From: Candidatus Jettenia caeni
Lineage (GTDB): Bacteria; Planctomycetota; Brocadiia; Brocadiales; Brocadiaceae
NCBI GenBank assembly: GCA_000296795.1
Contig: BAFH01000002.1
Coordinates: 62,001 to 126,000 of the forward strand
Direction: 5' to 3'
Length of the DNA: 64,000 bases
Within the stretch, counting starts at the first letter, position 1; each line of letters starts with the position of its first letter. Made by a program: the position numbers and the translations under genes. The notes below the pieces were generated by a model, which saw nothing but the letters and a program-made list of their open reading frames with translations, ran no database searches and was not told the origin of the DNA. This document shows, piece by piece, positions 1-64,000 of the stretch.

Positions 1-567
1 AACCCCTGTCGCTGACACTACAGCACCATTAATCACCTTTGCTTGGCCAGGTTTGCACCGAATGGCATCAGCGTCATAAAAGTAGTGGTCAGACTTGACG
101 AAATGAAAGATGTTTTCGTAGACGTTGCGCAATTTGTCCTTGGCATTATCCGGCCCGCCTTTAACTTTGTTCCAGATGACGCTGTTACGCAAAAGCCATC
201 CTTGACAGTCGGTCATGGCAAGCGCGACTCGCCAGGGAATACCAACGAGGCTCTTGCGATGATATGCATCGCCGACATTCAGCCAGAAAGAGCCGGTTGG
301 CTTGAGGACCCTCTTCACTTCAGCAATAATGGCGAAAAGCTTTTTGACGTACTCTTCGTATGTCTCCTCAAGCCCAATGCCTCCATTCAAATACTCACGC
401 TGACCCCAGTAGGGCGGCGAAGTCATACAACAGTCGATGCAATCAGGAGAGAAGGACACAAGCATCTCCAGACAGTCTCCGAGAATGAATAGCGGTTGGC
501 GATTTCCAGACCGGAGATACTCGCCGAGTACCTCATTGGTCTGTACAAACTTACTGGAATCGCTCAT
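1..567 (-). CDS. Site-specific DNA methyltransferase, N-terminal part (gene runs off window start)
   Basis: The frame is open without a stop from an ATG at 567 to base 1 (189 codons), so the 3' part lies outside the window. Near residues 49-54 it reads TSPPYWG, the catalytic motif IV of beta-class amino-methyltransferases (N4-cytosine or N6-adenine), preceded by ILGDCLEML. After it comes a region with LKPTGSFWLNVGDAYH that fits the next conserved strand. The enzyme would methylate a specific DNA site using S-adenosylmethionine. No restriction enzyme gene is visible upstream; one could lie downstream, outside the window. Target base and site cannot be read from this fragment. Confidence 0.88.
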   Translation of the reverse strand, partial: MSDSSKFVQTNEVLGEYLRSGNRQPLFILGDCLEMLVSFSPDCIDCCMTSPPYWGQREYLNGGIGLEETYEEYVKKLFAIIAEVKRVLKPTGSFWLNVGDAYHRKSLVGIPWRVALAMTDCQGWLLRNSVIWNKVKGGPDNAKDKLRNVYENIFHFVKSDHYFYDADAIRCKPGQAKVINGAVVSATGV

Positions 568-679
568 TGCTCGACATCCTCCCCGCATTTCCACTACCGA
601 CCGGCAGAGTTAGGCATAATCTATGATCAACCAAGCCTTTTACCTCTTATCTTTTCACCCTCGATTAATCTTACTTTGC

Positions 680-941
680 TTATTTTTCCTTGCTCTGAGT
701 CTTACGTTTGTCCGCAGTTCTTACGGATGAACCCTCTTTTTTTCTATGTTGTTTCGGACAAATATAAATATCAACCATCTCCTCTTTGTAAAATACAATG
801 GCGTGTCCGCAGGATCCGAATCAACGAAATTTACCTCTCTCCTCCGGCTCAGAGCCTTCATCTCTCTAACCGTATTCTCAAAGAAATGAGATTGATGACC
901 ATGTCACATTCGTATGAGGGTGGGAATATTTCTTCCGGCAT
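680..941 (-). pseudogene. Small Cys-containing conserved hypothetical protein, two frameshifts
   Basis: Reading the minus strand from an ATG at 941 gives MPEEIFPPSYECD, then a one-base loss, then GHQSHFFENTVREMKAL in another frame. A second shift leads to AIVFYKEEMVDIYICP and a Lys-rich tail ending at TAA (680-682). The three pieces join into one roughly 87-residue protein resembling a small family with an ECDCGH...CP pattern, perhaps metal binding; I recognise the pattern but know no function. The gene is followed 110 bp later by the methyltransferase on the same strand. GTTAGGC (minus, 984-978) and GCCTAAC (minus, 615-609) lie on either side, as they might in an integron cassette, but no stem structure supports this. 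Confidence 0.5.
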
Positions 942-1321
942 TACAGCGCCAGCCTTACCTTAGCCTTCAACTCTGGTGCCTAACATTAATTACATTGATC
1001 CGTATACTATGCGGAGTTACAGGTTTTTTCCCTATAACATGCCTTTGATATGGTAAATACTATCATGATAATCCTTCAGACACTGCCACTTGTCTCTCTT
1101 TGCACTTGTTATCATGCCGTCTTATATGGATCAGTATAAAATACTCTTATTCCATTTCAAAGTCTATCTAATTGTCAGGCTTATTTTCAATGGATGATAG
1201 GAATTCTTTAAAAAGGATGATAATACAAAAACGAAGAAGAGTGCAAGCTTTTTTCGTTTTTTATGCGGAAAGAACGTAACAGGCCTGAGGCAACTCTGTC
1301 AAACCTGGATGCTCATCAGGT
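942..1321. other. Intergenic region without a gene
   Basis: No ORF with credible coding character was seen on either strand. Around 1218-1277 there is an A/T-rich module (GAAGAAGAGTGCAAGC followed by T runs) that recurs in similar form near 27318-27378 and in shorter form near 17273-17297. It lies just downstream of the SLAC1-type gene and may serve as its 3' end, but no classical hairpin is obvious. Confidence 0.4.
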
Positions 1322-2581
1322 TTAACGGTCGATTACCCGATCAAAATACCATTTTTTTGTCAGCATGTTATAGGATATCTGGCAAGTAAGATTATCGCTG
1401 ATAACTACACAGTATCGTTTCTTTGATACACCTTGAATGGTTTGATCTACCCATTCATTGACAACTTCTCTTATACGAAAAATTCTTCCACGTAATTTGA
1501 AGCTATACGGAACTGCATAATTAATCGTCAGGTCGTTAACAGGTACCCATATCGAAGATTTCACCAAATGAATCAGGGTAAATACAGATGAAAAACACCA
1601 GAGTGCAATACAAGCAACGGAAAAACATATCGAGATTATAATAAGATATTGTCCTCCAAATAAGTTAGATAGTTGAATGGTACTATAGGCATATAACCCC
1701 AGAGCAAAAGCAACCTCCCAATATCCTACAGTAAACACAAGACCATCATCGCAGAAAGCTTGTTTTCTTATAGCCAAGATAACCAGAAACGGTAACCACC
1801 ATAAACCTACAGACCAAAAAAACAGGGAAAATCCCTTTAAAAAAGGAAGGAAATCTGTGAATGGCCCATGCATGATATGTATGTGCTGATAGAGTGCGAT
1901 ACCAGTAAGCGCTGTTAATGCTGCTGCTCCCATATTCATCCAATAAGGTGACAACGCTGCATCGCTACTCAATTGATAAAATACCAGTCTTAACATAATG
2001 AATGCCGTGAAGATGAGGTACAGACATGCACCCACAGACCATAAGGCAAATGAAAATAATTGGATAAACGTTACGTGCTGCATTGCATGTTCTGCGATAG
2101 TTATACCAAGGAAAGCTGTCGATTGCGTGCCCACTATGGTAAAAAACCAACCACCATGCAGAATATCCTCAATCTTCCTGTCTTCAGATTTTCGGTGAAG
2201 GAATACAATGCTAAATGAGGAGAAAGAGGCGCCTAGCCAAAGACTAATGGCTACATACCAAAGTATATGAGCTGCCGTAGAGAAATGAAATACTTTAGAT
2301 AAACAAATGCCAATAAGATTAATTGCACTAACAATGGTAAAGAAATAAAAACTTTTCTCTGGATTGAGCAATTCATTTAAGGAATTCTCATAGAATAGCG
2401 TGATCTGTGTTGCCTTAAAAATAATTGCAGAAAAGAATATGACCAGGCTTGTTACAAAAAAGTATGGGACAATGGTCTCGAATCCATGTAATGACGAGAT
2501 AGACATAACCATTATGGTAGCCATGACAGCAGTAAACCATCGGGTATCCATCGAATAGGTTGCGACCTTTAATATATTCAT
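1322..2581 (-). CDS. SLAC1/TDT-family anion channel or transporter with extra C-terminal domain
   Basis: This 419-residue membrane protein has about ten hydrophobic segments. Stretches such as GWFFTIVGTQSTAFLG, LSPYWMNMGAAALTALTGIA and WWLPFLVILAIR are typical of the tellurite-resistance/dicarboxylate transporter (TDT, SLAC1-like) family, which moves anions across the inner membrane. The last 70 residues are soluble and contain a short basic motif FKLRGRIFRIREVVNEW followed by alternating strand-like sequence, an addition not found in plain TehA proteins. It is the last gene of the train starting with the response regulator at 6278, separated from the NarK gene by 174 bp with a strong hairpin. 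The substrate is unknown; nitrite, nitrate or an organic anion are possible given the neighbours. Confidence 0.8.
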   Translation of the reverse strand: MNILKVATYSMDTRWFTAVMATIMVMSISSLHGFETIVPYFFVTSLVIFFSAIIFKATQITLFYENSLNELLNPEKSFYFFTIVSAINLIGICLSKVFHFSTAAHILWYVAISLWLGASFSSFSIVFLHRKSEDRKIEDILHGGWFFTIVGTQSTAFLGITIAEHAMQHVTFIQLFSFALWSVGACLYLIFTAFIMLRLVFYQLSSDAALSPYWMNMGAAALTALTGIALYQHIHIMHGPFTDFLPFLKGFSLFFWSVGLWWLPFLVILAIRKQAFCDDGLVFTVGYWEVAFALGLYAYSTIQLSNLFGGQYLIIISICFSVACIALWCFSSVFTLIHLVKSSIWVPVNDLTINYAVPYSFKLRGRIFRIREVVNEWVDQTIQGVSKKRYCVVISDNLTCQISYNMLTKKWYFDRVIDR

Positions 2582-2702
2582 AAATAGAGTTAATAAAACA
2601 CGACAAAAGAAAGATATTTACTATAAGGAAATAAGATACCGTTTCATTGAGGATTAGTGGATGAAGATGCTTATTATGGTGGTTCCTTTGAGAAGTTATT
2701 TT

Positions 2703-2744
2703 GTAGGAGGTGTTAAAATCTTGTAGAAGTTAAACACCTCCTAC
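2703..2744 (-). terminator. 12-bp perfect hairpin between narK and the SLAC1-type gene
   Basis: GTAGGAGGTGTT (2703-2714) and AACACCTCCTAC (2733-2744) are perfect inverted repeats with an 18-base loop, 12 bp after the narK stop. The minus-strand transcript would form a stable stem but is not followed by a clean U run, so it may be a processing or attenuation hairpin, not a classical terminator. It would uncouple expression of the downstream channel gene from narK. Confidence 0.55.
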
Positions 2745-2755
2745 TATTGCAATAT

Positions 2756-3955
2756 TTAAGTAGTACCCAGCGCTTGTTTGTTTGTGTTTGACAAAGTCTT
2801 TTCTTCCATAAAGGATAGACACATGAGGCATACAAGAGATACGAAGATAAATCCCAGATAATAATTATCGGTGTAATCCTTAATTGTACCCAGTATTATC
2901 GGAAGGAAAAAGCCTCCGAGACCTCCGGCTGCTCCTACCAGACCGCCTACAGAGCCTGTATCTTTCGGGAAATTTTCTGCTACCAGTTTATACACAACGC
3001 CATTTCCAATACCAAGACAAGTTCCCATGATATAGAACACAACGAGTGAAGTCACTAACGATACATTCAAATTAAGGAATACCGTTATGACAAGCACGAC
3101 TAAGGTAAGGGCTATTATTAGCTTTCTTCCATTAAACTTATCTCCCAAATACCCCCCCAGGATACGGGTAAACGATGAAAGAAATACAAATATTGATGTA
3201 TAGCTACCTGCTTTTACAGGACTAATGCCATAAAAGTCAATCAGATAAGATGGCAACCATATCGAGAAGCATACAAAAAACCCAAAAAACATGAAGTAAA
3301 TTAAGCAGAAAACCCAGGCTAGACCAGACGATTTATATATCTTTAGTTTCTCTCTGAGAGTTGGAACTTTTACATTTGCCGGCCTTGGTGCATTAGAGGT
3401 AAAAAACCAATACACAAATGCCATCAAGAGTAAAGGGATTGCATAAATGATAAATGCTTTATGCCATCCTAAAGATTCAGCGATAAATGGCGCCCCAAAA
3501 CCAGAAATAGCAGTACCAGCATTTCCCACACCATAAACTCCTAATGCAAGCCCCTGTTTTTTCTTTGGGTACCATTCTGAGACATGGGGAATTCCAATGG
3601 AAAATGATGAACCGATCAAGCCAAAAAAAAGCCCACCCACTAATAAAAAGCCATAACTATTTGCGAAACCAGTTAAAAGCAAAGATGCAAAACCAAACAG
3701 AAGCATAATAGTAAAAACAAGCCTTCCACCAAATTTATCCGTCACAATACCCATAGGGATCTTTGCCAGCGAACCGAGCAATACAGGCATTGCAAGTAAT
3801 AATCCCACCGATGTGGAAGACAAATTAAACTCTTCCTTAAAGTAGATTGCCAAGGGAGCGAACAAGGTCCAACCAGCAAAACAGAGGGCAAATGCCGTTG
3901 TTGCAAGTATCATTACCTTGGTATTCCCGTTCGGCGTTTGTAAAGATTCACTCAT
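2756..3955 (-). CDS. narK: NarK-type nitrate/nitrite transporter (MFS, NNP family)
   Basis: The 399-residue protein has twelve predicted membrane helices and belongs to the nitrate/nitrite porter branch of the major facilitator superfamily. The first half contains the MFS loop motif GIVTDKFGGR (residues about 68-77). Helix 11 carries the nitrate signature GGLVGAAGGLGGFFLP. It would import nitrate or nitrite or exchange the two across the inner membrane. The start is supported by a perfect AGGAGG eight bases upstream. It follows the PAS gene by 62 bp and shares its strand with the sensor and response regulator genes, so nitrogen-oxyanion sensing and transport are probably coupled. Confidence 0.93.
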   Translation of the reverse strand: MSESLQTPNGNTKVMILATTAFALCFAGWTLFAPLAIYFKEEFNLSSTSVGLLLAMPVLLGSLAKIPMGIVTDKFGGRLVFTIMLLFGFASLLLTGFANSYGFLLVGGLFFGLIGSSFSIGIPHVSEWYPKKKQGLALGVYGVGNAGTAISGFGAPFIAESLGWHKAFIIYAIPLLLMAFVYWFFTSNAPRPANVKVPTLREKLKIYKSSGLAWVFCLIYFMFFGFFVCFSIWLPSYLIDFYGISPVKAGSYTSIFVFLSSFTRILGGYLGDKFNGRKLIIALTLVVLVITVFLNLNVSLVTSLVVFYIMGTCLGIGNGVVYKLVAENFPKDTGSVGGLVGAAGGLGGFFLPIILGTIKDYTDNYYLGFIFVSLVCLMCLSFMEEKTLSNTNKQALGTT

Positions 3956-4017
3956 AAGAACCTCCTAGAAATAGTAAACTAAGCCTATAAATTTTAAAAT
4001 TATTATTGATTCCTTTA

Positions 4018-4413
4018 TTATAAAGAGAGCGATGCCTGAATAGATTCAAATTCATTTTTCACCTTTAAAGGACATTTATAGAGACCCTCTGTAACGAGAG
4101 TACTACTTTGCCTTATAAAGAATAGCTTACCACTCTTTGTTTTCATGAGGGTATAGAAGCCATTCACCTGACCGTCCCTGAACAGCATTGATAGTGTTTT
4201 CTCATGGTCAAAAGGATGCGCATATAATTCATTTATCTTTTTCCCAATTACATCATCAGGCGAGGCAAACCCAAAAAGTCGTGCACCTGCACTATTAATA
4301 TGTATGATAACCCCATCATAGGAAGGCTCGTACTCATACCATCCTTTTACATCCTGCACATCGGGAGATGTTTTTGATTCATCCTTTGCTGATGATATAT
4401 TTTTGTTGTTCAT
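4018..4413 (-). CDS. Stand-alone PAS-domain protein
   Basis: This 131-residue soluble protein is essentially one PAS domain: EPSYDGVIIHINSAGARLFGF at the front, the GKKINELYAHP helix in the middle and a KTKSGKLFFIRQSSTLV hairpin at the end. No kinase, HTH or cyclase output domain is attached, so it probably acts by binding a partner such as the adjacent sensor. AGAGGAGGT lies just before the ATG. It sits between the Cache sensor gene (37 bp upstream) and narK. The ligand is unknown. Confidence 0.78.
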   Translation of the reverse strand: MNNKNISSAKDESKTSPDVQDVKGWYEYEPSYDGVIIHINSAGARLFGFASPDDVIGKKINELYAHPFDHEKTLSMLFRDGQVNGFYTLMKTKSGKLFFIRQSSTLVTEGLYKCPLKVKNEFESIQASLSL

Positions 4414-4450
4414 AGATACCTCCTCTTATTAATCCCTTTTAATGCTTTCA

Positions 4451-5857
4451 TTACCAGGTTACTGCCGTTTTTTCTGATGATTGTTTTGCATTGATTTTTA
4501 CTGTCTCTTTACCTTCATCCTCTGTGTAATTATGCATAGTATTCTCAGATTTTAAGACAGGAATTTGCTCCTTGAATTTAGAAATATTACTCTTGATAAA
4601 ATCTTCATCCCTTTTTGTCACAATAGAGCCAAATACATATAAAGGGTTATAAACTTCGTACTTTTGTTCCCGGAGATACCCACGCTCTTTTCTTACTTCA
4701 TAACCATCCAGAATAGCTATAACAAAGCCAACCAGGAAGACAGTCGTTACACCCAGTAAGGCTTTCTGTGGTAAAGATAGGCCTTTTAACATATACCCCG
4801 CATTTAACTTCCTGTACATCAAGGTAGCCATAACGAATGCTGGGACGATTATTACCATCATAAGGGACTTTACCATTGAATTGATATTATTTATGGTACC
4901 AAGCGCCTCATCTGCATCGATCTCCACGATTAATCCCATATTTAAGTCCTTAACCCAGCTCCAGGCGCCCACAACCTTGAATCCATCATAATCCATATAT
5001 CCTTCCAAATCGTATCCACTTGTTTTTTGCGTAATACACTTCTTTACCCCTTTTGTTATAAGATTGGTATCTGGGTCAACTACCTTATGGCATGTCTTAC
5101 AGGTATCACTGCTATTTTCTTTTATATGATCTGAAAATCTCGATTGCGTAATCATCGTACCATCTTTATTTACCAAATAAGCTTCCCCGGTTTTTCCTAG
5201 CACATCATTCCGTATACCATTATTCAGGGCAGATGCATCCATCCATACCAGGACTGCACCAATTACATCGTAATTCTGCCCCTTGATTGGATAAGACATA
5301 AACAGAGAAGGCAACTCTTTATCTGTTTCGCCCTGCATATCATTTATAGGAAAATGGATTACATCAGAAATATACGTTTTACCGTCATACAGAGTTTCCT
5401 GAATATTACGGAATGATTTTTCTTTTATAATATTCATGCCCAGCATGGATTTCTCATTTTCAGTTGTAGCCTGAATTACCCCTGCTGCATCACAAATAAA
5501 TATTCCTTTATAATTGTAATCTGCCTTTGTGCACTCTAATTGCGTTTTTAACCTTAAATATTCATGTTCATCTTTTCCCTTTACGAGACTCACAAAATCC
5601 TCACTACCATGGATAAACAGTGCACCCTGAATGGTGTCTGAAATAGCCCTGGCATGTGACTTTCTTTCTTCCCACATGTGTGTAAGGAGATCTCTTTGTT
5701 CTTTTACGATGCCTTCCAGATTCCTTTTAACACTTTGTTTTAATTCGGCACTTGCCTTTGGAAATGCAAGCATTCTAAACAAAACAAGGGGAAACAATCC
5801 AAAAAATATGAAAGTAACAATAACGATAACAATGCGTTCTTTAAGTATTCGTATCAT
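4451..5857 (-). CDS. Membrane Cache sensor with a CXXCH haem motif and no output domain
   Basis: Of 468 residues, helix 1 (about 8-30) anchors a periplasmic region (about 35-325) built like a double-Cache sensor. It contains CKTCH at 253-257, the attachment signature for c-type haem. Two further helices (about 330-347 and 366-384) follow, then a roughly 80-residue tail with no recognisable histidine kinase, HAMP, GGDEF or methyl-accepting domain. A haem there could sense redox state, NO or another small ligand. The gene is flanked by a lone receiver protein (40 bp upstream) and a lone PAS protein, as though one sensor kinase had been split into parts. Family assignment is good; haem binding and signalling route are inferred. 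Confidence 0.8.
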   Translation of the reverse strand: MIRILKERIVIVIVTFIFFGLFPLVLFRMLAFPKASAELKQSVKRNLEGIVKEQRDLLTHMWEERKSHARAISDTIQGALFIHGSEDFVSLVKGKDEHEYLRLKTQLECTKADYNYKGIFICDAAGVIQATTENEKSMLGMNIIKEKSFRNIQETLYDGKTYISDVIHFPINDMQGETDKELPSLFMSYPIKGQNYDVIGAVLVWMDASALNNGIRNDVLGKTGEAYLVNKDGTMITQSRFSDHIKENSSDTCKTCHKVVDPDTNLITKGVKKCITQKTSGYDLEGYMDYDGFKVVGAWSWVKDLNMGLIVEIDADEALGTINNINSMVKSLMMVIIVPAFVMATLMYRKLNAGYMLKGLSLPQKALLGVTTVFLVGFVIAILDGYEVRKERGYLREQKYEVYNPLYVFGSIVTKRDEDFIKSNISKFKEQIPVLKSENTMHNYTEDEGKETVKINAKQSSEKTAVTW

Positions 5858-5897
5858 ATTTCACCTCTTCTACGTTAAATTCTCCAAAGTATATAAA

Positions 5898-6278
5898 TTA
5901 TTCTATGCCTTTTTTTGTAAATTCAGCAAGACATGCTTCTATGTCACTGGTACTAAAAGGTTTTGTAATTACCTTATTTGCGCCTTTTTTGATAGCCTCT
6001 TTCACGACATCCTCATCTGTATAGGCGGTAATAATAACAATATGAGAATTAACCCTTATTCCTTTCATTTGATCTAAGAATTCGATACCATCCATTCCCG
6101 GCATCTTCACATCTAATAAAATAATTGAATAACAGCGCCTCTTAATCTCTTCCAATGCATCGAAACCATTATTTACTGCCTTTGTCTCAAACCCAAGATC
6201 AGCCAGGGAATTCGCCAATACTTTTCTATATCCTTCTTCATCATCAACAATCAATATTTTTCTTGCTATCATTTCCAT
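5898..6278 (-). CDS. Single-domain response regulator (CheY-like receiver)
   Basis: The protein has 126 residues and only a receiver domain: acidic pair DDEE near residues 11-14, phospho-acceptor Asp in IILLDVKMPGMDG (about 56), the TAYTD switch Thr near 86, and the conserved Lys in ITKPF near 106. It lacks a DNA-binding or enzymatic output. It is the first gene of the train leading to the Cache sensor, PAS protein and NarK. The kinase that phosphorylates it is not encoded nearby. Confidence 0.9.
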   Translation of the reverse strand: MEMIARKILIVDDEEGYRKVLANSLADLGFETKAVNNGFDALEEIKRRCYSIILLDVKMPGMDGIEFLDQMKGIRVNSHIVIITAYTDEDVVKEAIKKGANKVITKPFSTSDIEACLAEFTKKGIE

Positions 6279-6431
6279 AATTCTTCTATTTACCGTAATA
6301 TCATTATTTGTGAAGATAGTTACGCAACCGATATACCTATAAAAATATAAAACATTTAGATTGTTCTAAGCATTTTGTATTTTTATAGTTATGAGAAATA
6401 AAAATTTTTTTTAAATAATTTTTAACAATGT

Positions 6432-6547
6432 AACTGCAACCAAATTGTTTCATTTGAAAATTCCTGCAATAATTGTAAGTGTTTAATGTGAAAAGATATA
6501 AGTGGAATAATAAAAGTTTAATAAGTGGAAACAATTTGGTTGCAGTT
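6432..6547. repeat. 116-bp element with perfect 20-bp terminal inverted repeats
   Basis: AACTGCAACCAAATTGTTTC (6432-6451) is matched exactly by its reverse complement at 6528-6547. The 76 bases between are AT-rich and non-coding. It lies about 150 bp upstream of the response regulator gene. It could be a miniature transposable element or a long regulatory hairpin; I found no clear target duplication. Confidence 0.6.
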
Positions 6548-7009
6548 TAAGAATTAAGGAATAGTGTATGATTTAATACCGCACGCACGAGAGAAGAGAA
6601 ATTAAAACACAACATCTCCTTTTTCCTTGCTAGTACTAACTAAATAAAATTCCAATTGTAAAAGCAGAAATAAAACGCTTTGATGAAGATTTCAGGCCAT
6701 TAACAGATGAAACACTAAAGTATTGATAACTACTCAAAATACGGCACAAAACCGGGGCAGGGAAGAACACAAGATTCGCCCTTACTATGATCCAACAATA
6801 TTTTGTGTAAATAAAAATATTGCTTAAAAGAGACTCAATCGGATGACATATTTCCTAACAATATGCATGATCTGTCGTGCATCTGGAATTATTACGGTGT
6901 GAGAATACTTGGAAAGAATTCTGAGGAAAAGACAAAAACCAACACTTACCGTATTTTCCTCAAGCTAGAAGATCACTTGAGACAATAAGAGAGGTGCAAG
7001 TTGCTCTGC
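6548..7009. other. Intergenic stretch with short decayed coding fragments
   Basis: No intact gene is visible. One open stretch on the plus strand (about 6839-6988, ending LKLEDHLRQ and TAA) has coding-like composition but no start and no family I recognise. I read the region as decayed sequence next to the ISAs1 remnant. Confidence 0.3.
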
Positions 7010-7217
7010 ATATGGCCGTACACGGGCAATGGCAAATAGAATAGTGTTAGGTCAATACAAATGCAATGATAAGTCAAATGAGATTACAGCTATACCGGAA
7101 TTGTTGCGTTTATTGGATATCCATAGATGGATGTTACGGATGCAATGGGATGTCAAAAGGAGATTGCTAATTGGTAACTACCAGGCGAATCTTTGGTGGT
7201 ACGCCATAGAACATTGA
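7010..7217 (+). pseudogene. ISAs1-family transposase fragment, frameshifted
   Basis: The plus strand from 7029 reads NRIVLGQYKCNDKSNEITA then IPELLRLLDIH. After a frame change it reads DVTDAMGCQKEIANW. This is the first catalytic block of ISAs1-type DDE transposases (usual form TIDAMGCQKEIA). The rest of the gene and the IS ends are missing. Just downstream (about 7235-7300) a further scrap, GVAAKRKLSGW, may come from another transposase. Confidence 0.65.
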
Positions 7218-7510
7218 ATTTATTGAAGCAGGAAAAGCCAAGAAAGATTGGTGTAGCAGCAAAAAGAAAGCTCTCTGGCTGGAGAATGAGTATCTCTTTA
7301 AGGTAGTATCGAGCAGATCTATAATACTGTCATTACCAAGAGGTCTGCCCGTCCGCTCGTTACAGTTACACATCGAGGCTCATAGGCTTCTTCATCCGAT
7401 AGACCTCTGGAAAGGAATTCATCTCACTTGCCAAACTATTTTAAAAACAATGTCATAATGTTGAGGAGCAAAACCCAACGTTTTGGCTATTTGTCATTCA
7501 CGCGTTAATG
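7218..7510. other. Decayed sequence without a gene
   Basis: Apart from the transposase-like scrap noted with the ISAs1 fragment, nothing on either strand supports a gene here. Confidence 0.3.
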
Positions 7511-7897
7511 TCAGCGCGTACGTGTTACAGTAAGTTGAATCTCGCCTCGGTTATTCCAGTACATAAGGTTTATATCGTTAGCAAAGCAGTAAAGTGTACC
7601 TGTCAATTTCGGTGATATCCTCGCTTCCACTCCGATACGAAAGCAGGTATCTTTATCTCCATCAAGCGAACCGATCAGAGTAAACCAGCACTCTTTTGGA
7701 ACACGGCGTAGCCATTCGGTTGCTCGCAACAGTAAATTAGGGCTTATGTAGCCATCAGCATCGCAGGCAGTGTTCCAGTCTTTCCATTGGCCGCTCGCTT
7801 TAAAATAATATTCCTCTCCGGCAACCAGTCTTATCTGCGTATTATTCCACTTCTTGGATGCCCGGATCGTTTTTGTGATAGTCTCTCCGATTTCCAT
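7511..7897 (-). CDS. LecA (PA-IL)-like galactose-binding-fold protein
   Basis: The 128-residue protein has no signal peptide and looks like one beta-sandwich lectin domain. It contains the pattern of a hydrophobic strand, VAGEEYYFKASGQW, then CDADGY, a WFTLIGSLDG strand, IGVEAR, and near the end FANDINLMYWNNRGEIQL, close to the Ca-binding loop of PA-IL-like lectins (FANDxxxxYxNNxG). It may bind a sugar. AAGGA lies upstream of the ATG at 7897. No operon partner is visible; neighbours are mobile debris and a DUF2442 gene. Confidence 0.65.
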   Translation of the reverse strand: MEIGETITKTIRASKKWNNTQIRLVAGEEYYFKASGQWKDWNTACDADGYISPNLLLRATEWLRRVPKECWFTLIGSLDGDKDTCFRIGVEARISPKLTGTLYCFANDINLMYWNNRGEIQLTVTRTR

Positions 7898-8061
7898 ACC
7901 GTCCTTGATATTAAGGATTTATTAAAACGCCTAATGTTGGCTTTCGCTCCTCAACCCAACCTACCTTACTGAAAAACGCCGCAGTTGGGGTCGGGTACAA
8001 TGGGTTGTTGTGTGGCGCCCTGGAGGTATGGCTTACGCACTTTTATCACTAATTCAAGTTT

Positions 8062-8373
8062 TCAACTTTGACCCGTTCGTCGCCGTTGCAGCCATCGCTC
8101 AAATGAAGCCTGGCTCTCGCTCGACTTCTTACCTAGCAACATTCCTTCAACCCCAATATCTTCATCTAAATCAGGCCAATGAATACCATATCCTGCCCCA
8201 CTAATTTGGAAGTTAGCTCGTTCTGCTGGGGTTCCATAAGCTAAACGAGGATACCAGCCAATCGGAATCGCGATGGTACGACCATCTTCTAAATCAACCG
8301 AGAGTGTATCATCCGTAACAGTCACGTTGATAATTCTACTAAGGGTTAGCGTTGCAGAATGCATCCCATTCAT
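8062..8373 (-). CDS. DUF2442-family protein (partner of DUF4160)
   Basis: This 103-residue protein has the DUF2442 signature: a small beta region with VDLEDGRTIAIPIGWYPRL and the diagnostic IHWPDLDEDIGVEGML near the end. DUF2442 genes usually follow DUF4160 genes, and the pair is generally regarded as toxin-antitoxin-like. Here the partner lies at 9528-9746 on the same strand, and an IS630 element now separates the two. Removing the IS restores an ATGA overlap between the genes. Confidence 0.82.
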   Translation of the reverse strand: MNGMHSATLTLSRIINVTVTDDTLSVDLEDGRTIAIPIGWYPRLAYGTPAERANFQISGAGYGIHWPDLDEDIGVEGMLLGKKSSESQASFERWLQRRRTGQS

Positions 8374-8381
8374 TTCTTATA

Positions 8382-9528
8382 GTTAACAACAATTGAAACC
8401 GAACGTATAAGAGACACAACGAGAAAGTATTTCAGAAGTTCTCTGTACCATAGAGGCAACAAAGCCGTTGAACGATCGGATTAAAGCCTTAAGGGTTTCC
8501 CAACAGATGTTATAGGAAAGGGTTTCTTTTGCCCATCGAATCCATTGTTCAGCAGCATTCATGTTTGGACTATAAGAAGGTAAATGATGTACTTGGATAT
8601 TGGTTTCTTTCTGTATCTCTTTTATGATGCTCCCTTGATGGTAAGGTGCATTATCCCAAACAGCATCAATATGATAGCCAGGCAAACAAGTACGGATTTT
8701 CTTCAGAAATCGAGCAGTATTTTGTTGATGAAACTTCTTCACCTGCAAGGTGATGATTTTTCCCACAGGCCGTACTACAGCAACATAAAAAGAGAGTTTC
8801 TTCTTGCCTGGACTCAGAGAATCAACACAAGCCTCCTTTGCCTTGGGACACCACATTCGTCTGAGAAGACCATCCTGCCAGATATGCCCTTCATCGATCC
8901 AAACCGTAACACTCTTTGTTGGACGACTTTGCTCCAAGCGCTCAAGAGCCATGGCGAACGCTCTCTGGTCTTTTTCCTTGGCCTTGGTAAACTTCTTGTG
9001 TGGCCTTTTCAGGACAAAGCCCAACCGACGCAAATACCGTCGAGCGGTATGAGGATGAACCGTTTTCCCAAATACTTTTTTTATGTAAGCGGCCACACTC
9101 TTACCACTCCAACGACCGGTTTTTATCCCACTCTGGCGTGGTGGTTTTTGTACTGCCTGATCCAGTATCTTAAACTCCTTTTTGTTCAGGGATGGCTTTT
9201 GAGTACTTTTGAACTGGGGTATCAAACCCTCTCTTCCTTTCTGATTGAACTTATGCACCCACTCACTTACGGTTTGACGTCTCCGGTGGATTTGACTGGC
9301 AACGCTTTGTATCGATTTACCAGAAGCAATGAGCGCCAATGCCAGATATCGTTCTCTCAAACGCTTATTTTCAGAAGAAATACTTTTCTGAAACAGGGTT
9401 TCCGCTGTTTCTCCCCATTTCGAATTCAATTGAAACATAGGATAATTCCTTTCATAACTTATTTACTTATTTACAGAACTATCCTTTTAAACAATTTTAT
9501 TCGTTGTTCGGTTTCACTTGTTTAGTAC
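8382..9528 (-). mobile_element. IS630-family insertion sequence, apparently intact (1147 bp)
   Basis: The ends are imperfect inverted repeats (about 18 of 23 match, sharing TGAAACCGAAC inside). TA dinucleotides at 8380-8381 and 9529-9530 fit the TA target duplication of the IS630 family. The element carries one full transposase gene on the minus strand whose stop codon lies in the terminal repeat. It landed inside the DUF4160/DUF2442 pair. Confidence 0.85.
8383..9438 (-). CDS. IS630-family transposase
   Basis: The protein has 351 residues. The N-terminal half is a double helix-turn-helix region (IASGKSIQSVASQIHRRRQ; WSGKSVAAYIKKVFG). The C-terminal half carries the DDE core: Asp in VTVWIDEGHIWQDG, Asp in AVWDNAPYHQG and Glu in NMNAAEQWIRW. 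Nothing in the frame is broken, so it could be active. It excises and inserts the element at TA sites. Confidence 0.93.
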   Translation of the reverse strand: MFQLNSKWGETAETLFQKSISSENKRLRERYLALALIASGKSIQSVASQIHRRRQTVSEWVHKFNQKGREGLIPQFKSTQKPSLNKKEFKILDQAVQKPPRQSGIKTGRWSGKSVAAYIKKVFGKTVHPHTARRYLRRLGFVLKRPHKKFTKAKEKDQRAFAMALERLEQSRPTKSVTVWIDEGHIWQDGLLRRMWCPKAKEACVDSLSPGKKKLSFYVAVVRPVGKIITLQVKKFHQQNTARFLKKIRTCLPGYHIDAVWDNAPYHQGSIIKEIQKETNIQVHHLPSYSPNMNAAEQWIRWAKETLSYNICWETLKALIRSFNGFVASMVQRTSEILSRCVSYTFGFNCC

Positions 9529-9746
9529 TATAACAACTCCAAATTCTCGTGCATAATCCGCTCAATGTTTCGTAATTCTTTTCGATTAAAGCCATAGTTG
9601 GCAGCTAATGCTACATCAGGGTCAAGCCAGAATTTAGCACTCATCCTCTCTCGGTCTACATGCATATGGCGCGGTTCGCCGCAGTCGTAGGAATAGAAGT
9701 AAAAACGATAAGGCCCAATCCTTAATGTCGTTGGCATCTTTTTCAC
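9528..9746 (-). CDS. DUF4160-family protein, last residues altered by IS630
   Basis: The 72-residue protein matches DUF4160: TTLRIGPYRFYFYSYDCGEP, then RHMHVDRE, AKFWLDPDVALAANYGF and the final helix NRKELRNIERIMHENLELL. The stop codon TAG is created at the border of the IS630 element. Joining the flanks shows that the ancestral frame continued with Tyr-Lys-Lys and a TGA overlapping the DUF2442 start codon. The loss is therefore only three residues and the protein may still work, but transcription into DUF2442 is now interrupted. Confidence 0.82.
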   Translation of the reverse strand: MKKMPTTLRIGPYRFYFYSYDCGEPRHMHVDRERMSAKFWLDPDVALAANYGFNRKELRNIERIMHENLELL

Positions 9747-9954
9747 ATTTCAGGGGATAGTCAGAGAGTTTACAACATCTGCTGCAAACTCAATTCCCTC
9801 AAAACAAGTAAATAGCTTATCACGATTTTAGACGTTTTGCAATAGCTTCTTTCGGTATCCAAGGTCTAGCCGCCGAACGGGCCAAGCTCACCGGCGAGCC
9901 GCTTTTTGGCGCATCCGGCGCAGCGATGGGAGTGAAATAGGGGGAGGGGTCATA
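9747..9954. other. Short GC-richer remnant
   Basis: An open plus-strand stretch (about 9830-9940) reads FGIQGLAAERAKLTGEP and ends SGAAMGVK-stop. It is clearly richer in GC than its surroundings and has no start codon. It looks like the 3' end of a gene of foreign origin, but I do not recognise the family. Confidence 0.3.
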
Positions 9955-10266
9955 GGGTCACACCTTGATTCGTGATTTAATTTCTTCTAATTGTTTATGA
10001 ATTTTATCATCTTCTGATATCGTTGATTGCATAATAGATACTCGCCGACTTATGGAAGAATAACCAAGGCCAAGCAAATTCCCGATCCCCATTTTCATGA
10101 GGACAAGTTTCTTGATTATTGAAAATATTCCTTCGCTTATTTCCCCGTGATAAGATGTGATGGTATGCCCCCTCAAATTCTATGCGCCATTGTCTTGACA
10201 TGGCAGACAACATAGGAAAATGAGCTACTCTTGTCAACAATATAATCACGAATCAAGGTGTGACCC
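9955..10266. mobile_element. Non-autonomous element (MITE) built from REP-associated transposase ends
   Basis: The element has perfect 22-bp terminal inverted repeats (9955-9976 and 10245-10266, starting GGGTCACACCTTGATT). Inside, the minus strand from 10201 encodes the N terminus of a REP-associated tyrosine transposase (SRQWRIEFEGAYHHILSRGN). It then jumps to its C-terminal region (LGLGYSSISRRVSIMQSTIS in another frame). The middle with the catalytic HUH and Tyr residues is deleted. Related copies or ends occur at 17382-17596, near 13511-13530 and near 14002-14020. Confidence 0.7.
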
Positions 10267-10441
10267 TTTTCCTTCCCTTTTCCTTCCTTTTCTCTAGTAA
10301 GATATGTATTGACGTGAATATGTGAAGCTGTTATTATACCTACGTTGAATGATTTTATGTAGGACTTCTGGAAGTACTACCTGTCTGCGTGCAGGCACAT
10401 ACAGGCAGGTATAAGCGATTCTGGATATCTTAACTATTTTA

Positions 10442-10465
10442 ATGGGTAAAAGGGAAAAACTAATA
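10442..10465 (+). pseudogene. hicA: Severed 5' end of hicA
   Basis: ATG at 10442 opens MGKREKLI and runs straight into the IS terminal repeat. Joined to the sequence right of the IS (LRRILSGQSD...), it gives a continuous HicA N terminus of the longer type. These eight codons are probably the original start of hicA. Confidence 0.55.
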
Positions 10466-11863
10466 ACACATAAGTTGCGCATAAACCAGACAAAAATCGT
10501 GCTAACCAGCCATAGATAAGGGAAAGATGGCAGTCATGGCTGAGAGAGCCTGAAAAATCTTGTTCTTAACGATTCTATTGCCGTGAAATTTTGTTAAGTC
10601 ATGCTTCAGTTCGTACAAAAATACTGCTTGGGAAGACTGACTTACCTGTTTTTTCGCTTCAGCAATTGAAAATTTTGGATACAGAGACTTCAGAATGTTA
10701 TATGCCAGAATCACCAAAAGAATATGGTTCATATAAGCTTCAAAATCTCTGCAATGATACGAGCCAAAATGCAGATACTGTTTGAGTTCCTTAAAGAGAA
10801 TCTCTATTCTCCATCGCAAGAGATAGGCATAACAGATTGCTCTGAGAGAAAGTCTTTTACCAACACCTATAAGGGCAAGGGTTTGACGATCACGCTGAGA
10901 GAGCACTACGGTGGCAGGGCCAACCTTTGATACTTCAGCGCTGATTGACATAACTTTTAAAGTATTTTTTCGTCCATTACAAGAAATGGATATTTTTTTA
11001 AGGGCTGGTAAGTATTCTTTCTTAAAATCAGCAGTATGCCGGGTGTATCCCTTGATGGTAATCTTTCGATTGGAGTCTAAAGAACTGACAAATGACCATT
11101 GGGGATGAGTGGTAATTTCTGATACGATAAAGTGCGCTACAAAGGCAGAGTCGGCAACCACGATGACATGGGTTTCTAACGGAAGAGAGACCTCCTGTAA
11201 GATCTCTACGGCTAATTGGTTTTGGGTCTTAAACTCTTGGTTGGTTCTTCTACAAAATGCTTTGGTAAGATAGGGTTTTACGGCTATAATCCATGATGAA
11301 TTGTCTTCACAGATAAGCAGGGCAAAGACAAAACAGTGGCCAATAATGAATCCACGGGAAGTCTTGAACTTCTGAAGATTGCAGAGCTTTTTCCCTCTTT
11401 TGGCCTTCATTGTAGAATCGATAATCAGATGTGCCTTTTTCCCAATTCTTCCGGAGAGTTCTTTGGGAAGCATTTTCTGAGAGAGATTATCTAAGAATAG
11501 ATTGTTCTTCATGTGTCTGGATACTTGTGCTTTATGTCGTTTGAGATATTGGGCAACTAAGCTGATACTGAAATGACCCCAATAAGTCATTAGTGTCCAC
11601 AGATAAACAGCAATAAGTTTTTCCTGAACGGATTTAGGGGTACGGTGAAACAGCATCTGTGAAAGCAAAGGGATTGAGAATGGTTTCTTCATGGTGGCTT
11701 CTCCTTATGAAAAATACTTGAACTATTCTTTCATAAAGAATGCCATACGTTGGGACTGTTCTCAACCCTTATTTTTCAGGCTTTTTCAGCCATACGGTCC
11801 TTAATTTCCTGGTATTTGGCTACTCTTGGACAAATTTATCCTATTTCTGCGCAACTTATGTGT
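10466..11863 (-). mobile_element. IS4/IS701-like insertion sequence interrupting hicA (1398 bp)
   Basis: Perfect 16-bp inverted repeats ACACATAAGTTGCGCA mark the ends (10466-10481 and 11848-11863). One full transposase gene lies on the minus strand. The left flank carries a short ATG-led reading frame (10442-10465) and the right flank continues a HicA reading frame, so the element split hicA after about eight codons. A target duplication could not be fixed unambiguously. Confidence 0.85.
10502..11692 (-). CDS. DDE transposase of the IS4/IS701 type
   Basis: The 396-residue protein has a DDE fold: Asp in HLIIDSTMKAKRGKK, Asp in IVVADSAFVAHF, and the typical YLLRWRIEILFKELKQYL block containing the catalytic Glu. 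The frame is complete and begins 156 bp inside the right end. The subfamily (IS4 against IS701) is uncertain without a database search. Confidence 0.88.
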   Translation of the reverse strand: MKKPFSIPLLSQMLFHRTPKSVQEKLIAVYLWTLMTYWGHFSISLVAQYLKRHKAQVSRHMKNNLFLDNLSQKMLPKELSGRIGKKAHLIIDSTMKAKRGKKLCNLQKFKTSRGFIIGHCFVFALLICEDNSSWIIAVKPYLTKAFCRRTNQEFKTQNQLAVEILQEVSLPLETHVIVVADSAFVAHFIVSEITTHPQWSFVSSLDSNRKITIKGYTRHTADFKKEYLPALKKISISCNGRKNTLKVMSISAEVSKVGPATVVLSQRDRQTLALIGVGKRLSLRAICYAYLLRWRIEILFKELKQYLHFGSYHCRDFEAYMNHILLVILAYNILKSLYPKFSIAEAKKQVSQSSQAVFLYELKHDLTKFHGNRIVKNKIFQALSAMTAIFPLSMAG

Positions 11864-12107
11864 ATTAAGACGAATTTTATCAGGTCAATCAGATTACAAC
11901 ATTTCATTCAATGAACTTGTAAATCTTTTGCTTTCACTCGGATTTAAAATGAGAGAGGAAGGAAGTCATAAAATATTTACAAAAGATGGAATAATTGAGA
12001 GGATCAATTTGCAATCGGAAGGCTCAAAGGCAAAGGGCTATCAGGTGAGGCAAATAAGAAAAATATTAACAACTTATAAATTTAATATATGGAAAAACGA
12101 TGAGTGA
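11826..12107 (+). CDS. hicA: HicA-type mRNA interferase, N terminus replaced by IS sequence
   Basis: From RRILSGQSDYN onward (about residue 14) this is a HicA toxin: ISFNELVNLLLSLGFKMREE, then GSHKIF with the catalytic His, and QVRQIRKILTTY. HicA is a small dsRBD-like ribonuclease that cleaves mRNA. The first dozen residues, including the start codon at 11826, come from the IS end, so a protein could still be made if the IS supplies a promoter. It overlaps hicB by 8 bp. Whether the toxin remains active is open. Confidence 0.72.
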   Translation: MDKFILFLRNLCVLRRILSGQSDYNISFNELVNLLLSLGFKMREEGSHKIFTKDGIIERINLQSEGSKAKGYQVRQIRKILTTYKFNIWKNDE

Positions 12108-12315
12108 ATCACAATACGAAATGATTATTTACTGGGATAAAACAGACAATATTTATATTGCTGACGTACCAGAACTACCAGGGTGCATAGCGCATGGTAA
12201 ATCAAAAAAAGAAGCGCTTGAAAACGCGGAAAAAGCAGTAGCGTTGTGGTTAAAAACGGCAAAAGAAGATGGTATTCAAATACCAGAGCCCAAGGGCCGT
12301 TTAATGTATGCATAA
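12100..12315 (+). CDS. hicB: HicB antitoxin
   Basis: The 71-residue protein has the HicB fold signature: YEMIIYWDKTDNIYIADVPE, then LPGCIAHGKSKKEALENAEK and the AVALWLKTAKEDG helix, ending IPEPKGRLMYA. It would bind and neutralise HicA. It lacks an HTH or ribbon-helix-helix DNA-binding tail. Its ATG lies inside the 3' end of hicA, which implies coupled translation. Confidence 0.88.
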   Translation: MSESQYEMIIYWDKTDNIYIADVPELPGCIAHGKSKKEALENAEKAVALWLKTAKEDGIQIPEPKGRLMYA

Positions 12316-12524
12316 CATTAGTAGCCTAACTACTACTCTATTTACCTAGGGATAACACCTCATGTATTAAAACAAACGGTCGCTATCCCTATTTTGTAGA
12401 TAACATTCTTAGAGGTTCATATAAACGTTGAATAACGATTTGATGTGATACCTTTACCAGATGCTCAAAATTCTATGAAATAAGATACGATATTTCATAA
12501 AAAGAAGCTATGGCTACATGGAAT
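12316..12524. other. Intergenic region without a gene
   Basis: No ORF, repeat or promoter that I can support lies between hicB and the following transposase remnant. Confidence 0.3.
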
Positions 12525-12660
12525 CAATAATTATGTATGGTAGCCCCAGAATTCCTTAAAAACATTCCTTCGCTCATTTCCCCGTGATAATATGTGATAG
12601 TAAGCACCTTCAAATTCTATGCGCCATTGTCTTGTCATGGCAGACAAGATAGCACAAGGC
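12525..12660 (-). pseudogene. N-terminal scrap of a REP-associated transposase
   Basis: The minus strand reads TRQWRIEFEGAYYHILSRGN and NERRNVF, then ends abruptly in a terminal motif (TATGGTAGCCCCAGAATTCC on the plus strand, about 12537-12556). That motif also terminates remnants near 15040, 21220 and 24130. Only the first 30 or so residues of the gene remain. Confidence 0.6.
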
Positions 12661-12704
12661 GTGATCCCATTGACCCATGATGACCCCCAAGAGCCAAAAC
12701 CTAC

Positions 12705-12741
12705 TTGACAAAAGATACGCATTACTATACTATGAAGTATA
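12705..12741 (+). promoter_or_regulatory. vapBC promoter with embedded palindromic operator
   Basis: TTGACA at 12705-12710 can serve as a -35 box, with TATACT (12726-12731) or TACTAT (12728-12733) as the -10 box. The -10 region is itself a palindrome, TATACTATGAAGTATA (12726-12741), six-base arms around four bases. VapBC complexes usually bind such operators to repress their own operon, so this is the likely autoregulatory site. Confidence 0.6.
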
Positions 12742-12780
12742 ACATTTATCAAAGTATGACTATTTAGTGAGGTACAACTT

Positions 12781-13038
12781 ATGGAATACATACTGAAAGT
12801 TTCACCGAAGGGACAAGTTACATTTCCGAAGAAATTGAGAGAAGTCCTTGAAGTAAAAGACCGCATAGAGGTTGAAATCAAGGACAGGAAAGCTATCGTT
12901 AGAAAACCCGAATCTGTAACAGACGACCTTGCGGGCTGCTTTAAAAAATATACCCTTAAAAAGAAATTTACAGCGAATGAAGACGTAGAGAAAGCCGTTG
13001 AGATTACTGCCCATGAAATTGCCGAAAAAGATAATTGA
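12781..13038 (+). CDS. vapB: VapB-like antitoxin (AbrB/SpoVT fold)
   Basis: In this 85-residue protein the N terminus, LKVSPKGQVTFPKKLREVLE, is a swapped-hairpin AbrB-type DNA-binding domain. The C-terminal half (DDLAGCFKKYTLKKKFTANE onward) would wrap the toxin. It overlaps the PIN toxin gene by 26 bp. Confidence 0.85.
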   Translation: MEYILKVSPKGQVTFPKKLREVLEVKDRIEVEIKDRKAIVRKPESVTDDLAGCFKKYTLKKKFTANEDVEKAVEITAHEIAEKDN

Positions 13039-13426
13039 CGCCAACGTAATATTGAGATTTTTTTTCGAAGATGATGAGGAGAAATTCCAGAGGTCAAAGG
13101 AGTTTTTCAGGAAACTTGAATTCGGGGAAGATGACGCCCTTTTGACGGAGATCGTATTTGCCGAAGTCGTCTGGGTCCTACAGAAAGTTTATAGCATTCC
13201 GAGGAAAGAGATCAGCCCGATATTTCTGAAATTACTAAATTATCATGGCTTAAAAACCGTTTTCAGCAAAGAAATCTTTTCAGAGAGCCTGAAATTGTAC
13301 GCCATTCACGCAGGAGACATCCAGGATATTTTTCTGGCGGTTTTGGCAAGAGTGAAGGGCAGCAAGATCATTTCCTTTGATAAAGCGGATTTCAAGAAAT
13401 TGAAGGCTGATTTCTCGGAGCCTTAA
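13013..13426 (+). CDS. vapC: VapC-like PIN-domain ribonuclease toxin
   Basis: I prefer the ATG at 13013 (KLPKKIIDANVILRFF) over the one at 12998, because PIN toxins start just before the first catalytic Asp (IIDAN). Further acidic residues follow in LLTEIVFAEVVW and HAGDIQDIFLAVLA, and the last in IISFDKADF. The protein is a Mg-dependent RNase held in check by the preceding antitoxin. The frame is intact, so the module may be functional. Confidence 0.88.
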   Translation: MKLPKKIIDANVILRFFFEDDEEKFQRSKEFFRKLEFGEDDALLTEIVFAEVVWVLQKVYSIPRKEISPIFLKLLNYHGLKTVFSKEIFSESLKLYAIHAGDIQDIFLAVLARVKGSKIISFDKADFKKLKADFSEP

Positions 13427-13512
13427 TATTCACAAGTGGTCAAGTCTCTCAAATAGAAAATCCTTCTGCAACGATAAAGATTTGACCCCTTTCCTAATCA
13501 TATAATCACTAA

Positions 13513-13830
13513 TCAAGGTGTGACCCCTTCATCCTTCTTTTCCGCTGCAACAGCAAGCTTGTAGCCCAAGAGCTTCTCGCTCTTGCCTGTTGTGTCTGGC
13601 AGAAACTTGGCCCTGCCTTGTTTCAGTATCATTTGCGGACAAGGAGCAGAATTCTTTTCAGCAAGCCGACCTTCAACGGTCACCCAGTCTTCCGAGCTGT
13701 CCTGTACTGTTATCCAACGGTTGGCTCGATAGTATCTGTACCAAGTAACGGCTGCGGCTACAATAATCGTGAGCAGAATCACAGATAGGATTACTCTGAC
13801 TTTCGTGATGCGTTTCTTGTCGTCACTCAT
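13513..13830 (-). CDS. Small membrane-anchored protein in an integron-like cassette, 3' end altered
   Basis: The start is best placed at the ATG at 13830 (SDDKKRITKVRVILS), which lies 22 bp after an attC-like site, as usual for cassette genes. One membrane helix (about 11-31) is followed by a soluble 70-residue domain with WITVQDSSEDWVTVEGRLAE. The last residues (DEGVTP) and the stop come from the end of a REP-transposase-type element (13511-13530), so the original C terminus is lost. The family is not recognised. Confidence 0.55.
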   Translation of the reverse strand: MSDDKKRITKVRVILSVILLTIIVAAAVTWYRYYRANRWITVQDSSEDWVTVEGRLAEKNSAPCPQMILKQGRAKFLPDTTGKSEKLLGYKLAVAAEKKDEGVTP

Positions 13831-13851
13831 TTCTGCCCGTCCTTTCTTGTT

Positions 13852-13942
13852 GTCCAACGCCGTTTTAACCGGCGCAGGCAGGGTACGAAACCAAAGCATT
13901 GTGCCGTTGTCACACCGCGTCCGGTTGAAAACATAGTTAGAT
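13852..13942 (-). other. attC-like recombination site A (integron cassette)
   Basis: On the minus strand the site runs from ATCTAAC (13942-13936) to GTTGGAC (13858-13852), fitting RYYYAAC and GTTRRRY. The inner arms GTTTTCAACCGG and CCGGTTAAAAC pair except for one extrahelical C, the hallmark of attC sites. It is 91 bp long. The gene at 13830 starts just beyond it. Confidence 0.78.
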
Positions 13943-13999
13943 TTTTTCATGTTTGCCGATAAGAACCGACTAGAAAGCTTACCCTTCGCTGGATATGCC

Positions 14000-14053
14000 A
14001 CTAATCAAGGTGTTACCCTTTGCCCCCTTGTATGAAAACCTCTTGAATGTCAG
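14000..14053. repeat. Abutting solo ends of two mobile elements
   Basis: Bases 14002-14020 (ACTAATCAAGGTGTTACCC) match the terminal repeat of the 9955-10266 element. Bases 14031-14053 (ATGAAAACCTCTTGAATGTC) match the end of the MITE at 51943-52344. Both are single ends without a partner nearby, which points to past deletions or recombination between copies. Confidence 0.55.
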
Positions 14054-14085
14054 GTAATATAGTCTTTTGGCTAAAATATAAAATA

Positions 14086-14751
14086 TTATTTGAATAATTC
14101 ATCTGCTTTTTTTGATCTTCTGGTCTGAGTCGTAGATTCTGCATTGGCCGGATCGAATCGGCTTTCAAAAACAAGAGAGCCAAGTATTCTTTCAAATGTT
14201 GGCCTCCAGTAGACAAAGCTCTGCTGCCCCTCGGATGGGGTGTCTCCTTTTCCTACACAACCGAAGATCCATGTATGTCCAGGCGTGAATGTGGTAAGTA
14301 TAATTCCCTTGATATAGGTTTTTCTATCAACTGTTTGGTGTGAGTATTCCACTACTGCGTAAAAAGCTGGCTGATTGTCGACTTTGACATGTTTTGATTC
14401 AACGAGACGGAAATCGGGCCACTTCTGTCCCATCATCTCCATCCAGTTTAACTCTGTAAGTGTGGTGCTGGAAATCGCGTCATTAAGTGTTGACTGGTTC
14501 GTTCCTTTCGTATCGGGATTCGACCGTACCACTATGTTGCAGTTTGCGCGAGGTTTGCTGCCTGGCGGGAAAAGTGTCGCTTTGACATTGGGGCCACGGG
14601 CAGTGCCACAGTACCAGTCAGGAGGATAAAGGAAACGGAACCGAAGGTCTTCGTTTCGGTATGTAATCCACGATGTTTGCGCTGCTAAAGGAGTGATTGA
14701 TTGACTGAAGTGCAGTATCAGTGTCAAAACTATGGTATGCCAAAGTCTCAT
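14086..14751 (-). CDS. Exported protein with a PsbP/DcrB-like N-terminal domain
   Basis: The start at 14751 is favoured over an upstream ATG because AAGGAG precedes it and a clean signal peptide follows (RLWHTIVLTLILHFSQSITP, cleavage near LAAQ). The mature part opens with RFRFLYPPDWYCG, the aromatic PDW pattern seen in PsbP/DcrB-type domains, and the protein totals about 221 residues. The function is unknown. The neighbour at 16295-17083 has the same type of domain. Confidence 0.6.
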   Translation of the reverse strand: MRLWHTIVLTLILHFSQSITPLAAQTSWITYRNEDLRFRFLYPPDWYCGTARGPNVKATLFPPGSKPRANCNIVVRSNPDTKGTNQSTLNDAISSTTLTELNWMEMMGQKWPDFRLVESKHVKVDNQPAFYAVVEYSHQTVDRKTYIKGIILTTFTPGHTWIFGCVGKGDTPSEGQQSFVYWRPTFERILGSLVFESRFDPANAESTTQTRRSKKADELFK

Positions 14752-14889
14752 AAATATCTCCTTTTGTCGAATATTCACTTTTATCTTTATTCTACAATTG
14801 CTAGTGTGCCATTGTGTAAAATAAAGAGTAAAAAGTGAAAATAGGGATGAATACGCTAACAATCCACCATAATATCAATATAATATTCT

Positions 14890-15342
14890 AAAATTTATCA
14901 TTATACTCTGGCAGGATCGGGTTTGTAACCCGAACCCAACGTTTTAGAGTGTTAATTTTGCCATCGTTTGCACAGAGCGTTATTACCCAAACAAACTCAG
15001 GGGTCAGGTTACAAACCAGATCCCGCCGGGTCAATAATTACGTATGGTATCCCCGGAATTGGCAACGATCTGCTGAGAGAGTAACCGCACATGCTACCTT
15101 CATACTCAAACGTAAGCCGCAGTACCCGATTGCCGGAAGGCCGCGCTGCAAACTGCTGCTGATTACTCATTTTTAACTTCCTTTTCAAAGATTCAACTGT
15201 TAGGCTTCAGTACCTTTATGAAAATTGTTCTAACTTTGAAACTTAACTTTGTCTCATGAGATTTCCATCAATACTTTTTGTTTAGAATTTTCTCAATCCA
15301 TCGATTCGAGCACGAGACCTTTTTTATTTCGCATTCGGATGT
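14890..15342. repeat. Non-coding region with REP-like palindromes and a transposase-end motif
   Basis: GGGTTTGTAACCCGAACCC (near 14919-14937) and a partner around 15000-15030 (GGTTACAAACC) form a REP-like pair. Similar pairs occur at 50309-50331 and 50395-50420. At 15038-15055 stands the ATGGTATCCCCGGAATTGG end motif of the second REP-transposase family. No gene is supported. Confidence 0.5.
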
Positions 15343-15402
15343 CGCTAACGTTGCGGCTCAGGCGCGCAGCTCTTGAGCGTCGCCTGAAGCCGGTTGTTAG
15401 CG
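15343..15402 (-). other. attC-like recombination site B (integron cassette)
   Basis: The minus strand runs from CGCTAAC (15402-15396) to GTTAGCG (15349-15343), which are exact complements. Inner arms CGGCTTCAGGCG and CGCCTGAGCCG pair apart from a single extra base. The TAA inside the first core is the stop codon of the gene at 15397-15960, a layout typical of cassettes. Length 60 bp. Confidence 0.85.
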
Positions 15403-15960
15403 GATTTGATATTCCATGAATTTCAGAAATGCTAATTCGGCCATGGGCCGTGAGTTCTTTCCTTTGAATTTATAGTCTTCGTGTACTTCTCTTTTTCGAT
15501 AATTTGTATCAAAGTAGTCCAGATGCAAAACCGTACGTTCTTTAAAGATAAATCCTCGACTCTTGGATCTGCCCTCATCAATAAAGGCGTTGTGTAAGTC
15601 ACTTCGTAGGAATCCTGGCAAATCAATAGAACTGCCTGCTCCGCTAAGGATCATAATAAAATGTGTTTCTGTGACAAATACTGAGATACCACCCGTAAGT
15701 TCGAACGAATCAATTGCACATAGGTTCTTCGCCAGATTCTTCAGTTGCCGATTTACATACAATGTAAAAATGCCGCTCATCAATGCGGCGGCAATCCCTA
15801 ATGGCCCTGTAAGTAACACCGCAGCAGTACCAGCAGCCGATAAACCTATTTTCTTGGCCAAAGTCTGCTGGTCACCGGTCTCCTTTAGGCAGATTGGGCA
15901 TCTTAAAGCACTGTCGGAGATTTTCGCTCTACAATGACCGCATGCAATGAGACTTACCAT
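15397..15960 (-). CDS. Zinc-ribbon membrane protein (cassette gene)
   Basis: In this 187-residue protein the N terminus has a zinc ribbon, CGHCRAKISDSALRCPIC, followed by a hydrophobic stretch of one or two helices (LSAAGTAAVLLTGPLGIAAA onward) and a soluble domain of about 110 residues. That domain resembles PH-like folds in pattern only. The stop codon lies in attC-like site B and the start lies just after a weaker attC-like stretch (15962-16009). The function is unknown. Confidence 0.7.
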   Translation of the reverse strand: MVSLIACGHCRAKISDSALRCPICLKETGDQQTLAKKIGLSAAGTAAVLLTGPLGIAAALMSGIFTLYVNRQLKNLAKNLCAIDSFELTGGISVFVTETHFIMILSGAGSSIDLPGFLRSDLHNAFIDEGRSKSRGFIFKERTVLHLDYFDTNYRKREVHEDYKFKGKNSRPMAELAFLKFMEYQIR

Positions 15961-16006
15961 GATTGGTCCTTAATCGCTGACGCGAAAGCTAAGGGGCGCG
16001 GCGGGT

Positions 16007-16211
16007 TTAGGTTCCGTCCCTTATCGAGAACCGCCCTTTGATTAGGAAGTAGGCATATACATACATAACAGCAGCGAAGGCAATCCCCATGGTGATTGCA
16101 GCATACTCTGGAAACTCGTATCTTGCAATGTTTCTCAGAATAGTCAATAACGCCAAAGAAAAAATCAACCAGAGGAGAACATGCGAGAATTTTCTTCATA
16201 TCTTTTTCCAT
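16007..16211 (-). pseudogene. Small two-helix membrane protein with one frameshift (cassette gene)
   Basis: ATG at 16211 starts EKDMKK directly after attC-like site D. After a run of four T on the plus strand (16190-16193) the coding character switches frame to FSHVLLWLIFSLALLTILRN, then AAITMGIAFAAVMYVYAYFL, ending SIRDGT and TAA (16007-16009). Dropping one base of the run gives one continuous protein of about 68 residues with two membrane helices. The lesion may be real or a homopolymer sequencing error. Confidence 0.55.
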
Positions 16212-16212
16212 G

Positions 16213-16287
16213 CACTAACGCTCCACATAACCGGCTGGCAATAGAGCGGAGCGAAATTGCCAATCCGAGTTGATGCGGTTGTTATGT
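16213..16287 (-). other. attC-like recombination site D (integron cassette)
   Basis: The minus strand runs from ACATAAC (16287-16281) to GTTAGTG (16219-16213). The arms CCGCATCAACTCGG and ATTGGCAAT pair with ATTGCCAGCCGG and TTATGTGG with few mismatches. The following gene starts with ATG at 16211, overlapping the core site. The preceding gene (16295-17083) ends 8 bp before it. Length 75 bp. Confidence 0.75.
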
Positions 16288-16294
16288 TTTTATT

Positions 16295-17083
16295 TCACTC
16301 CAAATGATGTTTGCACTTTTGGAATGCTTCTTTTTCAATAAAATCCTTTCCTTTAATTTCCGCCATCTTTTTAATCTGTTCTTTAGTGTGTTTAGTTGCT
16401 ATTTCGGTCATATAGTTGACTGCGCACTCACAATATTTTTGGACTTTTGCATGTGGAAATCCTCTGCTTGAAATACCTTTTTCGCACGCGGAAATAACTT
16501 TTTCTCTTTCATCAACAAGAATGTTTTTACCCTCCCAATATTCAACATTGTTTGCGGAAAATTTAATAGAATTGGCTATGTTCTTAAACTGCTGAATATT
16601 TTTTGAAAAGCTTCTTTCTGAATCTGTAAAAGTTAGGGTGAATAACTTTTCATTCTTAACCCATTGGACTGCATAATACTGTAACTTATGCTTTCCTTCA
16701 AACTGCTTCTTAAAATCACTGTTTTTCCATCTATATATGCATTTGAAAAAATCAACATTTGACAAGGAATCAGTTTCGTAAGTTTTATCTATTATTTCTG
16801 CATATTCATAATATGGGCTAAAAATCTGCTCTAATGTTAGCTGTTTTATCGAGGAATGACCCTTCGCATCCATAAGATTAATATTCAGATTTACGCCGGA
16901 TTTCAAATTTGCATAGACTAAATAGGTCCAAGATTTTGTTGGCTTTCTTTTAGACCAATCATCTGGAATGTTAATTGAGAAGCCATATGAGTCTGAATGA
17001 ATAGTCTCAGCAAAAGATGTTTCGTTATAGATGACATAATTGACCGTAAGGATAAGTAAAACATAAATTATCATTTTTTTCAT
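16295..17083 (-). CDS. Exported protein with PDW-type domain and Cys-containing C-terminal module (cassette gene)
   Basis: In this 262-residue protein a signal peptide (KKMIIYVLLILTVNYVIYNE) precedes a domain opening SDSYGFSINIPDDWSKR, similar in pattern to the protein at 14086-14751. A C-terminal helical module of about 65 residues contains ACEKG, YCECAVNYM and FQKCKHH and may form disulphides. It starts 34 bp beyond the end of a 132-bp direct repeat. The function is unknown; periplasmic location is likely. Confidence 0.6.
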   Translation of the reverse strand: MKKMIIYVLLILTVNYVIYNETSFAETIHSDSYGFSINIPDDWSKRKPTKSWTYLVYANLKSGVNLNINLMDAKGHSSIKQLTLEQIFSPYYEYAEIIDKTYETDSLSNVDFFKCIYRWKNSDFKKQFEGKHKLQYYAVQWVKNEKLFTLTFTDSERSFSKNIQQFKNIANSIKFSANNVEYWEGKNILVDEREKVISACEKGISSRGFPHAKVQKYCECAVNYMTEIATKHTKEQIKKMAEIKGKDFIEKEAFQKCKHHLE

Positions 17084-17116
17084 ATAGCGCCTTTTCGCAT
17101 TTCATTTAGTTCAACA

Positions 17117-17248
17117 TAACAATGATTATACAGCCCGTATAAAACGGCAAACACAGACTGTTCTGATATATTTAAGAAGTTACCGATCTTCTTGTCACGT
17201 ATTGTAACTTGTTTCGTATTAAACATTTTCCATCTTTTCGCTAAATTG
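17117..17248. repeat. 132-bp direct repeat, copy 1 (cassette-array leader candidate)
   Basis: This non-coding sequence recurs with about nine in ten bases identical at 18106-18237, same orientation. On the minus strand both copies end at a GTTA core (GTTATGT here) followed by a gene start. A small hairpin is conserved by paired change: CCGTTTTATACGG here, CTGTTTTATACAG in copy 2. It could be an attI-like or promoter leader. Confidence 0.65.
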
Positions 17249-17381
17249 CCCATTCCGATTTATACACAAACATGAAGAAGAATGCAAACTTTTTTTCAGA
17301 GTTAAATCGGTTCGATTGTTTGTAATGGTTCACCGCAGATGGCACAGAGAACGCAGAGAAATAAAGATAGGGAGAAGGGAG

Positions 17382-17596
17382 GGGCACACCTTGATTAGTG
17401 ATTTAATTTTTTCTAATCGTTTAAGAATTTCATCATCTTCTGATATCGTTGATTGCATAATAGATACTCACGGCCTTGGGAAGAATAACCAAGTCCAAAC
17501 AAATTCCCGATCCCCATTTTCATGAGGACAAGTTTCTTGATTATTGAAAATATTCCTTCGCTCATTTTCCCGTAATTACTAATCAAGGTGTGACCC
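17382..17596. mobile_element. Shorter relative of the 9955-10266 MITE
   Basis: The element begins GGGCACACCTTGATTAGTGA and ends ACTAATCAAGGTGTGACCC, inverted repeats of the same family. The inside keeps only the C-terminal REP-transposase fragment and lacks the N-terminal part. About 215 bp. Confidence 0.65.
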
Positions 17597-17636
17597 ATTT
17601 GATCCTGGCAAAAAGATTTTCATTCAATCCCCCTCA

Positions 17637-17846
17637 TCATGCAGTAACTTTTTTCTCTATTTGTTGGTAGGATATGTCTGGCAGATGCGCTGTTGTTTTC
17701 GCATGTTCAATCGTCATGCTAACAAGATTGCCATTCTCATCAATATCAATATATATATTTTCTGATATTTCTCGAGTTTCTTTTACCAGGTTTTCTGTAA
17801 ATTCCACCAAAGCAGTATCCGTATCATTAAAATACTTTATTTTCAT
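17637..17846 (-). CDS. DUF2283-family protein
   Basis: The protein has 69 residues: YFNDTDTALVEFTENLVKET, then DIDENGNLVSMTIEHAKTTA. This is the DUF2283 pattern. Its ATG lies three bases after the stop of the preceding gene and an AAGGAGGTG site overlaps that stop, so the two are translationally linked. Such pairs recur in many genomes and are suspected toxin-antitoxin modules, with DUF2283 the likely antitoxin. Confidence 0.82.
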   Translation of the reverse strand: MKIKYFNDTDTALVEFTENLVKETREISENIYIDIDENGNLVSMTIEHAKTTAHLPDISYQQIEKKVTA

Positions 17847-17849
17847 AAC

Positions 17850-18086
17850 TTACACCTCCTTAAAGTCCCTATCAAAGAAAGCATTGTGAATTGTTTCTCC
17901 GTCTTCAAGCAATATAACACGTAAATATTTTCCTTCCTCTTCAATTTTTGCCCATTTTCTTATTCGCCCATCGGATTGTATTTGAGTTTGAACAGGATTC
18001 TTGATAGTGAAATCAATCCATTCATCTTTTATATATGCCCTATCAGGTCTTTGGCGTGTATAGAGAAAGTATTGTGTGTATTTCAT
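17850..18086 (-). CDS. DUF4258-like small protein, partner of DUF2283
   Basis: The protein has 78 residues, containing RPDRAYIKDEWIDFTIKNP and, near the end, KYLRVILLEDGETIHNAFFD. This pattern matches the gene usually placed before DUF2283 genes and resembles small RelE/BrnT-like toxins. It starts 20 bp after the GTTAAGC core at the end of direct-repeat copy 2. Confidence 0.72.
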   Translation of the reverse strand: MKYTQYFLYTRQRPDRAYIKDEWIDFTIKNPVQTQIQSDGRIRKWAKIEEEGKYLRVILLEDGETIHNAFFDRDFKEV

Positions 18087-18105
18087 TTATTTATTTTATT
18101 CTGCT

Positions 18106-18237
18106 TAACAATGATTGTAATCCCTGTATAAAACAGCAAACACAGACTGTTCTGATATATTTAAGAAGCTGTCGATTTTCTTGTCACGCATTATAACTTG
18201 TCTCGTATTAAACATTTTCCATCTTTTCGCTAAATTG
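18106..18237. repeat. 132-bp direct repeat, copy 2
   Basis: This is the second copy of the repeat at 17117-17248. It directly abuts the 3' end of the glmU-like gene. Its minus-strand exit is GTTAAGC (18109-18103), a perfect GTTRRRY core. No dyad of attC type is present, so an attI-like role is more plausible than attC. Confidence 0.65.
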
Positions 18238-18247
18238 GTTCGATTAT

Positions 18248-19435
18248 TTAAACCTTCTTATCTTTATCAATAATCTCGCCAGGCCCTGTGCCTACTCCTG
18301 GCCAAATCTTTCTGCCCGGATAGATTGTTGTATTTATTCCTGTATGAACATCATCAGCGATTATAGCCCCAAACTTCCTTCTGCCGGTGTCAATCAGTTC
18401 GCCTTTCACTTCAGATTTCACGTTTTTATTGTCATGTCTTAAATTAGCGGTTATTGTTCCAGCGCCCAGATTGCTATTTTCTCCAACAACGCTATCTCCA
18501 ATATAAGAAAGATGAGGAACTTTTGCTTTGTCCATAATGATACTGTTTTTTATCTCAACCGCCTGTCCAATATGACAATTATTTCCGATAGAGGTATTTC
18601 CTCTTAAAAAACAGTTGGGGCCTATGGTGCAGTTTTCGCCAATAACAACATTCCCGTCAATGTACGTTCCCGGTAAGATTACCGTCCCTTTTCCTACGTG
18701 TATCTTCCCTTTTACGACAACGTTCTTCTCTACTTTTCCCTTTATTTCATTTTTTATTTCAGAGACTAAAACGTTATTTACCTGAATTAAATCCCAGGGG
18801 TACCCTACCGACAACCAATGCCCTTTTACCTTTTCACAGACTACTTTCTCTTCTTTGACAAGCTCATTGATGTAGTCAATTATTTCGTATTCACCCCGTG
18901 GACTTTTTTTCAGCTTAAATTTGAACACATTTTTATCAAACACATATAATCCCGTATTCGCTATGTTTGACACATATGTCCGGGGTTTTTCAACGATGTT
19001 TTTCACCCCTTTACCTGACAAAACAAAAACGCCGAATCTGCCCGGATCTTCAACTTCACATCCCAGGACAGCGTATTTATGCTTTAAACATGCTTGTATG
19101 TCTTTTCTGGAAAAGATATCGTCTCCGCCTAAAACGAGAAATTTATTTTTCATCAAATCTTCAACAGACTTCAGGGCATGCCCCGTACCCAACTGTGTTT
19201 TTTGTTCCCTATACTGAATGCTTAATTTCCCATAGGTATGCCCTATCTCTTTTATGAGCATTTCCTTTTTAAATCCTACGATTATAATAACCTCGCTCAC
19301 CAATCCCTGCAAAGCATCCAGGTTATGTTTCAGTATCTCTTTATTCATTACTTTGAGTAATGGTTTTGGCTTTGTTAAGGTCAGTGGCCATGTCCTTGTA
19401 CTTTTTCCCGCAGCTAAAATGACGGCTTGTATCAT
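18248..19435 (-). CDS. glmU: Bifunctional sugar-1-phosphate nucleotidylyltransferase/acetyltransferase (GlmU-like)
   Basis: In this 395-residue protein the N-terminal half is a nucleotidyltransferase (AVILAAGKSTRTWPLTLTKP, KPLL; then LGGDDIF and RFGVFVL). The C-terminal half is a left-handed beta-helix of hexapeptide repeats (VGKGTVILPGTYIDGNVVIG onward) with HIGQAVEIKNSIIMD. Spacing resembles the archaeal-type GlmU (ST0452-like) more than E. coli GlmU; the usual Gly-Thr-Arg is Ser-Thr-Arg. Directly after glmM (three bases apart) it would make UDP-N-acetylglucosamine from glucosamine-1-phosphate. UDP-glucose-type activity cannot be excluded. Confidence 0.85.
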   Translation of the reverse strand: MIQAVILAAGKSTRTWPLTLTKPKPLLKVMNKEILKHNLDALQGLVSEVIIIVGFKKEMLIKEIGHTYGKLSIQYREQKTQLGTGHALKSVEDLMKNKFLVLGGDDIFSRKDIQACLKHKYAVLGCEVEDPGRFGVFVLSGKGVKNIVEKPRTYVSNIANTGLYVFDKNVFKFKLKKSPRGEYEIIDYINELVKEEKVVCEKVKGHWLSVGYPWDLIQVNNVLVSEIKNEIKGKVEKNVVVKGKIHVGKGTVILPGTYIDGNVVIGENCTIGPNCFLRGNTSIGNNCHIGQAVEIKNSIIMDKAKVPHLSYIGDSVVGENSNLGAGTITANLRHDNKNVKSEVKGELIDTGRRKFGAIIADDVHTGINTTIYPGRKIWPGVGTGPGEIIDKDKKV

Positions 19436-19438
19436 AAT

Positions 19439-20797
19439 TTAAACCCCAATCTCTCTTTTTATACCCTGGGCAATTTCATTCGCCATTTTTTGAATTTCTT
19501 TTTTATACTCACCTTCAATCATAACCCTGCATAAATTCTCTGTTCCTGAATATCTGACGAGCACCCTTCCTTTTTCCCCTAATTTTTCTTCTGTCTTCCG
19601 GATATGCTTCTTTACTTCCAGGGTATCGATGTCTTTTTTTTCTTTTACCTTAACGTTAATAAGCACCTGGGGCAGGGATTTCATGCATTCCGCTAACTTA
19701 CTTAATTTTTCGCCTTTCTCCTTCATAATTCCCAACAATTGTAAGGCAGAGATTATTCCGTCACCTGTTGTTGTATAATTTGAGAAGATTATATGTCCGG
19801 ACTGTTCCCCGCCCAGAACATATCCTTTCTTTCTCATCTCATCAATAACATATCGGTCTCCCACCTTTGTCTTAACAATACGGATATTCTTTGTATCCAT
19901 CGCAATGTCGAATCCTTTATTCGTCATGATCGTGGTAACAACGCAGTTTTTCGTTAATGCGCCTTTCTCTTTCAGGTACATTGCGCATATTGCAATGATA
20001 TGGTCGCCATCCACATTATTTCCCTTTTCATCACAAACGATAACCCTATCCGCATCACCGTCTAGCGCTATTCCAATATCCGCCTTTTCTTTTTTCACAA
20101 CTTCCTGCATTATTTCAGGATGCAGCGCCCCGCAATTCAGGTTTATGTTGAGTCCGTCCGGTTTATCGTTGAGCACAATAACTTCTGCGCCTAACTCTCT
20201 GAATACCTGTGGCGCAGTGTTATATGCGGCGCCGTTAGCACAATCTAAGACAATTTTTAGTCCTCGTATGCTCAGGTTTTTCATAGAGGCTTTTGCAAAT
20301 TCTATATACCTTCCTTTTGCATCGTCAATGCTATATGCATTTCCTATGAAACCTCCTGTTATCTGTTCTGTTTTTACCTTTTCTGTTAAGATATATTTTT
20401 CAATTTCCTCTTCGACATCATCGGACAGCTTATAGCCATCACCACTAAAAATCTTTATTCCATTATCTGCGGCAGGATTATGTGAAGCGCTAATCACCAT
20501 ACCTGCATCAACATTCAGCGATTTTGTTACATGAGCAATGGCAGGCGTTGGCATATGACCAACGAGGAAGACATCGGCTCCTACGGATAAAATCCCGGAT
20601 GTTAAAGCATTTTCTATCATACAGCCGCTGAGCCTGGTATCTCTTCCGATAACGAGTTTAGGCCTTTTCTTCCCGTTTTTTTCTTTAAAAACATGAGCAG
20701 TGGCTTTCCCAATGTTTAGCACTACTTCAGGTGTCATAGGGAATGTATTTGCTATACCTCGTATACCATCTGTTCCAAATAATTTTTCCATATTCAT
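19439..20797 (-). CDS. glmM: Phosphoglucosamine mutase
   Basis: This 452-residue enzyme converts glucosamine-6-phosphate to glucosamine-1-phosphate. The active-site serine loop is VISASHNPAADNGIK (near residue 103). The Mg-binding loop is ALDGDADRVI. The sugar-specificity loop is GEQSGHII. The phosphate-binding loop is RYSGTENLCRVM. N-terminal LFGTDGIRG is diagnostic for GlmM. It is the first gene of the two-gene UDP-GlcNAc operon with the glmU-like gene. Confidence 0.95.
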   Translation of the reverse strand: MNMEKLFGTDGIRGIANTFPMTPEVVLNIGKATAHVFKEKNGKKRPKLVIGRDTRLSGCMIENALTSGILSVGADVFLVGHMPTPAIAHVTKSLNVDAGMVISASHNPAADNGIKIFSGDGYKLSDDVEEEIEKYILTEKVKTEQITGGFIGNAYSIDDAKGRYIEFAKASMKNLSIRGLKIVLDCANGAAYNTAPQVFRELGAEVIVLNDKPDGLNINLNCGALHPEIMQEVVKKEKADIGIALDGDADRVIVCDEKGNNVDGDHIIAICAMYLKEKGALTKNCVVTTIMTNKGFDIAMDTKNIRIVKTKVGDRYVIDEMRKKGYVLGGEQSGHIIFSNYTTTGDGIISALQLLGIMKEKGEKLSKLAECMKSLPQVLINVKVKEKKDIDTLEVKKHIRKTEEKLGEKGRVLVRYSGTENLCRVMIEGEYKKEIQKMANEIAQGIKREIGV

Positions 20798-20931
20798 TTA
20801 TTATCTGTTCAAAAATAACCGTGTAGTACCTTATGAAAAATATTTTGTAGTAGCAAGGTGCGCCTTGCCACTACGGTCTTTTCCGATTCATTCGGGTTAA
20901 AATATTAAAGCAAAATTTCATGAGATTGCAA

Positions 20932-21240
20932 TGTATTTTATGGTAAAGAACTCTATGAATTACCGTATGTATAAGACCAAATATTGTGTTTGCGCAAAAA
21001 AGAAAATCACCCCACTTGCCAAACATTTCAAGCAGCAGAGCTACATACACAAGCCGATCATCTCGTCCAGCAAGATGTGTAGATGCACTGCTCCATCGAT
21101 ACTTCTGTGGGTTCTTAATCATAGTTGCCCTTACAGAATTCAGCTCAATAGAGCGACCACACGGGCAATTTTGGGCATGCTCACATATTAACTTCTTTAA
21201 TAACAAAATCAATAATTAAGTATGGTGTTCCCGGAATTGC
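20932..21240 (-). pseudogene. C-terminal fragment of a REP-associated tyrosine transposase
   Basis: Minus-strand reading gives SIELNSVRATMIKNPQKYRW, then SSASTHLAGRDDRLV and LLLEMFGKWGDFL, the conserved C-terminal part of REP-associated transposases. No N terminus or catalytic part is present. The right border is the motif AAGTATGGTGTTCCCGGAATT (about 21218-21237) shared with three other remnants. Confidence 0.72.
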
Positions 21241-21270
21241 AAGTAGTTTTGAATAAGCTAAACTGTCGAT

Positions 21271-21332
21271 GCTTAACAGTCGCTTGAACGGAGATTTGCT
21301 GTTGGGCGCCAATCTCCAGTAACTTGTTAGAT
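21271..21332 (-). other. attC-like recombination site E
   Basis: The minus strand runs from ATCTAAC (21332-21326) to GTTAAGC (21277-21271), both matching the core consensus. Inner arms GGAGATT and AATCTCC pair, and the outer AACAAGT pairs with ACTGTT. The TAA of the first core is the stop of the ParE-like gene. Length 62 bp. The stem is less regular than in sites A and B. Confidence 0.65.
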
Positions 21333-21624
21333 TTTTTCTTTATCGAATATACGTTTTCCATGTATTACGGTGAGAATATGAATCTCATTGGCTTTGATTT
21401 CATAGACGATACGATATTGGGAAATAAATAATTCTCGAAGAGATTCATTGCCAACTTCTGGCACGACTCTACCTAATTTTAGAGTGGTGGATTAATGACT
21501 GAGGAGCTTCAAATATCTTTTGAATTGTAGATTCAGCATAAAATTCGGAATCTCTTGCGATAAACTTCCCAATAGCCTCTATATCCTCCAAAGCGTCGGG
21601 TGACCAAATTATTTTGTAATCCAT
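21327..21624 (-). pseudogene. ParE/RelE-family toxin with one frameshift
   Basis: ATG at 21624 opens DYKIIWSPDALEDIEAIGKF, then after a run of four A the frame shifts. The remainder reads LGRVVPEVGNESLRELFISQ, then YRIVYEIKANEIHILTVIHG and DKEKI-stop. Together they form a complete ParE-type toxin (about 98 residues), a relative of RelE. Removing one base of the run restores it. It overlaps the antitoxin gene by 16 bp. Confidence 0.72.
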
Positions 21625-21797
21625 TTTGAAAGCCGAATTTTGGCTTCCTCGTTGGAAATACCTTTACCGTTTTTTACAGATTCCTGGCCTTTTCTGATCT
21701 TTTCTAGCACATAAAGATGGTATTGGATGTCTTCCAGTGTGGAGTCTTCCGGCAAGTTACGAATCATTTTTGCAATGGTGTCTTTTAAAGTACTCAT
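21609..21797 (-). CDS. Small antitoxin upstream of the ParE-like toxin
   Basis: The 62-residue protein is helical and acidic in the middle (LPEDSTLEDIQYHLYVLEKI), a pattern common for antitoxins placed before ParE/RelE toxins. It ends inside the toxin start. Upstream, TATAGGA and TCCTATA (21809-21828) form an inverted repeat suitable as an autoregulatory operator. Confidence 0.68.
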   Translation of the reverse strand: MSTLKDTIAKMIRNLPEDSTLEDIQYHLYVLEKIRKGQESVKNGKGISNEEAKIRLSKWITK

Positions 21798-21808
21798 AGT
21801 AGTAACAT

Positions 21809-21828
21809 TATAGGAAATTTCTCCTATA
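21809..21828 (-). promoter_or_regulatory. Palindromic operator candidate of the toxin-antitoxin pair
   Basis: TATAGGA and TCCTATA flank six bases, 12 bp before the antitoxin start codon. The position and symmetry fit autorepression by an antitoxin dimer. Confidence 0.45.
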
Positions 21829-22451
21829 GGATAAAGTAAAATCTAATGCTCCGCATCAGCGTGGCCGCGAACGGAACTGGTGGAGAATTCCGGAGACACA
21901 ATACTTAATTTTCATTCATCTTTTCCGTATGCCTTTCGAAATGCTATTCGATTGTACAGAAATGCCATGAAAATTACAAAAAAGTACCTGGTGATCTGCT
22001 TTTTTGTGTTTTTCTTCCTGCCACTATTTCCACTCGGTTGTTTTAACCGTTGAGCATTCTTACCGTTAAAAAACTTTATACCTTTTTTCCCCTTGAAAAC
22101 ATCTTTGGAATACCATTTGTGCCAACTGACCAAAAGACATACAGAGGAAGCAAGGAACTTGATTGTATAGGAATTTTCATTTTATGTATGCAGTCTTTCG
22201 GTAGAGACAAGGTATTGCCTTATCTCTACTCAATAAATGTAAATTCTGTAAATCCTGTCTAAAAATAATTTGAATCCGTGTTGAATAATTTCATCATATA
22301 CCGTTGTTATGCGTTTCACCTGACGATAGTTTCCATTAACCCTCATGATAAGGAGTCCGTTCATGTGTACCACAAAGGTGGTCTCGTTGTTCTTTATCGT
22401 ACCGGGAGCGTAACCCCTTTATTTCAATGGATATCCTGACAGGAGCAAAAT
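21829..22451. other. Intergenic region, no convincing gene
   Basis: A stretch near 21841-21895 (CTAATGCTCCGCATCAGCG on the plus strand) resembles half of an attC site but lacks a proper core. ORFs of up to 73 codons occur between 21912 and 22262 without supporting features. CAGGAG just before 22452 is the ribosome binding site of the next gene. Confidence 0.35.
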
Positions 22452-23624
22452 ATGAGAAAGTTTATTCTATACGCGAACATAATGGTTCTTCTTTTTTCTC
22501 TGGCAACAACCCTGATGGCAGATGTCGTTACGATTTTTGAACGCACCTATGTGCGCCAGACCGGATCACCCAAAACGCAGACAGACACATTCCCCGGCAT
22601 TAAAGGCCTCACTACTATACGGGTAACCAATGGCGGTCTTGAGAAAGCAGACAACAAGAAGGTAAGCAGTGCAGATATTGTATTAAACAAAGAGACCATC
22701 ATCGACTCATCCAATTTTAATAAAAAGGTAGAGGTAGTAGACATAGAGAAGACCCTTGACGGCAAAATAAATACGATTGAAGTTACCGTAAAAGGCAAAC
22801 AGGGAGGAGCATTAACCGTCCAGGTACTTGCCGAAGATGGAGATGTCGACTTTGACAGCGATGGTTTTACGAGAGACGAGGGGGACTGTGATGATAAAAA
22901 TTTCTCTGTAAACCCAAAGGCTCAGGAAATATGCGATGACGTGGACAATAACTGCGATGGACAGATTGATGAGGGACTGAAAACCACATTTTATGAGGAT
23001 GCCGATGGTGATGGATATGGGAACCTGCAGGTTACCACAAAGGCATGCAGCCAGCCTTCAGGCTATGTTGCTAATAATACCGACTGTGACGACACCAATA
23101 CTGCGGTAAATCCGGGAGTTACAGAGATAAAGAAGAATGGTGTTGATGATGACTGTAACGCATCGACGCCGGATGATGATACGGGAATGAATCTCCCACC
23201 TGATCCCGGGGAAGAAGGAAAGAAGACATTGCTGGGAGTAGATACGGATGGGGATGGGGTCCGTGATGACATTCAACGGTACATATACTTTACCTATCCC
23301 GATAATAAGAAACTTCGATTGGCCCTTACTTACTATGCTAAAGAGTTCCAGGGCGTGCTTAAAGATGCTAATGACCGTGAGGCAGCTTATGAACATGCAA
23401 AGAATATGGTTCGCCATGGTGAATGTCTTTGGTACCTTAAGGATGAGGAATCCTTAGATATTTGTAGTGCATTGCGTGCCAAGATACTGAATACCAGAGA
23501 GCGCAGTATTGCATACATTAAATACAGTGACAATCTGGGTGGCAGAATAATTTCAGGCGCTCCTCAGAAAGAATGGAAGAACAGTTGTTCCTTTGATGTA
23601 GACGATACAGGAGGTGACCAATGA
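22452..23624 (+). CDS. Secreted protein with MopE-type metal-binding motifs
   Basis: In this 390-residue protein a signal peptide (1-22, LLFSLATTLMA) leads to a 100-residue domain with no assignment. Two MopE-like repeats follow: EGDCDDKNF...VNPKAQEICDDVDNNCDGQ (about 143-171) and TDCDDTNTAVNPG...DDDCN (about 210-235). DADGDGYG (183-190) and DTDGDGVRD (264-272) add further acidic Ca-type loops. The protein is probably extracellular or outer-surface and binds metal. The C-terminal 120 residues are helical with two or three Cys. It ends in an ATGA overlap with a downstream frame that is now cut short. Confidence 0.8.
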   Translation: MRKFILYANIMVLLFSLATTLMADVVTIFERTYVRQTGSPKTQTDTFPGIKGLTTIRVTNGGLEKADNKKVSSADIVLNKETIIDSSNFNKKVEVVDIEKTLDGKINTIEVTVKGKQGGALTVQVLAEDGDVDFDSDGFTRDEGDCDDKNFSVNPKAQEICDDVDNNCDGQIDEGLKTTFYEDADGDGYGNLQVTTKACSQPSGYVANNTDCDDTNTAVNPGVTEIKKNGVDDDCNASTPDDDTGMNLPPDPGEEGKKTLLGVDTDGDGVRDDIQRYIYFTYPDNKKLRLALTYYAKEFQGVLKDANDREAAYEHAKNMVRHGECLWYLKDEESLDICSALRAKILNTRERSIAYIKYSDNLGGRIISGAPQKEWKNSCSFDVDDTGGDQ

Positions 23625-23659
23625 AGAGACAAAGGTGTGATATGCCGACTCAGCATTAA
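23621..23659 (+). pseudogene. Truncated start of a translationally coupled downstream gene
   Basis: ATG at 23621 overlaps the TGA of the MopE-type gene and GGAGGT stands at a good distance before it, as in coupled operons. The frame stops after twelve codons (KRQRCDMPTQH). Beyond it lies REP-transposase debris (about 23700-23760, CCCATTTTCATGAGGACTAG), so the partner gene has probably been deleted. Confidence 0.4.
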
Positions 23660-23759
23660 GCAGACGAATTTGAAACTATACACAGCGCCATTAATCAGAT
23701 ACGAATTCCCGTTCCCCATTTTCATGAGGACTAGTTTCACGGGGACGAGCATGTCATTC

Positions 23760-24150
23760 TCGCCCCCGCTTTCACGAGGATAAACTCCAGAGGGAATTCA
23801 GAAAAACACGGGATTCCAGGTCAAGCCCGGAATGACAGACGCTTGTCCTACCGATATGATTAATTTTTTGGGTTTATGAAATTGACTAATGAATAACAAA
23901 AAATCTCACAAAAATAATTCTATCACCACATTTTCCTTTGAGTTACCCTTGGACCAGGTTTCTGCTTATGAAGTATTCTTCCAAAATATATGCAAATGCA
24001 CTGCTCCATCGATACTCCTATGGTTTCTTAACCAAATTTGCCCTTACAGAATTCAGTTCAATAGAGCAACTACACGAGCAATTCTGGACATGCACACATC
24101 TTAACTATTTTAAAAACAATATCAACAATTAAGTGCGGTGTCCCCAGAAT
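23760..24150 (-). pseudogene. Repeat and REP-transposase debris
   Basis: Near 23808-23833 lies GATTCCAGGTCAAGCCCGG, a common dispersed palindrome type. From about 23980 to 24110 the minus strand encodes broken pieces of the REP-transposase C terminus (SIELNSVRANLVKK, YRWSS). It ends with the AAGTGCGGTGTCCCCAGAAT motif (about 24132-24151) shared by other remnants. Confidence 0.6.
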
Positions 24151-24241
24151 TGTGCGAAATCAAAGACATAGAACGAAGCGAGGGACCCTCAATTCAACAC
24201 TAGGGTAAGCAGAACTGGTACAGTGAGTTGTTATACCTTTT

Positions 24242-24436
24242 TTATAGATTGAGCTCTTTAGCAACCTTATCAAGAGGAGTAGTAGGCAGATCCTTTGATT
24301 CTTCTTTTTCTTTTCTAAGCTCTTTTAGATCTTCAAAATCTTCTAATGCTTCTTCGATTAGCAAAAACTCCTCGTAGGGCAATACAACAAATTCTTTTTT
24401 ACCATCCTTTTCTATAATTTGTGGATGAAGGGTCAT
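24242..24436 (-). CDS. Phd/YefM-like antitoxin without a partner
   Basis: The 64-residue protein starts MTLHPQIIEKDGKKEFVVLP and continues YEEFLLIEEALEDFEDLKEL, a pattern of Phd/YefM-type antitoxins or the related short antitoxins paired with RelE. AGGAGG lies just before the ATG. The expected toxin gene downstream (below 24242) is missing; only 100 bp of non-coding sequence leads to REP-transposase debris. Confidence 0.68.
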   Translation of the reverse strand: MTLHPQIIEKDGKKEFVVLPYEEFLLIEEALEDFEDLKELRKEKEESKDLPTTPLDKVAKELNL

Positions 24437-24455
24437 AACTTCCTCCTAATTTATA

Positions 24456-25593
24456 AGTACCTGACCATAAGTATTTGTATAAAAAGAAGAGATTTAGTAA
24501 TATAAGCTTACAGAGTTAGTTTTTGAAGAATTTTCATAGGAAAAAGAATTATGAAATACGTATCTCCTCTGAATCAAGAAGAAATTCGGACATTACAAGA
24601 ATTGTATCAACGTCATAGCTCTCGATGGGTTCGAATGCGAGCTCATAGTATTCTTCTCGTGTCATCAAAAGTTTTCCATTCCTGAGATTGTCAAGATTTA
24701 TCACGTGGACCGCAGAAGCGTTTCTTCCTGGATTGATCGTTGGCAGGGCTTTGGATTAGTTGGCCTTTACGATCTTCCCAGAAGTGGACGTCCTTGTATC
24801 CTTGCCCCAGCAGAGCAGCAAACAGCTTTAAAATACCTCAGAAAATATCCCCCGAGATTTAAAAAAGGTTGTTGTTGCCCACCAGAAGAAAACCACGAAA
24901 CAAGTGAGCACGAAAACGATTAAACGAATTGCCAAGAGAGCTCGCTTTGTATGGAAACGAATCAAGAGAGTTCCTGTAAAACATCCTCATCCTCATCCTC
25001 ATCTGTATCAAAAGCGGCAACAAATAATTGTGAAGCTTCAGCAACGGAAAAAGGCTGAAGAAATTGATCTTCGCTATTTTGATGGCATGGGATTTTCCCT
25101 AGAACCCTGTGTTCCTTATGCATGGCAAAGGGTTAAAGAAACTCTCCAGATTCCTTCTTCCCGCAGTAATCGTCTCTATGTGTTGGGCTTTCTCAACAGA
25201 CACAACAGACTCTATCCTTTTGTTATCGAGGGGAAAGTCGATACGTCCATTATCAGAGCGTGCTTTAACCAATTTGCCAATCATATCAAGAAGAAGACCT
25301 TTGTTCTTCTTGATAATGCCCCCATTCATACTTCCAAGGAATTTATCCGGCATATTCCTTCCTGGGCTAAAAAGAACCTTATTATTAAATATTTGCCACC
25401 CTATTGCCCAGGACTCAACCTTATTGAAAACCTTTGGCGGTTGATGAAATACCAATAGTTGCCCTTTACTGCTTATACTTCTTTTCGACATTTAGCTCGT
25501 TCGGTAGAACATATTCTTAAGTTCTTTGGCTCTCACTATAAAATCTCGTCTCAAACACCCTAAATATTGTACAATAATTTATGGTCAGGTACT
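24456..25593 (+). mobile_element. Degenerate IS630-family element (1138 bp)
   Basis: Perfect 15-bp inverted repeats AGTACCTGACCATAA mark the ends. A TA precedes the left end; the right TA is changed, next to the IS5 insertion. The transposase has several lesions, so the copy is inactive. The same terminal repeat defines three miniature elements at 37389, 54634 and 54978. Confidence 0.82.
24551..25563 (+). pseudogene. IS630-family transposase with two frameshifts and a nonsense codon
   Basis: The reading frame starts KYVSPLNQEEIRTLQELYQR, shifts near 24655, continues DRRSVSSWIDRWQGFGLVGL, and shifts again at a run of five C (24850-24854). It then resumes QVSTKTIKRIAKRARFVWKR. DDE residues are present (DLRYFDGMGF; VLLDNAPIHT; NLIENLW). 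A TAG at 25456-25458 replaces a sense codon before SFRHLARSVEHILKF. Each lesion is a single base. Confidence 0.8.
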
Positions 25594-25595
25594 AA

Positions 25596-26488
25596 GAGCC
25601 TATCCGAAAACCTGGAAATCGGGTAAACTTCACAGAAGTGGAGGTACTCGATGAAAGACCAAAAAGAAGAAATACCAAAGAGATTTCGTATACCAGATGG
25701 TTTATGGGAGAAGATTCAAAGACTATTGCCACCACAGCAAGCGAAGCCCCAAGGTGGACGTCCCCGTAATAATGATCGCAGGATGATGGAAGCAATAGTT
25801 TATGTGCTGAAAACCGGCGTGCAATGGAAAGCATTGCCACGAAGTATTGCAGCTGGCAGTAGCGCCCATGATCGTTTTCAAGAGTGGAACACTGCAGGAG
25901 TATTTCAGAAGCTCTGGAGAGCAGGACTTCTCGAATATGAGAAAATAGTTGGTATTGACTGGAAGTGGCAAGCAATGGATGCCGCCATAATCAAAGCTCC
26001 TTTAAGGGGATGCGCAAACAGGTTCAAACCCCACAGATAGGGCTAAAACAGGCACGAAGCGATGTGTATAGTAACTGATGGACACGGGGTTCCCCTGTCA
26101 ATAACGGTTGCTGGCGCTAATCGACATGATATGAAAATGGCAGAAGCTACGATTAAGAATATCGTGATAAAACGACCAAAACCAACACGAGAAAAACCAC
26201 AGAATTTATGTCTGGATAAGGGATTTGATGTTCATGAAATACGAGAGGCTGTTGCTGCACAGCGTTACCGTGCGCATATCCGTACCCGGGGTGAAGAAAT
26301 GCGCTTACACGGGAAGAATACCCGATACCGGGCAAGACGATGGGTGGCAGAGAGAACCCATTCCTGGATGAATCGATTCCGCCGCCTGTTGATTTGACGG
26401 GAAAAGAAAGCTGAAAATTACTTGGCTTTCCTTGAACTGGCTTGTGCCTTTATCTCTTTTCGTGCTGCTATGGTTTTCGGATAGGCTC
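25596..26488 (+). mobile_element. IS5-family element (893 bp), inactive
   Basis: Perfect 17-bp inverted repeats GAGCCTATCCGAAAACC bound the element. TAA at 25593-25595 and 26489-26491 is a 3-bp target duplication, as in the TNA-targeting groups of IS5. It inserted exactly at the right end of the IS630-type element. Confidence 0.85.
25651..26484 (+). pseudogene. IS5-family transposase, frameshifts and nonsense codon
   Basis: The N-terminal part reads IPDGLWEKIQRLLPPQQAKP, then QGGRPRNNDRRMMEAIVYVL, a DUF4096/IS5 start. The frame shifts around 26006 and 26058, resumes IVTDGHGVPLSITVAGANRH and LCLDKGFDVHEIREAV, and has a premature TGA at 26395-26397 before ENYLAFLELACAFISF. Confidence 0.82.
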
Positions 26489-26630
26489 TAAGTCATCAGA
26501 AAGCAAAAAAGACGATTTGTAAATCGAGAATCATCGCTCATTTGAAAAAGTGTCCTGTGGTACTCGTTCACTGCAATGACTTGTTATCAAACCATCATTC
26601 TTATTGCAGTCAATGCCTTTATACCATTAG

Positions 26631-27206
26631 TCAGTCATATAAGTCATTCTTATAAGATACGACCCGCGCAACAACTTCCGCCAATACTACTATGTCCTCA
26701 ACACAGAATATCTTCATTATGGTTTTATCAAAAAGTATATTTGCCTCAGGGCCAAACTCTTCATCCGCCTCCCAGAGTTCAATAAATATGGGGACACCTT
26801 CAAATGCTTCAACCACAATTGCTACGTCTGCGCGATCTATTTTTTTGGCAGGCAAATTATGCAACACTGATAATATATCGAATATATTATCTCCATACCT
26901 TTCCATTATCACATCAGTAGATCGTTTCTTAAACACTTCGGCAAAGCTGTTTATAACAGAGAGCCCATGAAAACTAAGATATTCTCCACTGACTACCGGT
27001 AAACCTGCTATCTTTTGAGAAAGATAATGAAGGATTAATACCGTTAGATGATCCTCTATTGGTGTATTATGGGGTAATGATAATACTTTTCGGAGCTTAA
27101 TATTAACTATGTACTCATCACCAAGAAATTGCACTTTTGCATTATTTGATATACCCGAACCTAAGAGGTTACCCCAAGACACTGTTATTGCTGAATCTAA
27201 TTTCAT
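26631..27206 (-). CDS. DUF3786-family protein
   Basis: This 191-residue soluble protein matches DUF3786 in its order of motifs: VQFLGDEYIVNIK, then VLILHYLSQKIAGLPV, GEYLSFHGL, FEGVPIFIELWEADEEFGPE, then ANILFDKTI and YV-type end EDIVVLAEV. The family is widespread in anaerobes and related bacteria and has no established role, though members often sit near corrinoid or acetyl-CoA pathway genes elsewhere. It is isolated here, between IS debris and the EF-G-like gene. Confidence 0.78.
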   Translation of the reverse strand: MKLDSAITVSWGNLLGSGISNNAKVQFLGDEYIVNIKLRKVLSLPHNTPIEDHLTVLILHYLSQKIAGLPVVSGEYLSFHGLSVINSFAEVFKKRSTDVIMERYGDNIFDILSVLHNLPAKKIDRADVAIVVEAFEGVPIFIELWEADEEFGPEANILFDKTIMKIFCVEDIVVLAEVVARVVSYKNDLYD

Positions 27207-27227
27207 GTTGAAGTTATTTTGCCATTT

Positions 27228-27757
27228 CTATTTGATCCAATGACAATAAGTCTGCTCCATGCGGTTGTTATAATGACGAGAGGATAATGATAGAAAATTG
27301 CTTTTTGCCAAAAGTGATAATATAAAATGATGAAGAAGAAAGCAATCTTTTTTCGTTTTTTTCGGGGAGAGAACGACGGTAAATTTTTTCCAAGCGGTCA
27401 GAGAATACATAGCAGATTTTCTTAAAAAATATTGAGTTTCTAAAGACCATAAAAGCAATATTTCGTTTTAACATCACGATACTATTTTCCAGTAAGGTAG
27501 AAACAACCTTTTCCCCTTAAATAAAAATGGTAACTTTCTAGTTTAAAAAAATTCTGAAAAGCTCCGTTAGGAGCGGTATGTTAATAGAACAAAAATCTAC
27601 ACCAATGTTAAGCTCCAGAGGAGCGGCATATAAGATATGTAGATAATATATCGCTCCTCTGGAGCTTTATTCTCGTGTTTGCTGTTTTAGCTATTGATAA
27701 TTCACCCCTACGGGGTTATTTTTCAAAAAACTAAAGGATTGCCAAACTTGCTAATTT
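27228..27757. repeat. Non-coding region with palindromic repeats
   Basis: Bases 27612-27672 contain GCTCCAGAGGAGCG and its inverted partner CGCTCCTCTGGAGC around a short AT spacer. The same pair recurs at 40911-40967. CACCCCTACGGGGTTATTTTT (27702-27722) is a further palindrome and could act as a plus-strand terminator. Near 27318-27378 lies the A/T-rich module also seen at 1218-1277. No gene is supported. Confidence 0.55.
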
Positions 27758-29800
27758 CTATTTTGCATGAGCAGTATGAGACTGGGCAATAATGGACTGC
27801 ATGAGGTGAGCTGGGACGGCATCGTAATGGGAATGTTCCATGGTAAATGAGCCTTGCCCGGCGGTCATGGATTTCAGTTCAGCCTCATAGTTAGCTATGG
27901 ATGACAAGGGAATGGCGGCGCGTATGATTTGTAGATCACCCATAGATTCCATTCCTTTAATGTGCCCTCGGTGACTGGAAAGATTGCCTGTGATTTCACC
28001 CATAAATTTCGTGGGAATGGTAACCTCGATATTTACCATAGGCTCAAGAAGTACAGGTTTCGCATGATTAAAGGCATCCTGAAATGCATGTGATGCTGCT
28101 ATCTTGAAGGCCGCCTCGGAGGAGTCTACATCATGATAAGACCCGTAGTGCAATCGTACCCGAAGGTCTACAATGGGATGATGAATCAATATGCCCTTAT
28201 CCAAAACCTCCCGAATACCTTTTTCTACGGCAGGGATGTATTGGCGCGGAATTGTTCCGCCTACAATCTCATCCACAAATTCAAAGCCTGACCCCCTTGA
28301 TAACGGTTCAATCTTGATATGAACCTCACCATACTGTCCATGCCCTCCCGTTTGCTTCTTATGCTTGTACTGTGCCTGGGCATTTGCTGTAATGGTTTCT
28401 TTGTAAGGGATTTTGGGGATATGCGTTTCCACTTCAATTCCAAAACGCCGTTTTAGCCGGTTTATCATAACGTTGAGATGGAGATTACTCATACCGGTAA
28501 CAACTAATTCATTCGTTAATGTATCATGGGAGGTTCTAAACGTTCTGTCTTCTTCAGTAAGCTTGTGGAGACATTCACTAATCTTCTTTTCCGCCCCCTT
28601 GCTTTTCGGTATCACAGCTAACGATGACATGGGGACCGGGAATGCCATCCCGGGAAATTTTATAGGGTGTTTAGGATCGCAGATTGTATCAGATATATGT
28701 AAATCCTCCAGTTTTGATACCGCAATTATATCTCCCGGAATAGCCCTTAAGACTGGCCTCTGCTCCTTTCCAAAAACCCGGTAGATATGCCCAACCTTAT
28801 CTATCTTCTTACTGGTCACATTATAAAATGATATCTCACTATCCAATTTACCTGAGATAATCCTGAAATAGTTTAATTTTCCCACAAAAGGATCAATGAC
28901 AGATTTAAATACAAAGGCGCTGAAAGGGGCATTTTCCGAAACTTCCGGGGTAATTTCCTGATTGCTTTGTATATCAAGAGCAGTCCTCCTAACTCCTTCT
29001 GACGGAGAAGGAGAAAAGTTGGCTATAGCATCCAGTATTTCTTCAATCCCTAAGACTTTTTTGTTAGAGCAGCAGAGAATAGGCACAATATGCCCGCTCG
29101 CAATAGCATTGATAAAGCAAGTTTGTAAAGATGCTGTATCAATCTCTTTCCCATCAAGGTATTTTTCCATCAATACATCATCATTGGAAACAACGGCTTC
29201 GATCAAGGTATCGTGCGCTGCATTCGCATTACCCACAATCCCATCCGGCAAAGGGTCAGGTAGTTTAAATACGTTAACAACACCCTGAAAATCATGGCCA
29301 GTTCCTATGGGCAAGACGTATGGTACACACCTGTTTCCAAAAGTATCCTGGATAGACTTAATCAAGGCCTGGTAATTAATATTTTCGCTGTCGATCTTTG
29401 TTATAACAAGTATCTTTCCAAGTTTTTTTTGGCAGGCAAAATCCCAAAGTTTTTTGGTATTGACTTGGATTCCATCCGGGGCGGATATAGTAATGAGGGC
29501 CGTTTCTGCGGCAACAAGAGAAGTGATTGTGTCTCGAATAAAGTCAGGATAACCAGGTGTATCAACAACGGTAATTTCACGCCCCTTCCAATTGAAGTGA
29601 AGGATGGAAGAGTCTATCGTATGCCTCTTTTCCTTTGCTTCAGCATCATAATCAGCAACCGAAGTGCCGTCTTCAACACTACCAAGACGTGTAGTTACGC
29701 CTGCCTTAAAGAGCATAGATTCTACCAGCGAAGTCTTTCCTGAAGCACCGTGCCCTAGGAATACAATGGTCCGAATGTCTTTTATCTCATACGGAATCAT
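27758..29800 (-). CDS. EF-G-like translational GTPase (paralogue type)
   Basis: The 680-residue protein carries all five EF-G domains. The P-loop is GHGASGKTS (about 16-24), G3 is DTPGYPDF (about 80) and G4 is TKID in place of NKxD. The domain IV stretch HKKQTGGHGQYGEVHI is well preserved, and domain V contains GHIKGMESMG. GASGKTS and the TKID variant separate it from canonical FusA; it resembles the second EF-G type (EF-G2-like) found in many bacteria, perhaps used in recycling or special translation states. It stands alone, with no ribosomal operon nearby. Confidence 0.88.
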   Translation of the reverse strand: MIPYEIKDIRTIVFLGHGASGKTSLVESMLFKAGVTTRLGSVEDGTSVADYDAEAKEKRHTIDSSILHFNWKGREITVVDTPGYPDFIRDTITSLVAAETALITISAPDGIQVNTKKLWDFACQKKLGKILVITKIDSENINYQALIKSIQDTFGNRCVPYVLPIGTGHDFQGVVNVFKLPDPLPDGIVGNANAAHDTLIEAVVSNDDVLMEKYLDGKEIDTASLQTCFINAIASGHIVPILCCSNKKVLGIEEILDAIANFSPSPSEGVRRTALDIQSNQEITPEVSENAPFSAFVFKSVIDPFVGKLNYFRIISGKLDSEISFYNVTSKKIDKVGHIYRVFGKEQRPVLRAIPGDIIAVSKLEDLHISDTICDPKHPIKFPGMAFPVPMSSLAVIPKSKGAEKKISECLHKLTEEDRTFRTSHDTLTNELVVTGMSNLHLNVMINRLKRRFGIEVETHIPKIPYKETITANAQAQYKHKKQTGGHGQYGEVHIKIEPLSRGSGFEFVDEIVGGTIPRQYIPAVEKGIREVLDKGILIHHPIVDLRVRLHYGSYHDVDSSEAAFKIAASHAFQDAFNHAKPVLLEPMVNIEVTIPTKFMGEITGNLSSHRGHIKGMESMGDLQIIRAAIPLSSIANYEAELKSMTAGQGSFTMEHSHYDAVPAHLMQSIIAQSHTAHAK

Positions 29801-29977
29801 AGGTTACCCTCCAACACAAGGTGATTGGAATTATTACCATAGTTCACCACAGATACTCACAGAATTTCACTGGATGAAAATCAGAATTCAGCATACAGAA
29901 AACTCATCGGTAGCATTCTGACTCTGGTTTCAACTCTATACCTTTTCCACGATATTCTGCGCTTTTCCGTGGTTCAC

Positions 29978-30700
29978 TTATGTATGCGAATTACATACCT
30001 GTTTTGCCTCCGAAAGTTTGATGTGTCCTGTATACAAAGCTTTTCCAATAATCATACCAGCAATAGGTAATTTACTCAAGGCCTCAACATCTTTTAATGA
30101 TGAAATTCCGCCAGAAGCAATAACGGGAGTTTTTACTGTCATGAAAAGTTCCTGTAAACTCGAAATGTTAGGGCCCTGAAGCATGCCGTCTTTTGAGATG
30201 TCTGTGTAGATTATAGCGCATGGCGATGCTTTTTCAATCTCTCGCGCAAAGGACATGGCTGTCCATTCACATACTGAGGTCCATCCCTTAACAGCAACCT
30301 TACCGTTTTTCGCATCGATCCCAACAGCAATACGGCCTGGGAATGTTGTACAAAGCTCATTCACCCATGATGGAGAGTCGATAGCTTTTGTCCCTATAAT
30401 CACACGATCTATGCCTAAGTCAAGTACCATTTTGATAGTTTGAGTTGTCCTCAAGCCACCGCCGAACTCAATAGGAATTTTTACCTGTTTGATAATTTGC
30501 TCTACAATACCCAGATTTTTCGGGGCGCCTTCAAAAGCCCCATCGAGATCAACCACGTGCAGATAATCTGCGCCCTGATCCTGCCACGACCTGGCTACGT
30601 CAACAGGATTATCGGAAAAAATCGTTTCGGCATCCTTCTGTCCTTGTGTTAACCGCACGCATTTACCACCTTTTAAGTCTATCGCTGGAATAATAAGCAT
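29978..30700 (-). CDS. hisA: HisA isomerase of histidine biosynthesis
   Basis: The enzyme is 1-(5-phosphoribosyl)-5-[(5-phosphoribosylamino)methylideneamino]imidazole-4-carboxamide isomerase. The start at 30700 (MLIIPAIDLKGGKCVRL) is preferred over an ATG 15 bases upstream because AAGG precedes it and homologues begin there. A TIM barrel with catalytic Asp in IPAIDLKGGK and Asp in YTDISKDGML and phosphate loops GGGLRT and ASGGISS are visible. It follows hisH on the same strand, 176 bp apart with a dispersed repeat in the gap. Confidence 0.95.
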   Translation of the reverse strand: MLIIPAIDLKGGKCVRLTQGQKDAETIFSDNPVDVARSWQDQGADYLHVVDLDGAFEGAPKNLGIVEQIIKQVKIPIEFGGGLRTTQTIKMVLDLGIDRVIIGTKAIDSPSWVNELCTTFPGRIAVGIDAKNGKVAVKGWTSVCEWTAMSFAREIEKASPCAIIYTDISKDGMLQGPNISSLQELFMTVKTPVIASGGISSLKDVEALSKLPIAGMIIGKALYTGHIKLSEAKQVCNSHT

Positions 30701-30729
30701 ATATACCTTAATCAAAACAAATATTATTT

Positions 30730-30866
30730 AAATTAGGTTGGGTTTTAAATGGCAAAACCCAACGACTTTTTACCCACCCCTGGAGAGACGCAACATCTTG
30801 CGTCTCTACAATTGGGGTTAAGGATGTGTTTAATGGCATAATGAAGAACTTTGAATTTTCTATCCA
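30730..30866. repeat. Modular dispersed repeat between hisH and hisA
   Basis: The unit starts TTAGGTTGGGTTTTAAATGG and ends TTGAATTTTCTATCCATTAA. A nested palindrome, GAGACGCAACATCTTGCGTCTC (30784-30805), sits in the middle. Close relatives with other cores lie at 33386-33955, 35540-35655, 40992-41085 and 60540-60910. Confidence 0.6.
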
Positions 30867-30875
30867 TTAAAACAA

Positions 30876-31499
30876 CTACAAATTACCAAAGTTTTTCAGT
30901 ATAGTCAGCCCGTTCTCCTGGCTTTTTTCAGGGTGAAACTGCGTTGCAAAGATGTTCTTATGCCATACCATAGAGGTAAAGCAAATACCATATTCCGTCT
31001 CCGTAGCAACAACATTTTCATCTTCCGGGCAAACATAATAAGAATGTACAAAATACATATAGGCATTATCAGGTATATCTTTCAGGATAGGGATATTTTC
31101 CTTCTTACATTTAATCTGATTCCAGCCCATGTGCGGGATCTTCAATTCCGCATTTTTCTCATTTTCAGAAAAATCGAAGCGAATAACCTTGCCGGGAATA
31201 ACGCCTAAACCCTTATGTTCACCATCCTCGTACCCCAGGGAAAACAATAATTGTAAACCGAGACATATGCCCAGAAATGGCTTGCCGGATTGGATCCAAT
31301 CCACGATTGGCTCAATAAGCCCTCTTTGCTTCAAGCCTTCCATGGCATCCTGGAAGGCGCCAACCCCGGGAACTACGAGCTTATCCGCATGTTTGAATTC
31401 TGCAAAGTTATCGGTAACCTTCACATCAAAGCCAAAGCGTTCAAAACCCTTTTCTACACTCCGAAGATTTCCCATACCATAATCTACAATCATAATCAT
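30876..31499 (-). CDS. hisH: HisH glutamine amidotransferase subunit of IGP synthase
   Basis: This 207-residue class-I amidotransferase has the nucleophile Cys in [12 protein letters not shown] (about residue 79) and the His-Glu pair in TQFHPEKSQ near the C terminus. N-terminal [16 protein letters not shown] is diagnostic. With HisF (not in the window) it makes imidazole glycerol phosphate and AICAR. It starts 8 bp after the stop of the OmpA-type lipoprotein gene. Confidence 0.95.
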
Positions 31500-31507
31500 A
31501 GGAAATT

Positions 31508-32158
31508 CTACCCACCGCCTCTTGGTACTATGACAAACTCTACACGACGGTTTTTCGCCTTACCGGTTTTTGATCTATTATCTGACACAGGCTGATATTG
31601 TCCGAAGCCGGCAATATAAACCTTTGTGGGAGAAACACCGCATTCCTCTACCATATAATGAAGAACAGCAGTAGCCCTTGCTGCCGATAGCTCCCAATTT
31701 GACTTATATTTATCCTTTTGCTTATTAATAGGCTCATTATCGGTATGACCTTCGATCCTGACTATTTCATTCGGCACCTCACTCTTAAGCACCTGAGATA
31801 TCTTCCTGAGTGTTGCTTTGGATTGAGGCCGTAATGTTGTTTTCCCTGAATCAAATAATATGGTACCCGGCAGCGATATGGAAACAGCACCATTTTTTAT
31901 CCTCGTGGTTGCCCCGGTGCCTTTTAATTTAGCCTCAAGTTCCCTTCTTGAGTTCTCCAGCCGGCTCAACTCATGTTCATACATGCCAATCTTCGAAGAT
32001 AGCTCGGCATTCTCCTGTTGCAAACCTGATACATTTTCGTTTAATTGCTGATTTTCCTGCCGCAACCTCTTCGTCTCAGCGCAACCAGCGCCTATGGCCA
32101 GCATTCCAAAAATTCCAAATAAATAAAAACCCCGTACAATGCCACGTTTTCCCAACAT
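31508..32158 (-). CDS. OmpA-family peptidoglycan-associated lipoprotein
   Basis: In this 216-residue protein a lipobox at residues 22-26 (AIGAGC) ends the signal peptide. Residues about 28-80 form a coiled coil rich in Glu, Gln and Leu. Residues about 95-212 form an OmpA/MotB domain with [11 protein letters not shown] and [16 protein letters not shown], then [12 protein letters not shown] and [11 protein letters not shown]. It probably tethers the outer membrane to peptidoglycan. It lies between hisH and the prepilin peptidase gene on the same strand. Confidence 0.9.
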
Positions 32159-32267
32159 ATACCGCTCCCCCCTTCTTATTGAATCTTATCATGATGCTTG
32201 TAATAACAACCGAAATCGTACATTACAAATCATACAAGCCTTTTTTCCTGATTTATTCAGGTAATAT

Positions 32268-33092
32268 TTATGAATGAAACCCTGTAAACAATACAGAGAA
32301 AATTTGAATATAGTCATTAACAATTTTTATAAAATAATCTTGCATGAGAATACATACGAGCGTAGCCAGCGATAAAAATGGTCCGTAAGGAATCAGATGG
32401 CTTTTCTTAATCAAGAGCACAGGAATAGCCATAAGAATCCCAAAAAATGGTGCAACAAAAAAGATCGTTACCGAGAGCTTCCAGCCAACAATTCCTCCTG
32501 CCATGCACATAAGCTTCACGTCTCCGAAGCCCATAGCTTCTTTCTTAAACACCATTTTTCCCAGCACACTGCAGAGATATATCAAACCCCCACCGACTAA
32601 CAACCCGATCAGAGATGCAATCAATGCATCTAACCGGCTGATATCAACAAGTGAAAAATTTCTCAGGGTATGCCGTGCATTATGTAAATCCGGACATATC
32701 ACACTCAAAATAAGCGCAAGTGGAATGCCTGCAAATGTAACCTCATTGGGAATGATAAATAACTCAAGATCTACAAAGGCCGATATAATCAGAGCACAAC
32801 AAAGAACTATATAACCAATAAGAACACAGGGGGATTCGTGCCTGGACTGTATAAAAACATAATACAGGTGCGCAAATACATACCCTGTCAGCAGTTCTAC
32901 GAGCAGGTAACGTACCGATATTTTTGCCTTACAAGTCCGGCATCGCCCCCATAACAGCAGGTAACTGAGTACAGGGATATTATCATACCACCTGATGGGC
33001 GTATGGCAACCCGGACAAACCGAACGGGATAGCACCAGGGATTCTTTCCGGGGAATCCGATAGATACAGACATTCAGGAAACTGCCTATCAT
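32268..33092 (-). CDS. pilD: Type IV prepilin peptidase/methyltransferase (start uncertain)
   Basis: From GSFLNVCIYRIPRKES onward this is a PilD: zinc-binding CPGC and CRTC pairs, then the aspartyl-protease pair AFVDLELFIIPNE and MGFGDVKLM. About seven membrane helices follow. Homologues have some 15-20 further residues before GSFLNV. Here the frame upstream of the ATG at 33092 does encode them (NPLVIFFILGLMIGSF), but the only upstream ATG (33182) is followed by TAA at codon 4. Either a rare start codon or the shorter protein is used. Confidence 0.88.
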   Translation of the reverse strand: MIGSFLNVCIYRIPRKESLVLSRSVCPGCHTPIRWYDNIPVLSYLLLWGRCRTCKAKISVRYLLVELLTGYVFAHLYYVFIQSRHESPCVLIGYIVLCCALIISAFVDLELFIIPNEVTFAGIPLALILSVICPDLHNARHTLRNFSLVDISRLDALIASLIGLLVGGGLIYLCSVLGKMVFKKEAMGFGDVKLMCMAGGIVGWKLSVTIFFVAPFFGILMAIPVLLIKKSHLIPYGPFLSLATLVCILMQDYFIKIVNDYIQIFSVLFTGFHS

Positions 33093-33374
33093 AAGCCCCA
33101 GGATAAAAAATATAACTAACGGATTCGAATCAATTCTATCCAGGAAATCTTTACGGATACCGATACCCCTTTAAGACAACATCTGTTTCAAATATGTTAA
33201 CCAAAATAATTTAGGAATACTATCAAAACGGATTGGCAATTGCAAGACGAAAAGCCTTATATCAGTTCCGTAAATATCAGGAATTACGCCTTATAACGAT
33301 GCTTTTATGTGTTTCGTAATTATCTTGAATATACGAGATTTTATGTTACACTATTTTGGAATTCCCGGACTCTT

Positions 33375-33955
33375 AAGAGAGAAGGCCTTAAATTAGGTTG
33401 GGTTTTAAAAGACAAAACCCAACGACTTTTTACCCACCCCTCAATCCCCTCCCAAGAGGAGACTTTTCTACTCCCCTCTCGGGAGGGGGTTGGGGGTGTG
33501 TTTATTCCCCTCTTGAGAGGGGTTAGGGGTGTGTTCATGGCATAACGAAAAACTTTGAATTTCCTAAACATTAAAATAGCCCTTCGGCGACTTTTTCCCC
33601 TCCCTTGATGGGAGGGGCCAGGGGAGGGTGGTTGTCCTTTTCCTTCACCCCCACCTAACCTCCCCCATCAAGGGAGAGGAACTCTTTGTTTGAACTTCCT
33701 ATGCATTAAATTAGGTCTTTGGCGACTTTTATTTTGCGGTCAGACGTAGGGGCGAAGCATTTACCGTTCAGCGTATACATAGTATTTTAGGCCAATAACG
33801 GCAAATGATTCGCCCCTACAATAAATATTGAAATTCCTATACATCAAGAGGCAGGGGCAAACCTTGTGTTCGCCCTGGTTATGGAAAACATACCGATTAT
33901 GAATTTGCACAAAAGGTGGGCGAACACAAGGTTTGCCCCTGCCTGTAATTCATCG
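33375..33955. repeat. Cluster of modular dispersed repeats
   Basis: At least four units stand in a row. Each opens with a TTAAATTAGGT or TTAAAATAGCCC motif plus GGCGACTTTT and ends with a TTGAAATTCCTAAACATTAA-like motif, the end of one overlapping the start of the next. Cores differ: CCCTC/GAGGG-rich palindromes (33430-33530, 33597-33690), GTAGGGGCGAA with TTCGCCCCTAC (33749-33822), and AGGCAGGGGCAAACCTTGTG (33851-33870) with its inverse (33927-33946). No protein-coding potential was seen. Confidence 0.6.
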
Positions 33956-34085
33956 GTATCTTGAGTAACTACGGTAACCGAACTACTCCTTTTACTCCTT
34001 TCTCTGGAAAATAGGAATGGCGGTAAATGAGGTAAAATTTTTTAGCAAACTACATAAAAGAGTATAGGATAAGCGAGCAAGATAT

Positions 34086-35366
34086 ATGGATAATGTAATT
34101 TCTGTAATCCTTGGTGGAGGACGCGGCACACGGCTTTACCCATTGACAAAAGAGAGATCAAAGCCTGCGGTCCCTCTTGCTGGTAAATATAGAATCATCG
34201 ATATTCCCATCAGTAACTGCTTAAATTCTTATTTAAATAAAATTTATGTACTCACACAATTCAATTCAGCATCTCTCCACAGACATATAACAAGGGCATA
34301 TAAATTTGATAATTTCTCCAAAGGTTTTATTGAAATCCTGGCGGCAAATCAAACCATAGAAAGTATGGATTGGTATCAGGGCACTGCTGACGCTGTCCGG
34401 CAAAACCTGCGATTCTTCAATCAACCCAACATTGATCTTGTTTTGATACTTTCCGGTGATCAGTTATACAGGATGAACTATCAGGAAATCATCAAAGAGC
34501 ATATCAGGACGGGTGCAGAAGTAACCGTCTCGGCAATTCCGGCAGAGAGAACGCAAGCTGAACATTTAGGTATTTTAAAGGTAGATGAACAAGGACGTAT
34601 TATTGATTTTTCTGAAAAACCAAAAGACGAGAAGATTATTGACGCTTTTTCCGTAAGCCCATCCGTTTTTGACAGGCATGGTATCAAAGCCGGGGATCGT
34701 ACCCTTTTAGCTTCGATGGGTATTTATATATTCAACCTCGACGTGCTTAATACAATATTAAAAGAAACCCGTAAATCAGATTTTGGTAAAGAAATCATCC
34801 CTGATATTATCAAAAAGAGACGGGTATGCGCTTATTTTTTTGACGGCTATTGGGAGGACATCGGAACAATAAAATCATTTTATGAAGCAAATCTGAAACT
34901 CGGTTCTCCCAGCCCCAGTTTTGATCTCTACGATGAAAAGGCGCCGATCTATACCAACCCGCTTTTTTTGCCAGGCTCTCTTATTAACTCATGCAAAATT
35001 AGCCACTCCATTATCTCTGATGGCTGCTTTATCAACGATGCAGAGATACAAAACTGTGTGATCGGTATCAGAAGTATCATTGGGAAAAATACCCGTATTC
35101 AAAATTCCATCATTATGGGCGCAGATTATTATGAATCAGCATCTCATATCCGGGCAAATCGATTTAAAAAAATACCAAACATAGGAATAGGTGACAATTC
35201 CTGTATAGAAGGGGCTATCATCGATAAGAATGTGCATATCGGAGAAAATGTCACGATAAAAAACGCAAACAATATTGAACAGCTCGATGCAGAAAACTAT
35301 ATGATCCGCGATCATATCGTAATTGTGCCGAAAGGCAGTGTTATACCATCAAATACTGCCATATAG
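34086..35366 (+). CDS. glgC: Glucose-1-phosphate adenylyltransferase
   Basis: This 426-residue enzyme makes ADP-glucose for glycogen. The N-terminal signature is ILGGGRGTRLYPLTKERSKP, followed by YRIIDIPISNCLNS and WYQGTADAV. The sugar-binding region is HLGILKVDEQGRI, then FSEKP. The C-terminal part is a beta-helix with hexapeptide repeats. It stands alone on the plus strand; no glgA or glgB is in the window. Confidence 0.94.
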   Translation: MDNVISVILGGGRGTRLYPLTKERSKPAVPLAGKYRIIDIPISNCLNSYLNKIYVLTQFNSASLHRHITRAYKFDNFSKGFIEILAANQTIESMDWYQGTADAVRQNLRFFNQPNIDLVLILSGDQLYRMNYQEIIKEHIRTGAEVTVSAIPAERTQAEHLGILKVDEQGRIIDFSEKPKDEKIIDAFSVSPSVFDRHGIKAGDRTLLASMGIYIFNLDVLNTILKETRKSDFGKEIIPDIIKKRRVCAYFFDGYWEDIGTIKSFYEANLKLGSPSPSFDLYDEKAPIYTNPLFLPGSLINSCKISHSIISDGCFINDAEIQNCVIGIRSIIGKNTRIQNSIIMGADYYESASHIRANRFKKIPNIGIGDNSCIEGAIIDKNVHIGENVTIKNANNIEQLDAENYMIRDHIVIVPKGSVIPSNTAI

Positions 35367-35539
35367 CTTCTTGCTGTCCAAAGCCAATGAGAATTGCAAA
35401 AATTCAGAGATGCAGAGGAAATACTGAACTCATAAATTCTCATATCACAGCCCTAACAATTTCCTTCTTATTTCTGAATATGTATATTCCAAAACGAATA
35501 GTCCTTCTCTGTGCCTCAGCATTTCTGTGGTTATTTCAT

Positions 35540-35655
35540 TAGCAGAAAAACGTAGGGCAAGGCTTTAGCCTTGCTCTCCCGATGGAACACGTGCATGGGG
35601 ATAGCAACCTGAAAGGGTTGCCCTACAGAATTGAAATTCCTAAACATAAAATTTA
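35540..35655. repeat. Modular dispersed repeat unit
   Basis: The core is CGTAGGGCAAGGCTTTAGCC (about 35552) with the inverse end GGTTGCCCTACAG. It ends ATTGAAATTCCTAAACAT. The closest relative is the unit at 60540-60780, which has the same core with a MITE inside. Confidence 0.55.
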
Positions 35656-35674
35656 ATAAATATTCAATACATCT

Positions 35675-37294
35675 ATGTCAGGTCCATATAATCTATTCCG
35701 CTCAGTAAGAGTTATCAGTGTTTGCACCTTCCTAAGCCGTGTACTTGGTCTTGTAAGAGACATGATATGTGCCAGCATTTTTGGCACAAGCATGGTTTGG
35801 GACGCCTTTACGGTTGCCTTTAAAATCCCGAATCTCTTTAGGCGTCTCTTTGGAGAAGGCGCCCTCAGTGCAGCCTTTATTCCCATCTTTACAGAGCAGA
35901 TAGAAAAACACGGCAAGGCAGAGGCATGGAAGTTTGCAAATATCATTGCCACATTACTTATCATCATCCTGGGAGGAATCGTCTTACTCGGTGAAGTATC
36001 TTTCTTTGCAATCCCCAAAATATTTCAGATACAGGAAAAATGGCAGCTCATCTATAAACTGCTCATTGTTATGTTCCCTTACGTTTTATTTATTTGCCTG
36101 GTGGCCTTTATCGGTTCTGTCCTGAATACCATCCATCACTTTTTCATGCCTGCATTCGCTCCGGTTGTTATGAATGTATGCTGGATTTTAGGGGCTGTCT
36201 TATCCCCTTATACAGGCAATACCCTGGAAAAGATGATCTATGCAGTTGCCGTCTCAACATTCCTGTCAGGGCTGGTTCAGATATTTATTCATATTCCGGT
36301 GCTTCGGCAGAATAAGCTATACTACCGGTTCATACCCCAATTCTCACATCCCGGACTGAAACTGGTTTTGACCCGTATGGCGCCCATTGTCTTTGGATTA
36401 GCCGTTGTTCAAATCAACGTGTTACTTGATAGTGTCATTGCTGTTGGATTTGCCGCTCCTCAGGACGGACCTGCTTATTTCAACTTTGCAGGAATGAGCA
36501 TCCATTTCCCGCTTAAGATTGGCGCTGCATCCGTTTTGTACTATAGCGACCGGCTTATCCAATTCCCTCTGGGCGTGTTTGGCATTGCCATGGCTACGGC
36601 TGTATTCCCTCTCTTTTCCACCCATGCAGTACGAGAAGACTGGAACAATTTTTCAACTACCTTCAATAAGGCATTAAAATTTATCCTCTTTATCGGCATC
36701 CCCGCATCTTTGGGGATTATTATGCTTCGGGAACCTATCATCGATCTTCTGTACCGGCGGAATCAATTTGATGCGGAATCTGCTTACCGGACATCGCGGG
36801 TCGTTTTCTTCTATGCGATTGGAATATGGGCATACTGCGGCTTACATGTACTAATTCGCGCATTTTATTCAGTGAAAGACACCGTTACTCCAGTAAAAGT
36901 TGGCGCAATGTGTGTTGGTTTAAACCTTATTCTCAACCTTTCACTCATCTGGGTATTGCAGGAAGGTGGTTTAGCCCTCTCCACTGCTGTCAGCGCTATT
37001 GTTCAAATTATTATCTTAACCACCATATTGCAAAAAAGACTTCGCATTAAGATAGAAAATGAGGTTATCATCTCATTACAGAAGACCGTAGTTGCCTCCA
37101 TAGCGATGGCGTTCACCTGCTGGTTCATCCTCAAGCTATTCCCCGATTTAAATGGAAGTGGCAGCCTGTATTTCAAGGGCATCCGGCTTTTTGTACCTAT
37201 GTTATCTGCATGCGCAGCGTTCTCCGTAACCTCTTTCTTGCTCAAATCAGAAGAGTTTGGAGAGATGGTTCGATTGTCCTTGAGAAAAATATAA
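35675..37294 (+). CDS. murJ: Lipid II flippase MurJ
   Basis: The 539-residue membrane protein has about fourteen helices. N-terminal TFLSRVLGLVRDMICASIFG and the RIPNLFRRLFGEG-like KIPNLFRRLFGEGALSAAFI block are diagnostic of MurJ/MviN. The central segment RLIQFPLGVFGIAMATAVFP is another family marker. It flips lipid-linked peptidoglycan precursors across the inner membrane. It is monocistronic here, downstream of a dispersed repeat. Confidence 0.94.
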   Translation: MSGPYNLFRSVRVISVCTFLSRVLGLVRDMICASIFGTSMVWDAFTVAFKIPNLFRRLFGEGALSAAFIPIFTEQIEKHGKAEAWKFANIIATLLIIILGGIVLLGEVSFFAIPKIFQIQEKWQLIYKLLIVMFPYVLFICLVAFIGSVLNTIHHFFMPAFAPVVMNVCWILGAVLSPYTGNTLEKMIYAVAVSTFLSGLVQIFIHIPVLRQNKLYYRFIPQFSHPGLKLVLTRMAPIVFGLAVVQINVLLDSVIAVGFAAPQDGPAYFNFAGMSIHFPLKIGAASVLYYSDRLIQFPLGVFGIAMATAVFPLFSTHAVREDWNNFSTTFNKALKFILFIGIPASLGIIMLREPIIDLLYRRNQFDAESAYRTSRVVFFYAIGIWAYCGLHVLIRAFYSVKDTVTPVKVGAMCVGLNLILNLSLIWVLQEGGLALSTAVSAIVQIIILTTILQKRLRIKIENEVIISLQKTVVASIAMAFTCWFILKLFPDLNGSGSLYFKGIRLFVPMLSACAAFSVTSFLLKSEEFGEMVRLSLRKI

Positions 37295-37388
37295 AACCAC
37301 GTCCCTATAATCACACCCCTGACAACTTCGTAATCACACAAGATATAGGAATTTATTCATTTTTTATTTTTTCAGTTCTGGCGGTATA

Positions 37389-37549
37389 AGTGCCTGACTA
37401 TACGTTTTTGTATATTCCTCATTATCAACAGAAGCAAGAAGATAGAATATCGCGCACCAAGCATTGTGTATCCTGTCTTCTGGATTCTGTCTTCTGAATT
37501 CTATGTTCTGTTTGCGAAGAGAATGTACAAAAACCTGTGGTCAGGTACT
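37389..37549. mobile_element. 161-bp MITE with IS630-type ends
   Basis: The ends AGTGCCTGACTATACG and CCTGTGGTCAGGTACT are inverted repeats related to those of the IS at 24456-25593. TA stands at both sides (37387-37388 and 37550-37551). The inside is non-coding with several TCTGTCTTCTG-like repeats. Confidence 0.7.
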
Positions 37550-37601
37550 TATGTGTATCATTTTCATTGACACATTCCGCTATACCGATTATATTCGTAC
37601 T

Positions 37602-38300
37602 ATGAAAGAAATGAAGCCAATACCTTATAGACACAGACCCAGGGGTTTAACTATTCTCTACGAAGACCAGGATATTATTGTCATCGATAAAAGCGCTGGC
37701 TTATTAACGGTAAAAGCAACGTATGAAAAAGAAAAAACAGCTCATCACATTTTAACCAACTACATACGGAAGGGTAGCTTTAAATCAAAAAAACAACTTT
37801 TTGTCGTGCATCGATTGGATCGTGACACTTCTGGTGTTCTTGTGTTTGCCAAGAGTCCTGAAGCCAAAGAGAATCTTAAACTGCAATGGAAAGGTGTTAA
37901 GAAAAAATATGTAGCAGTGGTTCATGGAATATTAACTGAAAAAAGCGGGACAATCACTTCATATTTAGCTGAAAACGAGGATTATGAGGTTTTTTCAGTT
38001 AAGGATTCGAGAAAAGGTGAATTGGCAAAAACCCGTTATAAAGTGTTGAAAGAAGCAAAAAGATTTAGCTTACTTGAAATTGAATTATTAACAGGCAAAA
38101 AAAACCAGATACGGGTTCATTTCTCTGAGAAAGGGCATCCACTCGTTGGTGATGATAAATACGGTAAGAAAGGCGAGCCGAAGAGCCGTCTGGCCCTCCA
38201 TTCACACTATCTAACGTTTAAACATCCACGCACCGGCAAAGAGCTAACCTTTGAGGCCGAAGTTCCTGGTTTCTTTAAAAGCTATTTTGATGAGACATAA
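37602..38300 (+). CDS. RluA-family pseudouridine synthase
   Basis: The ATG at 37602 (KEMKPIPYRHRPRGL) is chosen because everything upstream in the frame belongs to a MITE. The 232-residue enzyme has the motif VVHRLDRDTSGVLVFAKS with the catalytic Asp, then KKKYVAVVHG and, later, LLTGKKNQIRVHFSEKGHPL. The protein lacks an S4 domain. It isomerises specific uridines in rRNA or tRNA; the site is not predictable. It is probably monocistronic. Confidence 0.9.
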   Translation: MKEMKPIPYRHRPRGLTILYEDQDIIVIDKSAGLLTVKATYEKEKTAHHILTNYIRKGSFKSKKQLFVVHRLDRDTSGVLVFAKSPEAKENLKLQWKGVKKKYVAVVHGILTEKSGTITSYLAENEDYEVFSVKDSRKGELAKTRYKVLKEAKRFSLLEIELLTGKKNQIRVHFSEKGHPLVGDDKYGKKGEPKSRLALHSHYLTFKHPRTGKELTFEAEVPGFFKSYFDET

Positions 38301-38505
38301 AAAACAAGCGTAACAGCCCGCCACAGAGGGCGCTGAGAATGCAGAGAAATAAAGGGAATGGGGAAATTCTGTATGATTATTCCGCTTATTCTCTATTGCA
38401 CCCTCTGCGACCTCAGCGCCCTCTGCGGTGAGCTGAACTGTTATACAGCCTTATAACCAGCAGTTTGAGATATGGTCTACCCTCTCACTGAAAATAAATC
38501 ACTAC
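38301..38505. repeat. Non-coding stretch with inverted repeats
   Basis: CCACAGAGGGCGCTGAGAA (38321-38339) and CTCAGCGCCCTCTGCGGTGA (38413-38432) form a large inverted repeat. Relatives of the GCAGAG/CTCTGC motif lie near 17333-17365 and 40361-40385. Confidence 0.5.
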
Positions 38506-39821
38506 TGTCCGGACGTTTTAATCAAGATTTGTTGTAAGTATTTTAATTCAAGAGTGATACAAGCCAAAAAGGTCGTAATCGATTTGAAATTAAAAGTATA
38601 CTATAGCCATTCTCTTCTTCATAAAATACAGAAAGGAATGGCTCATGAATACAGGAAAAACTATTTTCTCACAAGTAATCGATTTTTTACCCATGCATGA
38701 ATTTCGCAAATGTGTTCAACGTTATGAGGGCAATCACAAAGTAAAAAGCTTTTCATGTTTTGATCAATTTCTCTGTATGGCATTTGCCCAATTAACCTAC
38801 AGAGAAAGCCTCCGAGATATTGAAGCCTGCCTGCGCTCGATGCAGGAGAAACTTTACCATATGGGAATTCGTGGTAAGGTTTCTCGCAGTACTCTGGCTG
38901 ACGCAAATGAGAACAGAAGCTGGCGTATGTACGCTGATTTTGCCCAAGTATTGATTCATAGAGCAAGGGCACTCTATAGTAACGATGCATTTTGTATAGA
39001 CCTTGATCAGACCGTCTATGCCTTGGATTCAACAACAATTGACTTATGCCTTTCCCTTTTTCCATGGGCAAAATTTAGAAAGTATAAAGGAGCAATAAAA
39101 CTGCATACTCTCATGGATTTGCGCGGGAGTATTCCTTCGTTTATCAAGATTACAGACGGTAAGGTTCATGATATAAACATTCTTGATGATCTTATTCCAG
39201 AACCTGGTTCTTTCTACGTAATGGATCGTGGGTATCTCGATTTTGCACGGTTGTATAACTTAACCTTGTGTTTAGCATTCTTTGTTATTCGCTCCAAAAC
39301 AAATCTCAAATTTCACAGAATCTATTTCCATCCGATAGATAAGTCTCTCGGTCTGATATGCGATCAGACCATAGTTCTTTCAAATGCTGATTCAGCAAAA
39401 GATTACCCGGAAAAGCTACGGCGAGTGGGCTATTACGACACTGAAAACCAGAAAAAGCTAATTTTCCTGTCAAATAACTTTACTTTGCCCGCTATGACTA
39501 TTGCTCTTATTTACAAATCTCGCTGGCAGATCGAGTTGTTTTTCAAGTGGATGAAACAACACCTGAGAATAAAAGCATTTTATGGCACTTCTGAAAACTC
39601 AGTTAAAACTCAAATATGGATTGCAATCTCCATTTACGTGCTTGTTGCAATTATCAAAAAGCGTCTCAATTTAGACATGAGTCTCTACACAATTTTACAA
39701 ATTTTAAGTGTTACCCTATTTGAAAAAGTTCCTATTTTACAAGTACTTACGAATTCAGATTGCAAAAACGAACCATACGTTCCCTATAAGCAATTGCTTT
39801 TATTCAACTTATAACCGGACA
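38506..39821 (+). mobile_element. IS4-family element, apparently intact (about 1316 bp)
   Basis: TGTCCGG (38506-38512) and CCGGACA (39815-39821) mark the likely ends, with weaker similarity inside. CACTA occurs directly at both sides (38500-38504 and overlapping 39819-39823) and may reflect the target. It carries one complete transposase gene. Confidence 0.7.
38645..39814 (+). CDS. IS4-family transposase with DUF4372-type N terminus
   Basis: In this 389-residue protein the N terminus (FSQVIDFLPMHEFRKCVQRY; FSCFDQFLCMAFAQLTYRES) is the DUF4372 domain common in one IS4 branch. The DDE catalytic parts follow: YALDSTTIDLCLSLFPWAKF, SFYVMDRGYLDF, and YKSRWQIELFFKWMKQHLRI with the YREK-like Glu. 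The frame is full length, so the element may be mobile. Confidence 0.92.
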   Translation: MNTGKTIFSQVIDFLPMHEFRKCVQRYEGNHKVKSFSCFDQFLCMAFAQLTYRESLRDIEACLRSMQEKLYHMGIRGKVSRSTLADANENRSWRMYADFAQVLIHRARALYSNDAFCIDLDQTVYALDSTTIDLCLSLFPWAKFRKYKGAIKLHTLMDLRGSIPSFIKITDGKVHDINILDDLIPEPGSFYVMDRGYLDFARLYNLTLCLAFFVIRSKTNLKFHRIYFHPIDKSLGLICDQTIVLSNADSAKDYPEKLRRVGYYDTENQKKLIFLSNNFTLPAMTIALIYKSRWQIELFFKWMKQHLRIKAFYGTSENSVKTQIWIAISIYVLVAIIKKRLNLDMSLYTILQILSVTLFEKVPILQVLTNSDCKNEPYVPYKQLLLFNL

Positions 39822-39849
39822 CTAGTGAAAATAAATATAAAAATCCATT

Positions 39850-40330
39850 CTAAAACAACTTCTCTACTTTCTACATCTCATAAATCAGACCTCCTTTGAT
39901 AGTCTAATCCTTACCCACATCTTTAGAATACCATGAAGAGATGTCTCGCCGGGGGAGTTTCTAAAGAAATTTTTATTCTCTGTAAGCCTATTCCTGGGTG
40001 GCGCTGACAAACTCTGTTTGTCTGTGTGGTATATTCACTATTCACGGGCGCTCGAACAGCACGGACAAACAAGTTTGTCCGTGCCACCCTGTTTAGTCTT
40101 ATCGCACTACTCACATTTACCTCTCTGACTTGTGGGTAAAGATAAGTTTGATAGTACCAGAACACATCCAACCCTTTGTATTTGCAATTGTTTTGCATAT
40201 GCAAATTATTTGACTTGCATTATTTTTATTCTATGGTATATTTTTACTAATTTTATACTATCGTTTATTTAATAGTTTAGTTTATCTTGGAGACATTGAG
40301 GTCAAGGTTATTAAAGAATAGGCAGCAAAA
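39850..40330. repeat. Non-coding region with a dispersed repeat
   Basis: Bases 39988-40090 contain GGGTGGCGCTGACAAACTCT and the inverse GGACAAACAAGTTTGTCCGT. A relative of this unit lies at 58858-58990. No gene was found. Confidence 0.5.
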
Positions 40331-40414
40331 TTGCCCAGGTTTTTTTCCATTTGTTCTCTCTGCGTTCTCTGTGTCCTTTGCGGTAAACTATTACCCTTAA
40401 TAGAGAGAAGTACC

Positions 40415-40795
40415 ATGATCAGTTCAAAAGAAATAAAAGAACTCCGTGAAAAACTCGGGGCTACTCAAACTGAATTTGCAAAGGCATTGGGAATAAGCTT
40501 TTCAACCGTAAGCAGATGGGAAAGCGGGCAGGCACAACCTACGGATACCCAGGAAGAACAACTCGACGCACTAAAACAATTGCTTGAAAACCAGGATATT
40601 GATGAAAGAAAGCTCAAAAAAATGCTTGGCTTAATGGGTATTGGTGGGGTCATTGCCACGGCAATCATCGCAGGATTTACCATATCTACTCCATGGGGTG
40701 CAGCCATGACATCACTAATAAAAAAATCCACCCATGCAGGAAAAATCTTAGATCTTTTCAAGAAGAACAAAAAACCTAACAAAACCCAGGAATAA
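40415..40795 (+). CDS. XRE-type HTH protein with hydrophobic C-terminal segment
   Basis: The start is at 40415 (ISSKEIKELREKLGATQTEF); the upstream part of the frame is repeat sequence. The 126-residue protein has a helix-turn-helix at residues about 3-55 (ALGISFSTVSRWESGQAQPT), a linker and a glycine-rich hydrophobic stretch (LMGIGGVIATAIIAGFTIST) that may be a membrane helix. It could be a regulator of the following island or part of a toxin-antitoxin pair. Confidence 0.72.
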   Translation: MISSKEIKELREKLGATQTEFAKALGISFSTVSRWESGQAQPTDTQEEQLDALKQLLENQDIDERKLKKMLGLMGIGGVIATAIIAGFTISTPWGAAMTSLIKKSTHAGKILDLFKKNKKPNKTQE

Positions 40796-40849
40796 CAAAC
40801 GAAAAATACATAATGCAAAATGAATTTTTCAATTTTTGGTAACACTTTC

Positions 40850-41095
40850 GTTTTAAAAAAAACAACCCCATAGGGGGTGAAATATTAATAGCCCAAAGAC
40901 CCAACAGGCGAATAAAGCTCCAGAGGAGCGATATATATGTGCCTTCTCTGCCGCTCCTCTGGAGCGTAACGTGGGTGTAGATTTGCGTTCTATTAAATTA
41001 TGTCTTTGGCAACCTTGTTTCAACGTTCACTCGTAGGGGCGTATTGCAATACGCCCCTACAAACGACATTGAAATTCCTAAACGTGAACATATCA
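40850..41095. repeat. Palindromic and modular repeats
   Basis: GCTCCAGAGGAGCG and CGCTCCTCTGGAGC (40911-40967) repeat the pair at 27612-27672. Then follows a modular unit with the core CGTAGGGGCGTATTGCAATA (41031-41050), a near-perfect palindrome through CGCCCCTAC, and the end ATTGAAATTCCTAAACGTGA. Confidence 0.55.
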
Positions 41096-41414
41096 TGCTA
41101 TAGCACCCAAGAGATGAAACCGAACAGAATACAGAATATGGCGAAAGTTGGTCTTTGGTTGTATGCTGGTGTATGGAACATACGGGATCCTTAAAAATGT
41201 CATTATGTGGTAGTATCCGAAGAATCCCCCTTATCAAAGGGGGACAAAGGGGGTTGTCCATTCCAGTATCTCAAAAAGAGATTGCTTCGGACAATGCCCT
41301 CGCAATGACCGGTGGAGTAATCTTTCCTCTGTTGGGGATATGTTTGGTTTCATCCTTAAAATACTATAGCATTTGGAATCTCTCAAAAAATTTAAGAAAA
41401 GAAAGGGTATAACT
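41096..41414. other. Intergenic region without a clear gene
   Basis: The region contains short palindromes (TCCCCCTTATCAAAGGGGGA at 41225-41244) and no frame of its own. It ends with the likely ribosome binding site AAAGG at 41402-41406 of the next gene. Confidence 0.35.
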
Positions 41415-42080
41415 GTGGATTTAAACGGCTTTATCAATAAACATAGAGACAAGATCGGTACGGCAAAGGACACCATAAATAAAATCCAGGATATGACAGA
41501 AAGTGTGCCTTGCAAGACTGCAACCCCTGGTGAAGAAGCGGTATTAGAATCGTACCTGTCGAGCATAATAAAAGGCACAAGTATTGAATCCCTGCGAAGC
41601 TTCATTAAAAGTGTAACCAAAGGCACCTTTACCGTCACCGAGACGCTCGTAAATGAGATCATCAAAAACTATACGCCCGACCTCAGCATAAAATTCGGTG
41701 ACGGACACTTCATATTAAACACCCCCTATTTTGTTAAGCCCATGCTCGCTTATGATACCTGCAATTTTACTGAGGATACGAGGGCTATCACCATAAAACT
41801 GTTAAACCTCACCTTCATTCCCAACGCACTCCTCAAAACGCTCACAACAAAATTCCCGTTCATTGAATTGAGCAAGGCAGCCGATAATACAAAACTCATC
41901 ACCTGCCACTTAAACAAGATCCCAAAATTAGAAAACAACAAGATCCTCAACAGCCCCTATCTGCAATTCATCACCATTGACCATATAACATGTGAAGCAG
42001 GGAAAGCCACTATCAAACTGAAAGTAAAATCTGAAAAACTATGGGCGATGCTATTAAATAACGCATTCTCAAAAACATGA
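41415..42080 (+). CDS. Hypothetical protein, about 221 residues
   Basis: I prefer the GTG at 41415 (DLNGFINKHRDKIGTAKDTI), eight bases after AAAGG, over an ATG 42 bases upstream. An N-terminal helical part is followed by a beta-rich part with LSIKFGDGHFILNTPYFVKP and, at the end, ITCEAGKATIKLKVKSEKLW. It has no signal peptide or membrane helix. I do not recognise the family; the beta-rich half faintly recalls lipid-binding DUF2993-type domains, without firm support. Confidence 0.5.
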   Translation: MDLNGFINKHRDKIGTAKDTINKIQDMTESVPCKTATPGEEAVLESYLSSIIKGTSIESLRSFIKSVTKGTFTVTETLVNEIIKNYTPDLSIKFGDGHFILNTPYFVKPMLAYDTCNFTEDTRAITIKLLNLTFIPNALLKTLTTKFPFIELSKAADNTKLITCHLNKIPKLENNKILNSPYLQFITIDHITCEAGKATIKLKVKSEKLWAMLLNNAFSKT

Positions 42081-42084
42081 TATA

Positions 42085-42330
42085 TTGAACCACAGATGGA
42101 TACAGATAAGCACGGATTGCAAAAACGCTGAAATCCTGGCAATCGTTCGCTACAAAGGGGTTGGTTATACAGAGCAAGCAAATCAGAGGTTAAGAAAACG
42201 AAATGTTGGGAGGTTGGGGACAAAAAAATCTTCAACATCCCATCTTCCCAACCTCTCAACTTCCGCCTTTTTCTCCATCAGTGTCCATCCGTGTTCATCC
42301 GTGGTTAAAAATGCAAACATCAATGTTATT
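42085..42330. repeat. Large imperfect inverted repeat
   Basis: ACCACAGATGGATACAGATA (42090-42109) pairs with TCCATCCGTGTTCATCCGTG (about 42283-42302). Inside, GTTGGGAGGTTGGGGAC and CATCTTCCCAACCTCTCAAC form a second, nested pair. It separates the unknown gene from the zinc-finger gene at 42391. Confidence 0.5.
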
Positions 42331-42390
42331 TATTACAGGGCTTTTTGAATCCATTCATGAAAAACACTTTTATAATGAAAGGAACTAAAC

Positions 42391-42594
42391 ATGGCGACTC
42401 GTGACTGTGATGTGTGTGTTGGCCGTGGATATACGAACGAGGTATGTCCGTCGTGTAAAGGTCGTCCCTCTAAGTATGTTGATGATGAAGGGTATCTTAA
42501 TGATTGTCCAACATGTGGTAATGATGGATACATAGAAAAAGTTTGCAGCAGTTGTAGCGGTTCTGGCGAAATAGAAGAGGATGATGAAGATTAA
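42391..42594 (+). CDS. Mini-protein made of DnaJ-type zinc-finger repeats
   Basis: The 67-residue protein holds four CxxC pairs: CDVCVGRGY (6-14), CPSCKGR (19-25), CPTCGNDGY (39-47) and CSSCSGSGEI (52-61). This is the CxxCxGxG pattern of the DnaJ zinc-finger region without J-domain or peptide-binding domain. AAAGGA precedes the ATG. The tail is acidic (EEDDED). It stands 107 bp upstream of the HEPN gene and may be the first gene of the GTPase operon or a separate small chaperone-like protein. Confidence 0.72.
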   Translation: MATRDCDVCVGRGYTNEVCPSCKGRPSKYVDDEGYLNDCPTCGNDGYIEKVCSSCSGSGEIEEDDED

Positions 42595-42701
42595 ATAGAT
42601 ATCTCCCCAAAATATGCTGAATATTTTTTGAAGAAAATTAACACTGTATTTTTGGATGCAATGTTAAATAATCACTAACTATTACTTCTAGGAGTTTTAC
42701 A

Positions 42702-43874
42702 ATGGAGCAAAGAAAAGTTATACCCATTATAAAAACAAACTTCAGCAATCTTAACGGAATTACTGTTGTAAACGAAGAAGAAATGAATATTTACGGAGAT
42801 ATATTTTTTAAAGATTCTAGTCCATGCTTTCGTGGGAATGGACGTTTACCTAAAACAATCAGCTCTGTAACTGAATTAACTTTATATTTAAAAGATGCAG
42901 AAGGACATGAAATTGTTTGCAACAATTGCAGGTTAGTAAATCTGCTAAATAAAAATGGACATGTTGACTCTTTTGAGGCAGAAATATTAACATTAACAAT
43001 TCAAAAAGGCAAAATCGACAAAGAAGATGAGGTGGAGATATTTAGTGCTTTACGAATAAATAGATTTTCTGGTGAAGAATTTGATCAAAATAATCACCGG
43101 TGTGTAAATATGCTTGATTTTGTTTCAAAAAGTACGTGTCTTTACAGTGTGTCTATTCCTGAAATTGCAAATTGTAATGGTTACTTATACATTCCAATAA
43201 AAATGAATAAATTTAATAATTCTGGAGAAAAACTAATTGAAAAACTTTGCTTTTTGCTTTCGTTTGTTTCTGCGAACTTTGTTGATTCTCCATATCGAGT
43301 ATTATGGAAAGATCAGGAAAACTATATGATTCAAATTTGTCCAAGTAGGTTCTCAAATAAAGGTAATGGAATTTTTAAAATAGATTTACCTGAAATAGTA
43401 CATAATTTTCTTAAAAGTGCATGGATTGCTTGGGATAATTATATTGGCAAAATTAACTTACCAGCGCTTATCGATTATTACGTTCTTATGGCAAATCAAG
43501 AGTTCATAGAGGTAAAAATCTTAATAGGTTGTGTATGGATGGAGGCTATTAAATATGAATATGCCAGTAATATTGCAAAATATAAAAAAGACAATAACGG
43601 ATATTTTTTAAAACCCAATAGTTCTAAAAAATTTAGTTTTGAAGAATTAATTAAGGAAGTTTACACGTATTTTAATATTAGTAATAGTGATGTGTCCTTT
43701 GTTGAATATCGTAATGAAGTAATACATGAAGGCAAAATAAGCCTTTCCTTTGAAGATAAAAAAAATCTGTTTAATCTTTTGGTTTGTAGTATTGAAAGTA
43801 TCATGTTAAAGATATTAAATTACAAAGGGCGTATTAGAGATCGTTTTAAGGGAGAATATGTTGAATTCTCATAA
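42702..43874 (+). CDS. HEPN-motif protein heading the dual-dynamin operon
   Basis: In this 390-residue protein the N-terminal 130 residues are beta-rich (MNIYGDIFFKDSSPCF; ELTLYLKDAEGHEIVCNNCR). The C-terminal third is helical and carries YRNEVIHEGKI, with R337-N338 and H342 matching the Rx4-6H active motif of HEPN ribonucleases. The overall layout resembles ApeA-like defence proteins, in which a sensing domain precedes HEPN. It is AT-rich in codon use. The GTPase gene follows after 73 bp. RNase activity is inferred from the motif only. Confidence 0.68.
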   Translation: MEQRKVIPIIKTNFSNLNGITVVNEEEMNIYGDIFFKDSSPCFRGNGRLPKTISSVTELTLYLKDAEGHEIVCNNCRLVNLLNKNGHVDSFEAEILTLTIQKGKIDKEDEVEIFSALRINRFSGEEFDQNNHRCVNMLDFVSKSTCLYSVSIPEIANCNGYLYIPIKMNKFNNSGEKLIEKLCFLLSFVSANFVDSPYRVLWKDQENYMIQICPSRFSNKGNGIFKIDLPEIVHNFLKSAWIAWDNYIGKINLPALIDYYVLMANQEFIEVKILIGCVWMEAIKYEYASNIAKYKKDNNGYFLKPNSSKKFSFEELIKEVYTYFNISNSDVSFVEYRNEVIHEGKISLSFEDKKNLFNLLVCSIESIMLKILNYKGRIRDRFKGEYVEFS

Positions 43875-43947
43875 TATTAAGCGTTCAATTTCTACTAAAA
43901 CGGAAGCACTTAGAATTGACTAAATACTAAAAGGGAGATTTGAGATT

Positions 43948-45981
43948 ATGAATAACTCGTTGAATATTGCACTTTCAAATTTATATAATGATCCCGAATT
44001 ATTACGGATTAAAGAGTTAGAATACCGATGTAGAGATTTGGCAAAAACTGCTGGTCTTGAGGGTAAAAATTATCCTGTATTACGTGACTCGGACTGGATA
44101 GAACGCGTATTTTCAAGAGTATCTGCCGATTTTAGCGTCATGGTCATAGGTCAAGTGTCATCAGGAAAATCTTCCTTTATAAACTCTTTATTTGGCAGGA
44201 AACTTCTTGTGCCTTCTGATCGTCCCACAGATGGTGTTGTATCAGTAATCATGTATGCTGATAGTAAAGAATCTGAAGGAGCAAAAAAGATATTAAAAAA
44301 TGGGGAGATACAGCCATTTGATTCATTGGATAAAGGACTTCAATTCCTGAGACAGCAAGAGACCCCAAGATTGGAACAATTAAGATGCAAAGAGGTAAGA
44401 CTTTATATTCACGATCCTTTATTGAGAAAATTCAGAATTATCAATACCCCGGGGCTTGGAGATAGACTCGAACAGTTTGAGCAATCGACACTTCAATACT
44501 TGCAGGAAGAAGAGTCTGATTTAATTATATGGACATTCGTTCCAGAAACAGCAGCCAACAAAGAAGAACTTGGACGATTTTCACAGAGTCTTAGGCAAAG
44601 AAAAGGGACTATACTCGGTGTGGTTACTCATATTCTAAGTGGTCATGAAGATGATTTAAACTATAATCCTTACAATGATAGCTCATGTGTTGAAATAACA
44701 GAGGCAATAAAAAAGCATTTAGGCGATTACCTAGACGATATAATATTATACGATTCTCTTGTTGCACGTAAATTAATTAATGAAATTAAAGAAAATCCGA
44801 ACCTTGAGTTTGATAACAACATGAAGATGCAATTAGAAAGATGTGGCTATACCACATTTCAAAATTATCTGCAAAGGCATCTTGGGGAAAATTATGAAAA
44901 GATTGAGACAGCAAAATTACGGTCTGTTATATTAAATTGTTCCGCACATACAGATGAATTGTCAAAGGTTTCAGCCTCTACAACTGATGCTTTTGAAGGA
45001 AAATCTACTAAGATAAAAGAAAAATTGCAGGCATGGGAAATCCTTAAAAGTAACGTTATTAGACCTGCAAAGTTACGTTTTAAAGAAGAAATCAAAACCA
45101 TGGCACAAGAAAGGGCATCAGAACTTGTTACCATTATGGGAAATGCTGCTGCTGATTGTGTTAACGCAAATTTTAATCTCTTAGGAACACTTTTCAAGTC
45201 TGCATTTTCTTATATTAAGGTTTGTAATCCAGTTGCCGACGAATTAAATGAAAAGATTGATAAATTTATTCAAGAAGCATTGATTAAGCAGAAATATTGG
45301 AAAAGATTGGATGACACATCGGAAAGATTAAGAAGTGATTTGATGGATGAATTGAAAAGTGAACTTATAAAATTTGACGAAAAAATAGATACTGATAATA
45401 AATTTATGGCGCCAATTAATATTCCAATATATAGTGGATCACCTGGATGCCAGTCTCAAAGTGTACTTGGAGAGGCTGTAGCTGCTTCACTAAAAGGTAT
45501 TGTGAGTGCTGCTTTAAAGAATCTTGCAAAAACAATAGAAAGTAGAGCTGCTTCTCAAACAGCTAAAGAAGGAGCAAAACAAACTGTTAAAAAGGTTGCT
45601 CAACAAACTGCTACAAAGACAGCACAACAAGCAGCCAAATCTACAGGTGCTTCAACTGTTGCTAAAGCAGCAAGCATATTTTCTCTTGTATTAATACCTT
45701 TTGACATACACAAATTACTTAAAGATTTCAAAAAGGGGAAAAATGAATTTGCCAACAATGTAAAATTAAGATACGAATCTGAAAAATCCATTTATGCAAC
45801 ACGTATTTATGATGCACTTTGGCCTATTGTAGAAGATGATATTAATGGAATTATCGTAGCTTTTGATGAAAAAGTAAATAAACAGGATGAACATTGGACA
45901 CAACTGGCACTTGAAGCATCCAATTGTAGTGATGATTTATTGTCCCTTAGTATCGAATTAAAATCAAGAATTGAAATGTAA
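43948..45981 (+). CDS. Dynamin-like large GTPase 1
   Basis: The protein has 677 residues. The P-loop is GQVSSGKSS (68-76), the G2 Thr is in RPTDGVVSV (about 94) and G3 is NTPGLGD (166-172). The G4 position reads VVTHIL instead of NKxD. After the GTPase domain come helical bundles with coiled-coil character. An Ala/Lys/Gln-rich repeat stretch (about 535-570, AKEGAKQTVKKVAQQTATKT) leads to a hydrophobic tip (SIFSLVLIPFDIHKLL). This fits the bacterial dynamin-like family, which remodels or seals membranes. It starts with AAAGGGAG upstream. Confidence 0.83.
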   Translation: MNNSLNIALSNLYNDPELLRIKELEYRCRDLAKTAGLEGKNYPVLRDSDWIERVFSRVSADFSVMVIGQVSSGKSSFINSLFGRKLLVPSDRPTDGVVSVIMYADSKESEGAKKILKNGEIQPFDSLDKGLQFLRQQETPRLEQLRCKEVRLYIHDPLLRKFRIINTPGLGDRLEQFEQSTLQYLQEEESDLIIWTFVPETAANKEELGRFSQSLRQRKGTILGVVTHILSGHEDDLNYNPYNDSSCVEITEAIKKHLGDYLDDIILYDSLVARKLINEIKENPNLEFDNNMKMQLERCGYTTFQNYLQRHLGENYEKIETAKLRSVILNCSAHTDELSKVSASTTDAFEGKSTKIKEKLQAWEILKSNVIRPAKLRFKEEIKTMAQERASELVTIMGNAAADCVNANFNLLGTLFKSAFSYIKVCNPVADELNEKIDKFIQEALIKQKYWKRLDDTSERLRSDLMDELKSELIKFDEKIDTDNKFMAPINIPIYSGSPGCQSQSVLGEAVAASLKGIVSAALKNLAKTIESRAASQTAKEGAKQTVKKVAQQTATKTAQQAAKSTGASTVAKAASIFSLVLIPFDIHKLLKDFKKGKNEFANNVKLRYESEKSIYATRIYDALWPIVEDDINGIIVAFDEKVNKQDEHWTQLALEASNCSDDLLSLSIELKSRIEM

Positions 45982-45985
45982 TGGA

Positions 45986-46507
45986 ATGAACAAAAAGTCA
46001 AATAAAAGCAAACAGTCAAATATTGCAGTATTTTATGGTGATTATTATAGCATGAAATACTTTGCCCAGAGATGGGCAAAAAATAAAGCAATAATAAATA
46101 AGTGGAATTGGAAGGGTAGTAATTGGGCATTTATAAAAGGGGAAAATGGATTTTCGATTTGTCTTGTTCCTCAAAAGTATACAAAAATAGATGAACTGCC
46201 TGACGGTGATATTGTATGGCTAGTTCCCGAACGTGGGCCTTCTATATATGAAGTTGCAGAATTCAGACATTTTTTAGAAAACTTTGATATTTCAGATAAG
46301 CAATTGCAAATTGTTGTGTGCTTACCACATGATCAATCTGAAAAAGAAGCAAATGAAACTATTGATGAAATCGCTAAAATGGCTAAACCTGCAGTTCCGG
46401 ATAATGTTGATGCAACAGTTGAAATAGTATGGCTTTCACGGGAAGGTATTAATACAGCGGATATGTGGTTTAAAGACATTCTTTTTAAAGGTTTTAAACA
46501 TGATTGA
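45986..46507 (+). CDS. Small linking protein of the dual-dynamin operon, no known family
   Basis: The start at 45986 (NKKSNKSKQSNIAVFYGDYY) lies four bases after the stop of GTPase 1. The 173-residue soluble protein contains hydrophobic strands IAVFYGDYY, GDIVWLVPERG, LQIVVCLPHD and VEIVWLSREGI alternating with helices, an alpha/beta layout. It overlaps GTPase 2 by 8 bp, so all three are translationally coupled. I do not recognise the fold; a partner or regulator bridging the two GTPases is plausible. Confidence 0.7.
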   Translation: MNKKSNKSKQSNIAVFYGDYYSMKYFAQRWAKNKAIINKWNWKGSNWAFIKGENGFSICLVPQKYTKIDELPDGDIVWLVPERGPSIYEVAEFRHFLENFDISDKQLQIVVCLPHDQSEKEANETIDEIAKMAKPAVPDNVDATVEIVWLSREGINTADMWFKDILFKGFKHD

Positions 46508-49145
46508 TACATCTCTTTTTTGGTTAAATAGTTATGATAAATTATCAATAAGTTGCTATTCACGTACAGATTTTATTCGGCATTGGCAAAAATTAAATGG
46601 ACACCCACAATGTTTTGGGGTATCTGGTAAACTTACGGGAAAAAATAATAACGAAAATATCACAACTCCACGTAACTGTGGTGAAAATACCTGTCCCGTA
46701 AGAATACCTTGTGAAGGGTTGCATGAAAATGCTCCTTTCAGTAATGCCAAACTCCGTGAAAAAAGTATTGAGATTCTCAGTAAAGTTCTTTTTCTTGCAA
46801 AAGTTATTGAAGGACAGGATACGATAACAGCCTTTCAGTATGATATTGAAAAACTTATAAAAGATTGGAATCATGACACACCACAAGTTGCGATCATTGG
46901 CGCTTTTTCTTCAGGCAAATCTACACTTATCAACCGAATTCTTAATACAGACATCTTAACAGTTAAAAGAACCCCAACTACAGGTGTTGTAACGGTTACT
47001 TGCTACGGTCATGAGCCAATTGCAAACCTATATTTTAGAAAAATAGTAACAATGGGTTTGCTTGCCGCTGATAAACAGCATGTCGATAAAGATGTCCTGC
47101 TAACATTACATTCTTGGATATCTTCGCCTGACAAATTTAATGTTAAAAACATTTTTGAACTTTTTGAAACTGATTTCAAACCCATTGATATAGTACATCT
47201 AAAATCACAATTAGAAGAACTGCTTAGTTATGTTAAACCTCATAACATAGAACCAAATGTAAAAACCATTTCATTAACTGAAAAAATTAAAAGAAAGATT
47301 ACTGGACAACCTTCAGCTATAGAAAAATTTACGCGTAACTTTAAAATTGAATTTGCAGATAGCGAACCTATTAATTTTGATCTTAGGAAAAAAGAAGATG
47401 TTAACGAATTTAAAACTTATCTTAGCGATTATCAAAAATCAATTCGAGTTGAAAAAGCTTTGTGTAGATTGCCACATAAGGATTTAAAGACATTCAATTT
47501 ACTTGATACAGCAGGATTATGTTCTCCATATGCTTTTCACACAAGTATTGTAGAAGAACTTTTATCAAGAAAGCCGGATAAATTAATAATTCTTTTAGAT
47601 TCAAGAAATTTAGAAGGTCCAACAAATCATGAAGCAATAAAAGTGCTTAAACAATTTGTATCTTCTTCATCTGAATTAAGAAGAATTACTTTTGGTTTAA
47701 CATTCTGGAATATTTTACTACGTAACTATATGGAAAACGATCGTGAACCTGAGTTGTCTTTTTTAAATGCGAATTACAGACAAATTGCAGTGAGTGAGCT
47801 TTCTAAAAAAATCCGTAGTCAACTTCGTAAATTATTAGAATCATCGTTAAGCTTTAGATGTGAGATAGAACCTGTTTCTTACACACTTGCGCTTGGAGAT
47901 TCAGTACCTGACGATATAGGATACAGCCTTGATTCTCTTCGTAAAGGACTACGAAATGAATGTAGTGGATGGATTGGCGTTAAGATGTGGGCAGAAAGGT
48001 GGCAATTCAAGAAAGATATCGGAAATTGTCTTTTGGAATTAGTAAAGAATAAAGCTTTAAAAATAGAAGATGATATAAACAATTGTAACTCAGATAGAAG
48101 TTTTGATGATGAAATAACAAGGCTTAACAAAGATGAGGAATCAACAAACAGGAGATTTTCTCAAATAGAACAAGAAATACTTGAACAACTGAACTCAAAA
48201 CAGTCTTTAGCTATTTCAGAGATCAATATGCTCGATTCAAAATCGCAAATTATGGAATATATAAACACAGGTTACACAAAAACAATCACAAATATTCTCG
48301 ACACAATAAAGACATATTCTGAAAACCAATTCAACAGTTTGATGGAGATTATAAATAATGGTGAAAATATTTTATTTTATAAAAACAATTATGTTATTGA
48401 CTTTGATAGAAGACTTTTAGGCTTGGAAGAATCAGCGAAGAAAGAAGCGGAAGGTAATATTACAGGTTTAGGGTATACTTTCAAAGGTATATGGGACTTT
48501 TTACTTGGTTCAATAAAAGAATGGAACGCTTCAAGCAGGGCTGCAGCAAGGGATACCTTAAAACGTGAACTTGTTAAAACAATAGATATAACTCGATCTG
48601 CTATTACTAGACGTAATAAAAATCTATTTCCACTAAAATCTCAAATAATTTCGAGAATTCAAGAACAGAAACGGCAAATAGAAGAACAACAGAGAAACAA
48701 AAAGGATCTGCTGTTGCGTCTAAAAAAAAGACTAGCAGAGATTGAGGGATTATATAAAATATGTGAAAGAGTGGAAAAAGAAATAAAAAACTATACAAAT
48801 GATATTATTTCTGCAAATGAAAGAGTAATGTTATCAAAAAGAAGTGATTTCAAGGCTTATCTTGTAGATGTACAAGGGAGAATTCATTCTTTTAAAAAAG
48901 GTCGTAGTGAGGGAACACTTATTTTATTAAATCCTCCACAATCTGAATGGAAAGAAATTGTGCTTGAAATTAATGATTATAAAACAGTTTATTATCCACA
49001 AAAAACCAATAGTCCAGTTTGGGTTAAATTCGAAGAAAAAAACGAAATTAAACCATATACCCCATTATGTATACTTAATCCAATAGAGCTTTATTTAACA
49101 ACAATGACTGCAAAGCTAATAGAACCTCGTCGGACAGTAAAATAG
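46500..49145 (+). CDS. Dynamin-like large GTPase 2 with Cys-rich N-terminal segment
   Basis: The protein has 881 residues. Residues 1-80 carry five Cys, three of them in CGENTCPVRIPC (60-71), and resemble no domain I know. The GTPase domain follows: P-loop GAFSSGKST (134-142), G2 in TPTTGVVTV, then a long insertion (about 175-325), and G3 DTAGL (336-340). A long coiled-coil region lies around 545-770 (IQEQKRQIEEQQRNKKDLLL). The last 110 residues are beta-rich (GTLILLNPPQSEWKEIVLEI). It has no clear membrane helix. The pair of unlike dynamins in one operon recalls heteromeric bacterial dynamins. Confidence 0.82.
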   Translation: MIDTSLFWLNSYDKLSISCYSRTDFIRHWQKLNGHPQCFGVSGKLTGKNNNENITTPRNCGENTCPVRIPCEGLHENAPFSNAKLREKSIEILSKVLFLAKVIEGQDTITAFQYDIEKLIKDWNHDTPQVAIIGAFSSGKSTLINRILNTDILTVKRTPTTGVVTVTCYGHEPIANLYFRKIVTMGLLAADKQHVDKDVLLTLHSWISSPDKFNVKNIFELFETDFKPIDIVHLKSQLEELLSYVKPHNIEPNVKTISLTEKIKRKITGQPSAIEKFTRNFKIEFADSEPINFDLRKKEDVNEFKTYLSDYQKSIRVEKALCRLPHKDLKTFNLLDTAGLCSPYAFHTSIVEELLSRKPDKLIILLDSRNLEGPTNHEAIKVLKQFVSSSSELRRITFGLTFWNILLRNYMENDREPELSFLNANYRQIAVSELSKKIRSQLRKLLESSLSFRCEIEPVSYTLALGDSVPDDIGYSLDSLRKGLRNECSGWIGVKMWAERWQFKKDIGNCLLELVKNKALKIEDDINNCNSDRSFDDEITRLNKDEESTNRRFSQIEQEILEQLNSKQSLAISEINMLDSKSQIMEYINTGYTKTITNILDTIKTYSENQFNSLMEIINNGENILFYKNNYVIDFDRRLLGLEESAKKEAEGNITGLGYTFKGIWDFLLGSIKEWNASSRAAARDTLKRELVKTIDITRSAITRRNKNLFPLKSQIISRIQEQKRQIEEQQRNKKDLLLRLKKRLAEIEGLYKICERVEKEIKNYTNDIISANERVMLSKRSDFKAYLVDVQGRIHSFKKGRSEGTLILLNPPQSEWKEIVLEINDYKTVYYPQKTNSPVWVKFEEKNEIKPYTPLCILNPIELYLTTMTAKLIEPRRTVK

Positions 49146-49513
49146 ATAAGTAAGAATGATTTTTTTCTTCACTTAACCTAAACCCCATAACTGAAAAAGG
49201 TTTGTGTTTTCTGACAGTATATCAAATTTCCATTTCTGCTATTAGATGGATAAACAAATTATGGGTATCGTAAACATGAAGGTAATCTTGAGAAATCCAA
49301 ATAACCCAAATATAGTGATCTCAAAACAAAATGTCACATAGCATAGCAAATTTTGCTGGAAAATACAGTGCTTTTGAAGATGAAAAAGCGACATTTTGTT
49401 TTAACATTACTATACTACAATATCAATATTCAAGGTACTAACGAGCACAGTATTACTTTTTGATGTAACGAGTTTTGTAGATAAGTTTGCAGTTAATAAA
49501 GATAGGAAAAGAT
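49146..49513. other. Intergenic region with a hairpin and one copy of a 41-bp direct repeat
   Basis: AAAACAAAATGTC (49323-49335) and GACATTTTGTTTT (49391-49403) are perfect inverted repeats. Bases 49460-49500 are a direct repeat that recurs at 53377-53410 plus 54571-54577, where an IS splits it. No gene was found. Confidence 0.5.
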
Positions 49514-49798
49514 ATGAAATCAGTTAATAAGTCAAAAAAAACGTCTACAGCAAAAAATACCAGGCCACAAAAGGCGTCTAAGGTTACCATAGAAAAAAGA
49601 ATACGAAAATACCGGCTTAAAGATGCGGAAAAACAGGAGGAAGAAGACTTAAAATATTGGGCTTCGGCTTCGATTTCTGAAAAAACCGAAATGGCTTATT
49701 CCCTGTGGGAAGAATGCTATTGGATACAAAAAGGGGTAAATATTAATGCACAAAGACTTCGAAGAGTTCTTGAAATTGCTAAATTACCACAAAGCTAA
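49514..49798 (+). CDS. Small basic protein preceding a nucleotidyltransferase-like gene
   Basis: The start at 49514 (KSVNKSKKTSTAKNTRPQKA) is favoured by GGAAAAG upstream. Of 94 residues, the first 50 are strongly basic and the last 40 form helices (KTEMAYSLWEECYWIQKGV). It overlaps the next gene by 53 bp. The arrangement resembles two-gene nucleotidyltransferase toxin-antitoxin modules; which role this one takes is unclear. Confidence 0.62.
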   Translation: MKSVNKSKKTSTAKNTRPQKASKVTIEKRIRKYRLKDAEKQEEEDLKYWASASISEKTEMAYSLWEECYWIQKGVNINAQRLRRVLEIAKLPQS

Positions 49799-50198
49799 AT
49801 ACGTAATAGTAGGTGGTTATGCCTTAAGCGCATACTTCATACCAAGAGCCACGAAAGACTTGGATATTCTCATAGAACCATCCCAAAATAACGCAATAAA
49901 AGTAATTGAAGCCCTTAAGGAATTTGGATTTAATTTATCAAATCTGGAAACAAAAGAACTCATGAGTCCAGAAGTAATTATTCAGTTGGGTAGGCCTCCG
50001 GTAAGGATAGATATCCTCACATCTATCACAGGAGTAGAGTGGAAAGAAGTATGGAAAAACAGAAAAAAAGGGGCTTTCGGAGAATCTCAGATTTCTACTT
50101 ATTTCATAGGAAAAAACCAATTGATTAAAAATAAAATAGCAACCGGAAGAGAACAGGATTTATTAGATGTAAAGAAATTGAAAAAACTAAAAGAGTAG
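49746..50198 (+). CDS. Nucleotidyltransferase-fold protein (MNT/AbiEii-like)
   Basis: In this 150-residue protein KYVIVGGYALSAYFIPRATK is followed directly by DLDILIEPS. This is the GG(x)ALxxY...R.TxDLDI signature of small nucleotidyltransferases used as toxins or antitoxins. A third acidic residue stands in RPPVRIDILTSI. It probably transfers a nucleotide to a partner protein or RNA. It is the second gene of the pair, overlapping the basic protein gene. Confidence 0.8.
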   Translation: MHKDFEEFLKLLNYHKAKYVIVGGYALSAYFIPRATKDLDILIEPSQNNAIKVIEALKEFGFNLSNLETKELMSPEVIIQLGRPPVRIDILTSITGVEWKEVWKNRKKGAFGESQISTYFIGKNQLIKNKIATGREQDLLDVKKLKKLKE

Positions 50199-50289
50199 CA
50201 GGGAAGTCAACGACTGCGCCAGCCTTGCTCAAAGGGACACTTGGAGTAACTGAATTTGTAAATGCTGACACGATTGCTCAGGGACTTTC

Positions 50290-50832
50290 GGCTTTTCACT
50301 ATGGCGGGTGCAGGTTTGCAACCTGAACCCATGATTTGGTAGAACAACAACGTATTGCAATTTACATAATTTTGAACAATATAAACAGAGAGGGTTCAAG
50401 TTGCAAACTTGAACCCGCATGGGGTTCGACAAAGATTTATTTTATTAAGTAATACCGGCCCCACCCGACTGTGGCGCTTCGCCTTTTGAATACATTGAAT
50501 TTTATAGGCTTGGAGTAAAAGACACTTCTTATTTGAATATTATTAGAAGAACAATTAAATTAAGAAAAGGAAGGCGGTTTCTAACAAAGCCTTTGTAATT
50601 GAAGACATTGAAGATAACCATACAACATTACTTAATGAAAAAAGGAAGTGTATGAATGAATTTCAATAAACCGCATAAATCCTTTGATAAAGATTAAAGA
50701 TAATTTAGAAATTTATTTTTGAAAAGATTTAAGAAAATTTTAGACATGTAATAATTATAGTTTACAAGATGTATTTTCCCAAAGTAGTTTTTAAATGAAA
50801 AAAAGAATTATTTTCACAACAAACTCGTAAAA
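50290..50832. repeat. REP-like palindromes and decayed sequence
   Basis: GGTTTGCAACCTGAACCC (50313-50330) and GGTTCAAGTTGCAAACTTGA (50394-50413) form a pair like that near 14920-15030. From 50480 to 50830 short open stretches occur (CGASPFEYIEFYRLGVKDTS-type reading near 50470-50530) without an intact gene. Confidence 0.5.
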
Positions 50833-51304
50833 ATGCTACCCAAATCAAAAGATGAATTTCCGAAATGTATTTATTTAGACCAGAACTTAGCTAAAGCTCC
50901 GAGAACCATTTAAAGAGGCATTAAAATCGCTTCGCACTGCTATTGATAGTGGTAAAGCAATAGTACCTATATCAGCAATCCATGTTATGGAGACAACTAT
51001 ACTTAAAGATTGGGAACGTCGCCGCCGTTTTGCAGAACTCATAGTTGATCTTTCAAAACAATATTGCAATTGTTCCACATACCTGCGTTCTCAGCGCTGA
51101 AATCAAGAACTCAGTCCTCAAAGCACTCGGTGGCACTCTTCAGATATCGACACGGACACAAATTATTCAGAAAGGTTTGTGGTTTGCATTGGGTTTCCAC
51201 CCTGAGATTTAAAGTGGACGGGTTTGTCAAGACCATTTATTACTCATTTTTAGATGCATTGATTCATGAATTATCAGGCACAGAAGGGTAATGGAAGGAA
51301 CCTG

Positions 51305-51949
51305 TTACTTTATACTCCTCCAAAGCCTTTCCGTAAAAATGTTATCAAACACTCGACCCCGACCATCCATACTGATCGCTATTCCTTTACCCACGAGAAT
51401 CCCGGTAAAATCATTACAGGTAAACTGAGAACCCTGATCACTGTTAAATATCTCTGGACATCCCTTTCCCAAGGCATCCTCCAATGCCTCTCTACAAAAA
51501 TAAACGTCCATGCTATTACTCAAACGCCATGACAACACATAACGACTGTGCCAATCGATTATTGCTACCAGATATAAAAACCCTTGCCTTAACCGAATAT
51601 ACGTGATATCGCTTGCCCATATCTGGTTGGGATAACTGATCCTCATATCACTTAGTAAGTAGGGATATATTTTGTGCCCAGGTTGTTTCTTGCTGAAATT
51701 CCCTCTCGGATATATTGCTCGCAGTCCCATCTGTCTCATAAAAGACTGCACTCTTTCCCTACTTATATTAATTCCCTCTCGTCTTAATGCCTCTCTTATC
51801 CTCCGACTCCCATAGAATGGACTCTCGGTAAATATCCCATCTATTCGGTGCATAACCTCTATTGTCTCATCTGATACCTCTACCGGTTCATAATAAACAT
51901 TTGATCTATGCAGACCCAAAAGCTCGCACTGCTTCCTTATACCTGACAT
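51305..51949 (-). pseudogene. IS3 orfB transposase, both ends damaged
   Basis: The DDE integrase core is present: NQIWASDITYIRLRQGFLYL, EIFNSDQGSQFT and the Glu in NIFTERLWRSIK, where a TAA cuts off the last 50-70 residues. At the N terminus, the ATG at 51949 belongs to the MITE; joining the flanks restores LSIRKQCELLGLHRS. Confidence 0.78.
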
Positions 51950-52344
51950 TCAAGAGGTTCTCATGAAGAAATAGAAAATGTGATAGATGTTTGAGTTCAA
52001 GATAACGTTTTTTGCTATAACCGTAGTATCGCTTTGGAATGAGGCTGAAAAGATGCCGTAATGGTACGGAGAAAAATAAAGCGGAGAGAATCTAAGCCCG
52101 AAGGGCTGGTATGATTATAGCTCATGAACACCCATGAATGCATAACCCCGAAGGGGTGATATGATGGGAGACCAATGTCACCCCTTCGGGGTTTAAACCC
52201 TTGGTTCTCTTGTTTGCTATAATCATGACATCCCTTTGGGATTAAAAGAAAAACATCTGAAGGTTTTTACCGGGGAGATAAATCTGACTCCCTTAAAAAT
52301 TAATTACATTTTACCTCTCCTCATAAAAACCTCTTGAATGTCGG
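51943..52344. mobile_element. 402-bp MITE inserted in the IS3 element
   Basis: The ends CTGACATTCAAGAGG and CCTCTTGAATGTCGG are inverted repeats with one mismatch. TTATAC is duplicated at 51937-51942 and 52345-52350. The inside carries several CCCGAAGGG/CCCTTCGGGG palindromes of the type also found at 54765-54870 and 59272-59284. A solo end of the same family lies at 14031-14053. Confidence 0.75.
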
Positions 52345-52351
52345 TTATACT

Positions 52352-52676
52352 TAATCCATTATGTCCTACTTCTAGTAACCGCCTCTTCTCATCAACGCTC
52401 AAACGGTACAGATTTTTTTTAAGCCATTCGTTCTCTACCTTCAATTGACCTATCTGCCGGTAAAGCTCATCTATTACTTTCTCCTTATTCTTCTCGTAAT
52501 TTCTCCCCCTTTCCCTGGAATATCTCTACCATCCCCTCTCATGCTCGTTTTTGCCAATTTACTATCTGTGTCCTGTGTACTTCATATTCTGAAGACAACT
52601 CTGCTATTGTCTTTTCCTCTTTTATTGCCTCCAAAGCTACTTTTGCCATAAACTCTGAATGAAAACTCTTTCTCAT
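52352..52676 (-). pseudogene. IS3 orfA remnant
   Basis: From ATG at 52676 it reads [20 protein letters not shown], then [20 protein letters not shown], an HTH_Tnp-type N terminus. A TGA follows KRA, and after a frame change the leucine zipper part ELYRQIGQLKVENEWLKKNL is seen. Confidence 0.68.
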
Positions 52677-53410
52677 CCTTATCTTTTCTGACCTCCTTTC
52701 ATCTCCTATTTTACCAAAAATGACTCTTAACTACTGGTCCGAAAATCCCAGTCCATTATAATTTTAGGGATCTCTGAGAATAACAAAAAGATGCCAGAAG
52801 CTGTATTAAACTCTAGAGAGTTTTCTGTAAAATTTCTGATAGGTACTTCCGATAAAAAATTAGTCCAGAATGTTTACAAAGAAAACGAAAAAGCACTGGA
52901 AGAACTCGAAAATACCCGAAAGCAGACACTAAAGCTCAGTACTGATATGCACCATCGGTTCGAATTTGCTAATTTATTTACAAAAGGTACACCAGGCCAA
53001 AAACTCGATGAAGTACTTCAAAGTCTAAATATTACTCTTAGCGATTTTATGAAAAACTTTAAAAATTCCGATCAGTTTATGAGTTTCTTCCAAAATATTT
53101 ATACAATGGATGTCTTTGTAACTCTTATTGTTGCTCGTGATCGTGAAAAGCCTCGAAAAATTGAGCTTAACGACACAAAAGATTTGGGTTTTCTCTGTAC
53201 CGCAGTGCCCTATTGTAATGCTATTATCACAGAAGAATTTTGATGTTACTTAATAAAGTGTACAAAGCTTTCCGAACGGTACAAAGTACAAGTTGAGACA
53301 ACTGTGGAAGAACTTCCCAATTTGCTAAAGAATCTAGATTGCTTATAAAAAATGGAAACAGGTCAGGTCTTCCTTCTTGATGTATCAAGTTTTGTAGATT
53401 AGTTTGCAGT

Positions 53411-54561
53411 GGCTTTGTTGCACAAAGCCGGATAAATATCTGATATACTAAAAGAATAAGGGAAAGAGTACCATAAATTATTTTGTAGGATAAGTATATC
53501 AGTATGAAGCAACAGAAACGGGACGTAAAGAAACTAGCAGGAACAGATAAAAGGCCGCTCCAAGAACAGAAAAAGAAGAAATCAAAGAAGGACTACCGGG
53601 TAAGAAACTGGTCAGAGTATACAGAGGCATTAAGACAAAGAGGGTCTCTTGATGTATGGATAGACGAGGGGGTACAAGAGAAATGGAATGCAGAGCCAAC
53701 GGGCCAAAGAGGGTCTCCCCCTACGTATAGTGATCTGGCCATAACATCAACGCTTCAGTTGGGTATCGTATTTCATCAAAGACTTCGTCAAACAGAAGGA
53801 TTAGTCAAATCACTGTTTCGGCTCATGAATATCCCTCTGAAGGTTCCTGATTATTCAACCCTGTCTCGAAGAGGTGAAACAGTGGGAATTTCTTTAGCGA
53901 AAGAGAAGAAAGAGAATCTGGTATTAGTCCTTGATAGCAGTGGGTTAAAGGTCTATGGGGAAGGGGAATGGAAGGTAAGACAGCATGGATATACCAAGAG
54001 AAGAACATGGAGAAAGATTCATTTGTCCATTACTCCTGATGGAGAGATAAGAGCACAAGAGCTTACCGAGAATAGTACTGGTGATTCAGAGGTAGTAGAT
54101 AAGCTTCTAAGCCAGGAAGAGTCAAGGATTGATACCTTTGCCGGTGATGGCTCCTATGATAAGAGGAAGGTCTATGAGAGTTGTAAGAGAAGAGGGATTC
54201 TCAGAATACTTATTCCTCCGAGGAAGGATGCAAAGATATGGCAGCATGGCAACTGCAGTACAGAGCCACATGTCCGAGATGAGACGATAAGGCATATCAG
54301 AAGAACTTCCCTAAGACAGTGGAAAGAGCGTGTTGGTTACCACGTCCGCTCTCTGGTTGAGAATGCGATATTTCGATTCAAAACCATCTTTGGCGATAGG
54401 CTTTATGCCAGAAATCTTGCTCAACAAAGAACAGAAGTAGGTATCAAGGCATCTGTTTTAAACCGTATGATGAAATTAGGAATGCCGGAAAGTTATGCGA
54501 TCTCATAAATTGCATACTACAGGGAAAAACTGCTTTTTTATCGGATTTGTGCAACAAAGCC
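53411..54561 (+). mobile_element. IS5-family, IS903-like element, intact (1151 bp)
   Basis: Ends GGCTTTGTTGCACAAAGCCG and its near-perfect inverse, ending CAACAAAGCC, are typical of IS903-type elements. GTTTGCAGT is duplicated on both sides (53402-53410 and 54562-54570), the 9-bp duplication expected for this group. One full transposase gene lies inside. Confidence 0.9.
53504..54508 (+). CDS. IS903-like transposase
   Basis: In this 334-residue protein the N terminus is basic. NWSEYTEALRQRGSLDVWID and GSPPTYSDLAITSTLQLG are typical of IS5/IS903 transposases. The DDE core has Asp in LVLVLDSSGLKVYG, Asp in DTFAGDGSYDKRK, and Glu in HVRSLVENAIFRFKTIFGD. The frame is complete, so it is probably active. 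Confidence 0.92.
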   Translation: MKQQKRDVKKLAGTDKRPLQEQKKKKSKKDYRVRNWSEYTEALRQRGSLDVWIDEGVQEKWNAEPTGQRGSPPTYSDLAITSTLQLGIVFHQRLRQTEGLVKSLFRLMNIPLKVPDYSTLSRRGETVGISLAKEKKENLVLVLDSSGLKVYGEGEWKVRQHGYTKRRTWRKIHLSITPDGEIRAQELTENSTGDSEVVDKLLSQEESRIDTFAGDGSYDKRKVYESCKRRGILRILIPPRKDAKIWQHGNCSTEPHVRDETIRHIRRTSLRQWKERVGYHVRSLVENAIFRFKTIFGDRLYARNLAQQRTEVGIKASVLNRMMKLGMPESYAIS

Positions 54562-54633
54562 GTTTGCAGTTAATAAACAGGTGCTACAATTGCTACATCG
54601 CTGCGAATAGCTGGTCTGCACTCTGATAATGTA

Positions 54634-54712
54634 AGTACCTGACAACAAATTTTTGTGCATGTATCTTTGCATACAAGGGTTTTCAGTACGCAAAAATTTA
54701 TGTCCCGGTACT
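54634..54712. mobile_element. 79-bp MITE with IS630-type ends, copy 1
   Basis: It begins AGTACCTGACAACAAATTTT and ends TTTATGTCCCGGTACT, flanked by TA. It is almost identical to the element at 54978-55056 and shares ends with the degenerate IS at 24456-25593. Confidence 0.7.
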
Positions 54713-54739
54713 TATAAGAGTAAAATCCATTGGGGTTAA

Positions 54740-54880
54740 AAATTATTGGCTGAAGAGAAAATCCCGAAGGGATGATATACAACGGCAATAATGAAAATAT
54801 ATCACCCCTTCGGGGTTAGAAAATAATTGCGTATCGATATGCTATAATAATTACATCCCTTCGGGATTAAAAAAACCATG
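54740..54880. repeat. Palindromic CCCGAAGGG-type repeats
   Basis: ATCCCGAAGGGATGATAT (54766-54783), ATATCACCCCTTCGGGGTT (54799-54817) and CATCCCTTCGGGATT (54854-54868) stand about 35-50 bp apart. The same family lies at 52098-52240 inside a MITE and near 59272. Confidence 0.6.
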
Positions 54881-54977
54881 CGAAAATAATTACGGTGTTG
54901 TTTGGGCGTTCAAACCAACAGCGTCTGATTTACAATTGACAAAAGCTTATTTAAAGATAGTAGACAATCTTTAGATA

Positions 54978-55056
54978 AGCGCCTGACCACAAATTTTTGT
55001 GCATGTATCTTTGTATACAGGGGTTTTCAGCATGCAAATATTTATGTTCAGGTACT
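54978..55056. mobile_element. 79-bp MITE with IS630-type ends, copy 2
   Basis: It begins AGCGCCTGACCACAAATTTT and ends TATGTTCAGGTACT, flanked by TA. The following ATG (55058) lies at its border, so the element may shape the 5' end of the next gene. Confidence 0.7.
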
Positions 55057-55057
55057 T

Positions 55058-55471
55058 ATGATATCTCCTTTACGGAAAGATCGCGATATAGAAAACCATG
55101 TAGCTTTAAAATCGGTACCGCACCACATACTGATATCTTCTGGACCTGAGATACAAGATTTTACAGATGATATGACTCCTTATGGCAAGTTACCAATTGT
55201 AAACTTAGCGTTGAACTATTATAATATTTGTATTATCATTTACTGCGGATTCGAAGGCATGCTGATATCAGAAGACAACAGATTGTGGATATTATTAAAG
55301 TATATTATTTCTTTCAAGGGTATTAAACATATTACGATAAGCGGAGTAACAAGCCGGATAGGGACTATAAAAGCCGCGATATACATGCATGAAGATTTAT
55401 GGCAAATTTATAAACAGGGAATAATTGCTTACCACGACTCAGCAAACGAGATAATTCACGAGCGACTTTAG
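55058..55471 (+). CDS. Hypothetical protein, about 137 residues
   Basis: The frame opens right at a MITE border; a later ATG at 55172 (TPYGKLPIVNLALNYYNICI) is an alternative start. Hydrophobic strands IVNLALNYYNICIIIY and HITISGVTSRIGTIKAAIYM with short helices faintly suggest a STAS-like alpha/beta fold, which I cannot confirm. The beta-propeller gene follows 55 bp later. Confidence 0.45.
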   Translation: MISPLRKDRDIENHVALKSVPHHILISSGPEIQDFTDDMTPYGKLPIVNLALNYYNICIIIYCGFEGMLISEDNRLWILLKYIISFKGIKHITISGVTSRIGTIKAAIYMHEDLWQIYKQGIIAYHDSANEIIHERL

Positions 55472-55526
55472 ATTTATCCATCTTTTATGAATATTATGCA
55501 TGGTATTATGACGGGAGGATGAAGCA

Positions 55527-56528
55527 ATGAGAGGGCCTCTTAATATTTTAAGTATTTTTTGGGGTGTGGTATTCATATTATCCACTTCTGCTATATCGAT
55601 AGGGGATTCGTGCAATAAATTTATAGAAGGATTCGTTATCACACGGTTTCATACACTTCAAAAGAATACTTTATGCTGGTATGATACAGCCTCACGTAGC
55701 CTTACCTTCATGGTAGGTTTTAACCCCTATGGGTTGGCTTTTGACGGTACCAATATCTGGGTTACTAATTATGGCAGTGATAGCATCTCGAAGCTAAGGG
55801 CAAATGATGGAACTCTCCTTGGAACCTATGCTGTAGGCTTTAACCCCCGAGGGATAGCTTTTGACGGCGCTAATATCTGGGTAGCAAATGCTAGCAACAA
55901 TAGTGTAACAAAGTTGAAGGCAAGTGATGGGTCTATGCGTGGTACTTATGGTGTCGGTTTCTATCCATATGCGGTTGTTTGTGATGGAGTCAACATTTGG
56001 GTAACAAATTCTGGAAGTGGTACCATATCAAAATTGCGGGCGAGTGATGGAGTTACGCTTGGCACTTATGCTGTTGGCGCCAATCCAAGGGGTATAACCT
56101 TTGATGGATCTCATATCTGGGTGACAAATGCTAACAGCAATAATGTGGTAAAGCTGAGGGCAAGCGATGGCGTTATACTGGGCCGTTATGCCATGAACTT
56201 CTATCCCTATGGGATTGCTTCTGATGGAAGCAATATATGGGTAACAAATCGCAGCGGCAATAATGTGATAAAGTTAAGGGCAAGTGATGGAAGTGTGCTT
56301 GGCTCTTATTGTGCAGGCATCTACCCATATGGAGTAGCTTTTGATGGAAAAAACATATGGGTAACAAATTCTGGCAGCAACAATGTGATGAAGCTAAGGG
56401 CACATGACGGAGTCTTACTTGGCACATACTCAGTAGGTTTTAATCCAATGGGAATCATATTTGACGGTACTAATATTTGGGTAACAAATTATGATAATGG
56501 TACCGTAACGAAACTACAAACGGACTAA
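55527..56528 (+). CDS. Secreted seven-repeat beta-propeller protein
   Basis: The protein has 333 residues. A signal segment (LNILSIFWGVVFILSTSAIS) is followed by seven repeats of 40 residues with the core FDGxNIWVTNxxxNxVxKLR and then ASDGxxLGTYxxGxxP (from about residue 63 to the end). The pattern is that of YncE/Vgb-type lactonase-like propellers; seven repeats would close one seven-bladed ring. Function might be ligand binding or scaffold at the cell surface. GGGAGG lies before the ATG. No enzyme partner is adjacent. Confidence 0.82.
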   Translation: MRGPLNILSIFWGVVFILSTSAISIGDSCNKFIEGFVITRFHTLQKNTLCWYDTASRSLTFMVGFNPYGLAFDGTNIWVTNYGSDSISKLRANDGTLLGTYAVGFNPRGIAFDGANIWVANASNNSVTKLKASDGSMRGTYGVGFYPYAVVCDGVNIWVTNSGSGTISKLRASDGVTLGTYAVGANPRGITFDGSHIWVTNANSNNVVKLRASDGVILGRYAMNFYPYGIASDGSNIWVTNRSGNNVIKLRASDGSVLGSYCAGIYPYGVAFDGKNIWVTNSGSNNVMKLRAHDGVLLGTYSVGFNPMGIIFDGTNIWVTNYDNGTVTKLQTD

Positions 56529-57018
56529 AATATTTCGTTATTGGGAATGCGTATTATTATGTTATTAATCGACGAAATACCGTGAAAATATTTTTATAGA
56601 TAAACGAAACAGGGAAAAATTTCTGGAATACCTTGCAAAATGAATATCTTGTCCTGCTTTCCCAGTATATCTATCTTAACTCTGTTCGTGCAAAGAGAGT
56701 AACATATCTTCTCGATTATTCCCTGAATGATAAGATAATAACTTGAAGAAATAATTTGAGATGTGACTTCCACTCAGATCCAAGATAGAAAAGGTACTAT
56801 ATCCAATGGATTATGATGTAAAAATTTCTTCTTGAGTGTTCGTTTAAATAAGCTATACTTGCGCGAAAGTTTTATTATGCAGACAACATGTGCTTGTGGA
56901 AGTATAGATTATATTGAGGTCTTATCCGCTCAGTTTTCATAACTTTTCTTTTTTATTAATTTAATGCAAAAGAAATTGTTATCACGGTATTCAATAATGG
57001 AGGCTATGTAAATATACG
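56529..57018. other. Intergenic region, no gene seen
   Basis: About 490 bp without a credible ORF or repeat. The region should contain the promoter of the MscS-type gene; TTGCGCG-type and TATAC-type boxes occur but I cannot fix them. GGAGG at 56999-57003 lies upstream of the next ATG. Confidence 0.3.
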
Positions 57019-58794
57019 ATGAAAATGAAGGCAGGTCTTATTGCGCTTTTTATCGTCATTTTGTCTTTCTTTTTTTTGAAGAATCATCCAGTGTGTGGGC
57101 AAACGGAAAACCGGGAACTCCCTGTTGCCGGTAAACTGGTTGCCACAGAAGAGGTAAATACCGTAGACGCCCTTACTGATATTGTTCAGGTGATTGTGGA
57201 ATTAGGGAAAGAAATTGAAGACAAAAAAGCGAAACTCCATGTGGCGGAAACACACGAAGAGAGATCAGAAATATCAAAAGAAATTGATAAACTGAATGAA
57301 CGGTTGGGAGCTCTCAAGGTAAATTTTGAGGAAATTGCAACCGGGCTGGATTTAGGAACGTTTTATACAAAGCCACAAAAACGTTTCGATTGGAAGGAGG
57401 AAATCCAAACCCTGATAGGACCGATTATTAATGACTTGAAAAGCTTGACCGCCCGCCCCCGGTTAATCGAAAATCTGCGAACACAAGTGGCTTACTACGA
57501 AAAACAAATTTTCCTGATAAAAAATGCCATAGAAAATATCCATAATCTTGCCGCTCAAGTGAAAAGCGAAAATCTGAAAACTCAACTCGTTGGCCTTGAA
57601 ACCGACTGGTACAATAAAGGAAGACAAATTTCAAGCCAGCTTACCGTGTCAAAATACCAATTGGCTGATAAATTGAGTGAAAGGAAATCTTTTCTTGAAT
57701 CGAGCAAAAATGTCGTACAGGTATTTTTCAAAAGTCGGGGGAGAAATTTTATCTTAGCCGTATTTGCATTCCTTTTTGTATTCTTTTTGCTTCGTTATAT
57801 TCATCGTAACATTTATAGAGGCAGTTTTATTCATAGAACGGTAGCGAGTTCATTTTACATTCGTCTTGCAGAAGTGCTATATTATATACTCACTTTTGTC
57901 GGCGCCACGGGGGCGTTGTTGCTCGTATTGTATGTTTGCGGCGATTGGGTCCTTTTAGGTATTGCATTCATTTTTATTTTAGGGCTTATTTGGGCAGCAA
58001 AACAAACCCTTCCTCGTTTCTATGAACAAGGCGCCCTTTTATTAAACCTGGGAACTGTAAAGGAAAATGAGCGCGTAATTTACAATGGCCTTCCATGGAA
58101 GGTGGTTTCGTTACACCTCTCTACCCACCTGGTCAATCCGGAATTGAAGGGAGGAATGCTCAGGATTCCCATACGAGATCTTAAAGATATCAGATCTCGC
58201 CCATACCATCCGGATGAACCCTGGTTTCCTTGTAAAGAAAACGATTGCGTTCTTCTGGCAGATGGGACAATGGGCAGGGTGATTACGCAGACTCCCGAGG
58301 TTGTACAACTTATGATCGGCGGTGGCAGTTATAAGACGTATCGTACAGAGGAATTTTTGAATCAAAATCCAACCAATATTTCTAAGAATTTCCGCGTTAA
58401 TGTTACCTTTGGTATTGATTATCAATATCAGTCAATAAGTACTACAGAAATTCCTGAGAAACTGAGAGAAATGATAGAAGCAGGGCTTATAAACGAAGGT
58501 TATGGAAATGATATGATCAAGTTTACTGTGGAATTTAGCGAAATAGGCGATTCATCTCTCAACTATGTAATTTTTGCAGATTTTTCGGGACGAGTTGCAA
58601 AAGATTATAATAAACTTTCCCGAATTATTCAAAAATTAGCATTGGACACCTGCAATAAATTTGGGTGGGAAATTCCTTACACAACATTTACCATACACAC
58701 TGCTCCATCCCAGTATCAGCAAGGAATTTCAGCGCCAGTTGAACTCGCCGCAGATACTGTAAAGGTCGCAAGCAGGGCAAACGTATCAAAATGA
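57019..58794 (+). CDS. Mechanosensitive channel of the MscS family, long type
   Basis: In this 591-residue protein a signal peptide (1-28) leads to a periplasmic helical domain (about 45-235) with coiled-coil pieces. At least three membrane helices follow (about 247-265, 290-312 and 315-336, WVLLGIAFIFILGLIWAAKQ), then the MscS beta domain (ERVIYNGLPWKVVSLHLSTH; GMLRIPIRDLKDI) and a C-terminal alpha/beta domain (NVTFGIDYQYQSI). It would release solutes on hypo-osmotic shock. The architecture is larger than E. coli MscS and resembles MscK-like variants. Confidence 0.85.
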   Translation: MKMKAGLIALFIVILSFFFLKNHPVCGQTENRELPVAGKLVATEEVNTVDALTDIVQVIVELGKEIEDKKAKLHVAETHEERSEISKEIDKLNERLGALKVNFEEIATGLDLGTFYTKPQKRFDWKEEIQTLIGPIINDLKSLTARPRLIENLRTQVAYYEKQIFLIKNAIENIHNLAAQVKSENLKTQLVGLETDWYNKGRQISSQLTVSKYQLADKLSERKSFLESSKNVVQVFFKSRGRNFILAVFAFLFVFFLLRYIHRNIYRGSFIHRTVASSFYIRLAEVLYYILTFVGATGALLLVLYVCGDWVLLGIAFIFILGLIWAAKQTLPRFYEQGALLLNLGTVKENERVIYNGLPWKVVSLHLSTHLVNPELKGGMLRIPIRDLKDIRSRPYHPDEPWFPCKENDCVLLADGTMGRVITQTPEVVQLMIGGGSYKTYRTEEFLNQNPTNISKNFRVNVTFGIDYQYQSISTTEIPEKLREMIEAGLINEGYGNDMIKFTVEFSEIGDSSLNYVIFADFSGRVAKDYNKLSRIIQKLALDTCNKFGWEIPYTTFTIHTAPSQYQQGISAPVELAADTVKVASRANVSK

Positions 58795-59426
58795 GATTAG
58801 AGAAATAGGAGTAACAAACAGGGCAATTGCATCAAAGTGGGAATTGTTCAGCCCGTTTTGGGTGGCGCTGACAAACTCTGTTTATCAGTGTTTTCCCTTC
58901 CCTATCCCTGTGTGCATTCAAACAGGCACGGACAAATCCCATCCCTGTTCAAGACATACGGGGACAGAGTTTGTCCGGGCAACCCCGTCCGGAAGGCATT
59001 GCAAAACTTCAAATGTTAATTTCATGCATATAAGGCAATGCCCTATTGGCTAAATTTAATGCGATTGACCTGAGGTCACAGGAACTTCATCTTGATGGTC
59101 AATACCCTTACGGTTTTCACACTTCATCTGACTTTGTGCATTCTCAAACGACTTAATAAACACACACTTCTTCTCCATCATATGCCGTTCGGTTTCAACT
59201 ATTAATTACAATAATCCAAGCCTGAATGGCTGTCATGTTTATCGATAATGAACAAAACCATAAACCAATAACCCCGAAGGGGTAATATTGTATTATGTAT
59301 TGTATTGATAGTACATACTCATATATGTATAATTTATTAAAAATCGAATATTATAGAAAAATCAACATTACCACGGCCTGTCTCAGGAGAAATGCGTAAC
59401 TCTACGTCTTTACCATCAAAAATATC
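58795..59426. repeat. Non-coding region with dispersed repeats
   Basis: GGGTGGCGCTGACAAACTCT (58859-58878) and the inverse GACAGAGTTTGTCCGGGCAA (about 58963-58982) repeat the unit near 39988-40090. A 41-codon ORF on the minus strand (59181-59056) has a plausible composition but no ribosome binding site. CCCCGAAGGGGT at 59272-59283 belongs to the palindrome family. Confidence 0.45.
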
Positions 59427-60485
59427 ATGTATAAAACAGAAATTTCCTCAATTACCAATATGTCTTTGGCAGAACTCGAGGCAGTATGCGCCTCAATCGG
59501 AGAGCCTGTTTACAGGGCCAAACAAATACTTTCCTGGATTTATAACAAAGGGGCAACCGATTTTAACCAGATGTCTAACCTGCCGAAAGACCTGAGAAGG
59601 AAGCTTGCAGAAAAGTGCCAGGTCTTCCAAACAACAGTCGATACCCTTACACAAACAAAAGATGGAACAGAGAAATTCTTAGTTCGTTTACCTGATGGGA
59701 ATGAAATTGAGTGTGTCTTATTACGGGAAGGCAAAAGAATCACCGTATGCGTTTCAACTCAGGTAGGTTGTGCGATGGCCTGCCGGTTTTGCGCTAGCGG
59801 CATGCCCGGTTTGGAAAGAAACCTTAACGCCGGTGAAATTGTTGAACAAGCCCTTCATGTTAAAAATCATCTTCCGCCTGACGAACGCCTTACCAATATT
59901 GTCTTTATGGGTATAGGCGAACCCCTTGCAAATTATGATAATGTTATCAAGGCCATCAGGATCATAAATGCCAAATGGGGGTTAGGAATTGGGGCACGGC
60001 GCATCACTATCTCAACCGTTGGAAATATTCGTGGTATACACCGATTGGCTCAAGAGGAACTCCAGATAAATCTGGCAATATCCCTTCACGCGCCAGATGA
60101 TGTTACCCGGTCTAAAATAATTCCATCGAACAAAAAAACTGGTATTAAAAATATTATAGCTGCAACTCAGGAATATTTTCAAAGTACCGGAAGAGATATC
60201 AGTTTTGAATATATCTTAATTGATGGCATGAATGCATCCAGACAAGATGCTGAATCACTGGCCCGTTTACTCAAGGGTATCCAATGCAACATCAATCTTC
60301 TTCCCTTAAATCCCATCGAAGAATTCAACTTCAAGCCTCCATCACGAGAAGCAATTGAAACGTTTTGTAAGATATTGAAAAAACACGGCCTTATTGTCAC
60401 TTTACGAAGGAAAAAGGGTGATCATATCAATGCCGCATGTGGTCAACTCCGCCTACAAAGTATAAATTTTTATGGAAAAGATTAG
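59427..60485 (+). CDS. rlmN: Dual-specificity 23S rRNA/tRNA adenine C2-methyltransferase RlmN
   Basis: This 352-residue radical-SAM enzyme has the Fe-S cluster motif CAMACRFCASG at about residues 116-126. The methyl-carrying Cys is near the end in GDHINAACGQLR. VGCAMACRFC, IVFMGIGEPLANYDN and RRITISTVGN are typical. It methylates A2503 of 23S rRNA and A37 of some tRNAs. It is monocistronic. Confidence 0.95.
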   Translation: MYKTEISSITNMSLAELEAVCASIGEPVYRAKQILSWIYNKGATDFNQMSNLPKDLRRKLAEKCQVFQTTVDTLTQTKDGTEKFLVRLPDGNEIECVLLREGKRITVCVSTQVGCAMACRFCASGMPGLERNLNAGEIVEQALHVKNHLPPDERLTNIVFMGIGEPLANYDNVIKAIRIINAKWGLGIGARRITISTVGNIRGIHRLAQEELQINLAISLHAPDDVTRSKIIPSNKKTGIKNIIAATQEYFQSTGRDISFEYILIDGMNASRQDAESLARLLKGIQCNINLLPLNPIEEFNFKPPSREAIETFCKILKKHGLIVTLRRKKGDHINAACGQLRLQSINFYGKD

Positions 60486-60539
60486 AAGTTTTTTGTTAAA
60501 TAGATTCTGCCATTTTCTGCTATTTTACAAATATAAATT

Positions 60540-60910
60540 AAGCCTTCGGTAACCTTTATCTTTTATCAAAACGTAGGGCAGGGCTTTAGCCTTGCTTCCC
60601 CGCCTGAATTGTATATGAGGATAGCAAACCTAAAAAGGCTGTCCGAGAATGCTTTCACACGACAAATTCTATACTATATGCTGACAAAATATTAGCATGA
60701 TAACAATATTTAGTCTGGCATTTGTGGGTCGATTGAATTCTCGGACAGCCTGTAAAGGTTTGCCCTACGGAATTGAAATTCCTATACATCAAATTAAGCT
60801 ACCATAAGTAGCAACTTCTTTGCTTATTCCCAAATTCTTCCCCATGCCCTCATGAACATAGGGAAGAATTTGGGAACAAGCAGTTACAAATTGAAATTCC
60901 TGAATATTAA
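60540..60910. repeat. Two tandem modular repeat units, one carrying a MITE
   Basis: Unit 1 (about 60540-60795) has the core GTAGGGCAGGGCTTTAGCC with inverse GGTTTGCCCTACGG and ends ATTGAAATTCCTATACATCA. Unit 2 (to 60910) has the core ATTCCCAAATTCTTCCC (60825-60841) and GGGAAGAATTTGGGAA (60862-60877) and ends ATTGAAATTCCTGAATATTA. Both belong to the family at 33375-33955. Confidence 0.6.
60636..60751. mobile_element. 116-bp MITE inside a repeat hairpin
   Basis: AGGCTGTCCGAGAAT (60636-60650) and ATTCTCGGACAGCCT (60737-60751) are perfect inverted repeats. TAAA on both sides may be the target duplication. Removing the element rebuilds a palindrome, GCAAACCTAAAGGTTTGC. Confidence 0.68.
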
Positions 60911-61082
60911 TTAAGTTCCTCGTTTTGCCCGAATAGCATTTTGGTGTTACCATACATTTTGAAGACAAAACAGCCGAAGAATCTCAAACACTGAGGTTCC
61001 GGACATGGACTTAATGCCTATCTCTGTAAATCATACTAAATCCTAGTTAGATCCGTTATTTTTATTAATAAGGAGAATTCCT

Positions 61083-62636
61083 ATCGCAAGTCGTATAAAA
61101 ATTGCGCTCATAGATGCATTACAGGAAACGGTTACTAAGGTCATTCAACAGACTGATTCGCTGCACACTTGTAAATATGCCGATATTAGAATTGGTATTA
61201 ATGAGATGAAACATGCAAGCGCTGAGGACGGCAAGGCTAAAGGGGCGGGAGAAGATGTCTCCATCTCTTTTGGAATCAGGGCGCTAGCTGGTGAAATGAC
61301 TGCATGGGGATATTACGGCCAGGAACTGGGAGAGGCTGAATCTAACCCGAAAAGTATTCATAAAAGACTCACGTTAGGAATGCATACGGCATATGCACGG
61401 GCTATTACCAATGCAAAGAAAAAGGCAGAGTTTCAATCTCTTGCCCCCTCATTAAGGGAAGTAAATCTCGCTAAAATTGACATCTGCAATGATACCATTC
61501 ATGCTACCTTCGATGAGGACCCCAGAAATGTACTCTTGAAAGATATCGTTACTCTGTGCACAACAACATCTCAAGATATGCGCAGTATTAGCAAAGATGT
61601 GCGCTATACGTATGCCTATGTGCAAACAGGTATAAACAGGGAGCTCTTTTGTAGCACTGAAGGCGCCTGTATTGACCAATCATATGCGCTTACGCAGGGA
61701 GTGGTCTCTGTAGTAGCACAAAAGGTTGGCGGTATTCCGGAAATCTGTTATGATTATGTAGGAGACCTTCGCGGATGGGAAGTTCTCAAAAATAAAAATG
61801 TTTATCAGCAATCATTTGATGAATTTGCGTTATTGCGGACACGTGAGACCCTGGAGCTTATCGATGCAGAATTTTTATCCGCTACAGACGAACCGGTTAT
61901 CGTGGTGACAAATCCACATTTTAATGCGCTCCTCGTCCATGAGATTGTAGGGCATCCAACCGAAGCTGACAGGGCGCTGAAATTAGAAACGGCATACGCA
62001 GGACGGTCATGGCTATTCCGGGATTTTGATGATAATGAATTGGGGAAACAGATTGCATCGCCACTCTTAACTGCATATTCTGACCCATCTATACATGGAT
62101 ATGGACATTATAAATACGATATGGAAGGAACACCCGGTAAACGGGTAAATCTCATTGAGAACGGGATATTCAAAGGGTTTATGAACGGACGTGAACAGGC
62201 TGCAATTCTTAACCAGCCTCCAAATGGCTCAATGAGAGCAACAGAATCGTATTACGTCCCTGTTGTACGAATGACCAATACCGTTTTTGCAAACGGAGAT
62301 ACCCCTCCCTCAGAGATAATTGCTGAAGTCAGGGATGGATATTATATCGTCAATCATCGGATTCCATCTATTAGCGAATCCCGGGAAAATTTCCGTATAT
62401 CATCTCAGAGGGTATACAAAATAAAAAATGGACAGATTACAACCTTGTACCGGCAAGGTGGTATCACGGCAGATTCAAAAGACTTTTTAATGAATATCGA
62501 TGCTGTTGGAAATGATTTTGAAGTCTTTCCCATCCCTCATTGTGGAAAGGGTCAGCCTATGCAAATAATGCGTGTTGGAAACGGCAGTCCAACATTGCGT
62601 TCCAAAGCAAGATTAACAGGACATCAGGAATTATGA
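61083..62636 (+). CDS. tldD: TldD metalloprotease subunit, apparently with a non-AUG start
   Basis: The TldD domain is clear: HEIVGHPTEADRALKLE contains the HExxxH zinc site (with ATG numbering near residue 237), and GVTADS-like GGITADSKDF lies near the end. The first ATG (61206) would cut off the beta strands ASRIKIALIDALQETVTKVI and KYADIRIGINE, which are in frame and belong to the fold. AGGAG at 61071-61075 points to ATC at 61083 as start, giving 517 residues. With PmbA it processes peptides in the cytoplasm. Overlap with pmbA is ATGA. Confidence 0.88.
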   Translation: MASRIKIALIDALQETVTKVIQQTDSLHTCKYADIRIGINEMKHASAEDGKAKGAGEDVSISFGIRALAGEMTAWGYYGQELGEAESNPKSIHKRLTLGMHTAYARAITNAKKKAEFQSLAPSLREVNLAKIDICNDTIHATFDEDPRNVLLKDIVTLCTTTSQDMRSISKDVRYTYAYVQTGINRELFCSTEGACIDQSYALTQGVVSVVAQKVGGIPEICYDYVGDLRGWEVLKNKNVYQQSFDEFALLRTRETLELIDAEFLSATDEPVIVVTNPHFNALLVHEIVGHPTEADRALKLETAYAGRSWLFRDFDDNELGKQIASPLLTAYSDPSIHGYGHYKYDMEGTPGKRVNLIENGIFKGFMNGREQAAILNQPPNGSMRATESYYVPVVRMTNTVFANGDTPPSEIIAEVRDGYYIVNHRIPSISESRENFRISSQRVYKIKNGQITTLYRQGGITADSKDFLMNIDAVGNDFEVFPIPHCGKGQPMQIMRVGNGSPTLRSKARLTGHQEL

Positions 62637-64000
62637 TAACAATAGAAGAACTGAGGACATGCATACGTAACGGGATGGATTTCGTAAAAAAACAAAAGGA
62701 TGTTATTGATGCAGAGATATTCGCATCATGGAACGAACATATCACCGTACGATTAAACTATACATCTGATATCCCCTGCAATGGAGTTCATGAGCCAAAA
62801 TCAACTCAAATGAATGGTATTAGCTTATGGGTTGTTTTTCGTGCAGGGAAGGGGATAAAGGTAGGATTTGGCAGTGTTTCCAACACGATAAGTCAAAAAG
62901 GCATTAGAGAAGCATTCCGAAAGGCAAGGAAAAATAGAATATATGACCCCGATTTCAAATCTCTTCCCATACCGGCAGGGAAACCAACCTTAGAAAACTA
63001 TCACGACCCGGCAGCAATGGAGATGAGTGATGAAACAATTGTAGATTTAGGCTGGAAAGGACTAAAAGGGGCGCTTACAGAATTCAACAAAGGGCATTTT
63101 AATAAATCCATCATAGTCGGCGGCGATATCACCATCATAAAAGAGCGTGTAGCTATCGCAAATACACACGGTATTGATGACTTTGATGAGTCTACCATCC
63201 TTACGACAAACATTACCTCTATGATTGAGAAGGAAAGAGTCAAAGGCACAGGATGGACAACAAGCGCCCATATGCCCTCTTTTAACCCCGAAGAGGCAGG
63301 AAAAGAATCGGCTGAAAGCGCAATAAAGACTATTGGCGGAGAAAGGATATCATCAGGAACTTACAACGTTATTTTTGGAAGACAACCTTTGACAGATCTC
63401 TTTACAAACATTATAATTCCTGCTTTAAGTCTTTCAACAGTTAATGTATCGGATACACCTTTCCTCAAAAAATTAGGACAAAGGGTTACATCAGACTTAT
63501 TAAATGTCTATGATGATGGTACGATAAAGGGCGCTGCCGGTAGTAAAAGAATCTCGTGTGAAGGAATTCCTACGGGAAGAACCAATCTTATTTATAACGG
63601 ATTTTTGGTAGGTTTTCTTGCAAATAATTATCTCTCTCAAAAGCTGGGAAATGTCTTTACTTCATTTATACCGAGGAATGGATTCCGGTATTATAAAGGC
63701 GGGAGAAGTCATGCGATACAACCGAGGATATGTCCAACTAATATTGTTATAGAAGGTAAGGATGAAATAGACAGGCAATCTCTCTTCTCAAAAATACATA
63801 ATGGTGTTTATATCGGTAGAATTTGGTATACTTATCCTATTAATGGTCTTGCCGCAGGAGACTTTACGAGTACAATCATTGCGGATTCCTACCTGGTAGA
63901 GAAAGGGAAAATTGTTAAACCTTTACAACCTAACACGGTAAGGATCAATAGTAATATAAAAGATATACTCAATAATATCATTGCTCTATCAAAAGATAAA
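62633..64000 (+). CDS. pmbA: PmbA/TldE protease subunit, C-terminal end beyond the window
   Basis: The frame is open from ATG at 62633 to the last base (456 codons). Features include GISLWVVFRAGKGIKVGFGS, IANTHGIDDFDEST, GTYNVIFGRQPLTDLF, and NVYDDGTIKGAAGSKRISCE, then GIPTGRTNLIYNGFLVGFLA, all typical of PmbA. The zinc HExxxH motif is absent, as expected for TldE. It forms the heterodimeric TldD/E peptidase; the ATGA overlap ensures coupled synthesis. Confidence 0.93.
   Translation, partial: MITIEELRTCIRNGMDFVKKQKDVIDAEIFASWNEHITVRLNYTSDIPCNGVHEPKSTQMNGISLWVVFRAGKGIKVGFGSVSNTISQKGIREAFRKARKNRIYDPDFKSLPIPAGKPTLENYHDPAAMEMSDETIVDLGWKGLKGALTEFNKGHFNKSIIVGGDITIIKERVAIANTHGIDDFDESTILTTNITSMIEKERVKGTGWTTSAHMPSFNPEEAGKESAESAIKTIGGERISSGTYNVIFGRQPLTDLFTNIIIPALSLSTVNVSDTPFLKKLGQRVTSDLLNVYDDGTIKGAAGSKRISCEGIPTGRTNLIYNGFLVGFLANNYLSQKLGNVFTSFIPRNGFRYYKGGRSHAIQPRICPTNIVIEGKDEIDRQSLFSKIHNGVYIGRIWYTYPINGLAAGDFTSTIIADSYLVEKGKIVKPLQPNTVRINSNIKDILNNIIALSKDK

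Follow-up and report, generated by a model that had tools for sequence, protein, structure and literature searches.

Some bacterial dynamins have housekeeping roles, and the activation of the common dynamin pairs is poorly understood. According to a paper describing the Campylobacter jejuni proteins DLP1 and DLP2, bacterial dynamins are mostly encoded as pairs (PMC6104087), and in ETEC the leoC-leoB-leoA genes follow a BC-then-A order (PMC4159319). DynA protects Bacillus subtilis populations against phages via delayed lysis (PMC8844932), and dynamin pairs are listed as defence systems, under the names Eleos and 'Dynamins' (PMC11811056).

The locus described here, located in a 64,000-nucleotide stretch of DNA (the window), holds two adjacent dynamin-like GTPase genes, dyn1 and dyn2, 518 bp apart, with a gene for a 173-aa protein, mid, in between. 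Judged by sequence, this trio is a divergent variant of the known dynamin pairs, with an added conserved subunit. It resembles Eleos (LeoA plus LeoBC) in having two neighbouring dynamin-like GTPases that are unlike each other, with the BC-like one (dyn1) first and the A-like one (dyn2) second, but differs from it in the weakness of its matches, in the conserved third gene in between, in the long G1-G3 stretch of dyn2 and in a dyn1 without a clear N/TKxD. DynA of B. subtilis likewise comprises two dynamin modules acting together and provides a plausible model of membrane-level protection (PMC8844932); however, it is a fused single protein, chromosomally encoded, and no small partner has been described for it. 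The C. jejuni proteins DLP1 and DLP2 are side-by-side dynamins forming a heterotetramer, but the accessible part of that paper neither mentions a pseudo-GTPase gene between the two nor proposes a defence role (PMC6104087). A dynamin pair accompanied by a small GTPase-like gene was not found in open-access full texts, and what is new here is the 173-aa middle protein as the predicted pseudo-GTPase partner of such a pair.

Organization of the locus

The first-pass annotation of the window had described five genes in a tight series. All five plus-strand ORFs were confirmed at their coordinates (Table 1), while tight spacing applies only to dyn1, mid and dyn2, since the gap between the zinc mini-protein and HEPN genes is 107 bp and that between the HEPN gene and dyn1 is 73 bp. 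The 4-bp gap between dyn1 and mid and the 8-bp overlap between mid and dyn2 were both given correctly, and the three genes are translationally coupled. The designation of the smallest product as a DnaJ-type zinc-finger mini-protein agrees with its four CxxC pairs and a weak match to the DnaJ central domain in Pfam (E 2e-4).

Table 1. Features of the locus and its borders (positions refer to the window)
Feature	Position	Strand	Description
Zinc mini-protein	42391..42594	+	67 aa; DnaJ-type CxxC pairs; resident flank, outside the inserted unit
Variable block (HEPN gene and dynamin trio)	42643..49444	.	window-G001 alignment ends at 42642 and restarts at 49445; junction alignments
HEPN protein	42702..43874	+	390 aa; probable RNase with RNEVIH at 337-342 and a variable N-terminal region; stand-alone cassette
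dyn1, dynamin-like GTPase	43948..45981	+	677 aa; Dynamin_N 8e-19; G1 GQVSSGKS 68-75, G3 NTPG 166-169
mid	45986..46507	+	173 aa; GDYYSMKY 18-25; LPHD 113-116; predicted Ras/Rag/Arf-like fold
dyn2, second dynamin-like GTPase	46500..49145	+	881 aa; Dynamin_N 6e-11; G1 GAFSSGKS 134-141, G3 DTAG 336-339
103-aa ORF and DUF6036/AbiEii-like nucleotidyltransferase	49487..50198	+	conserved right flank; elsewhere in the family also carried alone

The GC content is 31-35% across 42-51 kb, against about 40% in the surroundings. The neighbourhood had been said to hold toxin-like modules and IS elements, and IS transposases are indeed found on the flanks of the block (38645, 51308 and 53504); the remaining neighbours, apart from the nucleotidyltransferase pair, are mostly housekeeping genes (MurJ, pseudouridine synthase, RlmN, TldD, EF-G). 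The locus is an insertion spot among housekeeping genes and IS elements, not a large defence island.

Comparison with related genomes

Comparisons with related genomes show that the five genes are three evolutionary units, not a single operon: the zinc gene as a flank, a HEPN cassette and the dyn1-mid-dyn2 trio. In a sister genome of the same genus (G001, locus L180), DNA similarity to the window extends across 41,363-42,642, where the zinc gene and a 235-aa ORF lie, and the match restarts at 49,445 with the 103-aa ORF and the DUF6036 nucleotidyltransferase (94% in G001). The intervening 42,643-49,444, that is, the HEPN gene together with the trio, is replaced there by 3.3 kb of unrelated genes, a zeta-toxin-like ORF among them. 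Since the zinc gene, which in G001 has lost 4 nt close to its start and is frameshifted, keeps the same position beside other cargo, it represents a resident flank.

A copy of the HEPN protein with 77% aa identity is present in a genome of a related genus (G010), with dynamins absent nearby. Nucleotide similarity to the window is confined to 42,682-43,879, ending at the edges of the HEPN gene, and the copy sits between genes resembling moaC and moaA by sequence. In two further genomes (G018 and G021), the interval that holds HEPN in G010 carries instead the 103-aa ORF and the nucleotidyltransferase of the right flank (84% in both); the family thus shuffles small cassettes through shared sites. 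The HEPN gene is a separate, independently moving cassette, of probable RNase-type defence function, inserted at the same spot as the trio.

The dynamin trio in other genomes

The scan with dyn1 covered a collection of 84,980 species. Among the matches listed, Neobacillus sp. OS1-33 carries dyn1 (39%, full-length), mid (30%) and dyn2 (34-35%, with the C-terminal ~115 aa missing) in the same order, with local alignment scores against the window of 1225, 218 and 1082, respectively, compared with shuffled maxima of 67, 46 and 86. Pelotomaculum propionicicum, also among the matches listed, holds only a dyn1 remnant (54-56%). The trio or dyn1 therefore occurs at least three times, and two of the three copies among the matches listed are broken, the one in Pelotomaculum being a fragment and the one in Neobacillus having one in-frame stop each in dyn1 and mid, with dyn2 open. 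Such decay fits a costly function but is no proof of one.

No close dyn1 was found in 392 genomes of the phylum, and a dyn2 profile, applied to about 650 genomes around Neobacillus and Pelotomaculum, detected dyn2 in Neobacillus alone. Close relatives were also absent from the viral contigs, the plasmids and, for dyn1, the phages searched. The mid gene is present in 1 of 197 relatives, and the sole match of its profile across all retrieved loci was the Neobacillus copy. Taken by their sequences and order, dyn1, mid and dyn2 constitute a real conserved unit across two phyla, although a rare one, and the earlier suggestion that these three genes belong together is upheld by the same order in another phylum. 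Other dynamin clusters that were inspected (Lysinibacillus plasmid L035, L036, L037, L164 and L089) were set aside, since they consist of two or three dynamins from other families and lack mid.

The same comparisons bear on the possibility of a single five- or four-gene operon, in which a HEPN RNase and the dynamin pair would work together. Such an arrangement would agree with the common strand, with the HEPN gene just 73 bp upstream of dyn1 and with the position of HEPN and trio within one inserted block, yet we consider it very improbable, as the zinc gene remained unmoved in G001 when the block was exchanged, the HEPN gene occurs alone in G010, with DNA similarity stopping at the gene, and the Neobacillus trio has no HEPN or zinc gene within roughly 7-10 kb on either side. 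Moreover, searches of the Neobacillus and Pelotomaculum genomes, the two other dyn1-bearing genomes among the matches listed, revealed no HEPN relative. On the strength of the comparisons with G001, G010 and Neobacillus we rejected the five-gene operon, and the first-pass inclusion of the zinc protein and HEPN gene in a dynamin operon is not supported. Its further proposal, a membrane-remodelling pair controlled by an RNase, is unlikely, because the HEPN gene is alone in G010 and the trio is without it in Neobacillus; the GTPase homologues occur without the HEPN gene at both of the two other loci on which this comparison rests. No published dynamin-HEPN system was found in open-access full texts, and the HEPN-dynamin combination seen here is most likely an accident of cassette insertion.

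In regard to gene neighbourhoods, a WYL regulator starts ~0.7 kb after dyn2 in Neobacillus, and the Wadjet III genes JetD3/JetA3/JetC3 are found ~3-7 kb downstream of the trio. In Pelotomaculum, the dyn1 remnant is positioned directly downstream of LmuA/LmuB-like (Lamassu), DrmMI/type IIG-like (RM/DISARM-like) and DpdE-like genes. Both other loci among the matches listed are defence islands; of all the evidence, this speaks most strongly for the trio acting in defence, a role that is supported by such context. The link of these dynamins with defence, one part of the original suggestion, was in this way strengthened by relatives residing elsewhere.

Features of the two dynamin-like GTPases

Both dyn1 and dyn2 encode a dynamin-type G domain with G1 and G3 motifs (Table 1), which in dyn2 are separated by ~190 residues. 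No pattern match to the canonical G4 (N/TKxD) was found in the G domain of either protein; near the expected G4 place, VTHILS in dyn1 and TFWN/TYWD in dyn2 can be seen by eye. According to hydropathy, dyn1 has a hydrophobic stretch at 567-585 as a possible membrane paddle. In PADLOC-DB, dyn1 matches LeoBC weakly (3e-6, 24.6 bits, residues 152-611), as does dyn2 LeoA (2.6e-7, 28.1 bits, confined to the N-terminal part), and the NCBIfam LeoA model gives 18.8 bits, below its cut-off of 325. Similarity to the NCBIfam model DynmDynABac is limited to the G1 region.

These weak LeoBC and LeoA profile matches would also suit a stress or membrane-maintenance dynamin pair residing on mobile DNA, without a primary defence role, comparable to the roles proposed for DynA in membrane stress or for LeoABC in vesicle release. 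Dynamin pairs such as LeoABC and C. jejuni DLP1/DLP2 have been investigated in connection with secretion and vesicles (PMC4159319 and PMC6104087). Nevertheless, such a role appears improbable, because defence accounts better than maintenance for the sparse distribution, the low GC content, the replacement at the site and the location of both relatives among defence-island genes. We lean, with some reservation, towards dyn1-mid-dyn2 being a rare, horizontally moving three-component dynamin system, most likely directed against phages or other invading elements.

The middle protein as a predicted pseudo-GTPase

The mid protein has no family match in Pfam. It was modelled with AlphaFold2 on a two-row alignment, with translation of the Neobacillus row continued past the single in-frame stop, and the resulting model is compact alpha/beta (pLDDT 69, pTM 0.68). 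Its best PDB matches in Foldseek are small GTPases, namely YsxC (8.6e-6) and the Rag chains of the folliculin complex (1e-4). Comparison with Rag/Gtr and Arf/Arl chains by VIA gave Z of 11-12 over about 140-150 of the 173 residues, with about 148 residues covered at Z 12 and the top alignment having Z 12.1 and rmsd 4.0 over 149 residues, where Z 7-8 is the typical level for models without a clear match.

In the model, GDYYSMKY (GDETCMKY in Neobacillus) is placed between beta-1 and alpha-1, at the P-loop position. The lysine is retained, while the second glycine and the serine/threonine are gone, and the pattern GxxxxGK[S/T] is not matched. Similarly, LPHD (LPSD in Neobacillus) follows beta-5, at the NKxD (G4) position. 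FGDxxxMKYF and CLPxDQ are among the blocks most conserved between the two mid proteins, and they map to the G1 and G4 positions. On the basis of this shallow model, mid is predicted to adopt a small-GTPase fold of the Rag/Arf type in which the P-loop, GDxxxMKY, is degenerate, and because a functional P-loop is missing we refer to it as a pseudo-GTPase, not as a GTPase. The Rag/Gtr, Arf/Arl and YsxC/EngB small GTPases, with which mid shares its predicted fold, differ from it in that mid has the degenerate P-loop, no DxxG, LPxD in place of NKxD, and ~10% identity to them. The idea that mid arose by divergence from a copied dynamin G domain was rejected, as profile comparison found no sequence-level kinship. 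By eye, a strand 'xxIxWxxPE' is visible at the beta-4 position in both mid and the dynamin G domain.

Possible mode of action

For the trio we infer a heteromer, a trigger, a membrane outcome and an anti-phage function. The products of dyn1 and dyn2 would form a heteromeric dynamin pair assembling on the inner membrane, with mid as its subunit for regulation or sensing. Much as small GTPases associate in heterodimers, mid would dock on the G domain of a dynamin and either keep the pair inactive or nucleate it. Infection would then trigger the pair, leading to polymerisation and membrane remodelling, with the outcome that the membrane is braced and lysis is delayed, as with B. subtilis DynA, or that the cell is disabled. 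We only tentatively suggest that the trio is an undescribed anti-phage type, in which a bacterial dynamin pair would have a catalytically degenerate Rag/Arf-like GTPase as a subunit dedicated to its control. If true, control of dynamins by mid would be a prokaryotic parallel to the small-GTPase control of membrane machinery. The compact trio could open dynamin control and membrane-level phage defence to experimental testing.

A small regulator translationally coupled between two effectors could also belong to a membrane-damaging abortive-infection or toxin-like module, in which mid restrains the two dynamins and its loss or displacement frees them to kill the infected cell. Two broken copies out of three among the matches listed would be expected of costly systems. 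However, the Neobacillus copy has interruptions in mid as well as in dyn1, with dyn2 open, and this alone does not single out mid as an antidote. We regard a module of this kind as unlikely.

The HEPN protein

The motif RNEVIH, reported at the first pass for the C terminus of the HEPN protein, was found there (Table 1), and in an alignment of relatives R337, N338, E339 and H342 are invariant across five proteins. The protein resembles ApeA and the RiboL-PSP-HEPN RNases in its C-terminal RNExxH and variable N-terminal domain but, in contrast to them, has no direct HEPN-family match in Pfam or PADLOC. We take its architecture, a C-terminal HEPN and a variable N-terminal domain, to be ApeA-like. 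A single-sequence structure model reached a pLDDT of only 32.

A HEPN/MNT toxin-antitoxin pair with the DUF6036 nucleotidyltransferase at 49746 was also considered, and it was rejected as an obligate pairing because each gene occurs without the other in related genomes: the nucleotidyltransferase pair without HEPN in G001, G018 and G021, and HEPN without the nucleotidyltransferase in G010. More distant HEPN relatives (Rubrobacter plasmid L034, L050 and L051), found without these dynamins, have the C-terminal half in common, with RNExxH invariant, and one HEPN relative matches HEPN_RiboL-PSP at 0.001.

Interspersed repeats and variable cargo

Short repeats at two places in the window (see the table below) are MITE-like: they measure about 100-170 bp, are present in dozens of copies in these genomes, and are missing from the orthologous site in sister genomes. 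At the site of the block, the sister genome G001 carries alternative cargo, consisting of unknown proteins of 336 aa, 97 aa and 167 aa and a zeta-toxin-like ORF of 104 aa.

Coordinates of the interspersed repeats and the alternative cargo
Feature	Location	Character
Short interspersed repeat	window 37393-37550	MITE-like
Short interspersed repeat	window 60625-60770	MITE-like
Alternative cargo at the site of the block	L180:3465-6758 (G001)	unknown proteins + zeta-toxin-like ORF

The stretch that separates two genes resembling moaC and moaA, both named by eye, also differs in cargo among three genomes of one related genus and looks like an integration hotspot. There, G010 (L049, G010:C149) holds HEPN together with small toxin-like and other ORFs, and G018 (L197) and G021 (L198) hold the 103-aa ORF and nucleotidyltransferase.

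HEPN relatives and other dynamin clusters

In G151, a conserved gene of ~300 aa (MAKHRLFSKRNQQRP...) lies immediately upstream of the HEPN relatives at L050 and L051, which suggests a two-gene HEPN module.

Another composite dynamin system is found at L036 (G143:C101:43000-62000), where a dynamin with a Ser/Thr kinase domain fused at its N terminus (mad6 / PD-T4-6-like, E 5e-68) has as neighbours a P-loop protein of 1200 aa and a protein resembling LeoC. At L037 (G124:C44), a 1252-aa LeoA-like protein accompanies a LeoBC-like dynamin; upstream of them lies a coiled-coil gene resembling ZorA/LeoB, and downstream, judged by eye, an apparent TIR-type gene. Lysinibacillus capsici plasmid pFN9B (L035) carries three consecutive dynamin genes (7881-14547) near AbiEii and MmcB-like genes.
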